Part shown: piece by piece, positions 1 through 64,000 of the stretch
Position numbering within the stretch: the stretch's first letter is position 1
Layout of the letters: every line of letters begins with the position of its first letter
Source of the DNA: Ruegeria denitrificans
Lineage (GTDB): Bacteria; Pseudomonadota; Alphaproteobacteria; Rhodobacterales; Rhodobacteraceae
Length of the DNA: 64,000 bases
Assembly (NCBI RefSeq): GCF_001458295.1
Contig: NZ_CYUD01000014.1
Location: 62,001-126,000, forward strand
Reading direction: 5' to 3'
Program-made: the position numbers and the translations under genes
Notes under the pieces: model-generated
What the model was told of the DNA's origin: nothing
The model's input: only the letters and a program-made list of their open reading frames with translations
The model's database searches: none

Positions 1-1
1 C

Positions 2-304
2 GTTGGTGTGACATGGGCTGAGCTTCGTCGGGTTGTTGCTGCTGGCGTTGCCTACGTTGTTATACTCGCCATTCTGGCTGCCGGTTTCACGGCAGTTGTG
101 ACTACACTCGGCTTGGGTCAACCGCTCGAGGCGTTTCTTGCATTTGCGCCTGGAGGTCAGGCTGAGATGACCGTTCTTGCCATAGTCTCTGGCGCTGATC
201 TGGGGTTTGTAATCACCCACCACCTGACACGGATCGTACTGGTGATCATCGGCGCACCGATCGCGGCCGGTCTTATTTTGCGTTGGTCCAAACCTCGGGA
301 TTGA
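2..304 (+). CDS. AbrB-family membrane protein, C-terminal part (cut by window edge)
   Basis: This open frame enters from the left edge and ends at a TGA at 302-304. It encodes about 100 residues with three hydrophobic segments. The stretch around 'FAPGGQAEMTVLAIVSGADLGFV' (quoted only as a signature; key residues PGG..EM and the later HH.TR) resembles the end of the AbrB/putative ammonia-monooxygenase membrane family (COG3180), whose members have about 350 residues in the inner membrane. So roughly the last third is visible. The internal GTG at 8 is not a credible start because the family start lies outside the window. Its 3' end overlaps the convergent dehydrogenase gene by 32 bp. The function of the family is poorly defined. 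Confidence 0.7.
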   Translation, partial: VGVTWAELRRVVAAGVAYVVILAILAAGFTAVVTTLGLGQPLEAFLAFAPGGQAEMTVLAIVSGADLGFVITHHLTRIVLVIIGAPIAAGLILRWSKPRD

Positions 305-1253
305 TCATGTGGATCGGAGCGCCATCGGCATAGGCGTTTACCTGATCGAAGATGTCGGCAAATTGCAAGTCGAACTCGTCCTCGGTCACAAAACCGATAT
401 GCGGCGTCGCGATCAGGTTGGGATGCGCAAGCAACGGATCGGTTGGGTCGGTCAACGGCTCCGCATCGAACACATCGATTGCGGCTTTGCCGGGGCGACC
501 GACACTAAGCGCCTCGAGCAATGCACCCGAAGCAAGAAGCCCGGCCCGCGAAGTATTCACGAACATCGCTCCGGGCTGCATCTGTGCAAAATCCGATGCG
601 GTGATGATCCCACGCGTGCCCGGTTTCAGGCGCACATGGACCGACACCACATCACTATCAGCAAAAAACGCCTCCCGGCTCGGCGCGACCGTAGCTCCGT
701 CCGCCTGTGCACGTGACCGGCCATTCTCAGATGACCACCAGACAACATTCATCCCGAACGCCTGAGCGTAGCCTGCAACGGCACGAGCAATGCGGCCATA
801 GCCATAAAGCCCCAATTGGCGACCACGTAGCGTCTTGCCCACTCCGGCCTGCCAGTGCCCTGCCTTGACCGATGTCATCTGCGAAGGCAGATCACGCATT
901 CCGGCCATGATCAGTGCCCATGTGAGTTCGGCCGCGGCATAAGACGGCGTGCCGCCGTGCATGTTCGAACATAAAAGTACATTGTGATCAGAACATGCCT
1001 GCACATCGACGTGGGGATATACGCTGCGCTGACTGATCAGCCGCAGGTTAGGCAGCTTCTCAAGTAACGCTCGGGTAATATTGGTGCGTTCCCGGAACAA
1101 AACCACAGCATTGGCATCCTGTAACCGCGATGCCAACACGCCGATGTCTTCGACGTGATCTGTCCAAACCGTCACGTCATGATCTGCAAGCTTTGCAAAA
1201 CAAGGCAGGCCGCGTAGCGTGTTAAACCAGTCATCCAGAACGTGGATTTTCAT
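273..1253 (-). CDS. D-2-hydroxyacid dehydrogenase family protein
   Basis: Probable cytosolic NAD(P)-dependent oxidoreductase interconverting a D-2-hydroxyacid and a 2-oxoacid. The 326 residues match the family length. The nucleotide-binding glycine motif GLYGYGRIA is at about 148-156. The catalytic triad is complete: Arg236 (NTSRAGL), Glu265 (DVFDAEPL) and His285 (TPHIGF). It resembles the phosphoglycerate dehydrogenase-like branch, but the substrate cannot be read from sequence. It is the last gene of a minus-strand cluster with a tautomerase and a carboxylate transporter, so a product of that pathway is a reasonable guess. The ATG at 1251-1253 overlaps the stop of the upstream small gene by 4 bp, indicating translational coupling. 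Confidence 0.9.
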   Translation of the reverse strand: MKIHVLDDWFNTLRGLPCFAKLADHDVTVWTDHVEDIGVLASRLQDANAVVLFRERTNITRALLEKLPNLRLISQRSVYPHVDVQACSDHNVLLCSNMHGGTPSYAAAELTWALIMAGMRDLPSQMTSVKAGHWQAGVGKTLRGRQLGLYGYGRIARAVAGYAQAFGMNVVWWSSENGRSRAQADGATVAPSREAFFADSDVVSVHVRLKPGTRGIITASDFAQMQPGAMFVNTSRAGLLASGALLEALSVGRPGKAAIDVFDAEPLTDPTDPLLAHPNLIATPHIGFVTEDEFDLQFADIFDQVNAYADGAPIHMINPEVWTNAK

Positions 1254-1486
1254 CGACTTTCAATACCTTGCCCGGTTTCCAGTTTTCTAGGTGTTGGAAC
1301 AAAATTCGGGGCCTCAAGCGCCGCGAGCGCATTGCAGACACGTTGGCTCTGATCCAGCAAATGATTGAATTGCTCATCGCAGCCAGCGATTGGCGTCGGA
1401 TAATTCGCCATATCCAGACGCAATGCAGCCTGCGCCAATTTAAGTTCCTGCCGGGCAATATCGAGGCATTCAGAGTAGTCGTTCAT
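1250..1486 (-). CDS. small conserved-looking hypothetical protein (78 aa)
   Basis: A 78-residue soluble, probably helical protein of unknown function. I do not recognise a domain. It is credible as a gene because a strong ribosome-binding site (AAGAGGAGA) precedes the ATG at the right distance, and its end overlaps the dehydrogenase start by 4 bp (1250-1253). It sits between the PrpF-like isomerase and the dehydrogenase in the same orientation, so it probably belongs to the same transcript. It may assist the pathway or be a small regulator; nothing in the sequence decides this. Confidence 0.65.
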   Translation of the reverse strand: MNDYSECLDIARQELKLAQAALRLDMANYPTPIAGCDEQFNHLLDQSQRVCNALAALEAPNFVPTPRKLETGQGIESR

Positions 1487-1538
1487 CGTGACATCTCCTC
1501 TTATGTATACCGTAGTATACTATTTAGCTTATGCCTGT

Positions 1539-2627
1539 TCAACTCCCATCCCACACAGATTGCGGTACATAGATTTTGCCATCTACCAGCTTGCGCACCG
1601 TTCGCACCAATCCCGCCGCATTGAGGGTGAAACCATCTTCGCTGGAGAAATCCACAAGAACATCGATTTTACCCGAAGCGTGCTCAAGAACGACTTCGGC
1701 AGGCCCAGATGCGGCTCGTTCCAATAACCCATCTGCAACAGTTCCCGGCGTCAACGCACAGGAGGCCATGCATTGTGCCCCTGTTACCGCCATCGTCGGG
1801 TGTGTATTCCACGGCATGAAATACCTGACTGCAAGTGTGCCCCCGTCCCGAGCAGGGGCAAGTATGCCAAATTTCGGGGTCACGGACTGGGATACATCGC
1901 CCATTCCCATCAACAACCCCGCTTCAATCCGAACGGCCTCCATCCGGTCAAAGAACGCGCGATTGCTGTCCAGTTCCTCTGCACTTTCGTATCCGGTAAG
2001 ACCAAAATCAGAGGCGCGCGCAATGGCCATCGGCATCGCGACGTCCATGCAGGTTAGCTCGATACCCTGCACTGTGTCGCGCAGATGACCAGTGGGCAGG
2101 AATGCGCCGGTGGATGAACCCACAACGCCCATGAAACTTAGGTGCACTGGTGCGGCACGCCCCGGCACGCCGGCAATCGCCACATCACCCTGATAGGTCA
2201 GCTCACCGCCAGGTGTCGGCACCTTAGCCACCACCTGCGCTCCGGTGTTGACAGCGCGAATGCGGATTTCGGTTTCATCGCCCCGCGGCTCGACCAAACC
2301 CATTTCGATTGCTGCAGGGCCGACGCCCGACAGGATGTTCCCGCAGGTGGGTTTGAAATCGACCAGCTTTTCCTCAACCGAAACCTGGGCGAAGAAGTAA
2401 TCGATATCTGCCCAGTTTTCGTCACTAGCCGACAGCATCGCGACCTTAGTCGTGACCGCCGCGCCGCCGCCTATCCCGTCAATATTCAACGGGTGTCCAG
2501 CGCCAACCGCAGCGATCAGAACCTCTGCCAGAGTCTCCCGATCCTCCGGCAGGTCAGAGCGTCGGAAGTAGGGTCCGCGAGATGTGCCACCCCGCATGAA
2601 AATGAACGGAATTCCGGTCTGGGTCAT
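1539..2627 (-). CDS. PrpF / 4-oxalomesaconate tautomerase family protein
   Basis: A 362-residue enzyme of the PrpF fold, two diaminopimelate-epimerase-like halves. The N-terminal signature FMRGGTSRGPYF, the cysteine-containing PTCGNI region near residue 94 and the later TQ/THP block (NTHPTMAVTGA) support the family. Known members isomerise methylaconitate (PrpF) or tautomerise 4-oxalomesaconate in gallate and protocatechuate degradation (GalD/LigU). No 2-methylcitrate genes are nearby, while a tricarboxylate transporter and a hydroxyacid dehydrogenase are, so the tautomerase reading seems a little better. It starts 43 bp downstream of the permease stop and is probably in the same operon. The exact substrate is an inference. 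Confidence 0.85.
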   Translation of the reverse strand: MTQTGIPFIFMRGGTSRGPYFRRSDLPEDRETLAEVLIAAVGAGHPLNIDGIGGGAAVTTKVAMLSASDENWADIDYFFAQVSVEEKLVDFKPTCGNILSGVGPAAIEMGLVEPRGDETEIRIRAVNTGAQVVAKVPTPGGELTYQGDVAIAGVPGRAAPVHLSFMGVVGSSTGAFLPTGHLRDTVQGIELTCMDVAMPMAIARASDFGLTGYESAEELDSNRAFFDRMEAVRIEAGLLMGMGDVSQSVTPKFGILAPARDGGTLAVRYFMPWNTHPTMAVTGAQCMASCALTPGTVADGLLERAASGPAEVVLEHASGKIDVLVDFSSEDGFTLNAAGLVRTVRKLVDGKIYVPQSVWDGS

Positions 2628-2670
2628 GTCGCGCCCCTTCGGGTATCGCGCACGCCTGCGACGGCGGGAC

Positions 2671-4701
2671 TCATTTCAGCGGCCATGGCAGGTCAACCAT
2701 GTCCTGCAACAAACCCGGCGGAAAATCGCGGTTCAACGCGCCTGCCATGACACACATGAAACCGATGCCACAGGCTGTCAGGATCAGCGTCATCTGCAAG
2801 CTGGACCCGGCCCGAACGCGCAGGAACGCAATCAGGAACCCGATCAGCGCGAGGATAAAACCCACAACCCAGGTTGCCGCGATCAGGCTTGCGAACCATG
2901 CGAGTGTGGACCACAAGCCATGAGGCGCGCTGGCGTCCTCACCGGCAACTTCCTTGTCGGCAAAGATCGCATCGCCCTCGGGCCGGCGCATCATCTGGAT
3001 CAGCAGAACGACACAGCAAAATAACGATACATACCCAATCACCAGAGGGATGATCTTGTCGGTCATATTGTAGTCCGGGATCATGTTGGCGTTGATCAAA
3101 GCAACGGCCAGATAAGCCATGATCGCCAGCAGGAAGACCAGCGGCGCGCGTTTGCTGCCGGACTGAACCTCGCCCTCGGCCATGATCATCTTGGCCTGAC
3201 GGATGCCCAGAATGATTGAGACAATCGTGACTACGATCAGAATTATCACAATGGGGCTGAAAACATATTCCATACCCTCGCCAAAGCTTTTGCGGAAACG
3301 GAACGAAGCGATCTGGAATGCCTGGTTGGTGAACTTTTCAACCGGGTTCGACAGCACGAAGCCAATTAGAAACGCCGGGCGCGACCAGTCGAAGCGGCGC
3401 AGAAAGATGCCGATCAGGCCGATCACGAACAGGGCCAACAGATCTTCGAAATTCTGACCCGACTGGAACGCCGCAAAGCTGATCAGCATGAACAGGAACG
3501 GTGCCAGGTAGGTAAATCGGATTGTGGTCAGCTTAGCGATACCGCCTGAAGCCGCGATACACAGAATGGTGCCTACAACATTGGCCAGAGCCAGCAACCA
3601 GACGATCGAATACGTGATATCCAGATTGTCTTGCAACATGCTGGGGCCAACCTCGATATCACCTGAACCCAGCAAAGCTACGGCTCCGATGAAGATCGCC
3701 ATCGACCCGGATCCGGGGATGCCAAACAGTAGCGTTGGCACCAGACCGCCGCCCTCTTTTGCATTGTTCGAGCTTTCCGGCCCGATCACACCACGCACTT
3801 CGCCTTTGCCGAAGTTGCTCTTGTCTTTGGTTGTCTGCACGGAATGGCCGTAGGCGATCCAGTCAACAACCGAGCCCCCAAGTCCGGGAATAACACCTAC
3901 GATCACACCGATGATTGAGCATCGAACCGAAAGCCAGATATTGGCGAACCAGTCCTTGACGCCATCCAGCCATCCGGCCCCCAACGAAGCTCCCTTGGCA
4001 ATCGACCGATCCTGACGGAGCAGGGAAACGATTTCAGGGACGGCAAAAATGCCCAAGCCGACAATGACCAGCTTCAGGCCATCGGTCAGATAGGGAATGT
4101 CATAGGTGGCCATACGCAGCGAGCCACCCGCGTCCGCCTCGCCGATGGTGCCGACCATCAGACCGAGCCCAGCGGCGGCAACGCCTTTCAACGGGATGCG
4201 CCCCGCCAAAATAGCCACCATCGAAAGGCCAAGGATGGTGATCATTAGCATCTCGGGAAGGCCGAAGGCCAGAACGATTGGCCGTGCGATCAGAATGAAC
4301 ATGGTCAGGAATGTTGCACCGACCAAACCCCCGAACAGGGATGAGGCAAAGGCAGCAGACAACGCCCGCGCGGCCTCTCCCTTTTTTGCCATCGGGAAGC
4401 CGTCAAGCACAGTTGCCTGCGAGGCCGAACTGCCTGGTATCCCCATCAGGACAGAAGCAAACGTGTCAGAGGTCGGCACGACGGCGACCATTCCGATCAT
4501 CAGCGCCAGACCCAGAATCGGATCCATGCCGAACATGAATGGCAGTAAAAGAGACAGGCCGGCGATACCGCCGAGTCCGGGAAAGACGCCCACGGCTAGC
4601 CCCATGACAACGCCGAGCACAAGATAGCCCAAGACAATAGGTTGCAGGATCAGAGCCCACGCATCACCAAGCGCAGGAAGAGCGGTGGCGAAAACCTCCA
4701 T
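2671..4701 (-). CDS. tripartite tricarboxylate transporter permease, TctA-TctB fusion
   Basis: Inner-membrane permease of a TTT transporter. Residues 1 to about 500 are TctA: many membrane segments, the FPGLGG region near 43-48, the GIPGSSASQA motif near 88-97 and a second PGLGGSVVDW block. From about residue 517 a second domain begins with four hydrophobic segments, typical of the small TctB subunit. The 676-residue length equals TctA plus TctB, and no separate tctB lies between this gene and the binding protein, so the two membrane subunits are one polypeptide. Such fusions are known in the family but less common than separate genes. The gene lies 82 bp after tctC. Confidence 0.92.
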   Translation of the reverse strand: MEVFATALPALGDAWALILQPIVLGYLVLGVVMGLAVGVFPGLGGIAGLSLLLPFMFGMDPILGLALMIGMVAVVPTSDTFASVLMGIPGSSASQATVLDGFPMAKKGEAARALSAAFASSLFGGLVGATFLTMFILIARPIVLAFGLPEMLMITILGLSMVAILAGRIPLKGVAAAGLGLMVGTIGEADAGGSLRMATYDIPYLTDGLKLVIVGLGIFAVPEIVSLLRQDRSIAKGASLGAGWLDGVKDWFANIWLSVRCSIIGVIVGVIPGLGGSVVDWIAYGHSVQTTKDKSNFGKGEVRGVIGPESSNNAKEGGGLVPTLLFGIPGSGSMAIFIGAVALLGSGDIEVGPSMLQDNLDITYSIVWLLALANVVGTILCIAASGGIAKLTTIRFTYLAPFLFMLISFAAFQSGQNFEDLLALFVIGLIGIFLRRFDWSRPAFLIGFVLSNPVEKFTNQAFQIASFRFRKSFGEGMEYVFSPIVIILIVVTIVSIILGIRQAKMIMAEGEVQSGSKRAPLVFLLAIMAYLAVALINANMIPDYNMTDKIIPLVIGYVSLFCCVVLLIQMMRRPEGDAIFADKEVAGEDASAPHGLWSTLAWFASLIAATWVVGFILALIGFLIAFLRVRAGSSLQMTLILTACGIGFMCVMAGALNRDFPPGLLQDMVDLPWPLK

Positions 4702-4783
4702 AGCGGCCGCCTTTCATTCGATTTTTTCAGAATTCAGATGGCACGGCCCTCGTGTGGGAGGGCACGCGCTGTGAAAGGCAGGC

Positions 4784-5872
4784 TTAGTTCAGCTCAACGC
4801 CGTAGGAATCTTTAAGCCAGTTCAGGACATACTGCTTGGCGTTGTCATCCACACTCGTTGCAGTTTGCAGGGCGGCTTTGGAGCCGTCTCCGACAAACAC
4901 CGGGTACTTGCCAACTCGCTTGGAGGAGATATCGGCAAAATCCGCACGCTCAGTGACAGCTTGGAAGGCTGCTGTGTAAGTGTCGACGACATCCTGCGGG
5001 GTATCACCCGGCAAGAAGGCCAGTTTCTGTACCGGGAAACCCGCAACAAAGAAGGCTTTCCACGCATCCCACGCCTCACCGCTGGTTTCACAGCCATCGG
5101 TGGCTTCGCAAACCTCTTTGAAGGTCGGGATATCCGGGAACGTCGGGTCGCGCACGATGTTGCCATCCGCGTCCAGCGCACCCCAGGTCATCATCGGAAC
5201 AGCCTGACCGGCCTCGACCAATGGGGCAGAGCCGCCCAGAAAACCCGATGAGGTCTGATAATCGATGTTGGCCTCACCACGTTCGAACATAAGACGGCCA
5301 TCACCGCGACCCTTAATGCCGAAGACCGGTTCAACATCCATGCCCAGCATCTGCCACGCCAGTAGCGGTACTAGGTCCAGCCGGGTTGCGCCTTGCGAGC
5401 CATAGATAAAGCTGGTGTCCTTCAGCGCATTTGCCGATCCGTCGAATTTCGCACCATCTTCCGCGTTCAGGTAGGCCACGCCCCCGGTGCCCGATGCCAT
5501 GACAGGAATCCAGTCGTTGTATTCATAACGCACGCGCGGATCGCTCAGAAGATACGGAAACTGGGTTGAACCGGATGTTCCGAACAAAAGCGTGCCATCG
5601 TCGTGCTCTTGTTCTTGAAACCAGTTTGCTCCTTTGGTTGAGCCTGCGCCCGGCATGAACTTCACCACAACGGTTGGCTGGCCGGGCAGCGCCTCGGACA
5701 GAAGCGGCGCAAAGAAGTTGGCCCATTTGGCCGAACCGCCCGTTTCCGAGAACGGGATGACCCACTCAATGGTCTTGCCCGAGAAATCGACCTCAGCAGC
5801 GACAGGCGCGGCCAGCCCGGCGGCAGCGATCAGCCCCACGACGGCGCGACGGGTAAAGTTGGAAATGGTCAT
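4784..5872 (-). CDS. TctC-like periplasmic solute-binding protein
   Basis: Periplasmic receptor of the TTT system, delivering a small carboxylate to the TctAB permease. I place the start at the ATG at 5870-5872 (362 residues): AGGGAGGAACC lies just upstream, and the protein then begins with a good signal peptide (charged MTISNFTRRA, hydrophobic core, cleavage after PVAA near residue 26). The longer upstream extension is not signal-like. The mature part begins FSGKTIEWVIPFSETGG, the usual Bug/TctC opening. Residues contacting the ligand cannot be assigned to a specific acid. It heads the minus-strand operon and is divergent from a TctD/TctE-like sensor pair that probably controls it. Confidence 0.9.
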   Translation of the reverse strand: MTISNFTRRAVVGLIAAAGLAAPVAAEVDFSGKTIEWVIPFSETGGSAKWANFFAPLLSEALPGQPTVVVKFMPGAGSTKGANWFQEQEHDDGTLLFGTSGSTQFPYLLSDPRVRYEYNDWIPVMASGTGGVAYLNAEDGAKFDGSANALKDTSFIYGSQGATRLDLVPLLAWQMLGMDVEPVFGIKGRGDGRLMFERGEANIDYQTSSGFLGGSAPLVEAGQAVPMMTWGALDADGNIVRDPTFPDIPTFKEVCEATDGCETSGEAWDAWKAFFVAGFPVQKLAFLPGDTPQDVVDTYTAAFQAVTERADFADISSKRVGKYPVFVGDGSKAALQTATSVDDNAKQYVLNWLKDSYGVELN

Positions 5873-6011
5873 TGGTTCCTCCCTGTTGACCAGACAACCA
5901 CGAAGGCACGCTTGGCACCACCGTGATCGCAAATAGAACTGTGGGGTTGATTCCCCCTCCCATCTGGCAATCATGAAGGGCCAACCTTGCGCGAAACTTG
6001 CAGGAGCCCTG
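5873..6011. promoter_or_regulatory. divergent promoter region between tctC-like gene and two-component system
   Basis: This 139-bp gap separates two divergent starts and must hold both promoters. It contains GGGG-TTGATT-CCCC near 5942-5956 and GTTG-N6-CAAC near 5885-5898 as short dyads. Either could be a response-regulator site, but they are short and no experimental motif was compared. The position, not the dyads, is the main support. Confidence 0.4.
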
Positions 6012-6680
6012 ATGCGGATTGTCATCGTCGAGGATAACGAGCCACTTGCCAACGCCATTGCGTATCGCCTGCGTGATCGTGGTCATGCGGCTGACGTGCT
6101 GACGGATGGCGACGAGGCTGACACCTATCTGGAACAGGAAGGTGCAGACCTGATCGTTCTGGATATCAACTTGCCAGGCCGGTCCGGGCTTGAAATCCTG
6201 CAATCCTTGCGCAGTCGCGGAGATGGTGCGCCAGTGATCCTGCTGACCGCCCGGTCAGAGACAAGCGACCGTGTGCTGGGTCTGGATATGGGCGCTGACG
6301 ATTATCTAGTCAAACCCTTCGAGATGGATGAGTTGGAAGCCCGCATTCGTGCGCTTTCGCGCCGAAAGGACCTCGACTACGGCGCGCGCGAAACCATCGG
6401 CGGATTGGAATTCGATCGCTCGGCACGGCAGGTCACCGTTCACGGAGAGGTAATGGACGTGCCACGCCGGGAATTGGCCGTGCTTGAATGCCTGCTTGAA
6501 CGCCGAGGTAGGATTGTCCCCAAAAGCCAATTGACCGACTATGTCTATGGTATCGGCGCGGACATCGAGGATTCCGCCGTGGAACCCCATGTGTCGCGGT
6601 TACGAAAACGGCTTCAGGATCTGGGCATCAGAATCAAAACGGCCCGCGGGCTTGGCTACCTGCTTGAGGTGCAGAAGTGA
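6012..6680 (+). CDS. OmpR-family response regulator, TctD-like
   Basis: A 222-residue DNA-binding response regulator. The receiver domain (1-115) shows the acidic pocket VEDNE, phospho-acceptor Asp51 (VLDINLPG), Thr79 and Lys101 (YLVKPFE). A winged-helix C-terminal domain follows and ends with the typical arrangement VEPHVSRLRKRL and GLGYLL. The start at 6012 is preceded by CAGGAGCCCTG; an earlier in-frame ATG at 5973 would add 13 residues ahead of the conserved MRIVIVED start and is rejected. Its stop overlaps the kinase start by 4 bp. Divergence from the TTT genes suggests it activates them in response to the transported acid, as TctD does. Confidence 0.9.
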   Translation: MRIVIVEDNEPLANAIAYRLRDRGHAADVLTDGDEADTYLEQEGADLIVLDINLPGRSGLEILQSLRSRGDGAPVILLTARSETSDRVLGLDMGADDYLVKPFEMDELEARIRALSRRKDLDYGARETIGGLEFDRSARQVTVHGEVMDVPRRELAVLECLLERRGRIVPKSQLTDYVYGIGADIEDSAVEPHVSRLRKRLQDLGIRIKTARGLGYLLEVQK

Positions 6681-8044
6681 TACCGCAGCGGTCGCTCAGG
6701 TTAAGGTTATTCCTGCTGATCCTCACGCCTTTGGTTTTGCTTGCGTTTCTGCTTGGGTTTTGGCGTTTCAACGTTGCTCAGAAAACCGCGCAGGAGCTCT
6801 TTGATGAGAGCTTACTATCAGCGGGACTCGCTATTTCACGCGATGTGGCAATCTCGGGCGGCGACGCGTTGTTGCCCTCGACGCGCAGTATGATCCGCGA
6901 AGCATCCGGTGGAGAGATATTCTATCACGTGACCGGTCCGGGCGGCAGCTATGTCACTGGCTACGCGTACCCGCCAACATCTGCTGCATCATCGCAACAA
7001 GACCCTTACAGTCCACATTTTTTTGAATCTGTGCACCGGGAGGTGCCCGTCCGGGTTCTCAGAATGACCGAGCGCGTCACTTTGGAAAACCTGGTGGGGG
7101 ACGCGACTGTAACTGTGTGGCAGCTCATGGCCGACCGAAATGCATTTGCCAACCAGTTGTCGCTCCGCGCTGCAATTCTGATGGGCATTTTGTTGACGAC
7201 GCTTGCCATTGTCGTGTGGTTCGGCGTTGCCCGCGGTCTACGACCGTTGCTCGATTTACAGGAAGCAATCGCGCTGAGATCGCCAGACGACCTCAGCGAA
7301 ATCAAACGGTCGGTCCCGATCGAAGTACGAGGCATTGTCAAAACCCTGAATCGGCTGTTTGGGCAGGTTGAACACAGCATCAACGCTCATCAAGTGTTTA
7401 TTTCAGAAGCCGCGCATCAGCTACGAAACCCAGCAGCCGCGGTCCAGTCCATGGCCGAGGCACTGAGAGATGCGAAAACGGATGAGGACAGGGACAAACG
7501 CATTGTTGAGCTTGTGGCCGCGGCAAAAAACTCGGCCACGGTGGCGCAACAGTTATTGTCGCTGGAACGACTGCGGCAACCTACGCATCAGGATCAGATG
7601 GATGAGATTGATTTCCGCGTAGTCGTGGAAGAGGCTTGTGCAGAGATGGGCGTTCATATCCTCGCAAAAGGGATCGACTTTGAGGTCGCGATGCCGGACA
7701 CGCCGATCGTGATCTCAGGGGATCGTGTGTTTTTGACTGAGGCCATCAAAAATCTGCTGGACAACGCTGTTAAGCACGGTGGTACAAAATTGAGCCGAAT
7801 TTCAGTCTTGCTGCACTGTGAGGGCGGGAACGTCAAGCTAACTGTGGCCGATGACGGAACAGGTCTTTCGCCTAACCAAAGCGAAGCCGCGTTCAGTCGG
7901 TTTTCGCAGCTCGAGTACTCCGAAGGCAGCGGTTTGGGGTTGTCAATTGTCTCAGCGGTGGCGGAGCGCCATGGAGGAGTGGTCGCGATCAACCAAGTCG
8001 AAAAAGGAGCAAGCTTTACGCTTGAGCTTCCCATAGCCGTCTAG
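6677..8044 (+). CDS. sensor histidine kinase, TctE-like
   Basis: A 455-residue membrane kinase partnered with the preceding regulator (GTG start at 6677 overlapping its TGA). It has a membrane segment at about 10-29, a periplasmic sensor domain to about 160, a second membrane segment at about 165-185, then a HAMP-like linker. His247 in ISEAAHQLRNP is the phospho-site; the N box (KNLLDNAVKH), G1 (ADDGTGLS) and G2 (GSGLGLSIV) complete the ATPase domain. The periplasmic domain between two helices fits TctE-type sensors of di- and tricarboxylates. The signal itself is not readable. Confidence 0.88.
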   Translation: MIPQRSLRLRLFLLILTPLVLLAFLLGFWRFNVAQKTAQELFDESLLSAGLAISRDVAISGGDALLPSTRSMIREASGGEIFYHVTGPGGSYVTGYAYPPTSAASSQQDPYSPHFFESVHREVPVRVLRMTERVTLENLVGDATVTVWQLMADRNAFANQLSLRAAILMGILLTTLAIVVWFGVARGLRPLLDLQEAIALRSPDDLSEIKRSVPIEVRGIVKTLNRLFGQVEHSINAHQVFISEAAHQLRNPAAAVQSMAEALRDAKTDEDRDKRIVELVAAAKNSATVAQQLLSLERLRQPTHQDQMDEIDFRVVVEEACAEMGVHILAKGIDFEVAMPDTPIVISGDRVFLTEAIKNLLDNAVKHGGTKLSRISVLLHCEGGNVKLTVADDGTGLSPNQSEAAFSRFSQLEYSEGSGLGLSIVSAVAERHGGVVAINQVEKGASFTLELPIAV

Positions 8045-8332
8045 TTCGTTTCTATTTCTACTCGGAACCCGAAACCTGTCAAAATCAAAGCGAATTTTTG
8101 CGATTGCAGCGAATGACCGATTTCCACCCCAGGTGCCAGGCACGGCGATCTTGATGCGCCTTCACCGGACTTTGAAGCCTTGTGCAGCGAAATGGCGCTT
8201 GGTCCCGCACTGCGGTCGCCTTCGAACCGCGTCTCAAATGGCAGGTTTTCGCAACCAACCGATGAATGACAGCGTCGTAACAAAGTGAGAACACCACTGA
8301 ATGGGTGTTATGTGAAGCGATCTCTGGTTGTG
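8045..8332. other. intergenic stretch without a recognised gene
   Basis: I see no credible gene on either strand between the kinase stop and the hypothetical gene. A short dyad AACACC-N8-GGTGTT lies near 8289-8308 and could be a weak hairpin. Small open frames here lack ribosome-binding sites and protein-like composition. The stretch marks the left edge of the gene-poor accessory area. Confidence 0.4.
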
Positions 8333-8689
8333 TCATCGCTCATCTGAATCCTCATCGCTCCAGTGTCCAAATTCGTAAATTCCCTGTTTCTTCATACGAC
8401 GTATAAAAGCAAGGTAGTTAATCACCCGGTCGACCTCATCCATGTCTCCAGTGGCGTATGCGACCGCAATCATTTTGAACTGGGCTTCAGGATCTTCCGC
8501 AACTTTTTCGTCACGCCGAGCAGGACTATTTTCGACCCCCAATGAAGCGGTATGTGTTCTGCCTTCTTCGCCCCAGATATCATCTAGATAGGCCTTCACA
8601 TTGAGCTCAGGATTGTTCTCAGCTAGCTCGCCCACGGCCTCCCATATTGGTTTGAGTCGTTCAAGAATATCTTTTCGACCGTTGGTCAT
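8333..8689 (-). CDS. hypothetical acidic protein (118 aa)
   Basis: A 118-residue, soluble, acidic protein that I do not recognise. It has no signal peptide or membrane segment. The middle (ARRDEKVAEDPEAQFKM) and the C-terminal helix-rich part (VDRVINYLAFIRRMKKQG) look like a folded small protein rather than random translation. A good ribosome-binding site (GAGGAAAAGAG) precedes the ATG at 8687-8689. It stands alone next to remnant genes and tRNA-Arg, in an accessory setting, so it may be strain-specific cargo. No function can be assigned. Confidence 0.6.
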   Translation of the reverse strand: MTNGRKDILERLKPIWEAVGELAENNPELNVKAYLDDIWGEEGRTHTASLGVENSPARRDEKVAEDPEAQFKMIAVAYATGDMDEVDRVINYLAFIRRMKKQGIYEFGHWSDEDSDER

Positions 8690-8804
8690 ATCTCTTTTCC
8701 TCGCAGATTAGTAATTCCATGTAGTTGGCCCGAACGAGATCCCACCACTACTATTAGTGAGAATGCGCGGCGGAGCATTCGCTTGTTCCGGCGCACGTAT
8801 TGGT

Positions 8805-9284
8805 TCAACTAGTTGATGAGCCTACTGGGGTGGGTTGTCCTGTTTCGACCATCGCCAGGTCACGAACCAGGTTCCGAGTCTTTTTCGGGTAAGCGCGAAC
8901 AAACCCGGCGTCACAGGGGATCGTCTCGATTTCTCTTCGGTCCAACGCCCGAGCCAAATGGATCGCTGCGAGCTCAATTTTCTCTGCCATTTGGCCAAGC
9001 GTCACATACACCTCTGCAAACGCCTGAATGCTCTCTTCAGTGATGTAGCACCGGTAGTGCTGCGTGTCCGGGTTTCGCGCTTTTATCTGCTTCAGATATC
9101 CACCATCCCTCAACCGTCGGATAGAACCGACGCTAATTCTCAGGCGTGCCGCCGCATCCTTAAGCGACAGATCGCCGGAAAACACACGCTCCGATTTTTC
9201 CAAGGTCTCAGTGTAGTCGATCAGAATTGCTGCCAATCCGTCAACGTCCGGGTCTCTCGATACACCGGTCAGTCGGCCCGCCAC
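8805..9284 (-). pseudogene. 3' remnant of a helix-turn-helix protein, possibly TniQ-like
   Basis: This open frame encodes 159 residues. Its core (GDLSLKDAAARLRISVGSIRRLRDGGYL) is a convincing helix-turn-helix, followed by a stretch on a cargo-like tail (YRCYITEESIQAFAEVYVTLGQMA). From memory this tail resembles the end of TniQ-family transposition proteins of Rhodobacterales; this is a tentative link. There is no N-terminal zinc-finger part and the only start is a GTG at 9284 inside the end of the neighbouring NTPase fragment. I therefore read it as the surviving 3' end of a longer gene, joined to the NTPase remnant by a deletion. It might instead be expressed as a small coupled regulator. 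Confidence 0.5.
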
Positions 9285-9874
9285 CCGTCACCGGCAACAG
9301 CTCTAATTAGTTTAAGCGTTTGAGGATTACCAAACAGACCTTCGAGCCCTTTTTCTTCGAAATGTGTAAGGACATTTTCTGCCCTGCTATCTCCGATATC
9401 GCTTGACAACAAAGTGCGAGCCTCATCCCGAGAGATTGGTTCCAGAAAGAGCTCAAGCGGATCATTTCCGTAGGAATCCGCCACAGCTTGCGTACTTGTG
9501 GCGCTTCTCCAGTCAGCCACTCGGCAGGAGAGAATGAAGTTTGGAAACCCAGCTTTCTCAAGCGATGCAAGGACGGCGTCGACAGCATCTCCTTCAGCTT
9601 GTACTGCCAGTTCATCAAGTGCGTCTATGACGAAGGTTGTCGCGTCACCCAAGAGTTTTGAAGGATCAGGCGATCGGATTAGGCGTCTTGCGTGAACAAA
9701 TTTGTAGCCAGCCTCTTGTCCGATTTCTTCTAGCAGTGTCGTCTTTCCCATTCCAGCATCGCCCAAGACGAGAATGGGTTTTGTCCGACCTCGGAGATCA
9801 GCTTGAGGCAGCTCAAATAATTTGCCATCGGCGTCAATGCCGCTCAGTCGTCGCGCAATGATGCTGTTAGTCAT
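9269..9874 (-). pseudogene. N-terminal fragment of a NACHT-like / STAND NTPase
   Basis: The 201 residues contain a P-loop (VLGDAGMGKTTLLEE, about 36-50), a Walker B-like motif (TFVIDALDEL, about 79-88) and a downstream sensor-like Arg region (ILSCRVADWR), the order seen in NACHT-type STAND NTPases. Full proteins of this kind have 700-1500 residues with a large repeat or effector C-terminus; here the frame stops (…AVAGDGWRAD) directly after the NTPase core. No effector or sensor domain follows. STAND NTPases of this type often act in phage defence, but a truncated copy is probably inactive. It overlaps the next remnant by 16 bp at the presumed deletion joint. Confidence 0.6.
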
Positions 9875-10619
9875 GTTCGTCTTTCAAAAGCGCTTACCGT
9901 GCTGAACTAGAAGTTGTTTCACAGTATTAGAAGCTCCAGCGCTGGCCTACAACCAGCGGAATGATCGCCTTACGCAGGGCACCGAGCAATGAGTGCCCTA
10001 CTAAGAATTCTTGTAGAGCTTACAGCGTTGTTAGATGCTGCATTCTGTAGGTACAGCGAATGGCAGCAATGCGGGCTGCGACCGCGGCATTCCAACATTT
10101 TGGCGAATGTCTGGTTTGGGCCGAATGTCACTTTTTGCTATTAGGGAATTTAATGATCGCCAATGGTGGCGATCATCCATCACGCCGCTTTCCTTTCCTG
10201 GGCCAGCGGGATTTGGACAAGCCAAACGCCCCTGGCCGTCAGGGTGAAGGCGTGGCCCTCCCCCTCGGGCAACCCCATTAGACAGGACCGTGTCCTCGGC
10301 TGCGCCTGCGGGCCGCACCATCCCTGTCGAATAGCATTGCCTCGCCCCCTCCCGCGTTCGCCACGTGGCAGATCAGCAGGAACAGGCAGCTTCGCTGTCT
10401 GATCCACAAATCAGCTCTGATTTTCCGAAAGGGAAGTCAGAACAAACCAAACTGCCTGCGGGAGCATAAAATGGGGGCGGCGTGTTAGTTGATGACGCAA
10501 AGGTCAAATTCAACTGATGTCCAACGTTGGGGGCGACTTCTGATGTCGAACATTCACTACTTTTCTGGTCCAACTATGACGGTTGGGTCAGGTTCGTGTG
10601 ACGTTCAACATTATTTAAG
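9875..10619. other. 745-bp stretch without a convincing gene, next to tRNA-Arg
   Basis: Neither strand carries a protein-like frame with a ribosome-binding site. Several short open frames exist (for instance 10031-10321 and 10180-10407, minus strand) but their products are compositionally odd and look like read-through of structured or repetitive DNA. The stretch 10060-10450 is different in character from its surroundings and may be decayed mobile DNA. It contains one perfect dyad (listed separately) and lies on the 3' side of tRNA-Arg, the side where islands integrate. I saw no copy of the tRNA 3' end that would mark an att site. Confidence 0.45.
10153..10176. repeat. perfect 10-bp inverted repeat, 4-bp loop
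   Basis: ATGATCGCCA and TGGCGATCAT flank ATGG. All ten positions pair. There is no T-run on either side, so it is not a standard terminator. It might be an operator or a leftover of a mobile element in the gene-poor region. Confidence 0.55.
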
Positions 10620-10696
10620 TGGCGGACCGAGGAGGATTCGAACCCCCGACCCCTTGATTCGTAGTCAAGTACTCTATCCAGCTGAGCTATCGGTCC
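10620..10696 (-). tRNA. tRNA-Arg (anticodon ACG)
   Basis: The minus strand folds as a complete tRNA of 77 nt: acceptor GGACCGA/TCGGTCC, discriminator G, encoded CCA at 10620-10622, D arm GCTC-AGCTGGATA-GAG(T), anticodon stem CTTGA/TCAAG around loop CTACGAA, and T arm GGGGG-TTCGAAT-CCTCC. Loop positions 34-36 are ACG, read by A34-to-inosine deamination for CGN arginine codons. Its 3' end faces the gene-poor remnant region at 8.0-10.6 kb, consistent with use as an integration site in the past. Confidence 0.97.
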
Positions 10697-10760
10697 GCGT
10701 TGGTGAGGCGCTATGTAGACCCACCTCAGGGGACGTGCAAGTCGATTCTTCAAAAATAAT

Positions 10761-12143
10761 TTAAAAAGTCACGTCGCCCTGTGGAAGCCTGATTTCGAAG
10801 GTGGTTCCCTCGGGTCCGGTCTCGGTCAGAACCAGATCTCCACCATGTCCACGTACCAGTTCTTGCGAGATGGCCAGCCCAAGACCTGACCCCCCCTTGC
10901 GTACACCGCCTTGAAACGGGGTAAAAAGGTTTTCGCGCGCTTTAGGCGGCAGGCCCGGGCCGTTATCCTTGATCTCGACGCACCAATCGTTGTCGTGTTC
11001 GCAGCCAGCGATCGTGATCCGGCCCGGCTTACCGGACGCCACCAGCGCCTGACGCGCATTGCGCACAAGGTTCATCATAACGCGGAATATCTGTTCGGGA
11101 TCTGCTCGGGCGACAAGGTCGTCGGGCACGGCATTGACAATCTCGACACAGGCATCAGCGATAGCGAGCTTCTCGCTGGCTACCACGTCTTCTGCAACGT
11201 CCCGCAGGGGCACCATGGTCAGTGTCGGCGCAGGTTCTTCTGCGCGGCCAAAGGCCAACGTGCTTTCACACAGGGACACCGCCCGGGTGATCGAGTTCAC
11301 CAGCTTCGGCGCCATACGCCGCACAAGCGGGTCGTCGCTGGATTCGATCCGGTCGGTGAACAACTGTGCTGAGGTCAGGATGTTGCGCAGGTCGTGGCTG
11401 ACCTTGGCCACCGCCCCACCCAGCTGCGCCAGACGTTCGCGCTGTTTCAGGGCCTGTGTCAGCTCGGTCTGCAACTGTTGCAAGGCCTCTTCCGCCTCGC
11501 GCAGTTCGGTCACTTTGGAATTGGGTGAGATGATCCCGCGCGCGTCTTCAGGCGCACCGGCATAGCGCTGCATATAACCGACAACGCTTTTGATCGGTTT
11601 CACCAGCACAACGCGTACGGCAAGGAACAGGAAAAAGGCGGTAATGATCGAGATGACGAAGGACAGGCCCAGAATGCGCAAACCATAATCAGTCATCGCC
11701 ATCCGCAGCGGCATGCTGTCGATGGTAACTTCGATCAGCAGCCCCGCGCCCTTGACCGGTTCACCGATGACGCGAATGACTTCGTTTTCCGGGGTAAACA
11801 GACGCATTAAGGCGTCCCGGATCAGAACCCAGGCTCCGGCGTCCCGCAGATCATATGTATTGGTTATCGCCTCGGGGATGGGCGAGGACAGCATCAGCTG
11901 CCGCACCTCATCGCGCCGCAGCACGACGTTATAGACGCCCGCGTTGGCCAGCAGTTCAGCCTCGAGGTCTTCGGCCAGCATGTCATCCGCCAGCAGGGCG
12001 AGAGAAGCGATCTGGGCACGCTCAAGCCGGTTCAGCAGGAAATCTTCTCGAAACCGCGCAATCGAAGGCACAAAGATCAGGATTTCGGCCAACATAACGA
12101 AGACCGTCGTCAGGATCAGAAATCGGCCCGACAGCGAGTTCAC
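10761..12143 (-). CDS. membrane sensor histidine kinase
   Basis: A 460-residue kinase with an N-terminal membrane helix (about 8-27), a periplasmic domain to about 155, a second helix (about 157-180) and a linker with a coiled-coil-like stretch (about 210-240). His250 (VAKVSHDLRNIL) is the phospho-acceptor; the N box (NLVRNARQAL), G1 (KDNGPGLP) and G2 (GGSGLGLAIS) are intact. No response regulator lies beside it, so it is an orphan here. It stops next to tRNA-Arg and its start is 18 bp from the stop of the oxidoreductase gene, so it could be read with that gene. The signal is unknown. Confidence 0.88.
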   Translation of the reverse strand: MNSLSGRFLILTTVFVMLAEILIFVPSIARFREDFLLNRLERAQIASLALLADDMLAEDLEAELLANAGVYNVVLRRDEVRQLMLSSPIPEAITNTYDLRDAGAWVLIRDALMRLFTPENEVIRVIGEPVKGAGLLIEVTIDSMPLRMAMTDYGLRILGLSFVISIITAFFLFLAVRVVLVKPIKSVVGYMQRYAGAPEDARGIISPNSKVTELREAEEALQQLQTELTQALKQRERLAQLGGAVAKVSHDLRNILTSAQLFTDRIESSDDPLVRRMAPKLVNSITRAVSLCESTLAFGRAEEPAPTLTMVPLRDVAEDVVASEKLAIADACVEIVNAVPDDLVARADPEQIFRVMMNLVRNARQALVASGKPGRITIAGCEHDNDWCVEIKDNGPGLPPKARENLFTPFQGGVRKGGSGLGLAISQELVRGHGGDLVLTETGPEGTTFEIRLPQGDVTF

Positions 12144-12161
12144 TAAGCTCTTCCTTTCCGG

Positions 12162-13580
12162 TCAGGGCATCCAGCGCTGGACGAACCTGACTACTCGTTT
12201 AACCGTCTGATTCTCAAACAGCCTTGGCGTGAAATAGGCACCCGCCACCCGTTTGTTAAGCTCTCCGATCGTCGGATACGGCGAAACCATCGCGGCGATC
12301 TGCCCCATCTTCAGATTATTGGCCAGTGCCAGCGACCACAAGTTGATCAATTCACCCGCCTGATGACCCACGATTGTGGCCCCTACAGGGCGGCCTTTTA
12401 CGACCATGACCTTAATGAAGCCTTTCGTCTTACGCTCGGTAATGGCGCGGTCGTTGTGGTGGTAGTCAAAGCGCGCAATCTCGACCTTGTCGCCATGCCG
12501 GTCGCGGGCCTGCGCCTCGGTCAGCCCGACCTGCGCCAGTTCCGGGTCTGTATACGTAGACCAGGGGATATGCGCCGTTTTTGCCTTGGACGGGAGGCCG
12601 AACAGAGCCGAGCGTATGATGATCCCGGCGTGATACCCGGCCACATGGGTAAATTGCAGCCCGCCCGCCACATCGCCGATGGCATAGACTTTGCGATTTG
12701 TTGTGTGCAGCGAGTCGTCGACCTTGATGCCCGTGCGGGTTGGTTCGATACCGGCCGCCTCCAAGTTCAGGCGTTCGGTGTTGGCCTTGCGTCCTGCAGC
12801 CACCAGCAGGTGCGAGCCGGTATAGATATCTCCATTCTCGGTCACGACATCGACCAACCCGTTATTCTCACGAATCTGGGCAACCATCGCCTGTTCATGG
12901 ATCGCGACGCCCTCGGCGCGCAGGGTGTCTAACACGACCTCTGCCGCTTCGGGATCATCCTTGCCCAGCGCCTGCATGCCCTCGATCACCGTCACCTCAC
13001 AGCCAAGACGGATATGGGCCTGCGCCACCTCAAGACCGATGGGACCGCCACCGATGATCAGCAGATGCTCGGGCTTGTCGCGCAGCTCAAAGATGGTCTC
13101 GTTGGTGTAATACTGCACCTGATCCAATCCGGGGATCGGCGGCACCAACGGGGACGACCCAGTGGCAATCACCACACGGCGCGCCGTGATCAGATGATCG
13201 CCTGCCTGCACCTGCGTCGGCGAAACAAAGCTGCCATATTCGCGGATCACCTTGACCCCGAAACCTTCGAACCGCTCCTGACTGTCCATCGGTTCGATCT
13301 GGGCGATCACGTCTTGGACGTGATCCTTAGCTGCGGCATAATCCACTTGCGGCACCACATCCGCCACACCCATCGCAACGGCGTGGGCCTGACCATAGGC
13401 CGTCTTGCCACTGGCAATCAGTGCTTTGGACGGTACACAGCCAAAATTCAGGCAATCGCCGCCCATCTTGTGGCCTTCCAGCAGGATAACGTCAGCGCCC
13501 ATCTGGCTGGCTCCGGCCGCAACGGACAAGCCACCCGACCCGGCCCCGATCACCAGGATATCGGTTTTCAGTTCTTGCAT
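12162..13580 (-). CDS. FAD-dependent pyridine nucleotide-disulfide oxidoreductase (mercuric reductase-like)
   Basis: A 472-residue class I flavin disulfide reductase. It shows the FAD-binding motif GAGSGG (12-17), the redox pair Cys43/Cys48 in GGDCLNFGCVPSK, an NAD(P) motif GGGPIGLE and a C-terminal dimer domain. Unlike dihydrolipoamide dehydrogenase, the HPTxSE-type catalytic His is absent: the place reads SPYPTIGEL. There are no extra C-terminal or N-terminal cysteines of a true mercuric reductase either. The stop-start gap to the upstream TVP38 gene is only 4 bp, a pairing that recurs in other bacteria. It might reduce a quinone or small thiol; the substrate is unknown. Confidence 0.85.
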   Translation of the reverse strand: MQELKTDILVIGAGSGGLSVAAGASQMGADVILLEGHKMGGDCLNFGCVPSKALIASGKTAYGQAHAVAMGVADVVPQVDYAAAKDHVQDVIAQIEPMDSQERFEGFGVKVIREYGSFVSPTQVQAGDHLITARRVVIATGSSPLVPPIPGLDQVQYYTNETIFELRDKPEHLLIIGGGPIGLEVAQAHIRLGCEVTVIEGMQALGKDDPEAAEVVLDTLRAEGVAIHEQAMVAQIRENNGLVDVVTENGDIYTGSHLLVAAGRKANTERLNLEAAGIEPTRTGIKVDDSLHTTNRKVYAIGDVAGGLQFTHVAGYHAGIIIRSALFGLPSKAKTAHIPWSTYTDPELAQVGLTEAQARDRHGDKVEIARFDYHHNDRAITERKTKGFIKVMVVKGRPVGATIVGHQAGELINLWSLALANNLKMGQIAAMVSPYPTIGELNKRVAGAYFTPRLFENQTVKRVVRFVQRWMP

Positions 13581-13584
13581 GTGT

Positions 13585-14316
13585 TCAGGCGTCCTTTTTG
13601 CCCCGCAGGGCTTTGATAACTATCGGCAACGCGGCCAGCACGCACAAGCCCAGGATGGGGCCGATGATGAAGGGTTCCCACAGCAACGAGACATCCGGTG
13701 TCTCGCCCCGGTCAAACACACCACCCAACCCGACACCGATCCAAGTGTAGACGATGCCGCCCGGAATGATGCCCAGCGCTGTGGTGATCAGAAAGTTTCG
13801 GAACTTTACCCCAACCAGCGCCGGTACCAGATTGGCCACAAAGAACGGTACAACCGGCACAAGGCGCAGCAGGAACAATACCGAGATTTCGTTCTCGCGC
13901 AGGCCATCCTTGAGCTTTTTGACAGCGCCTTCCGAAGCCTCAAGCCGTGCGGTCAGGGATTCGCCCAACCCCCAACGTGCAGCCAGAAAGATCGCCGATG
14001 CGCCGATGGTGGCTGCAAAGACATTAAAAACGGTTCCGGCAAAAAGGCCGAACAGAAACCCACCGGTCATTGATGCGACGGCCGCGCCGGGCAGCGAAAA
14101 AGCGACGATGACAATGTAGATCGCCACAAAAGCGACGGCCATTGACCAATAGTTCGCATCCCGCCACGCCAAAAGGGCCTCGCGGTTGTCACGCAACGTC
14201 TCGAACGTCAGATAGTCGCCCAACGTAAAGAATCCCACCGCGGCCACGGCGAGAATCACCAGCAAAGGTATGTGTCGCGCAAGCCCTTTACGCGGGGTCT
14301 GGGTCGTTTCGCTCAT
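13585..14316 (-). CDS. TVP38/TMEM64 family inner-membrane protein
   Basis: A 243-residue (from this start) membrane protein of the DedA-like/VTT family. It has a first helix near residues 15-32 and further helices across the conserved core, with the family's SLPGAA and FLFGLFAG motifs and the RLVPVVPFF stretch. VTT-family proteins are linked to lipid or small-molecule handling in membranes. The start at 14316 (MSETTQTP) has a weak GGACA site; an in-frame ATG at 14343 is a possible alternative and one at 14391 is less likely. It is the upstream partner of the flavoprotein gene, 4 bp apart, so the two probably act together. Confidence 0.85.
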   Translation of the reverse strand: MSETTQTPRKGLARHIPLLVILAVAAVGFFTLGDYLTFETLRDNREALLAWRDANYWSMAVAFVAIYIVIVAFSLPGAAVASMTGGFLFGLFAGTVFNVFAATIGASAIFLAARWGLGESLTARLEASEGAVKKLKDGLRENEISVLFLLRLVPVVPFFVANLVPALVGVKFRNFLITTALGIIPGGIVYTWIGVGLGGVFDRGETPDVSLLWEPFIIGPILGLCVLAALPIVIKALRGKKDA

Positions 14317-14515
14317 TAAGCTGTCCGGTTTGGTGCGTTTCATTCTGCCCCCAACATGCGCCGCCCATGCCCTATACAACAGGGTCCTCACGCGGCGTTG
14401 ATGTAAACGGCAAGGAATGTGAGGGTTTAGGGACGTAAAACCGTTATTTTGAAACCTTTCGCGTGACGCGGTACCAGAATTGTTGCAAAAGGCGTCAAAA
14501 CCCCCACCTAGGGGT

Positions 14516-14544
14516 TTGACTTACCCCCCGCTACCCAGTAGAGG
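14516..14544 (+). promoter_or_regulatory. candidate sigma-70 promoter for rpmH
   Basis: TTGACT (14516-14521) and TAGAGG (14539-14544) are separated by 17 bp and lie about 70 bp upstream of the rpmH start. This is a near-consensus -35 with a moderate -10, suitable for a strongly expressed ribosomal protein gene. Not tested. Confidence 0.5.
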
Positions 14545-14612
14545 ACGGGCTTCGAACACTAGGGCCAGGCGAATCCGCGCCGCACCCGACCGCATAGATT
14601 GGAGACGGAGCG

Positions 14613-14747
14613 ATGAAACGCACCTATCAGCCTTCGAACCTGGTTCGCAAACGCCGCCACGGTTTCCGCGCGCGCATGGCCACCAAGGCCGGCCGCAAAA
14701 TCCTGAACGCACGCCGCGCACGCGGCCGCAAATCGCTGAGCGCGTAA
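14613..14747 (+). CDS. rpmH: 50S ribosomal protein L34
   Basis: Forty-four residues beginning [18 protein letters not shown] and ending KSLSA: the full-length L34, highly basic, a structural protein of the large subunit. GGAGACGGAGCG precedes the ATG. It is first in the conserved rpmH-rnpA-yidD order, 19 bp ahead of rnpA. It is shorter than usual ORF-length cut-offs and is easily missed. Confidence 0.98.
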
Positions 14748-14766
14748 ACCGCTCACCGATCAGGTT

Positions 14767-15198
14767 ATGAACATGACGCCGCCGGAGGCCCCTGTGGATG
14801 GTAAGAACCACCCCGGGGATATGCCCCCGGCGGCGTCCGTTTGCGTGCCTGAAACATTGATCGTTCTCAAGAAACGACCCGATTTCCTGAAAGCCGCACG
14901 CGCGTACCGTCAGGGCACATCATCGATGATGGTGCAGGCCCGCAAACGTGCAGCGGACGAGGGCGCAGGGATTCGCGTCGGGTTCACTTGTTCCAAGAAG
15001 GTCGGCAATGCCGTGGCCCGCAACCGCGCCAAACGACGTCTACGCGAAGCCGCGCGCGCGGTACTGCGTGTTCAGGGGCAGGACGGTTGGGACTACGTGC
15101 TGATTGGCCGCGCCGACGTCACCGCCGCGCGCCCGTTCGAGACCCTGCTGGATGATCTGCGTTACGCCCTGCGCAAAATCCACAGCGCGCGAAAATGA
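14767..15198 (+). CDS. rnpA: ribonuclease P protein component
   Basis: The 143-residue basic protein subunit of RNase P, which helps the catalytic RNA process tRNA 5' ends. The conserved RNR block ([15 protein letters not shown], about 82-96) and the preceding [11 protein letters not shown] are present. The N-terminal 30 residues are poorly conserved and proline-rich, and ATGs at 14773 or 14821 are alternative starts. The stop overlaps yidD by 4 bp. Confidence 0.93.
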
Positions 15199-15437
15199 CC
15201 CTGCTGTCGCATATTCTTGCCCTGCCCGTTCGGGCCTATCGGCTGGTGTTCAGCCCCTGGGTTGGTTTCAACTGCCGTTATCAACCCACATGTTCGGCCT
15301 ATGCGTTGGAAGCGTTGGAAAAACACGGTGCCATCAAGGGCGCATGGCTGACCGCCCGGCGGATCGGGCGCTGCCATCCTTGGGGCGGCGATGGATATGA
15401 CCCCGTACCGAACCGCAAGGACGATACCCTTAGGTGA
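15195..15437 (+). CDS. yidD: membrane protein insertion efficiency factor YidD
   Basis: Eighty residues with the family pattern: an amphipathic N-terminal helix, the cysteine-rich core ([16 protein letters not shown]) and [17 protein letters not shown]. YidD is a small inner-membrane-associated protein that assists YidC-dependent insertion. Here yidC is 2.7 kb further on, separated by ttcA and a cyclic-di-GMP gene, whereas in many proteobacteria the two are adjacent. Confidence 0.95.
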
Positions 15438-15520
15438 CTTCTGGTCAGGCATGGCACGGACTCGTTGCTGAACTGGCCGAGCTGACCCGTCCCCTTGCCC
15501 GGTTGCGTCAACTGCTGTAG
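15434..15520 (+). CDS. possible 28-aa small ORF between yidD and ttcA
   Basis: A GTG at 15434 overlaps the yidD TGA (GTGA) and opens a frame of 28 codons ending in TAG at 15518-15520, leucine- and arginine-rich and amphipathic ([18 protein letters not shown]). The coupled start suggests translation, but length and lack of known relatives leave this uncertain. It could equally be chance. Confidence 0.25.
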
Positions 15521-15529
15521 GGGCAGCGC

Positions 15530-16423
15530 ATGTTTGACGAAGCTGACGATATCCATCCGCTATTTGCCGGCGCGCCCTCGACCACCGAGTTCAAGAAGCT
15601 GCGCAAACGCATCGTGCGCCAGACCCGTGAAGCCATCGAGCACTATGGGATGGTGGACCCGTCTGCCCATGACAAGGACGCCAAACCGCCCCGCTGGCTG
15701 GTCTGTCTGTCGGGTGGCAAGGACAGCTATACCTTGCTTGCTGTTGTGTATGAGCTGAAATGGCGCGGGTTGCTGCCTGTTGATCTGCTGGCTTGCAATC
15801 TGGATCAGGGCCAACCGGGCTTTCCCGCCACCGTCCTGCCTGAGTTTTTGGAACGCATGGGCGTGCCCCACCGCATTGAATACCAAGATACCTATTCCGT
15901 CGTTGTGGACAAGGTTCCGCAGGGCCGCACTTTTTGCGCCCTGTGTTCGCGTCTGCGCCGAGGCAACCTGTACCGGATCGCCCGCGAAGAAGGCTGCTCG
16001 GCCGTAGTACTGGGCCATCACCGCGACGACATTCTGGAAACGTTTTTCATGAACCTGTTCCACGGCGGACGCCTGGCCACCATGCCGCCGAAACTGGTGA
16101 ACGAAGAAGGCGATCTTTATGTATTCCGCCCCCTCGCCCACGTAGCTGAGGCCGATTGCGAAAAATTCGCCAACGCGATGAAATATCCTATCATCCCCTG
16201 CGATCTTTGTGGCAGCCAGGACGGGCTGCAACGCCAGCAGGTAAAACAAATTCTGGATCAATGGGAAAAGAATAGCCCAGGTCGACGACAGGTTATGTTC
16301 CGGGCACTGACCAACGCGCGGCCGTCGCACCTGTTGGACCCGAAACTGTTCGATTTCGCGAACCTTGCGCTAAATCCCGGCAAAAAAGACGAAAATTCGG
16401 ACGAAATTCCACAATTGCGTTAA
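15530..16423 (+). CDS. ttcA: tRNA 2-thiocytidine(32) synthetase TtcA
   Basis: Cytosolic enzyme that thiolates cytidine 32 of certain tRNAs using an ATP-activated intermediate and an iron-sulfur cluster. The 297 residues carry the PP-loop SGGKDS (61-66), the cluster-binding CxxC pairs Cys136/Cys139 ([11 protein letters not shown]) and Cys224/Cys227 (PCDLCGSQ), and LGHHRDD. Length and motifs fit TtcA rather than TilS. It lies between yidD and an EAL protein in the same direction and may be transcribed from the rpmH promoter. Confidence 0.93.
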
Positions 16424-16494
16424 CGTCTAACTCAGATTGGTTTTCTACGGTTGCCCAATACGTGCTTTGCCAAACGTAAAGGTCTGGAAAACCG

Positions 16495-18039
16495 ATGTGG
16501 AAACATATCAAATTCGAACGCACTCTCGAGGCTGTTGCTTCTGTTCTCAGCGGCCCTGCCACGCTAGCCTTTATCCCGGCCATCAGTCTGGCGGCGTTCT
16601 GGATGGGCGGCGAGCGGGCGCTGGTAGTCATCACCCTTGTCTTGCCCCTTGTATTCGCAGGAGCAGCTACATTTGATGCCCGCGCCAACCGGCAGTTGCG
16701 GCGGCGCAACCCGCCCGGCGGCTTGATGGCCATCGACTGTTTTGCCCGCGAATTGGAAAGCATCTTCAAATCAGCCACGTCCGACGGTTCGAATTCGGCC
16801 TGCCTCCTCATTGCGTTAGATGATTATGCGGATTTCCTCGATCTGCACGGCAATGCAGCAGCAAATCACATGACCGACCAGTTCGGCAGTCGTATTCTAT
16901 CCATTATCCGCACACAGGATATCGCAACCCGGCTAGAGCCCAATAAGATTGCAATCGGCCTGCACCCGTCGCATCAGCTGGATCTTGAAGCTTGTATTCA
17001 GATGGCCGGGCGGATTCAGGCCGTCGTGGAAGAGCCCTTTACGCTGAATGGTGCGGGTGTCTACGTGTCCTGTTCAATCGGGTTTAGTCAGTTGACCAGT
17101 GTCGCTAAGGATCGATACGAGGGCTGGGTTGACGCGGCTACCGACGCATTGAGTGAGGCGCAAAGAAATGGACCTTCGACCATTCGGGCCTTCTCCAGTG
17201 AAACACAGCGCCGTTCTCGTATTCGGGCCAATCTGCGCAAAGATTTTGAGGCCGCGCTGGACAATGGTGAAATCCGTCCCTGGTTTCAACCGCAGATCTC
17301 AACCGATACCGGGCGTGTCACGGGGTTCGAGGCATTGGCCCGCTGGGAACATCCACAAAAGGGCGTGCTGAGCCCACAGGTGTTTCTGCCTTTTGCCGAG
17401 CAGGCCGAACTGATGGAGAAATTTGGTCAAGCGATGCGGCACCATGCCTTTGCCGCCATGCGCGATTGGGATCGCGCCGGGGTGGTTGTTCCCCGTATCG
17501 GCGTGAATTTCTCATCCGATGAGTTGCGCGATCCGGCTCTGATTGATCGCCTGAAATGGGAATTGGACCAGAATGATCTGACCCCAGACAGACTGGCGGT
17601 GGAAGTTCTGGAAACCGTGTTCTCTCGCCGTCCCGACGATGTGATTACCCGCAACGTGACCAGCATGGCCAGATTGGGCTGTTGCATCGATCTGGACGAT
17701 TTCGGCACAGGACATGCCTCGATTGGGTCGATTAAACGGTTTGATGTCACGCGGATCAAAATCGACAGTTCATTTGTCGCCAAGGCGGATCGCGATGCCA
17801 GCCAGCAACAACTGGTCAGTGCCATTCTCACGATGGCCGAGCAACTGAATGTCGAAACGCTTGCCGAAGGGGTTGAAACCCAGGGCGAACATGCTCTGAT
17901 GGCGCAATTGGGCTGCAATCATGTTCAGGGGTTCGGGATCGGCAGGCCGATGCCGTTTGAAAAGACACTGGATTGGATCGCGGCACATCAGAACAAGGTC
18001 GCCGGAATGCCGAAGATCGGGCGCAAGACAGGGCTGTGA
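16495..18039 (+). CDS. membrane GGDEF(degenerate)-EAL cyclic-di-GMP phosphodiesterase
   Basis: A 514-residue protein with two N-terminal membrane helices (about 20-62), a GGDEF-type domain (about 75-235) and an EAL domain (about 250-505). The GGDEF signature is lost: the position reads RLEPNKIA (146-153), so no cyclase activity is expected. The EAL domain keeps its catalytic residues: FEALARW (278-284), Glu in EVLET, DDFGTG (401-406), Lys422 and AEGVET (457-462). It should hydrolyse cyclic-di-GMP, perhaps with the degenerate domain as a GTP or effector sensor. It sits between ttcA and yidC, not a common position. Confidence 0.88.
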   Translation: MWKHIKFERTLEAVASVLSGPATLAFIPAISLAAFWMGGERALVVITLVLPLVFAGAATFDARANRQLRRRNPPGGLMAIDCFARELESIFKSATSDGSNSACLLIALDDYADFLDLHGNAAANHMTDQFGSRILSIIRTQDIATRLEPNKIAIGLHPSHQLDLEACIQMAGRIQAVVEEPFTLNGAGVYVSCSIGFSQLTSVAKDRYEGWVDAATDALSEAQRNGPSTIRAFSSETQRRSRIRANLRKDFEAALDNGEIRPWFQPQISTDTGRVTGFEALARWEHPQKGVLSPQVFLPFAEQAELMEKFGQAMRHHAFAAMRDWDRAGVVVPRIGVNFSSDELRDPALIDRLKWELDQNDLTPDRLAVEVLETVFSRRPDDVITRNVTSMARLGCCIDLDDFGTGHASIGSIKRFDVTRIKIDSSFVAKADRDASQQQLVSAILTMAEQLNVETLAEGVETQGEHALMAQLGCNHVQGFGIGRPMPFEKTLDWIAAHQNKVAGMPKIGRKTGL

Positions 18040-18162
18040 TCGCTGATTTACGCCACAGAAACGCGATCCGTGACGAAATGACGGGCGAATCCGCTTGACC
18101 TTTGGGCCTGCACTCTGTTGAACCCACCGGGTGTGTTTCACTGCTTAAGGTGGCTGTCCCCG

Positions 18163-19986
18163 ATGGACGATCAGAACAAGAATCTCATCCTTGCAACCGC
18201 GCTCAGCTTTGTCGTGATCCTTGTTTGGTTCGTGCTGTTCCCTCCGCCCGAACAGGCAACCACGCCAGACGCGGTTGAAATTTCCGCCACCGAAGGCAAT
18301 GAGGTTCAGACGCCCAGCGCCGCAGGCACCGTTGGCGAGGCGACTGCCGCCGCCGAAGAAACCCTGCCCGAAGAGCAAGCCCCGCGGGTTGAAATCGACA
18401 CCCCCCGCCTGAAAGGCAGCCTGTCGCTGTCGGGCGGTCGGATCGATGAGCTGTTCCTGAAAGACTACAAGGTCTCGATCGAGGAAGGCGCGCCGATTGT
18501 CGAGCTGCTGGCTCCGGTGGGGTCGGACTCGGCCTATTATGCCTTGTATGGCTGGGCACCTGGGGCTGGTGTGGCTGGCGCGGATGTGCCCGGCCCGAAC
18601 ACGCTGTGGACCGTCGAGGCCGGCAAGACGCTGGGGGTCGACACGCCGATCACTCTGAAATGGGACAACGACAAAGGGCTGACCTTCCGCCGCATGATCT
18701 CGGTGGACGAAAACTATATGTTCACGGTCACCCAATCGGTTGAAAACAACTCGCAGGCCGAAGTTGGCATGGCACCTTATGGCATCCTGGCCCGCCATGG
18801 TATTGGCGAGGATGGTGACCTGCCCGGTCTTAAGAACTTTTTCATCCTGCATGAGGGCGTGATCGGTATGGCCGATGGCACGCTGGCCGAGATCGACTAT
18901 GGCGATGTCCGCGATTTCGACATCGACCCCAACGAACGCGCCCAGGCCGAAGTGTTTCAGGTCAAAGAAGATGGCTGGATCGGTTTCACCGACCACTATT
19001 GGATGACCACGCTGATCCCTGAGCCGGGAACTCCGTTCAAGGCCGCCGCGAAATACGACGAACGCCGCAAGATTTATCAGACCGAAACGGTGCTCCCGAC
19101 CCTGACCGTTGCCCCAGGTGCTACCGAAGAAGTCACCACCCAGTTGTTCGCAGGCGCCAAGGAATGGGAAGCCATCCGCGAATACCAGTCGGAAGGCGTG
19201 CAGAAATTTATCGACAGCATTGACTGGGGCTGGTTCTTCTTCCTGACCAAGCCGATCTTCTGGCTGTTACACAATATCAACGCACTTATCGGAAACATGG
19301 GCTGGTCCATCATCGGCCTGACCTTGATTATCAAAGCGATCCTGTTCCCGCTGGCGTATAAATCCTACGTCTCGATGGCGAAGATGAAAGAGCTTCAGCC
19401 GCAGATGGAGGCCCTGAAAGAGGCCGCGGGCGACGACCGTCAAAAGATGCAGCAGGGCATGATGGAGCTGTACAAGAAGGAAAAGGTGAACCCCGCCGCG
19501 GGCTGTTTGCCGATCCTAATGCAGATCCCGATCTTCTTCTCGCTGTATAAAGTGATCTTTGTCACCATCGAACTGCGTCAGGCCCCATGGTTTGGTCCGT
19601 TCCAGGACCTCAGCGCGCCGGACCCGACCTCGATCATGAACCTGTTCGGGCTGTTGCCGTGGGCCGGTCCGCAGCCGGACTCGATCGTGGCGCTGGTTTT
19701 CATCGGTATCCTACCGCTGTTGCTGGGTATCTCGATGTGGCTGCAGCAAAAGCTGAACCCGGCACCAACCGATCCGACGCAGGCGATGATTTTTGCCTGG
19801 ATGCCATGGGTGTTCATGTTCATGCTGGGCAGCTTTGCCAGCGGGCTGGTGGTTTACTGGATTGCGAACAACACGATCACGTTCACTCAGCAGTACCTGA
19901 TCATGCGCACCCAGGGCTATAAGCCGGACGTATTTGGCAACATCAAATCCGGCTTTAAACGCACGCCGAAAACGGACGACAAATGA
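18163..19986 (+). CDS. yidC: membrane protein insertase YidC
   Basis: A 607-residue inner-membrane insertase and chaperone that helps insert proteins with or without SecYEG. From the start at 18163 (MDDQNKNLI) an N-terminal membrane anchor is followed by a large periplasmic domain and, from about residue 360, the conserved 60-kDa insertase core with several helices, including MKELQPQMEALKE and NPAAGCLPILMQIPIF. An in-frame ATG 45 bp upstream would add a non-conserved extension and is rejected. Its stop overlaps the MOSC gene start by 4 bp. Confidence 0.97.
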   Translation: MDDQNKNLILATALSFVVILVWFVLFPPPEQATTPDAVEISATEGNEVQTPSAAGTVGEATAAAEETLPEEQAPRVEIDTPRLKGSLSLSGGRIDELFLKDYKVSIEEGAPIVELLAPVGSDSAYYALYGWAPGAGVAGADVPGPNTLWTVEAGKTLGVDTPITLKWDNDKGLTFRRMISVDENYMFTVTQSVENNSQAEVGMAPYGILARHGIGEDGDLPGLKNFFILHEGVIGMADGTLAEIDYGDVRDFDIDPNERAQAEVFQVKEDGWIGFTDHYWMTTLIPEPGTPFKAAAKYDERRKIYQTETVLPTLTVAPGATEEVTTQLFAGAKEWEAIREYQSEGVQKFIDSIDWGWFFFLTKPIFWLLHNINALIGNMGWSIIGLTLIIKAILFPLAYKSYVSMAKMKELQPQMEALKEAAGDDRQKMQQGMMELYKKEKVNPAAGCLPILMQIPIFFSLYKVIFVTIELRQAPWFGPFQDLSAPDPTSIMNLFGLLPWAGPQPDSIVALVFIGILPLLLGISMWLQQKLNPAPTDPTQAMIFAWMPWVFMFMLGSFASGLVVYWIANNTITFTQQYLIMRTQGYKPDVFGNIKSGFKRTPKTDDK

Positions 19987-20720
19987 CGGGTGAAGTAGCC
20001 CAGCTTTGGCGGCATCCGATCAAAAGCCATGGTCGTGAAGCCGTCGAAACCGTAAATGTGATCCCCGGGCAGACCATGCCCGGGGATCGCGTTTGGGCGG
20101 TCGCGCATGAGGCGTCCAAAGCGGACGGTTCAGAATGGGCCCCCTGCGCCAATTTCAGCCGCTGTGCGAAGGCGCCGCAGTTGATGGCAATCTCTGCGCA
20201 ATCAAGCGGCGAAATACTAACCTTATCTCACCCGGATCGCCCGGATCTGACCTTTGTCCCGGACGAGGAGCAACAAGCGTTTCTGGATTGGGTTCAACCC
20301 CTGATGCCCACCGACCGGGCAGCCTCGGCCAGGATCGTTAGGGTTCCGGGGCGGGGGATGACCGACAGTGATTTCCCTTCGATCAGCCTGTGCAACCTGG
20401 CCTCGCATCGTGCTGTCGGACAAAAGCTGGGACAGGACCTGTCAATCCATCGCTGGCGCGGTAATATCTGGCTGACTGACATGCGGCTGTGGGAAGAGTT
20501 CGAATGGATAGGACGCGAGGTTCAGATTGGCGAGGCCGTGTTCCGTGTACGTGAACGGATCACGCGGTGTCTGGCCACAACCGCCAATCCAGAAACAGGC
20601 ATGCGCGACGCAGACACGTTGGGCACGCTCGAAACTTGGGGCCATCAGGAATTTGGCGTTTATACCGAGGTTCTGAAAGGCGGCGCAATTTCGGTTGGCG
20701 ATAAGGTAGAATTGCTATGA
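19983..20720 (+). CDS. MOSC domain-containing protein
   Basis: A 245-residue protein with an N-terminal MOSC beta-barrel region (VAQLWRHPIKSHGREA) and a C-terminal MOSC core containing the conserved Cys in ITRCLATTANPETGMRD. MOSC proteins carry sulfur or molybdenum-cofactor-linked groups; the exact role of this YcbX-like branch is unclear. It overlaps yidC and engB by 4 bp each, so the three genes are translated as a coupled set. Confidence 0.9.
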   Translation: MTGEVAQLWRHPIKSHGREAVETVNVIPGQTMPGDRVWAVAHEASKADGSEWAPCANFSRCAKAPQLMAISAQSSGEILTLSHPDRPDLTFVPDEEQQAFLDWVQPLMPTDRAASARIVRVPGRGMTDSDFPSISLCNLASHRAVGQKLGQDLSIHRWRGNIWLTDMRLWEEFEWIGREVQIGEAVFRVRERITRCLATTANPETGMRDADTLGTLETWGHQEFGVYTEVLKGGAISVGDKVELL

Positions 20721-21370
20721 GCACCCTCCCCTTTCCTCTGGTCGAAGATCCCGATGAATTCGCGCTGGAGCGTGGGCGCAAACTGTTCGCAGGCGAGTCC
20801 GAGTTCGTCAAAGGTGTGGTTGCCATGAACGGCCTGCCCGCCCCCGACCGGCTTGAGGTCTGCTTTGCCGGCCGTTCAAATGTGGGTAAATCCAGCCTGA
20901 TCAACGCACTGACAGGTACCAAGGGATTGGCGCGTGCATCGAACACTCCGGGCCGCACGCAAGAGATTAACTTTTTCACCCAAGGCCCCGAGCTGTATCT
21001 AGTCGACCTGCCCGGCTATGGCTACGCTAATGCGCCAGTGAAGGTCGTGGAAAAGTGGCAGCGGCTGCTGAAACAGTACCTGAGCGGCCGTCAAACCCTG
21101 CGCCGGGCCTTTGTCCTGATTGACGCACGCCACGGGGTAAAGCCGGTGGATGCCGAGATCATGAAGCTGCTGGACACCAGTGCCGTAACTTTTCAATGCG
21201 TCATGACCAAGGCGGACAAGGTAAAAGCCAATGACCGCGAAAAGGTTTTGGATCAGGTGCGCGGCGCCTTGTCTAAACATCCGGCGGCCTTTCCTGAAAT
21301 CGTGCTGACCTCGTCCGAAAAAGGCGATGGCATTCCGACCCTGCGGTCAATCATCGCGCATTTGGAATGA
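20717..21370 (+). CDS. engB: ribosome biogenesis GTPase EngB (YihA/YsxC)
   Basis: A 217-residue GTPase needed for large-subunit assembly. The motifs are G1 GRSNVGKS (52-59), G2 region NTPGRTQ, G3 DLPGYG (about 97-102), and G4 TKAD. It is the usual neighbour of yidC in alphaproteobacteria. It overlaps the MOSC gene by 4 bp, and its stop overlaps the next start by 4 bp. Confidence 0.96.
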   Translation: MSTLPFPLVEDPDEFALERGRKLFAGESEFVKGVVAMNGLPAPDRLEVCFAGRSNVGKSSLINALTGTKGLARASNTPGRTQEINFFTQGPELYLVDLPGYGYANAPVKVVEKWQRLLKQYLSGRQTLRRAFVLIDARHGVKPVDAEIMKLLDTSAVTFQCVMTKADKVKANDREKVLDQVRGALSKHPAAFPEIVLTSSEKGDGIPTLRSIIAHLE

Positions 21371-21735
21371 ATCTGCCTGTCCGTTTCTTTACTCTGCTGA
21401 CCACGCTGGCGCTGTTGCTGACCGGTGTGTTCCCACAGGGCTGGATGCCGGCGATGGGCAATGATGGCAAGGTGCTTCTGGTGCTGTGCACCAGCGACGG
21501 CATGGTCGAACAATGGGTTGATCTTGAACCCCGTGGCCCCATGCATGACGACACCGATAACCGTCCCCTGTGCCCCTTCGTGGGTCTGACTGCAGATGTC
21601 GACCTGCCTACAATTGAGTCTATTATACCGTTTACGGCCTCGATCCAGCCGCGCTGGGTTCATCGTGACTTTACCCACCGTAACGCTGGATTCTACGCCC
21701 GCTATGATGCGCGGGCACCGCCGTTCTTCTTCTGA
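21367..21735 (+). CDS. small DUF2946-like membrane or exported protein
   Basis: One hundred and twenty-two residues with an N-terminal hydrophobic segment (about 7-23) that looks like a signal peptide. The rest includes GWMPAMGNDGKVLLVLCTSDG and a Cys near residue 58 in LCPF, a pattern I associate with DUF2946, whose genes often lie near metal-uptake systems. A membrane PepSY protein follows 66 bp on, which fits. The function is not known. It overlaps engB by 4 bp. Confidence 0.7.
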   Translation: MNLPVRFFTLLTTLALLLTGVFPQGWMPAMGNDGKVLLVLCTSDGMVEQWVDLEPRGPMHDDTDNRPLCPFVGLTADVDLPTIESIIPFTASIQPRWVHRDFTHRNAGFYARYDARAPPFFF

Positions 21736-21801
21736 TTCACCTCAACATCTGAGAACTTGCGCAGGCACTGCGCGGGGCAATTTTCGAATCCGGAGAATAC
21801 T

Positions 21802-23205
21802 ATGGCACTGGACAGCCAAATCCTGGGGGACACCCAGGCGCAAAACTCTGCTGCGCAAAAACTCTACTTCGCCGCCTGGCGGTGGCATTTCTATGCGGGG
21901 ATTTTCGTCATCCCCTTCCTGATCATCCTGGCTGTCACCGGGTTGATGATGATGTTCATCACCCAATATGACGGCCGCGACGGTGAGAAAATCGCGGCCG
22001 AGGTTCAGGGCACCGCCCTGCCCGTCTCACAGCAAGCCGAGGTTGCTTTGGCAGAGGTCTCGGGCACAGTCGTCGAATGGATCGGCCCGAAAGCCGCCGA
22101 TCTGGCCACCGTTTTCCGCATCAAAACCGAGGCTGGTCAGCGCCTTGTGGCTGTCGACCCCTATGCCGGTGAGGTTCTGCAAATCTGGGATCGCCGCGCG
22201 GGTTGGTACGATCTGGCCGACAACATCCACTCGACCCTGCTGATCGGCACGACTGGGGATCGCATCATTGAAATCGCTGCCGGGCTGAGCCTACTGCTGG
22301 TCTTCACCGGTCTGTACATGTGGTGGCCGCGCGGCAACGTCATGGCGGCCTTTGTGCCTAACTTGCACGCGCGAGGTCGCGCATTGTGGAAGTCCCTACA
22401 CGCCGTGATCGGGTTCTGGATGTCCGGGTTGCTGGTTGTCTTCCTGATCTCGGGCCTGTCCTGGGCCGGTGTCTGGGGTGGTATGATCGTACAACCCTGG
22501 AGCAGTTTCCCTGCTGAGAAATGGGACAATGTGCCCCTCTCGGACGATATCCACGCCAGCATGAATCACGGGCATCAGAATGACGTCCCCTGGGCGTTGG
22601 AACAAACACCTATGCCCGCCTCGGGGTCTCAGGTCGGGATTGATGGCGTACCGCAAGGAACGCCGGTAAATATTGACGCGTTGGTGGCGCTGGGAACCGC
22701 GCTGGACATGTCAGGGCGTTTCCGCGTCGCTTATCCCAGCGGCGAGGATGGCGTCTGGACCCTGAACCGCGACAGCATGAGCAGCGACACGACCGATCCG
22801 GTGAATGACCGCACCGTTCACGTGGATCAGTATACTGGCAAGATATTGGCGGATGTTCGGTATAAGGACTACTCGCTGATGGGGAAATCCATGGCTGTTG
22901 GCATTCCGTTTCACATGGGGCTGATGGGCACGTGGAATTTTGCCCTGAACGTCCTGTTTTGCCTGTCTGTCATCTTTGTCTGCGTCTCGGGCGTGGTGAT
23001 GTGGCTGAAACGGCGACCTCAAGGTGCCGGGCGTCTGGCCGCGCCACCGATGCCGGCGGAATTACCGCTGTGGAAAGGGGCAGTCGTGATTGGCCTGTTC
23101 ACCGCAATGGCCTTCCCGTTGGTTGGTCTGACCTTGCTGGCTGTTCTGATCTTTGACCTGCTGCTGGTCAGCAATATCCCGGCAATGAAAAAGGCCATGA
23201 GCTGA
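21802..23205 (+). CDS. PepSY-associated TM domain protein (iron uptake type)
   Basis: A 467-residue inner-membrane protein of the PepSY_TM family, with a first helix (about 25-48), PepSY-like periplasmic loops (VEWIGPKAADLATVFRI), and at least three more helices toward the C-terminus. Related proteins (FsrB, PiuB-like) act near siderophore receptors and may reduce ferric chelates. The start at 21802 is preceded by CGGAGAAT; the upstream ATG at 21757 gives a non-conserved extension. Downstream is a hairpin at 23212. No TonB receptor lies within the window. Confidence 0.85.
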   Translation: MALDSQILGDTQAQNSAAQKLYFAAWRWHFYAGIFVIPFLIILAVTGLMMMFITQYDGRDGEKIAAEVQGTALPVSQQAEVALAEVSGTVVEWIGPKAADLATVFRIKTEAGQRLVAVDPYAGEVLQIWDRRAGWYDLADNIHSTLLIGTTGDRIIEIAAGLSLLLVFTGLYMWWPRGNVMAAFVPNLHARGRALWKSLHAVIGFWMSGLLVVFLISGLSWAGVWGGMIVQPWSSFPAEKWDNVPLSDDIHASMNHGHQNDVPWALEQTPMPASGSQVGIDGVPQGTPVNIDALVALGTALDMSGRFRVAYPSGEDGVWTLNRDSMSSDTTDPVNDRTVHVDQYTGKILADVRYKDYSLMGKSMAVGIPFHMGLMGTWNFALNVLFCLSVIFVCVSGVVMWLKRRPQGAGRLAAPPMPAELPLWKGAVVIGLFTAMAFPLVGLTLLAVLIFDLLLVSNIPAMKKAMS

Positions 23206-23211
23206 CAAATC

Positions 23212-23238
23212 CGGGCCGCATCGCTTTGGTGCGGCCCG
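23212..23238 (+). terminator. hairpin after the PepSY gene
   Basis: CGGGCCGCA and TGCGGCCCG form a perfect 9-bp stem around TCGCTTTGG. There is no following T-run (ATCAAACC), so it is a poor intrinsic terminator; it may act with Rho or as an RNA-stabilising 3' end. Confidence 0.5.
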
Positions 23239-23319
23239 ATCAAACCGGATGTTTCCGCTATCCGGCCTTGGCAGCATCCCTCAAAGGCCCTAACACAGGT
23301 CCCCAGAGGGATAGCAGCC

Positions 23320-24183
23320 ATGAAGACAAGAGATATGAACCGGGATTGGATCGCCACCGCCGCCACTTTGAACAGCGCCTTGCCGTACCTGCAACGCTAT
23401 GACGGAGCCATTGTCGTCATTAAGCTGGGTGGCCACGCTATGGGCAGTGACGAAGCGATGGAAAGCTTTGCCCGCGACGTTGTTCTGATGCGTCAGGTTG
23501 GCGTGAACCCGGTGGTTGTGCATGGTGGCGGGCCAATGATCAACGCGATGCTGGATCAGCTGAACATCCAGTCCGAGTTTGTGAACGGCAAACGTGTGAC
23601 CGACAAGGCCACCGTCGAAGTTGTCGAGATGGTTCTGTCCGGCCTGGTGAACAAGCGCATCGTACAAGCGATCAATGGTCAGGGCGGCAAAGCGGTGGGT
23701 CTGTCCGGCAAGGACGCCAACTTGATTGTCTGCGATCAGGCCGACCCTTCGCTTGGGTTTGTCGGGTCTCCGTCCGAGATGGACCCGGCTATCTTGCATA
23801 ACCTGTTCGCGCATGATGTGATTCCGGTAATTGCGCCTTTGGGAGCAGGTAAGAACGGCGAAACCTTTAACATCAACGGTGATACCGCCGCCGGGGCAAT
23901 TGCGTCGGCGCTCAAGGCGGACCGGCTGCTGCTGCTGACGGACGTTTCGGGTGTGAAGAACGCGGGCGGCGAAGTTGTGACCGAGCTCAAAGCCGGTCAG
24001 ATCCGCGAGATGACCATGGACGGCACCATTGCGGGCGGGATGATCCCCAAGACCGAAACGGCGCTGGACGCCCTGCACAGCGGTGTACGAGCGGTTGTCA
24101 TTCTGGACGGGCGCGCGCCCAATGCGGTGTTGCTGGAGCTGTTCACCGAACACGGCGCCGGCTCGCTGATCCGACCCGACTAA
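23320..24183 (+). CDS. argB: acetylglutamate kinase
   Basis: The 287-residue enzyme phosphorylates N-acetyl-L-glutamate in arginine synthesis. The amino-acid kinase motifs are clear: [18 protein letters not shown], and [16 protein letters not shown], with a C-terminal LLLTDVSGV. Start at 23320 or, as [10 protein letters not shown], at 23335. The conserved position after engB-type genes fits alphaproteobacteria. No other arginine genes are nearby. Confidence 0.96.
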
Positions 24184-24201
24184 TCACCTAGCGGAGGAGA
24201 C

Positions 24202-24879
24202 ATGACCGGACATCCCCCGACCTCCTCAACTAAATCTTATGACCGCGTGGAAGATGCGGCGCTGCAGGTGGGTCTGACCGTAATGGGTGCGCTGCACCCG
24301 CACCGGGTTGATGCCAAACAACTGGATCATGGCACCTTGATCCTGCTGGGTGCCGGACCGTCCTTTTGGCCCGCATTGAAATCCTCGCCCGAGTGGCAAA
24401 GCGACCACCCGGTTGATCGGTGGTCAACACGCGTGGTCGGTCAATTGGCCCTTGATCTGGGTGCCGAGGCGCATTTTCCTTTCGGCGGCCCGCCCTATGC
24501 GCCGTTCATCGACTGGGCGCTGAAATCCGGCCGCACTTTCAGCAGCCCGGTAGGCGCGCTGGTGCATGATACCGTTGGCATGATGATCTCATTCCGTGGG
24601 GCGCTGCATTTTGCCGAGGAATTCGCCATCCCCGAGGCGCCCGGGGTCTCGCCATGCGCCACCTGCCCGGCCCCGTGCACCCAGACCTGCCCGGTCGGTG
24701 CGCTGAACAGTCAAAGATTTTATGACGTCGATGCCTGCCACGGTCACCTGTCCACCGATGCGGGGCGAACCTGTATGACCGGTGGGTGTCTGGCGAGGCT
24801 GTCCTGCCCGCTTAGCGAAGGTGCGGGGCGCGATCGGGAGCAGTCCGCCCATCACATGAAGGCCTTTCACCCGTCATGA
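24202..24879 (+). CDS. 4Fe-4S ferredoxin-type protein, QueG-like C-terminal domain
   Basis: A 225-residue protein whose C-terminal half carries two cysteine groups: Cys152, 155, 159 and 163 (PCATCPAPCTQTCPVG) and Cys179, 191, 196 and 202. This layout matches the 8-iron cluster region of epoxyqueuosine-reductase-like proteins, but it lacks the cobalamin-binding part, so true QueG function is unlikely. The N-terminal part has a GAGPSFWPALK stretch and LDLGAEAHFPFGG. The substrate and partner are unknown. It overlaps the following phosphatase gene by 4 bp. Confidence 0.75.
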   Translation: MTGHPPTSSTKSYDRVEDAALQVGLTVMGALHPHRVDAKQLDHGTLILLGAGPSFWPALKSSPEWQSDHPVDRWSTRVVGQLALDLGAEAHFPFGGPPYAPFIDWALKSGRTFSSPVGALVHDTVGMMISFRGALHFAEEFAIPEAPGVSPCATCPAPCTQTCPVGALNSQRFYDVDACHGHLSTDAGRTCMTGGCLARLSCPLSEGAGRDREQSAHHMKAFHPS

Positions 24880-25373
24880 GCCGCACCCTGATCCTGACCC
24901 GCCACGCGAAATCCAGTTGGAATGATCTGAATCTTGCGGATCATGATCGCCCTTTGAACAAACGCGGGCGCAAATCGACCCCGGCGATAGCCGGTTGGCT
25001 GCGCGCAAACGGCTGGCTGCCGAATGAGGTGCTAAGTTCGACATCGACCCGAACACGTGAAACCTGGGACCGGATGGGGTTGCAGGCGGACAAGATCACG
25101 TTTCACCGCGCGCTTTATCACGCGGAGTCCGAGGACATTCTGACCGAGTTGTCGGGGGCGACAGAACCCACAGTGCTGATGCTGGGCCACAACCCCGGGA
25201 TCGGCGTCTTTGCCAGCCGCATTGTCCGGGAGGTACCGGACCACGCCCGGTTCCACGACTACCCGACCTGCGCCACGACCGTGATCCGGTTTGATATCGA
25301 CGACTGGGCGGACGTCCGATGGCACAGCGGCACCGTGCAGGGATTTGTCATTCCACGCGAACTGCTGGAATGA
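24876..25373 (+). CDS. SixA-like histidine phosphatase
   Basis: A 165-residue phosphatase of the histidine-phosphatase superfamily, SixA-like by size. The catalytic RHAKSSW places the nucleophile at His10; a second His is in LMLGHNPG and the Arg in STRTRETW. It could remove phosphate from phosphohistidine signalling proteins or another small substrate; this cannot be told from sequence. It is followed at once by the bidirectional terminator at 25375. Confidence 0.85.
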   Translation: MSRTLILTRHAKSSWNDLNLADHDRPLNKRGRKSTPAIAGWLRANGWLPNEVLSSTSTRTRETWDRMGLQADKITFHRALYHAESEDILTELSGATEPTVLMLGHNPGIGVFASRIVREVPDHARFHDYPTCATTVIRFDIDDWADVRWHSGTVQGFVIPRELLE

Positions 25374-25374
25374 A

Positions 25375-25401
25375 AAAAGGCGGGGCAAAACCCCGCCTTT
25401 T
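25375..25401. terminator. bidirectional intrinsic terminator
   Basis: AAAAGGCGGGG and CCCCGCCTTTT pair across the loop CAAAA. Each strand ends the stem in a T-run, so it can stop both the plus-strand sixA transcript and the minus-strand bztD transcript converging here. Confidence 0.9.
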
Positions 25402-25418
25402 CGTCCGTTTCACTGGGA

Positions 25419-26210
25419 TCAGTGGCCCAGAATCTGGCTAAGGAACAATTTGGTCCGCTCTGACTGTGGGTTGTTGAAGAACTCTTCCGGTTCGTTCTGT
25501 TCCACAATCTGACCGGCATCCATAAAGATCACGCGGTTCGCCACCTGACGAGCAAAGCCCATCTCGTGCGTGACGCACAGCATGGTCATGCCTTCCTCGG
25601 CCAGCTCGATCATGGTGTCGAGCACCTCTTTGATCATCTCAGGGTCCAGCGCCGATGTCGGTTCATCGAACAACATGATCCGCGGCATCATGCAGAGCGA
25701 GCGGGCAATCGCCACACGCTGCTGTTGACCGCCCGAAAGCTGACCGGGGTATTTGTCGGCCTGCTCAGGGATTTTCACCTTTTCCAGGAAATGCATCGCA
25801 CGCTCTTCGGCTTCTTTCTTGGGCGTCTTACGCACCCAGATCGGGGCCAGCGTGCAGTTTTCCAAAATGGTCAGGTGCGGGAACAAGTTGAAGTGCTGGA
25901 ACACCATGCCAACCTCGGATCGGATCTTGTCGATGTTTTTCAGGTCATTCGACAACTCGGTCCCATCCACGACGATCCTGCCTTGCTGGTGTTCCTCCAG
26001 CGCGTTCAGGCAGCGGATCAGGGTAGACTTTCCCGATCCCGACGGCCCCGCGATCACAATCCGCTCGCCCTGATTGACGGTCAGATTGATGTCGCGCAGC
26101 ACGTGGAAGGCCCCGTACCACTTGTTCATGTTGGTGATTTCGATGGCGACCTCGTCGCTCACCTGCATCTTCGAGCGGTCGATTTCGCGTTCTATTGCAA
26201 GTTCAGACAT
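25419..26210 (-). CDS. bztD: amino-acid ABC transporter ATP-binding protein
   Basis: A 263-residue cytosolic ATPase of a polar-amino-acid ABC importer. Walker A is GPSGSGKST, the Q-loop VFQHFNL, the ABC signature LSGGQQQR, Walker [12 protein letters not shown] and the H-loop THEM. With the two large permeases and the binding protein it forms the BztABCD/AapJQMP type for general L-amino acids such as glutamate, glutamine, aspartate and asparagine. It is 12 bp downstream of the second permease. Confidence 0.93.
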
Positions 26211-26222
26211 GGGTTGAACTCC

Positions 26223-27578
26223 TTAACGGTGGCCAGTCTGAAGCTTGCGCTCCAGATACATGGAATAACGGGACATGGAGAAACAGACGACGAAGAACAG
26301 CACGCCGATAAAGGCAAACAGCTCCCAGTAGACGCCATTCCAAGCAGTATCGGCGCGGATGCCATTGGTAAGGCCGATCACGTCGAAAAGACCGATGATC
26401 GAGACCAGCGTGGTATCCTTGAAAATGCCGATAAAGGTACTCACGATGCCCGGGATCGAGATTTTCAGCGCTTGCGGCATGATGATCAGCCGTTGGGCCT
26501 GCCAGTAGTTCAGGCCCAGACTGTCGGCCCCTTCGTACTGACCACGCGGCAAGGCTGCCAGACCACCCCGGATCACCTCGGCCATGTAGGCGGCCGAGAA
26601 CAGGGTCATCATGATCATCACTCGCAGGATGATGTCAAAATTTGTACCCGGCGGCAGGAACAGGTTCAAAAGCAGCGAGGCCACGAACAGCAGAGTGATC
26701 AGCGGCACGCCGCGGATGAACTCGATAAAGCCCACGCACAGGTATTTGACGATCATCAGATCGGACTGCCGACCCAGCGCCAGAACGATGCCAATGGGCA
26801 GCGAGACACCAATGGCCACAACACCCAACAAGATCGCCAGCATGAAGCCACCAAAGTCGCGGCTTTGGACCGGTTCGATACCAATGGGAATCACTGAATC
26901 AATCGCAACAGCAACCGGACCAGAGGCAAACAACCACCAGAGTATCGGCAATACAATCGCCAGAATCAGCGCCGTCAAGGAACCTGCGGCGGGTAGCGCC
27001 AGCTTGTATACAAAGTACCCAATGGCGAACCCAGCAGCGACCATCAGCGGCCCCCAAATGCTTCCACCCCACATCAGCCAAGGCAGCAGGAACGGATAGG
27101 CCGCCGTAACGAACAGCAGCTTCCGCGGTGCTTTGGTGAACAGGACCGGTGCAATTGACACAAGCAACAGAATAAAGGTCAGATTCGGCCGAAAATAGGC
27201 GGGCCAGCCACCGGTTTCAGGCGGATTAGACCACGTTGCGTCCGGATGTGCCGGATAAGGCGGATAGAACCCGTACAGCAATTGCAGCCACCGGTCCTTG
27301 ATAACACCCCAGCAGGCATGGCCATGAGTATCACCCCATGTCGCCATCATGATCTCACGACACTCTGACAGAGAATTGGCGTTCCACACGGATTCGAACG
27401 TCCATGACAGAATGTTGGACAGCGCATAGTAGATTAAGTACAGCGCAGCTAAGGTCAGGATGGCGTTGAGCCAGCTTGAGAACAGATTATGCCTGATCCA
27501 GCCAAGTATTCCGACCTCGGATGCGGGCGGTTCCTTTTCCGGCAGCATCTCCGTGCGGACAAATGAAACATCACTCAT
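26223..27578 (-). CDS. bztC: amino-acid ABC transporter permease (BztC/AapM type)
   Basis: A 451-residue membrane protein, longer than common HisM-type permeases, as typical for this family; a central periplasmic insertion separates N-terminal helices from the permease core. The EAA motif region (EGADSLGLNYWQAQRLIIMPQALK) is clear. The start at 27578 (GGAGCGG ahead of it) fits better than one eight codons upstream. It begins one base after the preceding gene's stop. Confidence 0.92.
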   Translation of the reverse strand: MSDVSFVRTEMLPEKEPPASEVGILGWIRHNLFSSWLNAILTLAALYLIYYALSNILSWTFESVWNANSLSECREIMMATWGDTHGHACWGVIKDRWLQLLYGFYPPYPAHPDATWSNPPETGGWPAYFRPNLTFILLLVSIAPVLFTKAPRKLLFVTAAYPFLLPWLMWGGSIWGPLMVAAGFAIGYFVYKLALPAAGSLTALILAIVLPILWWLFASGPVAVAIDSVIPIGIEPVQSRDFGGFMLAILLGVVAIGVSLPIGIVLALGRQSDLMIVKYLCVGFIEFIRGVPLITLLFVASLLLNLFLPPGTNFDIILRVMIMMTLFSAAYMAEVIRGGLAALPRGQYEGADSLGLNYWQAQRLIIMPQALKISIPGIVSTFIGIFKDTTLVSIIGLFDVIGLTNGIRADTAWNGVYWELFAFIGVLFFVVCFSMSRYSMYLERKLQTGHR

Positions 27579-27579
27579 A

Positions 27580-28848
27580 TTACCGCTCCACCAGTTTGAC
27601 ACGGTTGTTGTACCAGTTCATCACCGCCGAAATGCTCAGCGAGATGGCCAGATAGACCAGCATCAACAGCAGAACACATTCCAGTTCGCGGCCGGTCTGG
27701 TTCATGGTGATGCCACCCAAAGTACCCGTGATGTCCATATATCCAACCGCAATCGCCAGTGACGAGTTCTTGGTCAGGTTCAGATAGTTCGAGATCATCG
27801 GCGGGATGATCACCCGCAGGGCCTGCGGCAGGACCACCAGACGCATGGTTCGACCCGGGCGTAGGCCCAGTGCGGATGCGGCCTCGGTCTGGCCTTTCGA
27901 GATGGCCAAAATACCAGCGCGCACGATCTCGGCGATAAAGGCCGCGGTGTACAACGACAGGGCCAGCCAAAGGGCAATCAGCGAGTTTCGTAGATGGGTG
28001 CCGCCGGTAAAGTTAAAGCCTTTCAGCTCGGGGAAGCCCAGATGGAAGCCCAGCGCGCCCAGCAGGATAGCCGACGGCACAAAAAACAGACCCAACTGGA
28101 TGTGCCAGATGGTCGGACGATCACCCGTCTTTTCCTGCGTCGCATTGGCCCAAGCCGACACTTTGCGCATGGCAAAGATACTGCCTCCCATCACGATCAG
28201 GAAAGCGATCAAGTCCAGCGATACATCAAAGCGCAGGCTCGACGTGCCGAACAGGTGAATATCTCCCAACCCGCGCGAGAACAGGAATTCAGGCACATAT
28301 ACGCCGCGATTGGTCACCGCGACCGTGCCGAAAAGATCCATCGTGGCTTCTGGGTTTTCACCCCGGAAGGCGCGCGGTGCCGGTAGGCTTTCGATCAGGA
28401 TCGCCATGGCGAACACGATCCACAGCAGCACTGGCACGTTGCGGAACATTTCCACGTAGACGGTCATGATCCGGGCGACCAGCCAGTTGTTCGAAAGGCG
28501 CAGAACACCAACCATGACGCCGATGATCGTTGCCGTGATACAGCCCAGAACTGCGACAACCAGCGTGTTCAGCAAGCCTATTAATGCCGCACGCAGATGG
28601 GTATCGCGCGAGTCGTATTCCAGCAGACGCTGGTTGATGTCATAGCTGGCCGGTTCGGCAAAAAAATCGAACCCGACTGTTCTGCCCAGTGTTTCGAGGT
28701 TCTGAATGGTGTTGTTGATAATCCAGGCTGCCAGAAGCATGAAACCGATCATCGCTATGACCTGAATGGTCGCAGATCGGTACCGCGTATCGTAAAGGAG
28801 CATGGACAGCCGGAAGTGCTCCTTCGGCGGGTCAGTGAGTGTCGTCAT
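27580..28848 (-). CDS. bztB: amino-acid ABC transporter permease (BztB/AapQ type)
   Basis: A 422-residue inner-membrane permease with several helices and a long middle region. The conserved EAA motif reads TEAASALGLRPGRTMRLVVLPQALR. It is paired with the next gene as a heterodimeric channel. It lies 124 bp downstream of the binding protein gene, and the gap contains a terminator-like hairpin. Confidence 0.92.
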   Translation of the reverse strand: MTTLTDPPKEHFRLSMLLYDTRYRSATIQVIAMIGFMLLAAWIINNTIQNLETLGRTVGFDFFAEPASYDINQRLLEYDSRDTHLRAALIGLLNTLVVAVLGCITATIIGVMVGVLRLSNNWLVARIMTVYVEMFRNVPVLLWIVFAMAILIESLPAPRAFRGENPEATMDLFGTVAVTNRGVYVPEFLFSRGLGDIHLFGTSSLRFDVSLDLIAFLIVMGGSIFAMRKVSAWANATQEKTGDRPTIWHIQLGLFFVPSAILLGALGFHLGFPELKGFNFTGGTHLRNSLIALWLALSLYTAAFIAEIVRAGILAISKGQTEAASALGLRPGRTMRLVVLPQALRVIIPPMISNYLNLTKNSSLAIAVGYMDITGTLGGITMNQTGRELECVLLLMLVYLAISLSISAVMNWYNNRVKLVER

Positions 28849-28932
28849 GACCTATGTTTTTCCCCGTGCATCCCGGTTTATGGCAGAGTTTGCTTCTGCT
28901 CAGATCGTTCCGGGCGTGTTTCTTATGGAAGG

Positions 28933-28963
28933 AAAAAGGGCGCAGGTTGCCCCGCGCCCTTTT
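28933..28963 (-). terminator. intra-operon terminator or attenuator after bztA
   Basis: On the minus strand GGGCGC pairs with GCGCCC, extended by A-T pairs, and ends in TTTTT. It sits 10 bp after the bztA stop and ahead of bztB, so it probably makes bztA mRNA more abundant than the permease mRNA by partial termination, as commonly seen for binding proteins. Confidence 0.75.
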
Positions 28964-28972
28964 CCGTGGTTT

Positions 28973-29992
28973 TTAGCGGAAGGGCGGTGCGTAAAGCAGA
29001 CCGCCATCAGTCCACTGAGCGTTCAGGCCGCGCGCCAGACCGATCGGAGTTTCTTCACCGATGTTCTTGGCAAACACTTCGCCATAGTTGCCGCCGACTT
29101 TGATCGCGCGCTGTGCCCAGTTCGCGTCCAGACCCAGCATCTCACCCAGCGTACCTTCGGTACCCAACAGGCGGTTCACCTCTGGGTTGTCGGTGGCACC
29201 ACTGGACATCTCGTCGATGTTCGCCGAGGTTACACCCAGCTCTTCCGCCGCGATCAGCGCGTTTAGGGTCCAACGGACCACATCGCCCCACTCGTGATCG
29301 CCGTGGCGGACCAGCGGGCCCAGCGGCTCTTTCGAGATGATTTCGGGCAGAATCACGTGATCACCGGCGTTTTCGAAGGTGGCGCGAGTCGCCGCCAGGC
29401 CGGAAGCGTCCGTGGTATAGACGTCACAGGCACCCGCCAGATACTGCTGTTGCGCTTCGGCGTTGGTTTCGATCGGAACCGGCTCGTAGCTCATGTTGTT
29501 GATACGGAAGAAATCCGCCAGGTTCAGTTCGGTTGTAGTGCCGGTCTGAATGCAGACGGTCGCACCGTCCAGTTCCTTGGCCGAGCTGACGCCCAGAGCC
29601 TTTGGAACCATGAAGCCCTGACCATCATAGTAGTTGATGCCGACGAATTCGAACTTCAGGTCAACATCGCGGCTGAAGGTCCAGGTGGTGTTACGGGCCA
29701 GCATGTCGATCTCACCCGAAGCCAGCGCGGTAAAGCGTGTTTTACCGGTGGTCGGAATGAATTCCACGGCGGTCGGATCGTCCAGAACGGCGGCTGCAAC
29801 GGCGCGGCACACGGCCACGTCAAAACCCTGCCATTCACCATTTGCGTCCGGGCTGGCAAAGCCGGGTACACCGCTTGCCACACCACAGTTCAGTTTGCCG
29901 CGTGCCTTGACATCATCGGCAGTTCCCGCCGCAGCTGCACCAGCAGCAAGGCCGGCGATAGTTGCCACGCCCAAGATTACGGATTTTTTCAT
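28973..29992 (-). CDS. bztA: amino-acid ABC transporter substrate-binding protein
   Basis: A 339-residue periplasmic receptor. The start at 29992 (MKKSVILGVATIAGL) gives a classic signal peptide, with cleavage near AAA|GTADD; an upstream extension of ten residues is rejected. The mature part begins with DVKARGKLNCGVASGVPGF, family-typical of AapJ/BztA. It is the first and probably most abundant gene of the operon. The 208-bp region upstream (29993-30200) must hold its promoter; I did not find a strong consensus. Confidence 0.93.
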   Translation of the reverse strand: MKKSVILGVATIAGLAAGAAAAGTADDVKARGKLNCGVASGVPGFASPDANGEWQGFDVAVCRAVAAAVLDDPTAVEFIPTTGKTRFTALASGEIDMLARNTTWTFSRDVDLKFEFVGINYYDGQGFMVPKALGVSSAKELDGATVCIQTGTTTELNLADFFRINNMSYEPVPIETNAEAQQQYLAGACDVYTTDASGLAATRATFENAGDHVILPEIISKEPLGPLVRHGDHEWGDVVRWTLNALIAAEELGVTSANIDEMSSGATDNPEVNRLLGTEGTLGEMLGLDANWAQRAIKVGGNYGEVFAKNIGEETPIGLARGLNAQWTDGGLLYAPPFR

Positions 29993-30200
29993 TTTTACCT
30001 CTTCCTGATTTTCCGTCCCCATCCAGAAACGGCTCTGTCCGGCACCTTTGGCACCAGAAAGGTTTCCCCAAAGGTGTCTCCCCTTTAGTGGGCACGAGTT
30101 TGGGCGTAATCATAAACAAACGTCAAGGCCCGGATCAGGGAAAACGATGATTCAATTCAGGGATGACTCATCCGACGCTGGAAAATCAGGTTTTGAGGGA

Positions 30201-30908
30201 TCAAATCGAGAGATCAAAGAACTTTTTTGCGTGTAAAAAGGCCGCCTTCTTAGTTTCCGCTACGTCAAATGCTTCGTCATCATGACCCCATTGTTCAATC
30301 TGCCAAAGCTCATCCAGCCTGGAAATTTCCCAGATTTTTTCTGCCTCGCGCCAGTTTTGGGCAGCAGCAAAACCTAGAACAAGCGAGCCCGACAGGCTGA
30401 CAAGGTCATGAAAGGCGGCCAATTGAAAATCACTAAGCCCATGAACACGCTGCCTTAGGCTGGTCAGAGCCGCATCTGGCTGAGGCTGATGCAGCACGCC
30501 GACAACAGGCAGCAGTCGCGCACAAAGCACTTCGGCCGCCCAGTCCAGGGCCGGGTTCCATTGCTCGGCCTGACGCTCCTGCAATCCCTGCGGGTGTGCT
30601 GCGCGGTAACACAGCAGATCAGAATCTCCGTAGTCGGCCAGCAGGTCCGCAACCTCGGCGTGTTGATGGCGGACCTTGTCGATGGCCGCATTGGCCGAGC
30701 GAGTGAAAGGCATGACCGTCGGGTCAACCTCTTTTTCCTGTGCATCCCATTCCGCAGCCACCTGTGCGGCCATAGCACGTGTTGGCAGGATCAACGCCGC
30801 CTTGGCCGGAGTTTTCACACGGCGGCCGTCCAATTCGACGGTGAACCCACCTTCGGCATCAACCACCGCACACTCGGCCCAAAATCGTTTCGGCTTCCAA
30901 TCACTCAT
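30201..30908 (-). CDS. ATP12-family chaperone for F1-ATPase assembly
   Basis: A 235-residue protein of the ATP12 family, found in alphaproteobacteria and mitochondria, where it helps assemble the F1 alpha subunit. The start at 30908 (MSDWKPKRFW) is used since an upstream extension is non-conserved. The conserved DLPW-like region is not exact, but WAECAVVDAEGGFTVELDGRRVKTPAKAAL is typical. It lies 4 bp after the HAD gene in the same direction. Confidence 0.9.
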   Translation of the reverse strand: MSDWKPKRFWAECAVVDAEGGFTVELDGRRVKTPAKAALILPTRAMAAQVAAEWDAQEKEVDPTVMPFTRSANAAIDKVRHQHAEVADLLADYGDSDLLCYRAAHPQGLQERQAEQWNPALDWAAEVLCARLLPVVGVLHQPQPDAALTSLRQRVHGLSDFQLAAFHDLVSLSGSLVLGFAAAQNWREAEKIWEISRLDELWQIEQWGHDDEAFDVAETKKAAFLHAKKFFDLSI

Positions 30909-30912
30909 TTTG

Positions 30913-31584
30913 TCAGGTCCAGATTTCGTCCAGCGCCTGCGGCAACTGGTCAAAAGTTTCAATTACACAGGTCGCACCATCCAGAGCGGACCGGTCGTGA
31001 TAACCCCAGCTGACACCGATGCCTGTCACCCCGGCTGCAAGCGCCATGTCCATGTCGAATCTGGTGTCGCCGATCATGACTGTATTGGCTGCATCCACTC
31101 CGGTTTCGCTGCGCGCGGTGTCGATCATCGAAGGGTGTGGTTTCGACGGATGATGATCCGCCACCTGCCGGGTCACGAAATAATGCTCCAGCCCGTGTGC
31201 CTCGATTAACGCATCCAACCCGCGTTGGGATTTACCTGTGGCCACGCCCAGCAAAATTTCAGGCACCGCGTGCAGCGCCTCAATAGCGTCCCGCGCCCCG
31301 GGATAGAGTGGAGAGCTTGCCGCCCCCTGTTCTAAACGGTGTGCGTGGTAGGCCTGTTTATACCCCTCGACCAGACGCTGTTGATCGCTATTCGAATGTT
31401 CAGGCGCCAGTTGCGCCATCGCGTTTGGCAAAGACAGGCCGACAATGGACAGAATCGCCTTACGGACAGGCACCGGCAACGACAATGCCTGAAAACTGGC
31501 TGTCATTGCCGCCACGATGCTGCCCTGACTGTCGACCAGAGTACCATCCACATCGAACAGCACCAAACGCAGAGGTGCGCTCAT
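30913..31584 (-). CDS. HAD-family hydrolase, phosphoglycolate-phosphatase-like
   Basis: A 223-residue HAD phosphatase. Motif I is FDVDGTLVDSQ (Asp10 and Asp12 region), motif III Lys lies in VATGKSQRGLD, and motif IV is MIGDTRFDMDMALAAG. Size and cap type fit Gph-like enzymes, but the substrate is unassigned. It overlaps the pseudouridine synthase gene by 4 bp and precedes ATP12 by 4 bp. Confidence 0.88.
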   Translation of the reverse strand: MSAPLRLVLFDVDGTLVDSQGSIVAAMTASFQALSLPVPVRKAILSIVGLSLPNAMAQLAPEHSNSDQQRLVEGYKQAYHAHRLEQGAASSPLYPGARDAIEALHAVPEILLGVATGKSQRGLDALIEAHGLEHYFVTRQVADHHPSKPHPSMIDTARSETGVDAANTVMIGDTRFDMDMALAAGVTGIGVSWGYHDRSALDGATCVIETFDQLPQALDEIWT

Positions 31585-32624
31585 TGCAGTTCCTCGAACG
31601 GGTCATCGGCGGCCAGATCCTCGGTCCAGCCGAACGTGTCCCAGCTGTGTTTCATGTGATCCGGCAACGGTGCCGTGACCGTGATGGTCTTGCGCGTTAC
31701 CGGATGCTGGAACGAAGCCTGACGTGCATGCAAATGCAGTTTCTTGCTGATGACGCCGCCCAGTTGCGCGCCCCATCCGTCACCCAGGTTTTCCTGTCCC
31801 GAGCCGCCGTATTTGCCGTCGCCGATGATCGGATGCCCAATCGCCGCCATATGCGCGCGCAGCTGATGTGTGCGGCCAGTAATTGGCTCCATCGCCACCC
31901 ATGCGGCGCGACCAGCCACTCGGTAGAGCGTGGCATAGAGCGTATGTGCCCGTTTTGCGCCCGGCGTATCGTTGATTTCATTCAGATGCACGGGGATCAT
32001 CTTTTCGCCTTCACCGTGCTTGCCGTGGCCTGCGGCTTTGACCAGCCCGGTCTTGATCTCACCCAGGTATGGCGTCGGCACACCGGCCACCAGCGCCCAG
32101 TAGATCTTGCGCGTGTCGCGGTGACGGAACGCGGCAGTCAGCCCCTTGGCCGCCTCGCGCGTGCGCGCAAGCAGCAGAACGCCCGAAGTGTCCTTGTCCA
32201 GTCGGTGCACAAGGCGGGGGTTCTCGTCATAGCCAAAACGCAGCGCTTCCGACAGGCTATCAACGTGGCGCGTCTGGCCACTGCCACCCTGAACCGGCAG
32301 ACCCTGGGGCTTGTTCAGTGCCAGAACGTCATCATCACGATAGATGACGCAGGATTGGATCATCTTGGCGTCCGCATCCGAAATACGGTGTTTGACTTCG
32401 ACCGGCTTGTGATCGACATCGGGCAAAGGCGGCACGCGCACGACCTGACCGACCTCAAGCCGGGTCGACGCTTTCACCCGTCCGCCATCAACCCGCAACT
32501 CACCCTTTCGGCACATCTTTTCGATGCGGCCCTGGCTGACATGCGGGAACAGGCGGCGCAGCCACCGGTCCAACCGCTGGTCGCCATCACCCTCTGCCAC
32601 GCTGATCATCTGTACGCCGCTCAT
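31581..32624 (-). CDS. RluA-family 23S rRNA pseudouridine synthase (RluC-like)
   Basis: A 347-residue enzyme isomerising uridines in RNA. An S4 RNA-binding domain (about 15-75) precedes the catalytic domain, where Asp143 in RLVHRLDKDTSG is the nucleophile. This S4-plus-RluA layout is typical of RluC, which modifies positions in 23S rRNA, but RluD-like specificity cannot be excluded. The start at 32624 (MSGVQMISV) is chosen over a long non-conserved extension. It follows rarA by 98 bp. Confidence 0.88.
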   Translation of the reverse strand: MSGVQMISVAEGDGDQRLDRWLRRLFPHVSQGRIEKMCRKGELRVDGGRVKASTRLEVGQVVRVPPLPDVDHKPVEVKHRISDADAKMIQSCVIYRDDDVLALNKPQGLPVQGGSGQTRHVDSLSEALRFGYDENPRLVHRLDKDTSGVLLLARTREAAKGLTAAFRHRDTRKIYWALVAGVPTPYLGEIKTGLVKAAGHGKHGEGEKMIPVHLNEINDTPGAKRAHTLYATLYRVAGRAAWVAMEPITGRTHQLRAHMAAIGHPIIGDGKYGGSGQENLGDGWGAQLGGVISKKLHLHARQASFQHPVTRKTITVTAPLPDHMKHSWDTFGWTEDLAADDPFEELQ

Positions 32625-32722
32625 GCCGATATCCCCTGCGTCGCGCGACGTGTTCGCGCGCCAAGCCTGTCTGTACGTGTCATAGAAAACATGCGCGTCT
32701 GTGGCGTGCCAAAGGCCAAGAG

Positions 32723-34033
32723 TCAACCGTTCCGCTGGGCCCTCAGCTTAGCAAAATAGTCCAACCGCTTTTTCAACTCGCGTTCGAACCCACGTTCGAC
32801 CGGCTGATACAGTTCAGGCCGATCCATACTGTCAGGAAAGTAGTTCTGGCCGGAAAACCCATCCTCGGCATCGTGGTCATACGCATAGCCCGCGCCATAA
32901 CCCTGATCCTTCATCAGCGAGGTCGGCGCGTTCAGGATATGCTTGGGCGGCGGCTCACTGCCCGATTGCTTGGCCAGCCGCATCGCCGCCTTGTAACCGA
33001 CATATGCACCGTTCGATTTGGGGGCCAGGGCCAGATAGACCAGCGCCTGTGCCAAGGCCAGTTCACCCTCGGGACTGCCCAACCGTTCATAGGTCTGCCA
33101 CGACTGCAGGCAGATCGCCTGAGCTTGCGGATCGGCCAGACCGATATCCTCGACGGCCATCCGGGTGATCCGCCGCGCCAGATAGCGCGGGTCCTCACCC
33201 CCCGTCAGCATCCGCGCGAACCAATAGAGCGCCGCGTCCGGGTCAGACCCACGTACCGATTTGTGCAGGGCCGAGATCAGGTTGTAGTGCTCGTCACCCG
33301 ATTTGTCGTATTTCGCTGCCCGACGCATCAGCCGGGTCGACAGCGCATCCGGGTCCAGCGGGGTATCAACCTTCCACGCGGCGATCTGTTCGATCAGGTT
33401 CAACAACGCGCGCCCGTCGCCGTCGGCCATTTCCTGCAGCGCCTCGCGGGCGGGGCCGGTCAGCGGCAGTGCACGGTCCAGCTCTTTTTCCGCCCGTTGG
33501 GTCAGCCGCTCCAGATCACGAAGGCTGAGCCGTTCCAGCACCAGTACCTGCGCCCGGCTGAGCACAGCAGCGTTCAGCTCAAAAGACGGGTTTTCGGTCG
33601 TGGCCCCGACCAGCAGGATCGTCCCATCCTCCATATGCGGCAGGAACCCGTCTTGCTGGGCTTTGTTGAACCGGTGAATCTCATCCACGAACAGCAGCGT
33701 GCCCTGCCCGTTCTGGCGCCGTATTTTGGCGGCTTCGAACACTTTCTTCAGGTCAGGGACACCAGTGAAGATCGCGCTTATCTGAACGAAATGCAGATCG
33801 GTTTCCTGCGCCAGCAACCGCGCAATGGTGGTTTTGCCCACACCCGGCGGCCCCCAGAACACCAGACTGGACAAGCTGCCCGAGGTCAGCATGACCCCCA
33901 GTGGTCCGTTCGGGCCCAGCACCTGCGCCTGCCCGATCACTTCGGCCAGCGTTTGCGGCCGCAGTCGATCCGCCAGCGGGCGATGCGCGGGCGGTGTGGG
34001 CGCGGCAGCCCCGGTGTCGAACAGATCGCTCAC
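32723..34033 (-). CDS. rarA: replication-associated recombination protein A
   Basis: A 436-residue AAA+ ATPase acting at stalled replication forks (RarA/MgsA). It has Walker A GPPGVGKTT (61-69), Walker B LLFVDEIHRF (about 111-120), sensor ATTENPSFELN and the C-terminal tetramerisation domain. It lies 3 bp downstream of htrA, so the two are probably cotranscribed. Confidence 0.95.
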   Translation of the reverse strand: MSDLFDTGAAAPTPPAHRPLADRLRPQTLAEVIGQAQVLGPNGPLGVMLTSGSLSSLVFWGPPGVGKTTIARLLAQETDLHFVQISAIFTGVPDLKKVFEAAKIRRQNGQGTLLFVDEIHRFNKAQQDGFLPHMEDGTILLVGATTENPSFELNAAVLSRAQVLVLERLSLRDLERLTQRAEKELDRALPLTGPAREALQEMADGDGRALLNLIEQIAAWKVDTPLDPDALSTRLMRRAAKYDKSGDEHYNLISALHKSVRGSDPDAALYWFARMLTGGEDPRYLARRITRMAVEDIGLADPQAQAICLQSWQTYERLGSPEGELALAQALVYLALAPKSNGAYVGYKAAMRLAKQSGSEPPPKHILNAPTSLMKDQGYGAGYAYDHDAEDGFSGQNYFPDSMDRPELYQPVERGFERELKKRLDYFAKLRAQRNG

Positions 34034-34036
34034 GTT

Positions 34037-35422
34037 TTACAGCCGGAACCGCAGGGACACTGAACGGCCGCCGCGCTGAATGTCAAAAATCACCCTGCGC
34101 CCCGGATCGGTCAGCGCATCCACCACGTCCTGTGGGTGATCGATCTGCGCGCCGTTGATGCCACTGACCACATCGCCCGCACGCAACCCGGACCGCCCGC
34201 CATATGGACCTGCATCCACCACGGCAACACCGGTTTGCGACAGCACCAACCCCATCCGCGTGATGACTGCAGGGTTGATACGCGAGACGGTCAGCCCCGG
34301 CATCACCGTCTGGTCGTCCAGCGTGGTCTCGTCGGATGCCGGGGTTTCAGGTGCCCTGATCAGGGCCACTTCGACCTCTGCGCTTTCCTCTCCGCGCAAC
34401 CGGGTCATAATCGACGTGCCGCCAACGCCCGCCACCGACATGCGGAATTTCATCTCAGCCGGAGAGTTTACTTCATCCCCATCCACACGTGTCACCACGT
34501 CGCCGACGCGCAGCCCGGCATCGGCTAGTGGGCTCAGGGGATGAAGGTCGGAAATCACTACACCCAACGGGATCACCAGACCCAGAGATTCGGCGATATC
34601 GGCGCTCATGTGCTGGCCCGCCATTCCGGCCCAGGGGCTGACGAAGCTGTCATTGCCCTCCTGCGCCTGCCGCAGAAACTCGGCCACCAGATTGGCTGGA
34701 ATCGCAAATCCAATTCCGTTCGACCCGCCCGAGCGGGTAAGGATGGCAGTGTTGATCCCAATAAGGTCACCATTCACATCAATCAGCGCGCCGCCCGAAT
34801 TGCCCGGATTGATCGCCGCGTCCGTCTGAATGAAGTAACCGCGCGCATTGCCAGTGGCAGCCCCCGTGCGGGCCAGGCCCGAGATGATGCCAGACGATAC
34901 GGTCTGTCCCACCCCGAAAGGGTTGCCGATGGCCAGCGCCAGTTCGCCCACTTCGACATGATCGGAATCGCGCAGTTGCAGGAACGGCAGCTTGTCCGCC
35001 TCTTGCAACCGCAGAATGGCGATATCGCTTTCCTTGTTTCCCAACACCACCTGCGCCGAATATTCCCGCCGGTCCGTCGTCACCACACGGATTTCCGTGG
35101 CCGTACCGACAACGTGGTAGTTTGAGACGACGTAGCCATCCTGCGACAGGATCACCCCCGATCCCAAGGAGTTCTGAACCCGTGGGCGCGGCTCGGCCAT
35201 GCCGCCGCCAAAGAAATCCCGAAAGAATGGGTCCGAGAAAAACGGGTTCGACCGCCCCTGTCGGACGATCTTGGCATAGATATTGACGACCGCGGGCGAG
35301 GCCTCTTTGACCACCGGCGCAAAACCCAGCGAAATTTCGGCCTGTGTCTGCGGTACGCGGGTTTCAGCAGTGGCTACCGAAGCACATGCCATGGAAAAAG
35401 CAATAAGTGTCGCGCGGAACAT
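34037..35422 (-). CDS. DegP/HtrA-type periplasmic serine protease
   Basis: A 461-residue periplasmic protease and chaperone. After a signal peptide (cleavage near SVATA|ETR) come the trypsin-like domain with His103 (NYHVV), Asp133 (ESDIAIL) and Ser209 (NPGNSGGALID), and two PDZ domains (about 255-350 and 370-455). It should degrade misfolded envelope proteins. The start at 35422 is used; upstream there is a non-signal-like extension. I cannot separate DegP from DegQ or DegS-like roles, though the double PDZ argues against DegS. Confidence 0.9.
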   Translation of the reverse strand: MFRATLIAFSMACASVATAETRVPQTQAEISLGFAPVVKEASPAVVNIYAKIVRQGRSNPFFSDPFFRDFFGGGMAEPRPRVQNSLGSGVILSQDGYVVSNYHVVGTATEIRVVTTDRREYSAQVVLGNKESDIAILRLQEADKLPFLQLRDSDHVEVGELALAIGNPFGVGQTVSSGIISGLARTGAATGNARGYFIQTDAAINPGNSGGALIDVNGDLIGINTAILTRSGGSNGIGFAIPANLVAEFLRQAQEGNDSFVSPWAGMAGQHMSADIAESLGLVIPLGVVISDLHPLSPLADAGLRVGDVVTRVDGDEVNSPAEMKFRMSVAGVGGTSIMTRLRGEESAEVEVALIRAPETPASDETTLDDQTVMPGLTVSRINPAVITRMGLVLSQTGVAVVDAGPYGGRSGLRAGDVVSGINGAQIDHPQDVVDALTDPGRRVIFDIQRGGRSVSLRFRL

Positions 35423-35493
35423 AAAAACCTCAACCTGCAGAGTTGAACTCGATATGCGCCCCCGCGGAAGGTAATGCAAGCATCTGCTGGCGG

Positions 35494-36552
35494 TCAGTCC
35501 AGAGGAGCGTGCAGCCGCGTACCCTTGGTAATGATCCCGCCGCGATTGCCAACATCAATGGTTCCGTAGCGCTGCTTGAATACCTCAGGTAATTCGCGGT
35601 CCCCCTCGGGCGATAGCCAGAGACGGAACAGATGACGCCGCTCGGCCGAGCTCGGCCAATCGGTGAACCCTGTCCGGTCGTGCAGTTGAGAATGATTGTA
35701 GACGAACTGCATGTCTCCGGGCTGCAGCCGCATGGTCAGGTACAGTTCCGGATCATTGGCCAACGCATCAAACCTGTCCAATGCTGCAACGTGGTCGGAA
35801 GTCAGGCGCATGGCATCAGGAAACCTTTGCGCGCTATCGATATACTGGCGCTGGTAGAACACGGTGAGCTTGCCGTCGTGCCAGCAAAATGGGGGGATCG
35901 TCATGAATGGCTGCATACCTTCCGGCACTTCGCCACGGCGGTCGGTCGCGATGGGGTCGAACAAACGCCGTAGCAGGTCAGGGCACTCGGCACGCATCCG
36001 GTTATAGATAGTTTCGGCACTGACCAACAGTGAATCCCCGCCCTCTTTGGCGTCACGCAAACATAGCAGCCCGACGATATCGGCGCTGTCCGTGTGAAAG
36101 GTCTGCCGCTCGTGGGTCTGGTAAATCCGCGTGTTCGGATCATTGGCATCCGCGCCAATGTCACGGACATGCCCCAGAATGTGGCCCTGAGCGTTCTGTG
36201 AACGGGCAGACCCCAGATGTGCCCCCGTCCCGCAAAAAATCGCCGCTGCCATCTCTTGCGTGTACGATTGCACCGGAAGGCCCCGGATTACCTCGAACCC
36301 GATCCCGTTGATCAATTTGTCGCGCAGATGTTGCAGATGGCGGTCAAATCGTTGCAACGGAAAATCAGCTTTTGAAATTTCTCCGATGTCGCGCCCCAAG
36401 CTCAGATAGTAACGGGCGGCTTGCTCAAGATCGGCGATGTCCTCAGGCGACAGATCGACAATCCATTCATACTGACGCGCGTTCATCCCTTGCCCGGTCC
36501 AAGCGGAAGGTCCTGTGAATTCACTGGGTATCTCGGATAATTCCGTCATCAT
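35494..36552 (-). CDS. TauD/TfdA-family Fe(II)/2-oxoglutarate dioxygenase
   Basis: A 352-residue oxygenase. The metal triad is readable: His153 and Asp155 in FHTDSAD, and His291 in QLHDRTGF; a downstream Arg in ERRHLFRLWL would hold 2-oxoglutarate. The family hydroxylates sulfonates, amino acids or other small molecules. No transporter or pathway gene lies next to it, so the substrate is open. It is separate from the protease gene by 71 bp in the same direction. Confidence 0.87.
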   Translation of the reverse strand: MMTELSEIPSEFTGPSAWTGQGMNARQYEWIVDLSPEDIADLEQAARYYLSLGRDIGEISKADFPLQRFDRHLQHLRDKLINGIGFEVIRGLPVQSYTQEMAAAIFCGTGAHLGSARSQNAQGHILGHVRDIGADANDPNTRIYQTHERQTFHTDSADIVGLLCLRDAKEGGDSLLVSAETIYNRMRAECPDLLRRLFDPIATDRRGEVPEGMQPFMTIPPFCWHDGKLTVFYQRQYIDSAQRFPDAMRLTSDHVAALDRFDALANDPELYLTMRLQPGDMQFVYNHSQLHDRTGFTDWPSSAERRHLFRLWLSPEGDRELPEVFKQRYGTIDVGNRGGIITKGTRLHAPLD

Positions 36553-36680
36553 AAGTCCTCCGCACTCATGTCACCGAGTGACGTGGGAAAGCCGGGTTTC
36601 ATTGCCGGAAATCACCGGAAATGATGTTCATGCGACGACATACCTGCAATGACCACCTACACACGCAGGCAGCACACGCA

Positions 36681-37571
36681 TCATTCGACCGGCGACCAAT
36701 CCTGGCCGGGATCGTAGGTCGTAATCTCCGCGGTTGTTTCCAGTGTCTCAGGGCCAAAATCCGCCTCGAAAACAATTCCGTTCTCGCCCACAAGGAAGGA
36801 ATGGATACCGGTTTCACCATAATCGGCAGGCACTGCCAGAAGGGCGTGCCCGGCGACAAACCTGTTAGCCACATAATAGGAATAGGCGCCACCCGGTGCA
36901 TTTGGGCCCTGCTCTTGCAGGATGGTATAGTAATACCCAAGGAAGGGCTCGGCGTCATAGTCCGTCTCGCCATCACTCCACCCAGACGCGGCAGCGCGGG
37001 CCAGTGCCGCACCGACAAAGCTGTCTTCCTCTGGCCAGAACAGCCCGTTTCGCTGTCCGGGATCGGCAATGATCGTCTGGGCAAACTCCATTACCCCATC
37101 GCCATTATGATCGACCAGCCTGAACGCCGCCTGCAGATCGACATAAGCCTCTAGCAACTCGATCACATCCAGTTCGTTCAAACCAATCTCGCGGGCCGAG
37201 AGTTCCTCGACCCCCGCTTCAAGGTCAAATTGCCAACCGTCTTCCCCGCGCGAAATGGGGATCGGGAAAGGCCAGCTGTCTTCGCCCAACAGGATGACAA
37301 CCCTGTCATCCTCTGGCTGAAAGCGGTAACCCTCGGCGTACATGCCCAGCACTTCCTGCCGCCTTTCCTGATCCTCGACTGGATCACCTGTCCCGATCAG
37401 GTCTTCGGCCTCGGGTCCAAAAATTTCCAGTAGCTTGTTCTGATCATCCGCCTTCAGGGCATCAACAAAGGCATCCAAGGCAACTTGCGGCGTGTCAAAC
37501 CGAGCCCCATCCGAAAGTGCCGCACTGGCAGTGGCGGCAAGAAATACAATGGAAAATACCGAATTACGCAT
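36681..37571 (-). CDS. DUF2950 family exported protein
   Basis: A 296-residue protein with a signal peptide (MRNSVFSIVFLAATASAALS). The body begins with FDTPQVALDAFVDALKADD, and the DUF2950 region includes GYYYTILQEQGPNAPGGAYSY (a run given for orientation). A dockerin- or EF-hand-like loop DHNGDGVMEF near residue 155 could bind calcium. The start at 37571 is 1 bp after the DUF3300 stop, so the two are tightly coupled. Such DUF3300-DUF2950 pairs recur in bacteria, and their role is unknown. Confidence 0.8.
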   Translation of the reverse strand: MRNSVFSIVFLAATASAALSDGARFDTPQVALDAFVDALKADDQNKLLEIFGPEAEDLIGTGDPVEDQERRQEVLGMYAEGYRFQPEDDRVVILLGEDSWPFPIPISRGEDGWQFDLEAGVEELSAREIGLNELDVIELLEAYVDLQAAFRLVDHNGDGVMEFAQTIIADPGQRNGLFWPEEDSFVGAALARAAASGWSDGETDYDAEPFLGYYYTILQEQGPNAPGGAYSYYVANRFVAGHALLAVPADYGETGIHSFLVGENGIVFEADFGPETLETTAEITTYDPGQDWSPVE

Positions 37572-37572
37572 C

Positions 37573-38913
37573 TTACCGTCTCCGCTTTCCCTTGGCGGCA
37601 TGGCCGCGACTGGACGCGCTGTGGGTTCTCTTCCCTGACGCCTTTTTCTTCATCGCCTGCCCCTTTGAGGCGCTTGGTTTGCGCTGAGCCGTCGCCGTTT
37701 TCTTGGCCTGAGGTTTCTTGGCAGCTTGGGGTTTTTGTTTGACGGGCTTTTTTGCTGCATCCGGTCTTTGCTTGGTACGATCGACTGCCTGCTGTTTGGC
37801 CGCAGCCTTATCCCGGTCGACATTGCCCCGGTTTACCTGTGGCAAGTCCTTTTTTCCATTGCCCCGGTTGGCAAGCGCCCCGCCAGCGACTGCGCCCGCT
37901 CCAGCGGCAACCGCTGCTGCCCGCTCGCGCGATGCGCCATCCCGGCTAATATCAGCAGCACCGGATTCGCGGCTCAGTTTCGCTCGTAACTCATCTGTGC
38001 GGCCTTCGGGGCGGTTCACCGGCAGATCACCACGGCCGCCTTCGGGCCTTTTGTGGTTCGAGATTTTATCCTGTGCTTGCTTTTTGCGCTCAGCGTCGGG
38101 TTTCCATCCGATATCCGTACGGTCGCCAAGATCAACATTGTCGATATTGACGTTGCGATCGACATCAATGTCGATATCAGGATTCCGCACGATGGGCTGT
38201 CCATTCCATCCACCGCAATTCCGACAACCCCAATAGTCGTACCAATCGTCATCGTCGTCAAAAATTTCGTCAATCAAGGCGACCGTGCCAAAGGTCAGCA
38301 ACGCCGCGCCCACGACGTCTCCGGTAGATGGTCCGGTATAGACTGTCTCGGGATTGTATTGCGGCACATACACGGTTTCGGTGTTTGTTGGTGTGATGAC
38401 GACTGTTTCATCTTCGGCAACTTCAACAGTTTGTTCAGGACCCGAGACCAAAGCACCAGTGTCAATCGCTTGGTCCCTCATAACCTGCACAGCATCCATC
38501 ACATCATCTGACTGCGCCAGCATCGCCGTACCCATAGTCTCGGTCCAGTCGATATGGGTGGCCATCTGGCCAACGACTTCGGGAAAAGCCGTTGCAAGAA
38601 CACTGACCGAAGGATCCCATCCCATTGCTTCGATTTCCGGTTCTAACTCAACAGGATCTCGTTCAGCATTGTCCAGCAAGAAACGCTCGGCCTTCACAAT
38701 CTCCAGCGGCTGAGTGGCCGCAACGAATATCTGGATAAGCAACGTGTCCGGATAAAGAGCTACCGGAGCAACCAACGTTTGCAGTTCCGCATCTGTCAAC
38801 AGCTCGGATTGGTCGGTTGACGCTTCTTCGACCGCGGAATCATCAGACGTTTCTTGCGCGTAAAGCGCAGTTGATGCGCCAATACCGAGCGCAAAAATCA
38901 GATACTTAAACAT
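37573..38913 (-). CDS. DUF3300 family exported protein with a basic tail
   Basis: A 446-residue protein with a signal peptide (cleavage near LYAQ|ETS). The DUF3300 domain occupies about 45-200 (VALYPDTLLIQIFVAAT and PQYNPETVYTG). An acidic run (DDDDDWYDY) is followed by a CxxC pair, Cys230 and Cys233 (GCRNCGG). The remaining 200 residues are repetitive, rich in Asp-Arg-Asn and then in Lys, Arg, Gln and Ala, ending KGKRRR. This tail could bind nucleic acid, polysaccharide or cell wall anions. The partner is the DUF2950 gene directly downstream. Confidence 0.82.
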   Translation of the reverse strand: MFKYLIFALGIGASTALYAQETSDDSAVEEASTDQSELLTDAELQTLVAPVALYPDTLLIQIFVAATQPLEIVKAERFLLDNAERDPVELEPEIEAMGWDPSVSVLATAFPEVVGQMATHIDWTETMGTAMLAQSDDVMDAVQVMRDQAIDTGALVSGPEQTVEVAEDETVVITPTNTETVYVPQYNPETVYTGPSTGDVVGAALLTFGTVALIDEIFDDDDDWYDYWGCRNCGGWNGQPIVRNPDIDIDVDRNVNIDNVDLGDRTDIGWKPDAERKKQAQDKISNHKRPEGGRGDLPVNRPEGRTDELRAKLSRESGAADISRDGASRERAAAVAAGAGAVAGGALANRGNGKKDLPQVNRGNVDRDKAAAKQQAVDRTKQRPDAAKKPVKQKPQAAKKPQAKKTATAQRKPSASKGQAMKKKASGKRTHSASSRGHAAKGKRRR

Positions 38914-39000
38914 ATTGCGATCCTTCAATTTCTCAAAGGATCACTCAAGTTTGCGATTCTGGCAACAGGTGGGCATTTGGCCGCTTTCACCTGAGAACCA

Positions 39001-39036
39001 AAAAACCCCCGCGTCCAGAGACACGGGGGTTAAAAA
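39001..39036 (-). terminator. intrinsic terminator of the alpha block (after rplQ)
   Basis: AACCCCCG and CGGGGGTT pair across a 12-nt loop; on the minus strand six Ts follow. It lies about 25 bp after the rplQ stop and ends the rplO-to-rplQ unit. Confidence 0.9.
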
Positions 39037-39057
39037 TCAGAAAGCCGGACTTTCTTC

Positions 39058-39477
39058 TTATTCGTCTGCTGCCTCTTCGGTGGCAACGCGGGCTTTGTCA
39101 GCCGCGCCTTTGGCGTCGACGTCACGATCAACGAATTCGATGATCGCCATCGGGGCCATGTCGCCATAGCGGAAGCCAGCTTTCAGGATACGGACATAAC
39201 CGCCCTGACGCTCGGCATAGCGGGGCCCCAGAACTTCAAACAGCTTTGCGACGTCTTTGTCTTCTTTCAGCTGTGATGCGGCCTGACGGCGGGCGTGCAG
39301 GTCGCCGCGCTTGCCCAGAGTGACCAGCTTTTCGATGATCGGGCGCAGTTCTTTTGCCTTGGGCAGAGTTGTTTTGATTTGCTCATGCTCAATGAGCGAG
39401 CCAGCCATGTTCGCAAACAGCGCCTTGCGGTGCTCATGAGTACGGTTCAGGCGGCGGTAACCACGTGCGTGACGCAT
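39058..39477 (-). CDS. rplQ: 50S ribosomal protein L17
   Basis: The 139-residue L17, starting [18 protein letters not shown]. Residues 1-115 are the conserved core; the C-terminal tail ([17 protein letters not shown]) is acidic and variable, as in alphaproteobacteria. It is the last gene of the ribosomal cluster, 118 bp after rpoA, and is followed by a strong terminator. Confidence 0.97.
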
Positions 39478-39595
39478 GTTTCAATTCCTTATTTCGCGTT
39501 TTGCTTTGTCTGGCCGGCGATGCGTGTCACCGGCTCTCCTTGGGGCGGAAGTGCCCTTGTTGTCCCCGGCAGCCCGGGCATTGGGGAAGACGCGT

Positions 39596-40612
39596 TTAGA
39601 ACGCGTCTTCGAATTTCTTCGCCAGATCTTCGATATTGTCGGGCGGCCAATCCTCGACATCCATGCCGAGGTGCAGACCCATGCCGGACAGCACTTCTTT
39701 GATCTCGTTCAGCGACTTGCGGCCGAAGTTCGGAGTGCGCAGCATCTCGGCTTCGGTCTTTTGGATCAGGTCGCCGATGTAAACGATGTTGTCGTTCTTC
39801 AGGCAGTTTGCCGAACGGACCGACAGTTCCAGCTCGTCCACTTTCTTCAGCAGCAGCGGGTTGAACTCCAGACCATCGTCCTCGTCCTGGCGGCCAGCCG
39901 ATTCCGGCTCGTCGAAGTTGACGAAGATCGACAGCTGGTCCTGCAGGATACGAGCGGCAAAGGCCAGCGCGTCTTCCGGTGTGATCGAACCATCGGTTTC
40001 GATCTTCAGGGTCAGCTTGTCATAGTCCAGAACCTGACCTTCGCGGGTCGGCTGAACGTCATAGGCAACCTTTTTGACCGGCGAATAGATCGCATCGATC
40101 GGGATCAGGCCGATAGGTGCGTCTTCCGGCTTGTTCTTCTCAGCAGAGACGTAACCCTTGCCAGTGTTGACGGTCAGTTCCATGAACAGGTCGGCGCCAT
40201 CGTCCAGGTGACAGATGACGTGGTCGCGGTTCAGAACCTCGATACCGGCGCTTTCGCTGATGTCGCCAGCGGTGACAACTGCGGGACCTTTGGCATTGAT
40301 CGACAGGCGCTTGGGCCCTTCGACTTCCATGCGCAGGGCAACCTGCTTGAGGTTCAGGATGATATCGGTGACGTCTTCACGCACGCCCGCGACCGAGGAG
40401 AACTCGTGCAGGACGTTGTCGATCTGGACGCTGGTGATGGCCGCGCCTTGCAGCGAGCTCATCAGGACGCGGCGCAGGGCGTTGCCCAGGGTCAGACCAA
40501 AGCCACGCTCCAGCGGTTCGGCAACTAGGGTTGCCTGACGTGCAGGATCGTTGCCCGGCTTGCCTTCCAGCTGGGTCGGCTTGATCAATTCAGCCCAATT
40601 CTTATGGATCAT
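39596..40612 (-). CDS. rpoA: RNA polymerase subunit alpha
   Basis: The 338-residue alpha subunit. An N-terminal assembly domain (about 20-235) includes [13 protein letters not shown], and the C-terminal domain (about 255-330) contains the residues that contact UP elements and activators ([15 protein letters not shown] and [15 protein letters not shown]). The start at 40612 (MIHKNWAEL) is used; an in-frame ATG 39 bp upstream lacks support. It is in the alpha block between rpsK and rplQ. Confidence 0.98.
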
Positions 40613-40727
40613 GTAATCCCTCCATTCCTGTCCGCGCCCCATGACCAACAAGGTGCAGACGCCCGAGGTTCAAAATGACGTGCTGGGGCCGTGCAAAAAC
40701 ACTGGCCCCAGCTCAATTCAAAATCGC

Positions 40728-41117
40728 TTAGACGCGACGACGCTTCGGCGGACGGCAGCCGTTGTGAGCGATCGGTGTCACGTCACGGATCGACGTGATG
40801 TTGAAGCCCACTGCAGCCAGCGCACGCAGAGCCGATTCACGACCCGAACCGGGGCCCTGAACTTCGACTTCCAGCGTTTTAACGCCGTGATCCTGCGCCT
40901 TTTTGCCTGCGTCTTCTGCAGCCATCTGTGCGGCGTAGGGGGTCGATTTCCGCGATCCTTTGAAGCCCATAGTACCGGCAGACGACCACGCGATGGCGTT
41001 GCCCTGCACGTCCGAGATCAGGATCTTGGTGTTGTTGAAGGTCGAGTTCACATGGGCGACGCCCGATGCGATGTTCTTGCGCTCTTTGCGCTTAACGCGA
41101 GTCTTGTCACGTGCCAT
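40728..41117 (-). CDS. rpsK: 30S ribosomal protein S11
   Basis: A 129-residue platform protein of the small subunit. Conserved [12 protein letters not shown] and [10 protein letters not shown] at the end are present. It begins 15 bp after the rpsM stop, in the usual order. Confidence 0.98.
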
Positions 41118-41132
41118 CAGTCAGACCCTCCC

Positions 41133-41501
41133 TTATTTCTTCTTACCAGCAATGGCCTTTGCGGGGCCTTTGCGAGTACGAGCGTTGGTGTGGGTACGCT
41201 GACCGCGAACCGGCAGGTTGCGGCGGTGACGCAGACCGCGATAGCAGCCCAGGTCCATCAGGCGCTTGACATTCATCTGAACTTCACGGCGCAGGTCACC
41301 TTCAACGGTGAAGTTTGCGTCGATGTGCTCGCGGATGGCCAGAACTTCGGCGTCGGACAGTTCGTTGACGCGACGGGTCGCATCAATGCCCACGGCTTCG
41401 CAGATCGCTTTGGCCGAGGTGTTACCGATACCGGTGATATATGTGAGGGCGATTGGTACCCGCTTTGCAGTCGGGATGTTTACGCCGGCAATACGTGCCA
41501 C
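41133..41501 (-). CDS. rpsM: 30S ribosomal protein S13
   Basis: A 122-residue head protein of the small subunit. [10 protein letters not shown] at the start and [20 protein letters not shown] near the end are characteristic. The 201-bp gap to adk (41502-41702) could hold an extra promoter; it contains TGGGG-N8-CCCCA close to the adk stop but no clear terminator. Confidence 0.98.
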
Positions 41502-41702
41502 GTGTCACTTTCCTTTTCGTTGCGGTTCCGTAACTCCAGAACCTTTTTTCACAACGCTTTACCGTGGCAGTGAGGCCAGAGGGTTCAGCATTATTCGAGG
41601 TGGTCGGGGCAATTGGGACGAATCCCGCCTGCGGTCTTGATTCCCTTTAGGGATGGGGGTCGATATGGGCTTTTGGTGGGGCCGTCAAGCCCCAACCTGA
41701 AG

Positions 41703-42347
41703 TCAGCCCAGAATCGCCTCGATCGAGGCGGTGACTTCCTTGATGTCAGCCAGTCCATTGACCGGGCGCAGATCGCCCTTGGCATAGTAGTAACCGATCA
41801 GCGGCGAGGTCTTCTTGTAGTATTCCATCAGTCGCGTACGCAGGCTGTCTTCGTTGTCATCTGCACGACGCTGGAAGTCATTTTCCTTACCGCAATTGGT
41901 GCACTTGCCGTCTGCCGGAATCGGTTTGGTGATGTCGTTATAAACCTCACCACATCCAGCGCAGGTCGACCGAGCGGTGATCCGACCGACCAACGCGTCA
42001 TCGTCGACGCGCATCTCGATCACGGTGTGCAGCGACTGACCCAGCTTGGTCAGCAGCGCCGCCAACGCATCGGCTTGCGCCAGAGTCCGCGGGAAGCCGT
42101 CGAAGATAAAACCAGCGCCCGTTTCGGTAGTCAGCTTCTCTTCGATCAGGCCGATCACGATCTCATCGGTGACCAGCTTGCCCGCATCCATGATCGCTGC
42201 AACCTTCTGGCCCATTTCGGTGCCCGAAGTCTTAGCCTCGCGTAGCATGTCGCCAGTGCTCAGCTGAACCATGCCGCGTGTTTCGACCAGGTGGCGCGCT
42301 TGCGTCCCTTTACCGGCCCCCGGGGGCCCAAGAAGAATAATGTTCAT
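41703..42347 (-). CDS. adk: adenylate kinase
   Basis: A 214-residue enzyme that interconverts AMP and ATP with two [13 protein letters not shown] is the P-loop. The LID domain carries four cysteines (CAGC and CTNC), which suggests a structural zinc, unlike the E. coli enzyme. It overlaps secY by 4 bp, as in the usual secY-adk order. Confidence 0.97.
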
Positions 42348-43708
42348 CGACGAGAGGGTCCCTTCCTGCCGCGTTTCTTACCCTTGCCGCGCAGCTGGGA
42401 CTTTTCGATCAGCCCTTCGTATTGATGCGCCAGCAGGTGGCTCTGAACCTGTTGGATCGTGTCCATGGTCACAGAGACAATAATCAGAACCGAGGTGCCT
42501 CCGAAATAGAACGGGATGGCAAACTGGCCCCGTAGGATTTCAGGCAACAGACAGACAGCCGCCAGATAGGCCGAACCCAGAACCAGCACGCGGTTGACCA
42601 CATATTCCAGATACTCGGCGGTTTTCTTGCCCGGACGGATACCCGGCACAAAACCGTTCTGCTTTTTCAGGTTGTCCGCCACATCATCCGGTTTGAACGA
42701 CACGTTGAACGTATAGAAATAGGCAAAGAACACGATCATCGAAGCGAAGAACAGCAGGTACAACGGCTGTCCGGGGCCAAAGTTGGCCAGCAGCCACGAC
42801 ATCACCGGCCCGTTGGTTGCACCCGACGAGAAGGTCGAGATCGTCACCGGCAGCAGCAGCAGTGAGCTGGCAAAGATCGCCGGAATAACGCCCGCCGGGT
42901 TCACTTTGACTGGCAAGTGGCTGGAACCACCTTCATAGATCTTCATACCGGCCTGACGGCGCGGGTATTGAATGTGGATCTTGCGCAGAGCCCTCTCCAT
43001 GAACACCACAAAGGTAATCACGGCGATAACCATGACGATCACACCAACGATCACGGCGGGGCTGATCGCACCGCTGCGTCCGCTGGCAAAGAACTGCGCC
43101 AATGCAGCCGGAACCTCGGCGATGATGCCGACGAAGATGATCAAAGAGATACCGTTGCCGATGCCACGCGCGGTGATCTGCTCACCCAGCCACATCAGGA
43201 ACATGGTGCCGCCAACCAGCGTGATCATAGTAGACATACGGAAGAACATGCCCGGATCGGTCGCCAGATCGCCCGATTCCAGCGATACGGCCAGACCATA
43301 GGCCTGAACCGTGGCCAGTGCCACGGTGCCGAAACGGGTATATTGGTTGATTTTCTTGCGGCCCTGCTCGCCCTCTTTCTTGAGTTGTTCGAGCGCGGGA
43401 ACCATAGAAGTTAGCAGCTGCACGATGATCGAGGCTGAAATGTAAGGCATAATGCCGAGGGCAAAAATACCCATCCGCCCCAGCGCCCCGCCGGTAAACA
43501 TCGAAACCATGCCGCCGATGCCCTGCCCCGCTTGCTCCATGAACTCGCGCAGGGCTTGCCCGTCGATCCCCGGCACCGGAATAAAGGTGCCCAGACGATA
43601 GACGATCAGCAAACCCAGCGTGAACAGGATGCGGTTGCGCAGATCGGTGGCTTTACCAAGGGCAGACCAGCTTGTGTTGGCTGCCATTTGTTCTGCTGCT
43701 GATACCAT
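42344..43708 (-). CDS. secY: preprotein translocase subunit SecY
   Basis: A 454-residue protein with ten membrane helices, the core of the Sec channel. N-terminal part and plug region ([14 protein letters not shown]) and the C-terminal cytosolic loop are family-typical. It follows rplO by about 109 bp in the conserved order, and its end overlaps adk. Confidence 0.97.
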
Positions 43709-43817
43709 AAATCGGTCTCTCTTATGAAAACACCGCCCGGAACCGTTTTCCGGCTCGGGCGGCGTCTGGGAAAACTCTGAGGACTATGTAAGCGGGTCTT
43801 GGCCCGCTCACAAGCGC

Positions 43818-44291
43818 TTACTCTGCCGCAGCAGCTTTTGTGACCGTCAGTGAACCGCCCGCTTTCTCAACCGCTTCAACAGCAGCTTTCGAAGCACCGG
43901 TAACTTCCAGGTTCAGTTTCGCGCTGATTTCGCCTTTGGCCAGAACGCGGATACCGTCCAGCTTGCGACGGACCAGACCGGATGCAACCAGAGCATCCTC
44001 GGTGATCGCAGCTTTGGCGTCCAGCTTGCCAGCGTCGACGAATTTCTGGATCAGACCCAGGTTGATAACGGCGAATGCCTTGCGGTTCGGCTTGTTGAAG
44101 CCACGCTTGGGCAGGCGTTGATACAGCGGCATCTGGCCACCTTCGTAGCCATTGATGGCCACACCCGAACGGGATTTTTGACCTTTGATACCACGGCCAC
44201 CCATTTTACCTTTGCCGGAACCGGGACCGCGACCAACGCGGGTCCGTTTCGGTGTGGCGCCTGGGTTATCGCGCAATTCGTGCAGTTTCAT
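43818..44291 (-). CDS. rplO: 50S ribosomal protein L15
   Basis: A 157-residue protein, starting [21 protein letters not shown] with a glycine- and arginine-rich region ([20 protein letters not shown]). It is the first gene of the block rplO-secY-adk-rpsM-rpsK-rpoA-rplQ. Upstream the normal neighbour rpmD is 2.4 kb away, separated by cargo, so its promoter must lie in 44292-44435 or in the preceding glycosyltransferase gene. Confidence 0.97.
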
Positions 44292-44435
44292 ATCGCTTCT
44301 CCTAAGCCGGATGTGACCCCCGAAGCGTTATGGGTCAAACACGGCATTTTTTGGTTTTGATTCTCGTGGATCGACGTCCACTGGAGGCGTATAGGCCCGT
44401 TGACCCCGCTTGGCAAGCCCGCGGGCGGACCCATG

Positions 44436-45296
44436 TCAATCCTCGGCCCCGTCCGCTTTTTCTGCAGCCCCGTCATGCGGTCGAATGGGTGCCGCGAGTG
44501 GGTCGATCCCATGCTTTTCTACCAACTTGCCAATCAGGCTGTTCGGATCGGGCCGTCCACCATATTTTGACCGCATAATCGAGCGCATCCGTCGACCATA
44601 TAGATGGATCGAAACCGTATCTTCTTTCATGTAGTGGTCGATTTTGACCCCTGGTCGGGCCAAGGCACGCCGACGGGTGAAGTTCAGCGGATAAAACACA
44701 TGCTCTGGCAGCGCGTATTTGATCTCACCCGTCTTGTTCAATGCCCAAGTGAACGCTTTTGGCCCCCACACACCCCAGAAAGCCTCGGGCACGTTAACGG
44801 CCGAGCCGTTTTGCTGCGCCTCTTCCAGCGGCTTTCGGTGCCGCGGGGGCAGCCACGGCGGGACCATATAGGGGTCATTGGTCACCTCAATCAACTTACC
44901 CAGCGTCTCACTGTCTTGCGGCAGACCGAGGACACCAATGGCCACTTCCCCCTGGAGACGCCCGTAATAATGTCCGTTCGGCGTGGTGAAAGGTTTCAGG
45001 CAATAGGCATCGGTGTCGGCCCAGATCAAATCAGGCTCTTGCGCCAGCATCCGGTACCGAAATTTGTCCGAATGCGGCGCCGGGCTTCCGGTTCTGCCAT
45101 GGGTTACGAACTCGGAATCGCTCAGAACCTCGCGCGCGTCCCGGTGCTCGACCCCATCCGGAATATTCGTGACGTTGTCGTAAGTATAAAGGCGCACGCT
45201 TTGACCTGCATCCAGATAGGATTTGATGCAAAGTTGCTCCAGAAAGCTTAACGGTCCTTCGACCCACAGCATTCCAACCTGATATTCGCGCGCCAT
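44436..45296 (-). CDS. DXD-type glycosyltransferase-like protein in ribosomal cluster
   Basis: A 286-residue cytosolic or membrane-associated protein. Asp94-Thr-Asp96 in LIWADTDAYCLKPF fits the DXD motif of sugar-transfer enzymes, and the overall layout (GMLWVEGPLSFLEQL, then SDKFRYRMLA) matches the Gly_transf_sug branch related to capsular or LPS sugar addition. It lies between rpmD and rplO in the same direction as the ribosomal genes, 144 bp ahead of rplO. The ribosome-binding site is weak. The acceptor and donor are unknown. Confidence 0.75.
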   Translation of the reverse strand: MAREYQVGMLWVEGPLSFLEQLCIKSYLDAGQSVRLYTYDNVTNIPDGVEHRDAREVLSDSEFVTHGRTGSPAPHSDKFRYRMLAQEPDLIWADTDAYCLKPFTTPNGHYYGRLQGEVAIGVLGLPQDSETLGKLIEVTNDPYMVPPWLPPRHRKPLEEAQQNGSAVNVPEAFWGVWGPKAFTWALNKTGEIKYALPEHVFYPLNFTRRRALARPGVKIDHYMKEDTVSIHLYGRRMRSIMRSKYGGRPDPNSLIGKLVEKHGIDPLAAPIRPHDGAAEKADGAED

Positions 45297-45429
45297 TCGT
45301 GATCATTCCGTCAAATAGAACCGACAAAAAACTAGTCGCCTAATTGGCGTTTGCCCCATCCCGGGCATCCTCGCAATCCCGCACTGCAAAAAACTCCGGG
45401 GTTGTGTCGCTGTGGACTCTCAAACGACA

Positions 45430-45451
45430 AGAGGCGCCAAACGGCGCCTCT
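45430..45451 (-). terminator. hairpin after the DUF1127 gene
   Basis: AGAGGCGCC and GGCGCCTCT form a perfect 9-bp stem around AAAC. The T-run on the minus strand is weak (TTGTCGTTT). It lies 25 bp beyond the DUF1127 stop and is likely its 3' end. Confidence 0.65.
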
Positions 45452-45475
45452 GGACAAGCGGTTCAAACCGTAGGT

Positions 45476-45691
45476 TTACGAGCAGTAAACGTGATCATGC
45501 GCGATGTCTTTGATATCGCAGCGACGCACGCCGATGTCATTCAGTTCGCGGTCGGTTAGGCTCTGCAGTTCCGAATAGGTGCGGTTGTACTCGGAGCGCA
45601 AGGTAAAGGCTTGTTTCATGTCTGCGATGAACTGCCCAAAGCGTGCGATCGGGTTGAAGCCACCGTGAGTGGATGTTGCTGTATAGGCCAT
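45476..45691 (-). CDS. DUF1127 domain-containing small protein
   Basis: Seventy-one residues with the DUF1127 core (YSELQSLTDRELNDIGVRRCDI) in the C-terminal half. DUF1127 proteins are small, arginine-rich in many cases, and linked to RNA turnover and phosphate or carbon metabolism in alphaproteobacteria. AGGAAAGGAATT upstream is a good ribosome-binding site. It is divergent from the AhpD-like gene, with an inverted repeat between. Confidence 0.85.
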   Translation of the reverse strand: MAYTATSTHGGFNPIARFGQFIADMKQAFTLRSEYNRTYSELQSLTDRELNDIGVRRCDIKDIAHDHVYCS

Positions 45692-45810
45692 ATCTGAATT
45701 CCTTTCCTGATCGGGGCGAATTCCCCGACGATTTCTGTTCTGGTCCTTTTGAAGACAGGGGTCAGATAGGCGCGCTGGATAACACTAACAACGGAAGTTT
45801 CGGTCTAGCC

Positions 45811-45831
45811 GTTATGCATTAAGGGCATAAC
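45811..45831. promoter_or_regulatory. inverted repeat in the DUF1127 / AhpD-like divergent region
   Basis: GTTATGC and GCATAAC are perfect inverted halves separated by 7 bp (ATTAAGG). A LysR-type T-N11-A spacing is contained in it. It lies 120 bp from the DUF1127 start and 154 bp from the AhpD-like start and could bind a regulator of either gene. Untested. Confidence 0.45.
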
Positions 45832-45984
45832 AGAATAAATCTGGTGCTTTTCCAGAGCGGATAGGTTTTGGTTCGCGCAATGCGAGCCGTCGTTTTCCCA
45901 AAAGGGCAAGTCTGCTAAAATAGAAGTATTTCATGAAGACTGACATTGGTTGTCCCGATGTCGCACTCGAATGACGAGGTGAAA

Positions 45985-46554
45985 ATGAAACGGCTGTTCC
46001 CATCTTTCTCGAAGGACGCAACGCTTGGGAGCGTCTTTAGTTCGTTTCCAGAAAAGCTCGGTCCATGGTGTGAATATGAAAGCCTCGTCATGCGGGGTGA
46101 AAGTGACCTTTCTTTCTCTGAGCGAGAACTGATCGCAGCCTACGTTTCAGGGCTGAATGCCTGTTCCTACTGCCACGGTGCTCACACATTGTTTGCCCAC
46201 GCCTATGGCATCGACACGAATTTGATCGAGGCACTATTGGAAGACCCCGATTCAGCGCCGGTCAATCAACTTTTCAAGCCCATTCTCGCATATGTCGCGA
46301 AACTTACACTTTCCCCTTCACGAATGACAGAAGAGGACGCGAAAGCCGTTTATGACGCAGGTTGGTCCGAGAACGCACTCTTCGATGCGATACAGGTTTG
46401 TGGAGTTTTCAGTTTGGTTAATCGGCTGGTCGAAGGAACGGGGATCAGCAGAGTGAACAGTGATCCCAACGAGGTCGATGAACAAACGCTCAAGAAGTTA
46501 CGAAGCAAAACTTTTTATTCGGATTTCGGTCGCGCAAACGGCCTAGATGTCTAA
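45985..46554 (+). CDS. AhpD-like peroxidase-related protein (CMD family)
   Basis: A 189-residue protein of the carboxymuconolactone-decarboxylase/AhpD superfamily. The redox motif is Cys60-Ser-Tyr-Cys63 with His67 (CSYCHGAH), and Glu48 lies twelve residues before Cys60, the spacing of the AhpD proton relay. It probably reduces peroxides or acts as a thiol oxidoreductase. The start at 45985 has GACGAGGTG ahead of it; upstream ATGs would add a weak extension. It is the only plus-strand gene inside the rpmD|rplO insertion. Confidence 0.85.
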   Translation: MKRLFPSFSKDATLGSVFSSFPEKLGPWCEYESLVMRGESDLSFSERELIAAYVSGLNACSYCHGAHTLFAHAYGIDTNLIEALLEDPDSAPVNQLFKPILAYVAKLTLSPSRMTEEDAKAVYDAGWSENALFDAIQVCGVFSLVNRLVEGTGISRVNSDPNEVDEQTLKKLRSKTFYSDFGRANGLDV

Positions 46555-46607
46555 GATTCTAGACGCACTTTGGCGATAAAGCCAACAACGAGGCATCACA
46601 AACAACA

Positions 46608-46636
46608 AAACGCCCCCGACCAAGTCGGAGGCGTTT
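46608..46636 (-). terminator. intrinsic terminator after rpmD (also usable on the plus strand)
   Basis: AAACGCC-C-CCGAC and GTCGG-A-GGCGTTT pair across CAA with one mismatch. The minus strand ends in TTTTGTTGTTT. It is 20 bp after the rpmD stop and 54 bp after the plus-strand AhpD-like stop, so it can separate both. Confidence 0.85.
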
Positions 46637-46656
46637 CTAAGTCTTCAAAGGGGCGC

Positions 46657-46845
46657 TTAGCCGCGCTCTTCGACGATCTCTACCAGATGCGGGATCTTGT
46701 TGATCATGCCGCGAACCGAAGGAGTGTCTTCCAGCTCACGGGTTTTGTGCATCTTGTTCAGGCCCAGACCGATCAGGGTCGCGCGCTGTTCGGCGGGGCG
46801 GCGGATCGGGGAACCGACCTGCTTGACGACGATGGTTTTTGCCAT
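46657..46845 (-). CDS. rpmD: 50S ribosomal protein L30
   Basis: Sixty-two residues, [20 protein letters not shown] with the family GLGLNK core. Last gene of the rpmC-to-rpmD block. In most bacteria it is directly followed by rplO; here a terminator and 2.4 kb of cargo intervene. Confidence 0.97.
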
Positions 46846-46857
46846 GGGTCGCTCTCC

Positions 46858-47427
46858 TTATGCTTCTGCTTCAGCAGCGGCCGGTGCTTCGTCCCGCTTG
46901 GGCAGGATGTCAGCAACCTTTTTGCCACGACGCTGTGCAACCGAACGCGGGCTCTGCTCTTTCTGCAGGCCGTTGATGGTGGCGCGGATCATGTTGTACG
47001 GGTTCTGCGAGCCCAGCGACTTGGACACAACGTCCTTGACGCCCAGCATTTCGAACACGGCACGCATCGGACCACCGGCGATGATACCAGTACCTTCAGG
47101 TGCGGTGCGCATAACCACTTTACCGGCGCCGTGACGGCCTTCGATGTCGTGGTGCAGGGTCCGACCTTCGCGCAGTTGCACGCGGATCATCTGACGCTTG
47201 GCTTGCTCGGTCGCCTTACGGATGGCTTCAGGTACTTCTTTCGCTTTACCTTTGCCAAAGCCGACGCGGCCTTTCTGATCGCCGACAACCACCAGAGCGG
47301 CGAAGCCAAAGCGCTTACCACCTTTTACGGTTTTCGACACACGGTTGATCGCAACCAGACGATCTGCGAATTCCGGTGCTTCGTCGCGGTCACGACCACG
47401 GCCCCGGCGGTTTTCACGTTCTGCCAT
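46858..47427 (-). CDS. rpsE: 30S ribosomal protein S5
   Basis: A 189-residue small-subunit protein. [24 protein letters not shown] is a longer charged N-terminus, typical for alphaproteobacteria; the S5 double-stranded RNA-binding part ([17 protein letters not shown]) and the C-terminal part ([13 protein letters not shown]) follow. Start at 47427 is used over a 29-codon extension. Confidence 0.97.
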
Positions 47428-47543
47428 TTTGGCATCCCTTCTCTTACATGGCGCAATCGGCGCCGTTTGTTCAATCCAAGTGAGCCCCGACTGTTGCCGA
47501 GGCCCCCGGATCATCGGGGCAGCCGCTAAGCTGCCCGCAAGTC

Positions 47544-47903
47544 TTAGATCTTCAGACCGCCTTCACGCGCAGCGTCGGCCAGAGCCTTCACTTTGCCGTG
47601 GAACAGGAAGCCACCACGATCGAAATAGGCCTCTTCGACGCCTGCCTTCTTGGCACGCTCGGCGATGGCCGCGCCCACTTTGGTGGCCGCTTCGACGTTG
47701 TTCTTGCCAACAACACCCAGATCTTTTTCCAGGGTCGAGGCCGAGGCCAGGGTCACGCCACGCACGTCGTCGATCAGCTGAACAGAGATGTTCTTGTTCG
47801 AACGGTGTACGGACAGACGCGGACGACCCGCGTTGACCTTGCGAAGTTTGTTCCGAACGCGCAGGCGGCGCTTCAGAAACAGGGTTCTTTTGCTGTTTGC
47901 CAT
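47544..47903 (-). CDS. rplR: 50S ribosomal protein L18
   Basis: A 119-residue protein contacting 5S r[24 protein letters not shown] is conserved. The gap to rpsE is 116 bp, longer than for its neighbours. Confidence 0.97.
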
Positions 47904-47914
47904 GGTTTGCGTCC

Positions 47915-48448
47915 TTACTTCTTCTTGCCTTCTTTGCGGAAGATGAACTCGCCCTTATAGCGGATGCCCTTGCCTTTGTACGGCTCGGGACGGCGCCATT
48001 CGCGGATTTTGGCCGCGACTTCGCCCACCTGCTGCTGGTCGATACCTTCCACAACGATCTCGGTCTGCTTAGGTGCGGTGATGGTGACACCTTCCGGAGC
48101 GGTGAAATCAACGTCGTGGCTGTAGCCGAGGTTCAGTTTCAGGGTGTTGCCCTGCATCTGAGCCCGGTAACCAACACCCTGGATCTCCAGCTCTTTTTTG
48201 AAGCCGTTGGTAACGCCTTCAACCAGATTGGCGACCATAGTGCGGCTCATGCCCCACTGCTGGCGCGCGCGCTTGGACATCCCACGAGGGTTGATCTGCA
48301 CAACGTTGTCTTCGACCGACAGCGTTACGTCATCGGTTGCAGTGAAGCTGCGGGTGCCTTTCGGACCTTTGACTTCGATGGTCTGACCCGACACAGAGGC
48401 GGAAACGCCGCTGGGCAGCTCGACCGGTTTTTTACCAATACGAGACAT
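47915..48448 (-). CDS. rplF: 50S ribosomal protein L6
   Basis: A 177-residue protein with two similar halves; the C-terminal [14 protein letters not shown] motif is intact. Twelve bases separate it from rpsH. Confidence 0.97.
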
Positions 48449-48460
48449 TGACAGACCTCC

Positions 48461-48853
48461 TTAGAAGACGGTGCAGAGCACTTCGCCGCCAACATTGTTG
48501 GAGCGAGCATTCTGGTCCGACATCACACCTTTCGGAGTGCTGACAATCGACACACCCAGACCCTGACGGACCTGCGGGATGTCATTGACGCCCATGTACA
48601 CGCGGCGACCGGGCTTCGAGACCCGCTTCAGTTCGCGAATAACAGGGGTGCCTTCGTAGTATTTCAGGCTGATTTCGATGGCCGGATGACCGTTTTCACC
48701 GGTCGTCGCTTCGTAGCCACGGATGTAACCTTCGTCCGCCAGCACGTCCAGAACCCAACCGCGCAGCTTGGAAGCCGGGGTGGAAACGGTGGACTTGCCA
48801 CGCATTTGTGCGTTGCGGATACGGGTGAGCATATCGCCGATAGGATCGTTCAT
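48461..48853 (-). CDS. rpsH: 30S ribosomal protein S8
   Basis: A 130-residue primary 16S rRNA-binding protein; [16 protein letters not shown] at the start and [14 protein letters not shown] near the end are typical. In conserved order between rpsN and rplF. Confidence 0.98.
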
Positions 48854-48866
48854 ATCATTCTCTCCC

Positions 48867-49172
48867 TTACCAGCTCGATTTCACCATGCCGGGGATCTGA
48901 CCAGCAGAACCCAGCTCGCGCAGCGCGATACGGCTGACCTTCAGCTTACGGTAGTAAGCGTGGGGACGACCGGTCAGCTGACAGCGGTTGTGAAGACGGG
49001 TAGCCGAGCTGTTGCGCGGCAGTTTCGCCAGTTTCAGACGCGCTTTGAAACGCTCTTCCATCGGCTTGCTCTCGTCATTCGCGATTTCTTTCAGCTCGGC
49101 ACGCTTTGCGGCATATTTGGCCACCAGGCGTTCGCGCTTCTTTTCGCGTTCGATCATTGCTTTTTTAGCCAT
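48867..49172 (-). CDS. rpsN: 30S ribosomal protein S14 (zinc-free long form)
   Basis: A 101-residue S14 without the CxxC zinc motif, the usual long form in proteobacteria. [20 protein letters not shown] and the final PGMVKSSW are conserved. Confidence 0.97.
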
Positions 49173-49191
49173 GTCTCTATCCTTACGGCGC

Positions 49192-49752
49192 TTATGCGTT
49201 GAAGGGCATGTTGAATGCTTTCAACAGTGCCTTTGCTTCAGCGTCGGTTTTCGCTGTGGTGGCAATTACGATGTCCATGCCCCAGACTTCGTCGACCTTG
49301 TCGAAATCGATTTCGGGGAACACGATGTGCTCTTTCATGCCCATGGCAAAGTTGCCCTGACCATCGAAAGACGGCTTAACACCGCGGAAGTCACGAACGC
49401 GCGGCATCGCGATGGTGATCAGACGATCCAGGAATTCGTACATCCGGTCACCGCGCAGGGTCACTTTCGCACCCAGCGGCATGTCTTCACGGACGCGGAA
49501 ACCCGCGATCGACTTTTTCGCCTTAGTTGCAACGGCCTGTTGACCGGCAATCGCAGTCAGATCCTCGACGGCCGCCTTGGCTTTCTTGGAATCTTTAACT
49601 GCCTCAGCACCACAGCCGATGTTCAGAACGATTTTTTCCAGCTTGGGCAGCTGCATGTCGTTCTTGTAGCCGAACTCTTCTCTCAGAGCGGCACGGATGG
49701 TTTCAGCGTACTGAGCTTTCAGACGCGGGGTGTAGGTTGCGTTATCAAGCAT
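49192..49752 (-). CDS. rplE: 50S ribosomal protein L5
   Basis: A 186-residue 5S rRNA-binding protein. The ATG at 49752 ([12 protein letters not shown]) is preferred over a TTG one codon earlier. It overlaps the end of rplX by 8 bp. Confidence 0.97.
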
Positions 49753-50056
49753 CAATCACGTCCCCTGTGGTCTTGGCGAAGCGGACCTTCTTGTCACCTT
49801 CCATGCGGAAGCCAACGCGGGTTGCTTTGCCGTTTGCGTCCAGCAGAGCCAGGTTCGACAGCTCGATCGGGTTTGCCTGGGGCAAACGGCCGCCTTGGCT
49901 GTTCTGGGTCTGGCGGGTGTGGCGGATGGCGATGTTGATGCCGTCGACAACAGCTTTACCGGCTTTCGGGTCAACCGAGGTAATCGTTCCCTCTTTGCCC
50001 TTGTCCTTGCCGGCCAGCACGACGACCTTGTCGCCTTTGCGGAGTTTAGCAGCCAT
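49745..50056 (-). CDS. rplX: 50S ribosomal protein L24
   Basis: A 103-residue assembly-initiating protein; the KOW-type stretch [17 protein letters not shown] is present. It begins 2 bp after rplN. Confidence 0.97.
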
Positions 50057-50058
50057 GA

Positions 50059-50427
50059 TTACAGCACCTCCGGAGCGAGCGAGATGATTTTCATGAAGTT
50101 CTTGCCACGCAGTTCACGAACAACCGGGCCAAAGATACGTGTACCTACGGGCTCGTTGTTGTTGTTCAGGATGACGGCGGCGTTGCGATCGAAACGGATC
50201 GCGGTGCCGTCTTCGCGACGGACTTCCTTGGCGGTGCGTACGACGACGGCCTTGCGGACGTCACCTTTCTTTACGCGGCCGCGTGGGATGGCTTCCTTCA
50301 CCGAGACGACAATGATGTCGCCGACGGAGGCGTATTTACGCTTGGAACCACCCAGGACCTTGATGCACTGAACTCGGCGTGCGCCGGAGTTGTCAGCGAC
50401 ATCCAGATTGGTCTGCATCTGGATCAT
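50059..50427 (-). CDS. rplN: 50S ribosomal protein L14
   Basis: A 122-residue protein, [21 protein letters not shown], complete to LAPEVL. Conserved basic core and position between rpsQ and rplX. Confidence 0.98.
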
Positions 50428-50503
50428 GTGGTTTCTCCCGACCTGTGGGGGCTGGTCTGGTTAGATCCCCCAGGGTTTCGACAAATGGAAAAATCCTGAA
50501 AGT

Positions 50504-50734
50504 TTACGCTTCCAGAACTTCCCAACGTTTCGTCTTCGATTTCGGCGCGCATTCTATGATGCGTACAGAGTCGCCGACCTTGAAGGCGTTCTTTTCATCG
50601 TGAGCCCGGTATTTCTTAGACTTACGGATGGTTTTCTTCAGAACCGGATGCGTAAAGCGACGCTCGACGGAAACGGTTACGGTCTGTGCGTTGGCATCGC
50701 TGGTTACGGTGCCGGACAGGATACGCTTGGGCAT
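50504..50734 (-). CDS. rpsQ: 30S ribosomal protein S17
   Basis: A 76-residue OB-fold protein, [21 protein letters not shown] with [16 protein letters not shown] near the end. It starts 4 bp after rpmC. Confidence 0.97.
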
Positions 50735-50738
50735 AGGA

Positions 50739-50945
50739 TTACTCCTCCGATGCCGCTACAGCGGCCTTTTCGTTCAGAATGGTTTTCACGCGGGCAGCAT
50801 TGCGGCGGGCCGCTTTGATGCCGGCGGTGCTTTCCAGCTGACCGGTTGCCTGTTGAAAGCGCAGGTTAAAGCTTTCTTTCTTCAGGTTGGCCAGTTCCTC
50901 GCGGAGCTGGTCCGGGGTCTTGTCACGCAGTTCTTGGGCGTTCAT
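50739..50945 (-). CDS. rpmC: 50S ribosomal protein L29
   Basis: Sixty-eight residues ([21 protein letters not shown]). It is first in the rpmC-to-rpmD block. In other bacteria rplP lies directly upstream; here rplP is 2.7 kb away with a terminator between, so a separate promoter must lie in 50946-51139. Confidence 0.97.
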
Positions 50946-51028
50946 CGCCTTTTTCCTTTGCTCAAAACACCAGAAGGCCCCGTGTCAGGGTCACCTTTGA
51001 CCTGGTGGATGAATGATAGACATACGAA

Positions 51029-51049
51029 TCCCCCGACTCAGCCGGGGGA
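51029..51049. promoter_or_regulatory. GC-rich hairpin upstream of rpmC
   Basis: TCCCCCG and CGGGGGA form a stem about 85 bp ahead of the rpmC start. No T-run follows, so it is not an intrinsic terminator. It might be part of the 5' leader of the rpmC block. No clear -10/-35 was recognised. Confidence 0.35.
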
Positions 51050-51139
51050 ACGCAAGATGCCGCTCTATAGGGGGTTAGCGGGTAGGTAGCAAGGGAAAGT
51101 TTAGGAATCCTCTGACTACACTAACGGGCTAGTCGCTGC

Positions 51140-51565
51140 TTACTTCACCAAGCCTAGATGTCGTACGATAGTGGCGCTGTCATAATAGTCTCGTCCTTCA
51201 ACAACCATGCCACCTATTACCCGCATTACTGAGCAATAGCGCACTTCGTATCGCTTTCCGGTTGGTTCGAAATCACCGAGGCTTGAATGCAGAACACCAG
51301 TGTGGGTTCCAGTATTGTGGAACTCTACGATCGCCCATTCACCGCACTCGCTGACGATCACATTATCCACGATGCATTCTCCATCCGGGAATGCCTTTCG
51401 CCAACGCTCGTAATCCTCTTTATAGGCCAGCTTGCCAAGTTGCTTTTCCTCACGAGCAACATCTTCGAACTGACAATCTTCGGCAATCACCTCGGCCCCG
51501 CGATCAGGATCCCGCATCCCCCAACTTTCATGGAATTGGCGAACCACCCGTTCAGTTTCTTTCAT
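51140..51565 (-). CDS. SnoaL-like / ester cyclase family protein
   Basis: A 141-residue protein of the NTF2-like fold, closest in feel to SnoaL/ester-cyclase proteins (RQFHESWGMRDPDRGAEVIAEDCQFEDVA and the later GTHTGVLHS, V.GRDYYDSATI). The cavity type binds small ligands; many relatives have no known substrate. AGAGGTATCC precedes the ATG at 51565; the 59-codon upstream extension crosses other signals and is rejected. It lies between the cspA terminator and rpmC. Confidence 0.75.
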   Translation of the reverse strand: MKETERVVRQFHESWGMRDPDRGAEVIAEDCQFEDVAREEKQLGKLAYKEDYERWRKAFPDGECIVDNVIVSECGEWAIVEFHNTGTHTGVLHSSLGDFEPTGKRYEVRYCSVMRVIGGMVVEGRDYYDSATIVRHLGLVK

Positions 51566-51705
51566 ACTGGATACCTCTGTGATCCATGGAACATACAGGA
51601 TTGTATATGAGTTGGCTTCAGGTTTTCTCACATTGAGTTTGACGAATTCATCCGGAGAAGTTTCGTAACACTTTCCAGAATTTTTTGTATTTTGGTTGGA
51701 AACGC

Positions 51706-51735
51706 AAAACGCGGCCTCGTTTGCACGAGACCGCG
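51706..51735 (-). terminator. intrinsic terminator after cspA
   Basis: CGCGG-C-CTCGT pairs with ACGAG-A-CCGCG (one mismatch) and the minus strand ends in TTTT. It is 27 bp beyond the cold-shock gene stop. Confidence 0.85.
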
Positions 51736-51761
51736 TCTTCAACTGTCTAAGTCTGAGTGAC

Positions 51762-51968
51762 TTACGCCAGAGCGATGTTCACAGCCGACTCGCGACCGTC
51801 ACGGCCGGGCTCGATGTCGAATGTTACTTTCTGGTCGTCGGCCAGGCCGGTCAGACCCGAGCGCTCGACAGCAGAGATGTGTACAAACACGTCTTTGCCA
51901 CCGGTCTCCGGTGCGATGAAGCCAAAACCTTTAGTTGCGTTGAACCATTTTACGGTGCCATTGGCCAT
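51762..51968 (-). CDS. cold-shock protein, CspA family
   Basis: Sixty-eight residues, [18 protein letters not shown] with RNP1-like KGFGFI and RNP2-like DVFVHIS, a single-stranded nucleic-acid-binding RNA chaperone. AAGGAGACTACGG precedes the start. The 257-bp region upstream (51969-52225) has no gene and probably contains its promoter and a long leader, as is usual for cold-shock genes; I found no convincing consensus. Confidence 0.95.
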
Positions 51969-52225
51969 ATCCGTAGTCTCCTTAAAAATTGCTGTCCGCG
52001 GAATTGCGACAGCGCGGCGATGTCGGTCTGGATCGAGAGACTGAACGCCGAAGATTCGGGAGACAGTGGTCGAAAAAGAAAACCGTAAGCGTGCTTCACA
52101 TGGTTCATGACGGCACAAATTGCAAGGCTTTTCGACAACTCGAGTTGAATCGTGATTTATTGGGGCACCGCCCTTTCGCCCCTCAATAGCTCCGCCGGAG
52201 CGATTGCCGCTGCGCGGACCGGGGC

Positions 52226-52846
52226 TCACTCCCACTTATAGTTAAAGCTGATACCGATCCGTTCGTCCTCGGCCATGTTCATCGTCACCTCGTGGCGCAG
52301 CCAGCTTTCCCACAGCAGGACCTCTCCGACTTTGGGGTCGGTGTAGATGAAGCTTTGCAATTCACGGCGGGCATCTTTGCGCCGTGCGGGGGCGGCCATC
52401 ATCAGGCCAAGACGCGGGTCCTCCAGTTTCAGCGAACTGGCACCATCCGGCATCGCCACATAGGTAGTGCCGCTGATAACGGAATGCGGGTGAATGTGGC
52501 CGCTGTGGGTGCCACCTTCGGGCAGAACGTTGATCCAGATATCTTCAAGTACGAGATCGCGCTCACCAAGGTCGAACTCCAGATCACTGGCAAAGGCCTG
52601 GACATGGGCATCCAGCGCTTTGACCAGATCAGCGAAGATTGGAAAGCGCCAGGGCAGATCGGTCAGCGACGCATAGCTGGTGTATCCAGGATAGCCGTTT
52701 TCTTCACACCAACCCTGCCCGGCCTCATCATCATCGGCGATGACCAAGCAGGAGTTTTCCAGCTCTTCCGTGTCGATCTTGGGATCAAACTCAGACAAAG
52801 CTGCGCGATAAAGACGGGTAACGAAGAGTGAATCAATCTGTGCCAT
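52226..52846 (-). CDS. TIGR02466-like putative 2OG-Fe(II) oxygenase
   Basis: A 206-residue protein resembling the TIGR02466 family of putative 2-oxoglutarate/Fe(II) oxygenases. The region [18 protein letters not shown] (about 113-130), a later His in [10 protein letters not shown] and Arg in [12 protein letters not shown] could supply the metal and cosubstrate ligands. Start at 52846 ([10 protein letters not shown]). The neighbours are unrelated, so the substrate is unknown. Confidence 0.75.
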
Positions 52847-52894
52847 AGGCCGGGCATAGCTCAAGCTCAGACCCTATGCCAGCCCTTGATGGAC

Positions 52895-53443
52895 TCAGGT
52901 TTTGACAGGTCCCTTTCCACAACGCGGGATCGGCCGGCCTCCATCGGCATAGGCAAGGCACAGAACGATCTCATCCGGTTTCGGAGCATCGGCAACACTC
53001 AGTGTCATGGTGTCAAAGTGGTCGAAGGACCATGGGTTGTCCTTGTGCCCCAGCGGCAGGTCGATTGTGCAACCGGGCGCTCCGAGTTTCGCGTTTGAAG
53101 GGATTACAGCCTCTCCTCCGTCCGCAGCAGCCCGCATCGGAGCACCAAGTTTCGGGTGAATGACTGCCCCGCCCTGCTCAAGATCGCCATTCATACCCAC
53201 AATCGCCGCCTTACCGTATGAAATCGGCGCACCGTCCAAATGAGAAATCGCCTCCGTTGCGAGATTGGGACCTAACTCGCCTCCTATTTCAAACAGTTCT
53301 GACAAGTCCTCTGAAAATTTTCCGGCCAAAGGGTTCCGTATTACCGCCAAGGCCGCAACACGGCTGACCGGATCACATGGCTGGCCCAATTGGTCCGTAG
53401 TTATGACTTCCTTGATGAACATCTTTTTGCGCGGTTGTAGCAT
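52895..53443 (-). CDS. PF06684-like 'amino acid synthesis' family protein
   Basis: A 182-residue protein with the layout of the PF06684 amino-acid-synthesis family (VAALAVIRNPLAGKFSEDLSELF, ISYGKAAIVGMNGDLEQGGA, DNPWSFDHFDTMTL). The name reflects old annotation; the reaction is not established. I prefer the ATG at 53443; the alternative at 53422 has no ribosome-binding site. It lies directly downstream of the rplP terminator. Confidence 0.75.
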   Translation of the reverse strand: MLQPRKKMFIKEVITTDQLGQPCDPVSRVAALAVIRNPLAGKFSEDLSELFEIGGELGPNLATEAISHLDGAPISYGKAAIVGMNGDLEQGGAVIHPKLGAPMRAAADGGEAVIPSNAKLGAPGCTIDLPLGHKDNPWSFDHFDTMTLSVADAPKPDEIVLCLAYADGGRPIPRCGKGPVKT

Positions 53444-53540
53444 AGAACACCCCCAATTCCTCAGGAGTAGCCTATGAGCCCTTCGGTTAGACGTCGACTT
53501 TTTTCGCGACGGGCAGGATCCCAAGAATCAGAGCCAAAGA

Positions 53541-53570
53541 AAAACCCCCGCCGGTTTCCCGACGGGGGTT
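53541..53570 (-). terminator. intrinsic terminator after rplP
   Basis: AACCCCCG and CGGGGGTT pair across a 12-nt loop; the minus strand ends in TTTTTCTTT. It lies 34 bp after the rplP stop, so transcription of the rplB-rplP block should end here rather than continue to rpmC. Confidence 0.9.
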
Positions 53571-53603
53571 AATCTTGTCACGAGCGGGGTCACCCCCAAT
53601 CGC

Positions 53604-54017
53604 TTACCAGTCTTCGCGAACCACGACGCGGGTCTTGATCGGCAGCTTCATCGCGGCCAGGCGCAGGGCCTCGCGGGCGATGTCATCATTGACGCCGTCG
53701 ATCTCGAACATCACGCGGCCAGGCTTGACTTTGCATGCCCAGCGGTCGACCGATCCTTTACCTTTACCCATACGAACTTCGATCGGCTTAGCCGTGACCG
53801 GAGTGTCGGGGAAGATGCGGATCCAGACACGACCCTGACGCTTCATGTGACGCGTCATGGCACGACGTGCAGCTTCGATCTGGCGTGCGGTTACACGCTC
53901 AGGCTCAAGAGCTTTCAGGCCGTAGGTGCCAAAGTTCAGATCAGAGCCGCCTTTGGCGAGGCCCTTGATCCGGCCTTTGTGCATCTTGCGGAATTTAGTA
54001 CGCTTTGGTTGAAGCAT
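53604..54017 (-). CDS. rplP: 50S ribosomal protein L16
   Basis: A 137-residue protein near the peptidyl-transferase region ([19 protein letters not shown] and [16 protein letters not shown]). Normal order after rpsC, but rpmC does not follow. Confidence 0.98.
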
Positions 54018-54029
54018 ATCTTTCCCTCC

Positions 54030-54740
54030 TTAGCGACGACCGCCACCAGCACCACGAGGTGCAGGGCCGTCCTGGAGTTCCTGTGCTTTACGGTCACGTG
54101 CCTGCGGATCGTGCTCCATGATCTCACCTTTGAAGATCCAGACCTTGATCCCGATGATCCCGTAAGGAGTCATCGCTTCGGCATGTGCGTAATCGATGTC
54201 GGCACGCAGGGTGTGCAGAGGCACGCGGCCTTCGCGGTACCACTCGGTCCGTGCGATTTCGGCGCCGCCCAGACGACCAGCGACGTTCACCCGGATACCC
54301 AGGGCGCCCATACGCATGGCATTCTGAACCGAGCGCTTCATCGCGCGGCGGAACGAGACGCGGCGCTCCAGCTGCTGAGCGATGGACTCGGCAACCAGCT
54401 GCGCGTCAAGCTCGGGCTTGCGCACTTCGACGATGTTCAGGTGCAGTTCGCTGTCGGTCATACGAGCAAGCTTTTTGCGCAGAACTTCGATGTCTGCACC
54501 TTTCTTGCCGATGATGACACCGGGACGTGCTGTGTGGATCGTAACGCGGCACTTCTTGTGCGGACGTTCGATGATCACACGGGCAACACCGGCCTGCTTG
54601 CACTCTTTGTTGATGAACTCACGGATCTTGAGGTCTTCCAACAGAAGATCACCGTAGTCCTTGGTGTCGGCGTACCAGCGGCTGTCCCAGGTGCGGTTGA
54701 CCTGCAGGCGCATGCCGATCGGATTTACTTTATGACCCAT
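54030..54740 (-). CDS. rpsC: 30S ribosomal protein S3
   Basis: A 236-residue protein with the KH RNA-binding motif [13 protein letters not shown] (about 75-87) and the C-terminal region [11 protein letters not shown]-like stretch. It overlaps rplV by one base (stop-start TAATG). Confidence 0.98.
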
Positions 54741-55120
54741 TAGGCTTGCTCCTCAACTTGACGCACCTTGATGGTGATCTCCGAGAACGGCTTCATGATC
54801 TTGCCGAAACGGCCACGGGCACGCGGACGACCGCGCTTCATGACCAGATTCTTGCCAACCCAAGCTTCGGCGACGATCAGTTCGTCAACGTCCAGATTGT
54901 GGTTGTTTTCGGCATTCGCAATTGCGGACTGCAGGCACTTCTTAACGTCCTGCGCGACACGCTTGTTCGAGAAAGTCAGGTCGGTCAGAGCCTTCTCAAC
55001 TTTCTTGCCGCGGATCATTTGCGCAACCAGGTTCAGTTTCTGCGGGCTTGTGCGAAGCATGCGCGTTTTCGCCATTGCTTCGTTTTCAGCCACGCGGCGG
55101 GGGTTCTTTTCCTTGCCCAT
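54740..55120 (-). CDS. rplV: 50S ribosomal protein L22
   Basis: A 126-residue tunnel protein; [20 protein letters not shown] and [19 protein letters not shown] (beta-hairpin loop) are conserved. The first 15 residues ([15 protein letters not shown]) are an extension also seen in related alphaproteobacteria. Confidence 0.97.
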
Positions 55121-55123
55121 GAC

Positions 55124-55402
55124 TTACTTCCGCTTCGCTTTTTTGTCAGCGGCGTGACCGTAATAGGTACGAGTTGGCGAGTATTCACCGAACTTCTGAC
55201 CGATCATGTCTTCCGAGACGTTTACGGGGATATGCTTCTGGCCGTTGTACACACCAAAGGTCAGACCCACGAACTGGGGCAGAATGGTGGAACGACGCGA
55301 CCAGATTTTGATGACTTCGTTGCGGCCCGACTCGCGCGCTGCTTCGGCTTTTTTCAGCACGTAAGCATCGACGAAAGGACCCTTCCAAACAGAGCGAGAC
55401 AT
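55124..55402 (-). CDS. rpsS: 30S ribosomal protein S19
   Basis: A 92-residue protein, [18 protein letters not shown] with [20 protein letters not shown]. Four bases precede rplV. Confidence 0.98.
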
Positions 55403-55405
55403 AGA

Positions 55406-56248
55406 TTAACGTCCCTTCTTCTTGGCGTGCCGCGAGCGGATGATCAGCTTCTGGGACGCTTTGTTCTTGTTGCGGGTACGCTTACCCTTGGTGTCCTTAC
55501 CCCACGGCGTAACCGGTGTACGGCCACCCGAGGTACGACCTTCACCACCACCGTGCGGGTGATCGATCGGGTTCATTGCAACACCACGAACCGACGGACG
55601 AACGCCCTTGTGGCGCATACGACCGGCTTTACCGAGGTTCTGGTTCGAGTTGTCGGGGTTGGACACGGCACCGACGGTGGCCATGCATTCCTGACGGACC
55701 ATGCGAAGCTCACCCGAGCTCAGACGGATCTGAGCGTAGCCGCCATCGCGACCAACGAACTGAGCATAAGTACCGGCCGCACGTGCGATCTGACCGCCTT
55801 TGCCAGGCTTCATCTCGATGTTGTGGACGATGGTACCGATGGGCATGCCCGAGAACGGCATTGCATTGCCCGGCTTGATGTCGGCCTTGGCGGATGCCAC
55901 GACTTTGTCACCAACAGCCAGACGCTGCGGAGCCAGGATATATGCCTGCTCACCGTCTTCGTATTTTACCAGTGCGATGAATGCGGTCCGGTTCGGGTCA
56001 TATTCGATCCGTTCGACGGTTGCCGCGACATCAAATTTATTCCGTTTGAAGTCAACGATCCGGTAGAGACGCTTTGCGCCACCGCCGCGGCGGCGTGAAG
56101 TGATCCGTCCGGTGTTGTTCCGGCCGCCCGATTTGGTCAAACCCTCAGTGAGAGACTTGACCGGACGTCCTTTCCAAAGCTCCGAACGGTCGATCAGCAC
56201 CAGCCCGCGCTGGCCCGGCGTCGTCGGCTTGTACGACTTGAGTGCCAT
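55406..56248 (-). CDS. rplB: 50S ribosomal protein L2
   Basis: A 280-residue core protein required for subunit joining and peptidyl transfer. The signature [12 protein letters not shown] is present. The start at 56248 ([15 protein letters not shown]) is preferred over a 23-codon extension. It is the first gene of the rplB-rpsS-rplV-rpsC-rplP block, separated from rplW by 4.2 kb of cargo, so its promoter lies in the 340-bp gap upstream. Confidence 0.98.
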
Positions 56249-56588
56249 GCTTTCTGTCTTCCGTTTAGCAAGTGCAGGGAAGTTCCCCGCTATGTGATAG
56301 GCCCCCGTAGGTGCCAAGGGTATAGGGCCCCGAAGGTCCCCGGTTACAAATATCAGAGGCCCCGGAACGAATCCGAGGCCGCAAGATTGGGTGCGTTTAG
56401 CAGTGTTGGATGGGGGTGTCTAGTGGGGGGCCTGCGATTTTCCGCTTTGAAGCCAGCACCAAGAGGCACACCCGGCGTTAAGTTATTTGGTAGTCGCTAC
56501 GTCTCTACGAAGACCCCTTAGCACGAATGCCGCCAACTCTGGCTGACCTGATCGGGGCCAAACGACCCCACTCTGACCAATGGAGGTA
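56249..56588. other. 340-bp gap upstream of rplB
   Basis: No gene is apparent. It must contain a promoter for the rplB block and probably the 3' end of the lipoprotein transcript. The sequence is C- and G-rich with several runs of 5-6 Gs, but I recognised no strong -35/-10 or T-run terminator. The weak dyad GAGGCC-N11-GAGGCC is a direct repeat near 56362-56381. Confidence 0.4.
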
Positions 56589-57113
56589 CTATAGACTTGG
56601 ATTAATACCGACACCGGCGATCTTTCCAATCTTCGAGAACGTCAGCTTTTTCTCCCGCGGCATGACAAATGGCATGTTTCTAGACGATAGATTCAGTGGG
56701 TCGCCGCGGGCGTATTCCTCTTCTCCCCAAATATAGTCTGCAGCCCTCACGCAGCTCCAACTGCCGCCATAGGTCTGAGTTACCGGGTTATACGAACTAC
56801 TTGGGTACTTAAAACAGATGCGCCCACTGCCATGCTTGTCTGTCTCGGTACGCCACCTCCCAATAACGAGCCGTGAATTGCCTGGATACCATAGAAACGC
56901 GCGCCCATCGCTTGATGTATATTCAACCTGCGTGCCGTGCTTGGTGGTATAGTCAAGCGAAGTAGCATTTGAGTACCGAGAGTGCAGCCCCTGCTCTTCA
57001 AAAACTGATCTTGGGTAACGCGCCAGGTCGGATTCGCTGTCTATCTTTGAAGAACCACTGCTACAGGCTGAAAGCAGAAACATTGCTAAGATTGTCAACC
57101 GTGGCAATTTCAC
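56589..57113 (-). CDS. hypothetical lipoprotein (downstream of pair)
   Basis: A 174-residue protein with a lipoprotein signal: MKLPRLTILAMFLLSAC, lipobox LLSAC. I use GTG at 57113 as start because it overlaps the upstream stop as GTGA with GGAGAAT ahead; the ATG at 57131 would lie inside the preceding gene. The mature part is tryptophan- and serine-rich (FLWYPGNSRLVIGRWR, ICFKYPSSSYNPVTQTYGGSWSCV) with two cysteines that could pair. I do not recognise a family; it may sit in the outer or inner membrane facing the periplasm. Confidence 0.7.
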   Translation of the reverse strand: MKLPRLTILAMFLLSACSSGSSKIDSESDLARYPRSVFEEQGLHSRYSNATSLDYTTKHGTQVEYTSSDGRAFLWYPGNSRLVIGRWRTETDKHGSGRICFKYPSSSYNPVTQTYGGSWSCVRAADYIWGEEEYARGDPLNLSSRNMPFVMPREKKLTFSKIGKIAGVGINPSL

Positions 57114-57709
57114 ATTCTCCAACGCGAACACCTAAGACGGACAGAGTAAATTCCTTCACGGCGCCTTTCGACTACAGGAAGAGGTGACTGCTTTGCGTTG
57201 TTTGGGATTACAGCATCGGGACCAAGCGCACCATTGTTCGCAGACAAAACAGCAGCAATCGCTTCTGGACTGGAATAGGAAAAACCCGCAGTCGTATTCT
57301 TTGTAACGGATCCACCACGGCAAAACGTCATCTGCGCAACCGCAACTGCGTAGTTAAGTACGTCTGCATTGCTAGCTTTGTCTTCCGCAATCTTCTTGGA
57401 CAATTCTGGCCGAGGGTCGGAAAGCTTTACCGGGTTTTTCGGATACCAATTCGCGTTGACATCAAGAGCCCGAACGGTGGCAACAAAACTGAAGGGTCGC
57501 CCGGAGTTCTGAGCAGTGTGGGCAAGATTACTTGGCTCCTTTGTCCCAATAGAAACGAGGACACCTTGTGACCAATATTTCGCAGCCTGAAAAGTCTGGA
57601 AGTAATTGTCACGCTCCTCTGCTGTATTTGGTGTTAGCGAAACCGGGTTAACTGTTGAAACGCTCGAACAGCCCACCATAAGCAGAAAACACATTAGAAA
57701 TTTTTTCAT
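57110..57709 (-). CDS. hypothetical lipoprotein (upstream of pair)
   Basis: A 199-residue protein with a short lipoprotein signal, MKKFLMCFLLMVGC (lipobox LMVGC). The mature part has a YWSQGVLVSIGTKEPSNLAH stretch and a Cys near residue 137 (FCRGGS). No family recognised. Its base use is less GC-rich than that of neighbouring ribosomal genes by eye, suggesting transfer, which needs a composition calculation. It overlaps the next lipoprotein gene by 4 bp and is preceded by the repeat element. Confidence 0.65.
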   Translation of the reverse strand: MKKFLMCFLLMVGCSSVSTVNPVSLTPNTAEERDNYFQTFQAAKYWSQGVLVSIGTKEPSNLAHTAQNSGRPFSFVATVRALDVNANWYPKNPVKLSDPRPELSKKIAEDKASNADVLNYAVAVAQMTFCRGGSVTKNTTAGFSYSSPEAIAAVLSANNGALGPDAVIPNNAKQSPLPVVERRREGIYSVRLRCSRWRM

Positions 57710-57779
57710 ACAGCTCAGCTAAAACGGGAATAGGGCGAAACTTTGTTATGCTGCATCCTTCCCAAGAGTTTTTTGGTTT

Positions 57780-57965
57780 TGCTCTCTCTGTCCAAGCGCG
57801 GGACAAGGCCGAAGGCCGCCGCGCCAGCGACTGCCCGTCCCGGCGGGCTGGCGCTTTGGGGACGTTTGCGCCTCGCTAGGAATTCGGATGGATTGGCACC
57901 ATAAAGCGTACTGATCAGGCGTTGCGGCGCCCTCCCATGGGCAGTCGCTGGCACGGCTTGTCGTG
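57780..57965. repeat. structured intergenic repeat-like element
   Basis: A GC-rich block with nested symmetry. GCGCCAGC near 57821 and GCTGGCGC near 57848 form a local stem, and GCCAGCGACTGCCC (57823-57836) has a perfect inverted copy GGGCAGTCGCTGGC at 57939-57952, 102 bp on. It differs from the lipoprotein genes beside it. I recall similar short blocks scattered in Roseobacter genomes, but copy number must be checked. It could be a small non-coding RNA or a mobile repeat. Confidence 0.5.
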
Positions 57966-57974
57966 GCGTCAAAA

Positions 57975-57999
57975 GAAAACCCCCGCTTGCGGCGGGGGT
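57975..57999 (-). terminator. intrinsic terminator after yceI
   Basis: ACCCCCGC and GCGGGGGT pair across TTGCG; the minus strand ends in TTTTCTTTT. It lies 36 bp after the yceI stop. Confidence 0.88.
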
Positions 58000-58034
58000 C
58001 TTCATCGCATTCTTACAACTTAGTTAGCCGAGGC

Positions 58035-58616
58035 TTACCCGTCCGCCTTCATCTCGGTCGCAATCATGATGGTGATCGGCCCAGTTGAGAACGGGCCTAC
58101 ACCGAATTCCATGTGGTCGATCTCGCCTTCTGCCGTGAAGGCCACCCAGTCGCCTGCATAGTATTCGATGGCGCTACCCAGCGGGTGCTCGCCCTGATGG
58201 GTCAGCGTGGCTTTCAGAGTCACGGGCTTTGTCACGCCGTGGATGGTCAGGTCACCGGTCACATCCGCCGTGGTGTCTCCGGTCCGCTCAATCCCGGTGC
58301 TGACAAAGGTGATCTCGGGGTAGGTTTCGACCTCAAAGAAATCCGCCGATTTCAGGTGATCGTCCAGAGGACCAAAGCCCGAAGACAGGCTGTTGGCGTC
58401 AATCGTCACGTTCAGGGTCGAGGCCTCGACATCATCGGCGTTCAGGTCCAGCACGCCTTCGGCCGTGGTGAATTCACCATGTTGGTTGGATACACCTGCG
58501 TGGCTCCAGCCAAAACGAACCTCGGTATGGCCCTGATCGGTTTTGTAAGTCTGCGCAAAGGCCGGGGTAACGGCGACGGTCACGGCAACTGCGGCGATCA
58601 AAGATTTGAAGGTCAT
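58035..58616 (-). CDS. YceI family periplasmic protein
   Basis: A 193-residue exported protein, signal peptide with cleavage near AFA|QTY. The lipocalin-like YceI fold is suggested by YKTDQGHTEVRFGWSHAG and VTGDLTIHGVTKPVTL. Relatives bind isoprenoid-type lipids and respond to pH or stress. Start at 58616 (MTFKSLIAAV). It is divergent from marR, with a perfect palindrome between, so MarR control is likely. Confidence 0.9.
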   Translation of the reverse strand: MTFKSLIAAVAVTVAVTPAFAQTYKTDQGHTEVRFGWSHAGVSNQHGEFTTAEGVLDLNADDVEASTLNVTIDANSLSSGFGPLDDHLKSADFFEVETYPEITFVSTGIERTGDTTADVTGDLTIHGVTKPVTLKATLTHQGEHPLGSAIEYYAGDWVAFTAEGEIDHMEFGVGPFSTGPITIMIATEMKADG

Positions 58617-58650
58617 GGGGGTAATCCTTTCATCCGTAAAGGGGCTGGTT

Positions 58651-58672
58651 ATTAGATGAATTTTCATCTAAT
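58651..58672. promoter_or_regulatory. perfect 22-bp palindrome, likely MarR operator
   Basis: ATTAGATGAA and TTCATCTAAT are exact inverted halves around TT. It lies in the yceI-marR divergent gap, 34 bp upstream of the yceI start and 7 bp before the marR start at 58680. A site of this form fits a MarR dimer controlling both genes. Confidence 0.8.
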
Positions 58673-58679
58673 CGGAATT

Positions 58680-59216
58680 ATGGGGAACAGCAATCAGATT
58701 TCTGACGAACACAAAGTTGTGAACAACGATCTGCCAACACCGCAGGAAACGGACATCTGGGTCGCCATGAACCGGACAACCCGGCTTATCCAATCGGAAA
58801 TCAGTACCGCCCTGAAGGACGCGGACCTGCCACCCCTGAAATGGTACGATCTGCTATGGTCCCTTGAGCGGCACGGAGGACGACTGCGCCCTTATGAGCT
58901 GACCCAAGATGTAATTTTCGAGCAGTCGAACCTGTCCCATTTGACCAAACGTTTGGCGACTGAGGGTTTGATCGAAATTGTCGGGTTGGACAGCGACCGG
59001 CGTGGCAAAATCCTGCAGATAACGGAGAAGGGAAAAGACCTTCGAAAACGTATGTGGGAAATTTACGGCCCGTTACTGCACGAAAAGATGCTCGCCTTTA
59101 GCAACGCTGACGGATGGAAAGCGTTTATCGAGACAGCGCGCCATCAAGCGGAATCACCGAGGGGTGCAGCGACAAAGAACAGGGTAAACGCGGTCTGGCG
59201 GAGCCAAGGCCGTTAA
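58680..59216 (+). CDS. MarR-family transcriptional regulator
   Basis: A 178-residue winged-helix regulator. The core is at about 50-150 (LSHLTKRLATEGLIEIVGLDSDRRGKI), with the wing and dimer helices. The ATG at 58680 is preferred; an earlier ATG at 58656 lies inside the operator. MarR proteins are often released by phenolics or oxidants. Its stop is 8 bp from the convergent desaturase stop. Confidence 0.88.
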   Translation: MGNSNQISDEHKVVNNDLPTPQETDIWVAMNRTTRLIQSEISTALKDADLPPLKWYDLLWSLERHGGRLRPYELTQDVIFEQSNLSHLTKRLATEGLIEIVGLDSDRRGKILQITEKGKDLRKRMWEIYGPLLHEKMLAFSNADGWKAFIETARHQAESPRGAATKNRVNAVWRSQGR

Positions 59217-59224
59217 CCCGGCTA

Positions 59225-60259
59225 TTACCCGTAAAGGGCACGCACTTCGGCGAAGGACATAAGCCGACGGTGCCGTTCGTCCCATAGATGCAGCCGCGCG
59301 CTGGCAATGCTTTGGCGGATGGTCATCCGGTTGCTGTTTGCTAATTCATCATGATCCCGCAACACCTCAGTCAGGCGATAGAAAGGAATGCGGCTGTACA
59401 GGTGGTGAACATGGTGGATACCGATATTGGCACTGAACCACTGCAACACGGAAGGCAGGATATAATGCGAACTTCCGTGCAACGCGGCCTCGTGCAGTTG
59501 CCACTCCTCATCAGAATTCCAATGCGTGTCTTCGAATTGGTGCTGCACATAGAACAACCAAACTCCGGCCGTCGCAGCAATCAGAGTAGAAGGCAGGAAT
59601 ATCAGAAGCATCGGCATCACGCCACCAAAGTAATAGATGACCGACAAGGCGATCAGAATGGCAACGTTGGTGGCCATCGCGCTAATCCAGAATTTCAGGC
59701 TGCCTGTAAGGCCAAGTGGCAGGCGGTTCTGAAACAGGAACAAATATCCGGGGCCAAAGCCAAACAGGGTGATGGGATGGCGATACACTCGATACCAAAA
59801 GCGATTCATTGGGGTCAGGGCACGGTATTCCGCCACCGTCAGCGTATGAATATCACCCATCCCGCGTTTATTCAGGTTGCCGGATGAGTTGTGATGCGTG
59901 GAATGCGTGCGGCGCCAGACATCATAGGGTGTCAGGGTCAGAACGCCGATCATGCGCCCGACCCAGTCACTGACAGCCCGGTTCTGAAAAAAGGCGCCAT
60001 GCCCACAGTCATGTTGAATGGCAAACAGGCGCAGCAGGAAAGCCGCATTGAGGACCGATACCGCAAAAGCCAGCCAATAGCTGACCGACAATAACATCCA
60101 GGACGCCGCCCACAATGCAACGAAAGGAACAATGCTGACCCCAAGCTCGAACCAACTGCGCAACTGGTTCGGTTCCCGGTATTTTGCAAGCGTCGAAACC
60201 CAATCACGCGCAGCAGTCACTTCTGGCTTATTCGGGGTCGAGTGAGAGAGTTCGGTCAT
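59225..60259 (-). CDS. membrane fatty-acid desaturase
   Basis: A 344-residue di-iron desaturase of the acyl-lipid type. Histidine boxes: HDCGH (83-87), HSTHH (119-123) and HHVHH (282-286). Several membrane helices lie at about 42-78 and 190-235. It inserts double bonds in membrane lipids, perhaps in response to cold; a cold-shock gene lies in the next insertion. Start at 60259 (MTELSHSTP); an upstream extension is not conserved-looking. Delta position cannot be told. Confidence 0.92.
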   Translation of the reverse strand: MTELSHSTPNKPEVTAARDWVSTLAKYREPNQLRSWFELGVSIVPFVALWAASWMLLSVSYWLAFAVSVLNAAFLLRLFAIQHDCGHGAFFQNRAVSDWVGRMIGVLTLTPYDVWRRTHSTHHNSSGNLNKRGMGDIHTLTVAEYRALTPMNRFWYRVYRHPITLFGFGPGYLFLFQNRLPLGLTGSLKFWISAMATNVAILIALSVIYYFGGVMPMLLIFLPSTLIAATAGVWLFYVQHQFEDTHWNSDEEWQLHEAALHGSSHYILPSVLQWFSANIGIHHVHHLYSRIPFYRLTEVLRDHDELANSNRMTIRQSIASARLHLWDERHRRLMSFAEVRALYG

Positions 60260-60372
60260 GCGCCTGCCATGTTCTTTTCTATGAAGCCGAATAGACGACC
60301 ACACCGGCATAGCAATCGCTTTCTGGTCAAAACGCCATTTTTGACGTTCAACATTTGGTGTCACCGCTTAAA

Positions 60373-60399
60373 GAAAAACCCCCGCTCTCGCGGGGGTCT
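60373..60399 (-). terminator. intrinsic terminator after rplW
   Basis: ACCCCCGC and GCGGGGGT pair across TCTC; the minus strand ends in TTTTTCTTT. It is about 30 bp after the rplW stop and closes the rpsJ-rplC-rplD-rplW unit. Confidence 0.9.
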
Positions 60400-60426
60400 T
60401 ATTCGTTTGCCCAAAGACGTATCCGA

Positions 60427-60723
60427 TCAGAGACCGGTGCTTACGTCGATGGTGTTACCCTCTTCCAGGGTCACGTATGCTTTTTTGACGTCTTTCCGAC
60501 GGCCCAGCTGGCCGCGGAACCGCTTGACTTTGCCTTTGGTGATGGTGGTGTTCACCGCCTTCACCTTGACACCGAACAGCGATTCAACCGCTTCTTTGAT
60601 CTGCGGCTTGTTACTGTCGATCGCCACTTCAAAGACAATCGCGCCATTCTCAGACGCCATGGTCGACTTTTCGGTGATGATCGGCTTGCGGATCACGTCG
60701 TAGTGTTCTGCCTTCGCGCTCAT
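60427..60723 (-). CDS. rplW: 50S ribosomal protein L23
   Basis: A 98-residue tunnel-exit protein ([21 protein letters not shown]). It overlaps rplD by 4 bp. rplB, its usual next gene, is 4.2 kb away. Confidence 0.97.
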
Positions 60724-61337
60724 TTCAGACGAGCCTCCAGTGCTTCGACAGCCGCTTTGGTGAGCACCAGGGTGTCACGCTTGAGGATGTCATAGACGTT
60801 TGCGCCCATCGACGGCAGGATATCCAGGCCTTCGATGTTCTTTGACGCTTTCAGGAACCCTTCGTTCACGGTCGCGCCGTCGATGACCAGAGCGCGTTTC
60901 CAGCCCAGGTTTGCAACCTGTTTGGCCAGAGCGGCAGTCTTGCCTTCGGCTTCGGCGTTCTCGATCACAACCAGTTCACCAGCCTTGGCTTTGGCCGACA
61001 GAGCGTGGCGCAGGCCAAGCTTGCGGAACTTCTTCGGCAGATCATGACCATGCGAACGCACGACCGGACCTTTGTAGATACCACCACCACGGAAGATCGG
61101 CGCGTTACGGTCACCATGGCGTGCGCCACCGGTGCCCTTCTGGCGATAGATCTTTTTGGTCGAGTAGCTGGTTTCCGAGCGGGTCTTGACCTTGTGGGTG
61201 CCGGCCTGCGCGTTGTTGCGCTGCCAACGGACCACACGGTGCAGGATGTCCGCGCGCGGCTCGAGGCCGAACAGGTCTGCATCCAGCTCGATGTTGCCGG
61301 CTTTGCCGCCGTCCAGTTTGATTACATCAAGTTTCAT
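60720..61337 (-). CDS. rplD: 50S ribosomal protein L4
   Basis: A 205-residue protein whose loop ([23 protein letters not shown]) reaches into the tunnel. It overlaps rplC and rplW by 4 bp each, so translation is coupled. Confidence 0.98.
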
Positions 61338-62059
61338 GCTTCACCACCTTCCGCGGGTGCTTCTTCCGCAGGTGCTTCGGTTGCAGCCGATTTCACAGCA
61401 GCCGGGAAAGGCAGGCCTTCCGGTGCTTTCTTCTTGACGGCGTCCTTGACGGTGACCCAGCCCGATTTTGGTCCGGGAACGGCACCTTTGATGAAGACCA
61501 GGTTCCGGTCGGCGTCGGTTTTGACGACTTCCAGGTTCTGGGTGGTGACACGGGCAGCACCCATGTGACCGGCCATCTTTTTGCCTTTGAACACCTTGCC
61601 CGGGTCCTGACACTGACCGGTCGAACCGTGCGAACGGTGGCTGATCGAAACACCGTGCGAGGCGCGCAGACCACCAAAGTTCCAACGCTTCATTGCACCG
61701 GCAAAGCCTTTACCGATCGAGGTGCCCGAAACGTCAACCTTCTGACCTTCCAGGAAGTGTTCTGCCGAAATCTCGGCGCCCACATCAATCAGGCCATCTT
61801 CGGAGACGCGGAACTCGGCCAGCTTACGCTTGGGCTCAACCTTTGCAGCGGCATAGTGACCGCGCATGGCTTTCGAGGTGCGTTTTGCCTTGGCAGCACC
61901 AGCACCCAGCTGAACGGCGGTATAGCCGTCTTTGTCAGCAGTACGCTGTGCAACGACCTGCAGGTTGTCCAGGTGAAGAACGGTCACAGGGATCTGCTTG
62001 CCGTCTTCCATGAACAGGCGGGTCATGCCTACTTTTTTTGCGATAATACCAGAGCGCAT
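61334..62059 (-). CDS. rplC: 50S ribosomal protein L3
   Basis: A 241-residue protein with the conserved loop [33 protein letters not shown] (given here as positions about 140-175, ending in GKKMAGHMG). The C-terminal tail is alanine- and glutamate-rich ([15 protein letters not shown]), longer than in E. coli. Confidence 0.98.
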
Positions 62060-62077
62060 AATCTATACCCTCCGATC

Positions 62078-62392
62078 TTACGACTGCAGCTTGATCTCGA
62101 CGTCCACACCAGCAGCGAGGTCGAGCTTCATCAGCGCGTCAACGGTCTGGGGGGTCGGATCAACGATGTCGAGCAGACGCTTGTGCGTACGGATCTCGAA
62201 CTGGTCGCGGGATTTCTTGTCAACGTGAGGGCCACGGAGAACCGTGAACTTCTCAATCTTGTTCGGCAGCGGGATCGGGCCGCGCACGTTCGCGCCGGTC
62301 CGCTTGGCAGTGTTGACGATCTCTTGCGTGCTGGCATCCAGAACGCGATAGTCAAATGCCTTCAGCCGAATACGGATATTTTGGCTTTGCAT
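62078..62392 (-). CDS. rpsJ: 30S ribosomal protein S10
   Basis: A 104-residue protein that also serves as transcription factor Nus[20 protein letters not shown] and [18 protein letters not shown] are conserved. It is first in the ribosomal cluster; tuf, fusA and rpsG, which often precede it, are not within the window. Confidence 0.98.
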
Positions 62393-62465
62393 AATAACAG
62401 CCTTTTATCAGGCGTTGAGGTTGAGAGGAGGACAAGCGCGCATCGCCAACCCTCATCGAACCCAA

Positions 62466-62487
62466 AAGGCGGGAATCACCCCGCCTT
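62466..62487 (-). terminator. terminator-like hairpin upstream of rpsJ
   Basis: AAGGCGGG and CCCGCCTT pair around AATCAC; on the minus strand the stem ends in TTTTGGG. It lies about 75 bp ahead of rpsJ and 157 bp after the antiporter stop. It may end the antiporter transcript or act in the S10 leader. The rest of 62393-62643 shows no gene. Confidence 0.65.
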
Positions 62488-62643
62488 GATGTTCTTGTAG
62501 AGAACTCGCGCGTGATAGTGGGGTTGGTGGGGTTTGGCAAGGGGTTTTCTTGCTTTTAGAACGTCAAGGGCAGCCAACGCTCGGCGCCGAGTTAGCCTGC
62601 AAAGCTTCAAGCGTGTATGGAATGCACCTACTCTGGATGACTT

Positions 62644-63888
62644 CTAGATTTCCCGAGGATGTAAGGCTGCGTATCTGGGTGCAACAACCTTGTCATAGAA
62701 CAAAAAGAACAACGGCGTCAGCACCATGGACAACGCGACGACAATGATCAACATATTCGCCAAATCCGCGCTCAGCGCGTGAGTTGCAACAGAAAAGGAT
62801 AGCAGAACGAAGCCGAATTCTCCGGCTTGCGCCATCCCCAGCGCAAACAGCCAATTGTTCTCACCTTTGACGCCAAACAATCGACCGAGGAACAGCAAAA
62901 TCACTGCCTTTATGATCATCACGCCGAGCGTAAGCGCAACCACCAAACCCAAGTGATCAATCATCAGTTTGAAGTTTACCGAGGCTCCGACGCTGACAAA
63001 GAAAAGACCAAGAAACAGCCCTTTGAAGGGCGTGATCTCCTTCTCGAGGTCATGTCGATATTCACTGTTGGCGAGCACGACACCGGCTATAAACGCCCCG
63101 AGTGCGGGGGTCAGTCCGACAACCATCATCAGGACCGCAACGCCGACAACGATGGTAAGGGCCATAGCCGTAAGCAATTCCGGCAGGTGCGCAGATTCAA
63201 CATATCGAAAGATCGGACCGGTCAGGTATGATCCAGCGACGATGACCAATACAATCGACCCGAGTGTGACTATTGCTCTCAGCCATTCAGGGAGGGTCTG
63301 AACGAGGTTCAGTGAAAAACCCAAGCTTGTCGCAGGGCCGTGGCTGATGACTCCGGCACCCGTTGCAGCAAGATCGGGCACCGCCAACAGCGACAGCAGC
63401 GCGAGTATTGGGATCACAGCAATATCCTGCATCAACAAGACCGAAAAGCTCGCTTGCCCGCCACTGCCCATTAGCAGACCTTTTTCATGCAGTGTTTGAA
63501 GCACGATTGCCGTGGATGATAGTGAAAAAATCAGTCCGATAGTCAGCGCCTGCTGCCATTGTTGGCCAAGCGCCATCGCCAGTCCCATAATCGCTAAGGC
63601 CGTACAAATCAGTTGCAGCCCGCCTAATCCCAATAGCCTGCGCCGCAAATCCCAAAGTTTCTTTGGCGCCAATTCCAATCCAATTAGAAACAACATCATG
63701 ACAACGCCAAATTCTGCAAACTGCTCCATGTTATCGACATCGACATTCAGCGCGATCAGGGCAGGACCAAGCAGCATCCCTGCAATCAGGAATCCTAAGA
63801 CCGACCCGAGCCCAAGCCATACGGCGATGGGAACAATGGCGATGCCTGACCCAAGCAGAATAAACGAAAGAAGAAGATAGTTTTCCAT
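62644..63888 (-). CDS. CPA2-type cation:proton antiporter membrane domain
   Basis: A 414-residue membrane protein of the KefB/KefC-like CPA2 family. The start at 63888 (MENYLLLSFILLG) opens ten or more helices, including IGLELAPKKLWDLRRRL and GAFIAGVVLANSEYRHDLEKEI. In KefB-like proteins a Rossmann-type RCK domain follows; here the frame stops right after APRYAALHPREI. No remnant of that domain is seen in the following 200 bp on any minus frame. It should exchange K+ or Na+ for protons, with altered gating. The start of the transcript is near the right edge. Confidence 0.87.
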   Translation of the reverse strand: MENYLLLSFILLGSGIAIVPIAVWLGLGSVLGFLIAGMLLGPALIALNVDVDNMEQFAEFGVVMMLFLIGLELAPKKLWDLRRRLLGLGGLQLICTALAIMGLAMALGQQWQQALTIGLIFSLSSTAIVLQTLHEKGLLMGSGGQASFSVLLMQDIAVIPILALLSLLAVPDLAATGAGVISHGPATSLGFSLNLVQTLPEWLRAIVTLGSIVLVIVAGSYLTGPIFRYVESAHLPELLTAMALTIVVGVAVLMMVVGLTPALGAFIAGVVLANSEYRHDLEKEITPFKGLFLGLFFVSVGASVNFKLMIDHLGLVVALTLGVMIIKAVILLFLGRLFGVKGENNWLFALGMAQAGEFGFVLLSFSVATHALSADLANMLIIVVALSMVLTPLFFLFYDKVVAPRYAALHPREI

Positions 63889-64000
63889 AAGCCGCTGATT
63901 TCTTTCAAAGTGCGCCCCAAACAAACTCTTTATAGCGGATCAAGGGCGCTGGCCATGAAGCATACTATCACGCCTGATAACCGTCGAAGCAATCAGATAC

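Follow-up and report, generated by a model that had tools for sequence, protein, structure and literature searches.

The closest described relatives of the transporter studied here are two systems of the TTT family, TctCBA with its regulator TctD in Salmonella and BctCBA with BctED in Bordetella. All have TctA, TctB and TctC parts, together with the same kind of two-component regulator, divergent like tctD (PMC5812351 and PMC4684311, in their accessible parts). At our locus, however, TctA and TctB form one chain, TctC lies beyond its Pfam model, and a PrpF-family isomerase and TcuAB are coupled to the transporter. The accessible text of a 2018 review calls knowledge of the TTT family scarce, and describes a TctA–TctB fusion as 'rare' and reported 'in at least one case', in Paraburkholderia caribensis (PMC5812351).

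Isomerases of the PrpF superfamily have been connected with aconitate. The Shewanella PrpF was crystallized with trans-aconitate and isomerizes aconitate, according to the available part of PMC5690661. In the tarR-tarA-tarB genes of Bacillus velezensis TarA is an aconitate isomerase of this superfamily and TarB is an MFS importer; the same 2024 paper states that further importers of trans-aconitate urgently need identification (PMC11495376, in part). A search of titles and the opening lines of abstracts, mostly among papers free of subscription, yielded no description of the module presented below.

Organization of the locus

The window is the whole 64,000-nucleotide stretch of Ruegeria denitrificans DNA that was analysed. 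Its positions 273-8044 hold a D-2-hydroxyacid dehydrogenase, a PrpF-family isomerase, a TctA–TctB fusion, a divergent TctC and a TctD-like regulator with a kinase. The features are itemized here, including those beyond the window edge in the numbering of region L086.

1..304, + strand: 3′ end of an AbrB-family membrane protein gene (PF05145, TIGR03082)
273..1253, − strand: D-2-hydroxyacid dehydrogenase, PGDH-like, 326 aa (PF02826, 7.4e-48; PF00389, 9.1e-13)
1250..1486, − strand: small ORF, 78 aa, overlapping the dehydrogenase start; conserved, of no known family
1539..2627, − strand: PrpF-family isomerase, transporter-associated, 362 aa (PF04303, 317.8 bits)
2671..4701, − strand: TctA–TctB fusion permease, 676 aa (PF01970, 373.5 bits; tail PF07331)
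4784..5872, − strand: TctC-type periplasmic binding protein, divergent, 362 aa (predicted fold)
5873..6011, no strand: intergenic region between divergent genes, presumed shared control region (sequence inspection)
6012..6680, + strand: OmpR-type response regulator, TctD-like (PF00072, PF00486)
6677..8044, + strand: sensor histidine kinase with a 2CSK_N domain (PF08521, 82.6 bits; HisKA, HATPase_c)
L086:17174-18304, convergent to the dehydrogenase gene: whole AbrB-family gene, starting upstream of the window
L086:16482-17210, − strand, outside the window: GntR regulator
L086:15076-16470, − strand, outside the window: TcuA (tricarballylate dehydrogenase)
L086:14007-15101, − strand, outside the window: TcuB (partner of TcuA)

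An earlier note on this DNA had placed the dehydrogenase, the PrpF-like isomerase, the fused permease and the regulator pair exactly where they are found, and the family matches agree with its naming. The TctC gene was not listed there, and TcuA and TcuB lay outside its window. The GntR–TcuA–TcuB genes stand just beyond the window edge, with the convergent AbrB gene and the GntR gene between the dehydrogenase and TcuA/TcuB.

The gap between the isomerase and dehydrogenase genes is occupied by the small conserved ORF, which has tblastn matches at 50-92% identity in 26 of the best 80 of 248 loci and no match to Pfam at E 0.01. A supposed USP remnant in the same gap was rejected, being a chance match of five residues. 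In the dehydrogenase four motifs were tested (the NAD-binding, R, E and H regions), and all are present in 68/74 aligned copies.

The start of the response regulator (6012) was set by alignment to family models. Its best NCBIfam model is TctD (NF012023) at 202.4 bits, under the cut-off of 337, while the best for the kinase is QseC (136 bits against a cut-off of 475). The designation of the two as a TctD/TctE pair is right in kind, but both scores are under the cut-offs of these models.

The fused permease and its binding protein

The TctA domain spans residues 24-445 of the fusion, as matched by PF01970, and is followed by a tail with four hydrophobic segments (residues 519-656). Taken alone, the tail matches the Pfam TctB model (PF07331) at E 1e-3 in 17/17 scanned members, with a best value of 8.7e-8; that of the window copy gives E 1.6e-5 and 25.6 bits, below the 29.1-bit cut-off. 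TctA and TctB form a single open frame with no internal stop in all of the best 80 of 248 loci, bearing out the proposal of a one-piece permease. The fusion is thus the rule and not a rarity within the sampled clade. It departs from the TTT pattern of three separate chains, and since a fusion has already been described for the family (PMC5812351, in part) the window system is regarded as a variant TTT form. The Paraburkholderia caribensis protein shares the fusion, by its description in that review. A search of solved structures with the fusion profile returned no match at E 0.01. An AF2 model of the fused permease (pLDDT 34.6) was set aside as evidence, and open-frame lengths were dropped as a survey of fusions because the frames apparently run from stop to stop.

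The product of 4784-5872 has no match at E 1e-3 among Pfam and NCBIfam models; against PF03401 it reaches only E 0.054, and that model finds 28/41 members of the group at E values up to 10, the lowest being 0.0021. Its AF2 model has a pLDDT of 84. The best folds found by Foldseek are of TctC/Bug type, with E 6.9e-13 to 2dvz, and VIA aligns the model to 5oei over 291 residues at 2.8 Å with Z = 24.9. The 11 best VIA rows are all TctC/Bug-type proteins, with Z 19.8-24.9, and the next row falls to 13.1. On its modelled fold the protein is predicted to be a TctC/Bug periplasmic binding protein, as a TTT system requires. In a more distant group with weak TctC matches (about 31-36% identity) PrpF is absent from 3/3 regions taken (L150, L151 and L155), so the pairing of TctC with PrpF does not reach that group.

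The PrpF-family isomerase

The isomerase is the sole PrpF match in the genome. It scores 457.5 against the 4-oxalomesaconate (OMA) tautomerase model NF033377, over the cut-off of 440. Lys61 and Cys95 are invariant in 19/19 aligned proteins and align with LigU, so that by its sequence the protein has the putative catalytic lysine and cysteine of a TarA-like aconitate isomerase within the PrpF family.

GalD and LigU belong to the same family and have the same Lys/Cys pair, but the window isomerase carries DVAMP and RYFMP in place of DNGMP and R[ST]FIPHR, and its genome has no LigK over the cut-off. The latter two motifs occur together in 8/8 LigK-linked enzymes examined and are both missing from the window protein; as a criterion for OMA enzymes the pair was derived in this analysis rather than taken from a publication. 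LigK-linked proteins (L119-L122) are 41-45% identical to the window isomerase, which falls outside their clade (support 99/97 with four rows, 100/99 with five). In the tree the isomerases linked to the transporter are not monophyletic, and the first motif was not seen within the range of the pattern in 6/8 isomerases of LysR-type loci (L143-L147 and L154). The best match among solved structures is Escherichia coli YbhH (6otv, E 1.2e-94), which shares RYFMP and a D-x-A-M-P motif and is deposited simply as a 'putative isomerase'. Among the enzymes examined, two short motifs thus tell the LigK-linked group from the window's clade, and the comparison suggests that the automatic label 4-oxalomesaconate tautomerase is misapplied here.

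The tricarballylate genes

TcuA of Salmonella reportedly converts tricarballylate to cis-aconitate, a result attributed to Lewis in 2006 (as referenced in PMC10468695). The protein encoded beside the window scores 667.6 bits with NF006130 (cut-off 369), and TcuB scores 339.6 with TIGR02484 (cut-off 246.6), though its 383.3 with NF011607 is under the cut-off of 524. TcuA and TcuB are thus common to this locus and to Salmonella tcuABC, TcuB by the first of its two models and not the second; here the genes adjoin a TTT system, with a GntR regulator and an added PrpF. Their presence within the same cluster strongly suggests, at the level of sequence, that the substrate is a small polycarboxylate, as had been predicted.

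The association extends to 198 genomes of the family. TcuA was found in 51/54 genomes with a TctC ortholog against 14/144 without (Fisher 1.5e-30, a value that ignores shared ancestry). Matches counted as TctC orthologs at E values no higher than 1e-100, a limit chosen with the list already in view, and seven TcuA candidates were scored per genome, so that negatives are no proof. TcuA was not found in four genomes that have both TctC and PrpF: that of L083 (a MAG), G054, G166 and G168.

Conservation of the gene set

Fusion loci were surveyed in the best 80 of 248 confirmed stretches. In this set PrpF adjoins the fusion in 80/80 and TctC–TctAB–PrpF are colinear in 79/80; regulators are present in 76/80, the D-2-hydroxyacid dehydrogenase in 73/80, AbrB in 53/80 and an isocitrate/isopropylmalate-type dehydrogenase in 9/80. 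The fetched flanks contain TcuA in 62/80 and TcuB in 59/80 of these best 80 of 248, and 17 of the 18 loci lacking TcuA in the flank carry it elsewhere in the same genome. The earlier idea of a coherent uptake and isomerization module therefore holds, with wide co-occurrence of its genes in other genomes.

Sixteen additional regions were chosen by hand. Ten came from the 14 genomes of one search, of which the window's own and three close ones were left out; three came from the TctC genomes in which TcuA was missing, and three from the eight with a weak TctC match. A further 11 regions were picked partly for a nearby LigK or TcuA. A diverged set in Thalassospira marina (PrpF 45%) comprises TcuAB, regulators, TctC, fused TctAB, PrpF and an isocitrate-type dehydrogenase. 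Eight more diverged loci (L143-L149 and L154) have the order LysR|PrpF-TctC-TctAB, and TcuAB were not found in their 19.5-kb regions. Of the genomes behind these regions, G168 was searched as a whole and likewise gave no TcuA. This arrangement, with its matched LysR regulator, follows the logic of tarR-tarA-tarB, where the isomerase likewise adjoins the importer (PMC11495376, in part). The likeness is one of gene arrangement; the importer here is a TTT system and TarB an MFS protein, and the window adds a two-component regulator and TcuAB.

Discussion

On balance we favour, with moderate confidence, a role of the module in the catabolism of branched tricarboxylic acids with six carbons (C6), of which trans-aconitate and tricarballylate are the likeliest. 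From its fold, TctC would capture the acid in the periplasm, and the fused permease, to judge by its family, would import it by ion symport. The PrpF-family enzyme might shift a double bond, or convert trans-aconitate to cis-aconitate, by means of the Lys/Cys pair. TcuA, with TcuB as electron acceptor, would oxidize tricarballylate to cis-aconitate as the Salmonella enzyme is known to do, and cis-aconitate could enter the TCA cycle via aconitase. The divergent kinase and regulator may sense the acid, and the tcu part would be under GntR or LysR control. The D-2-hydroxyacid dehydrogenase, or in some relatives an isocitrate/isopropylmalate-type enzyme, probably acts on a tricarboxylate with a 2-hydroxy group, for instance an isomer of isocitrate; this is speculative, and its role in the module is not firmly explained.

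Some observations weigh against this reading. The isomerase is over the NCBI cut-off for OMA tautomerase, and the transporter lies near LigK/OMA-tautomerase genes in four relatives. The LysR-type regions are without TcuAB, TcuA was not found in the four genomes named above, and the isomerases are not of one clade.

Import of a different tricarboxylic or hydroxytricarboxylic acid (citrate, isocitrate isomers, hydroxycitrate or homocitrate), with PrpF and TcuAB acting on minor derivatives, seems to us unlikely. A hydroxy acid would suit the frequent D-2-hydroxyacid dehydrogenase and the occasional isocitrate/isopropylmalate-type enzyme of the best 80 of 248 loci, and TTT systems for citrate are known to be under TctD-type or two-component control (PMC5812351 and PMC4684311, in part). 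The use of citrate should require neither PrpF nor TcuAB. Yet PrpF accompanies the fusion throughout those best 80 of 248 loci, and TcuA occurs in nearly all (51/54) of the genomes with TctC.

The earlier note had proposed an acid derived from gallate or protocatechuate. The substrate would then be a C7 acid with three carboxylates from the meta-cleavage route, such as 4-oxalomesaconate or CHA, and PrpF an OMA tautomerase or isomerase, in keeping with the NF033377 score. In the window's own genome the idea finds no support: the best candidate for a CHA aldolase (LigK) scores 29.9 bits, where the cut-off is 304.5, and HpaD is the sole LigB-family match; the isomerase has neither of the OMA motifs and stands outside the LigK-linked clade. 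In a weaker form the idea survives, for in L140 and L156-L158 the transporter has LigK/OMA-tautomerase genes some 10 kb away or less. In L140 the transporter is preceded by a PIG-L gene, presumably GalB-like from its family, an extradiol dioxygenase (catechol 2,3-dioxygenase model TIGR03211, over the cut-off), LigK (TIGR02798, 372 bits), an OMA tautomerase (532 bits) and a DUF1932 gene; its TctC is 70% identical, and the only isomerase accompanying it is of OMA type. In L156-L158, which were fetched for their nearby LigK, TctC-TctAB-PrpF lies about 10 kb or less from PIG-L/LigK/OMA-tautomerase genes. Of 20 genomes with both genes, 3 have LigK 15 kb or less from TctC; were the genes placed uniformly on 4 Mb, the probability of at least three such cases would be about 5e-4. 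Nevertheless LigK is present in 20/54 TctC genomes against 36/144 others (p 0.11), and where the clusters stand together there are two isomerases, one with each motif pair, in 3/3. Because of L140 and L156-L158 a gallate role is kept as a rival, but a decidedly unlikely one.

That PrpF is the 2-methylaconitate isomerase of propionate metabolism (AcnD–PrpF), unrelated to the transporter, is highly improbable. The PrpF domain and a TIGR02334 match speak for it, but the 167.3 bits of that match are far under the cut-off of 440.55, the identified cluster neighbours include no AcnD or PrpC, unlike in Paraburkholderia, and PrpF is bound to the transporter in 80/80 of the best 80 of 248 loci.

Returning to the C6 acids, a narrower proposal is more tentative, and may well prove wrong. 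The fused-TctAB/divergent-TctC clade could be a deep, undescribed and dedicated importer of trans-aconitate, the TTT counterpart of the MFS protein TarB, working with a PrpF-type aconitate isomerase; TcuAB would extend it to tricarballylate in Rhodobacterales and Thalassospira. If so, the database name '4-oxalomesaconate tautomerase' would be wrong for many marine bacteria. The clade provides a concrete and testable candidate for a trans-aconitate importer and, if the assignment is true, marine roseobacters would be linked to plant-type tricarboxylates as a source of carbon.

Organization of the module

The module (window = contig C14, positions 62001-126000, of a 4.62-Mb genome, G000) has nine features, two of which are the intergenic stretch between the divergent genes (5873-6011) and the 3' end of an AbrB-family gene (1-304, +). 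The minus-strand genes are listed in order of transcription, followed by the plus-strand pair, which diverges from the TctC side:

4784-5872 (-): TctC binding protein
2671-4701 (-): TctA-TctB fusion permease
1539-2627 (-): PrpF-family isomerase
1250-1486 (-): 78-aa open reading frame (ORF)
273-1253 (-): D-2-hydroxyacid dehydrogenase
6012-6680 (+): response regulator
6677-8044 (+): 2CSK_N histidine kinase

The convergent AbrB-family gene, which encodes a membrane protein, runs across the window edge; beyond it GntR, TcuA and TcuB (tricarballylate dehydrogenase and partner) continue in the direction of the module itself. The 78-aa ORF, located between the isomerase and dehydrogenase genes, belongs to no known family. 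It is present in 26 of 80 fusion loci (the best 80 of 248 confirmed stretches from genome_contigs), and another short ORF takes its place in five of six further loci inspected.

Beyond the module, an HTH_17-type protein at 8805-9874 (-), slightly below the Pfam cut-off, adjoins a short ORF (201 aa) for a NACHT/STAND-like ATPase, overlapped by a second ORF in a different frame. The proteins there weakly match the MADS-type defence models mad1 (E 2.5e-4) and mad8 (E 7.7e-4), and this may be what is left of a defence gene. Elsewhere in the genome (C4, about 22369-30970; L090) another TctA gene is located near HpaD/HpaE homoprotocatechuate genes, a possible part of an aromatic-acid tripartite tricarboxylate transporter (TTT).

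The permease and binding protein

The one-piece TctA-TctB permease proposed in the earlier note is borne out, and the fusion is genuine. Its frame is free of stops in all 80 loci (best 80 of 248), with 640-676 residues matched. TctA occupies residues 24-445, while the last 177 residues contain four hydrophobic segments and match Pfam TctB in 17/17 members scanned (E 1e-3; the copy in the window falls short of the curated cut-off). Diverged homologs of 41-53% identity also have open frames of 647-669 aa; in one (L155) the alignment covers only residues 6-500, and fusion is judged there by length alone. Fused TctAB was termed rare, and seen in at least one case, in a 2018 review (PMC5812351).

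TctC matched no Pfam or NCBIfam model at E 1e-3. AF2, run on 41 aligned copies, gave a good model (pLDDT 84), and the structures nearest to it are of the TctC/Bug type (Foldseek best E 6.9e-13; by VIA the first 11 rows have Z 19.8 to 24.9, and the next 13.1). By predicted fold, then, the product is a TctC protein of a divergent subfamily. In Fluviibacterium sp. MJW13 the matched stretch of TctC (L071:6828-7913) contains in-frame stops, as does the matched dehydrogenase in L025 and L085; the fusion and PrpF genes of all three loci are free of stops.

Conservation and association with TcuA

Among the best 80 of 248 stretches the fusion is closest to those of R. atlantica CECT 4292 and Ruegeria sp. 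EL01, at 99% each, which marks the host as Ruegeria-like. Conservation across these 80 loci is summarized in the table. TctC, TctAB and PrpF are colinear in 79 of them; the remaining locus is truncated ahead of TctC.

Occurrence of genes in 80 fusion loci (best 80 of 248 confirmed stretches)
PrpF: 80
TctC: 78 (both misses at a contig end)
Histidine kinase; response regulator: 76 each (contig end accounts for three of four misses)
D-2-hydroxyacid dehydrogenase: 73
TcuA; TcuB (fetched flank): 62; 59
AbrB; GntR: 53; 48
USP; LysR: 45; 17
Isocitrate-type dehydrogenase: 9

Where the flank lacks TcuA, it is found elsewhere in the same genome in 17 of the 18 loci (among the best 80 of 248). The family was sampled with 198 genomes, nearly every one from a separate genus, and 54 of them have a TctC ortholog (E 1e-100 or better). 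As raw counts that ignore relatedness, TcuA is present in 51 of these 54 genomes vs 14 of the 144 others, or in 52/62 vs 13/136 when eight weaker TctC homologs are added; in 36/54 the TcuA and TctC genes share a contig and are no more than 15 kb apart, again ignoring relatedness. Plasmid-borne copies of the module exist; one of them, on Pseudosulfitobacter p4, has genes called tcuA and tcuB in its deposited annotation.

Identity of the isomerase

The window isomerase carries the database name 4-oxalomesaconate (OMA) tautomerase because it exceeds the cut-off of the NCBI model (457.5 vs 440). In alignment two motifs set it apart from the enzymes adjacent to LigK, the CHA aldolase of the gallate/protocatechuate route, in L119-L122: DVAMP and RYFMP rather than DNGMP and R[ST]FIPHR. 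The former pair is found in 78/80 loci (best 80 of 248), with slight variants in the other two, and the latter in 8/8 LigK-linked enzymes examined. DxA[MI]P/RYFMP occurs in two Rhizobium enzymes and in an E. coli protein whose sequence is that of the YbhH structure, identical where compared. All eight LysR-type enzymes have RYF[MV]P; DAAMP is present in two, and the other six have no match to the first motif within the scanned range, which is therefore not common to the whole transporter-linked set.

The window isomerase falls outside the LigK-linked clade in both trees (99/97 and 100/99). The tree with 100/99 clade support groups the Thalassospira-type enzymes with that clade (99/97), which means that the transporter-linked enzymes do not form a single clade. 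The genome of the window has a single PrpF match, the window's own, and no LigK at cut-off. The window-type isomerase is likely mislabelled as an OMA tautomerase.

Relatives outside the core set

This type of TctC occurs at E 1e-20 in 14 of 398 genomes of a phylum sample, the window's own included. Sixteen homolog regions of 19-19.5 kb were chosen by hand, from ten of these 14 genomes (leaving out the window's own and three close ones), three TctC genomes without TcuA and three of the eight with weak TctC. PrpF is near TctC in 13 of the 16, and 15 have a TctAB frame of fused length. Eight regions (L143-L149 and L154) have the order LysR|PrpF-TctC-TctAB, with no TcuAB within each 19-19.5-kb region; two of the eight, L143 and L154, come from the family to which the window belongs, and L144-L149 from two other families. 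This order parallels tarR-tarA-tarB of Bacillus velezensis, in which TarA, an aconitate isomerase of the PrpF superfamily, accompanies the MFS importer TarB (PMC11495376). In Thalassospira marina the set includes TcuAB, together with an isocitrate/isopropylmalate-type dehydrogenase and no D-2-hydroxyacid dehydrogenase in the stretch; L141 and L142 follow the same pattern.

PrpF also occurs in other settings. On a Paracoccus yeei plasmid (L115) a DVAMP/RYFMP-type PrpF (61%) and AbrB adjoin three MmgE/PrpD-family genes and ABC transporter genes, with no TTT, which suggests that the same or a similar acid is imported by other routes. On two Rhizobium plasmids (L116, L117) an ABC transporter comes after LysR|PrpF, which again puts PrpF next to an importer. 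On Cupriavidus necator pBB2 (L125) a TctC gene adjoins a PrpF-domain gene amid CoA-transferase and thiolase genes, with no membrane subunit annotated in the stretch.

Substrate of the module

Every part of the module is of a known kind, and a literature search of titles and abstract starts found no published description of it. Three things are apparently new, to us: the fused, divergent clade of TTT systems, the closeness with which it is paired with PrpF, and an isomerase that is likely mislabelled.

The balance tips towards trans-aconitate and tricarballylate as the substrates. Gene content, order, co-occurrence, motifs and the predicted TctC fold are what the analysis observed. From what is known of the families, TctC would capture the acid, which would enter by ion-coupled import. 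TcuA would oxidize its substrate, giving cis-aconitate, and TcuB would serve as the electron partner (PMC10468695); PrpF would isomerize via Lys/Cys (PMC5690661). Speculatively, the D-2-hydroxyacid and isocitrate-type dehydrogenases might act on hydroxy tricarboxylates.

A link between the module and the gallate route is improbable. LigK is not significantly commoner in TctC genomes (20/54 vs 36/144 others, p 0.11). Some transporter genes do lie near gallate-type genes, a finding that weighs against the trans-aconitate and tricarballylate reading. In L140, from another alphaproteobacterial family, TctC and TctAB (70%) directly follow a gallate-type operon of a PIG-L gene, extradiol dioxygenase, LigK, DNGMP-type OMA tautomerase and DUF1932. 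In L156, L157 and L158, chosen for the nearness of LigK and the only such cases found among 20 genomes with both TctC and LigK, TctC-TctAB-PrpF is about 10 kb or less from PIG-L/LigK/OMA-tautomerase genes; the chance of at least three such close pairs is about 5e-4 under uniform placement. TcuA is also present in the L156 and L157 regions, and ~64 kb away in the genome of L158. All three have both isomerase types side by side, and this coexistence suggests a distinct role for each.

Both OMA and CHA belong to the branched tricarboxylates, a shape that the transporter family may therefore take in general. Given these transporters near LigK and the shape of OMA and CHA, a branched tricarboxylate is a firmer assignment for the substrate than any single acid.
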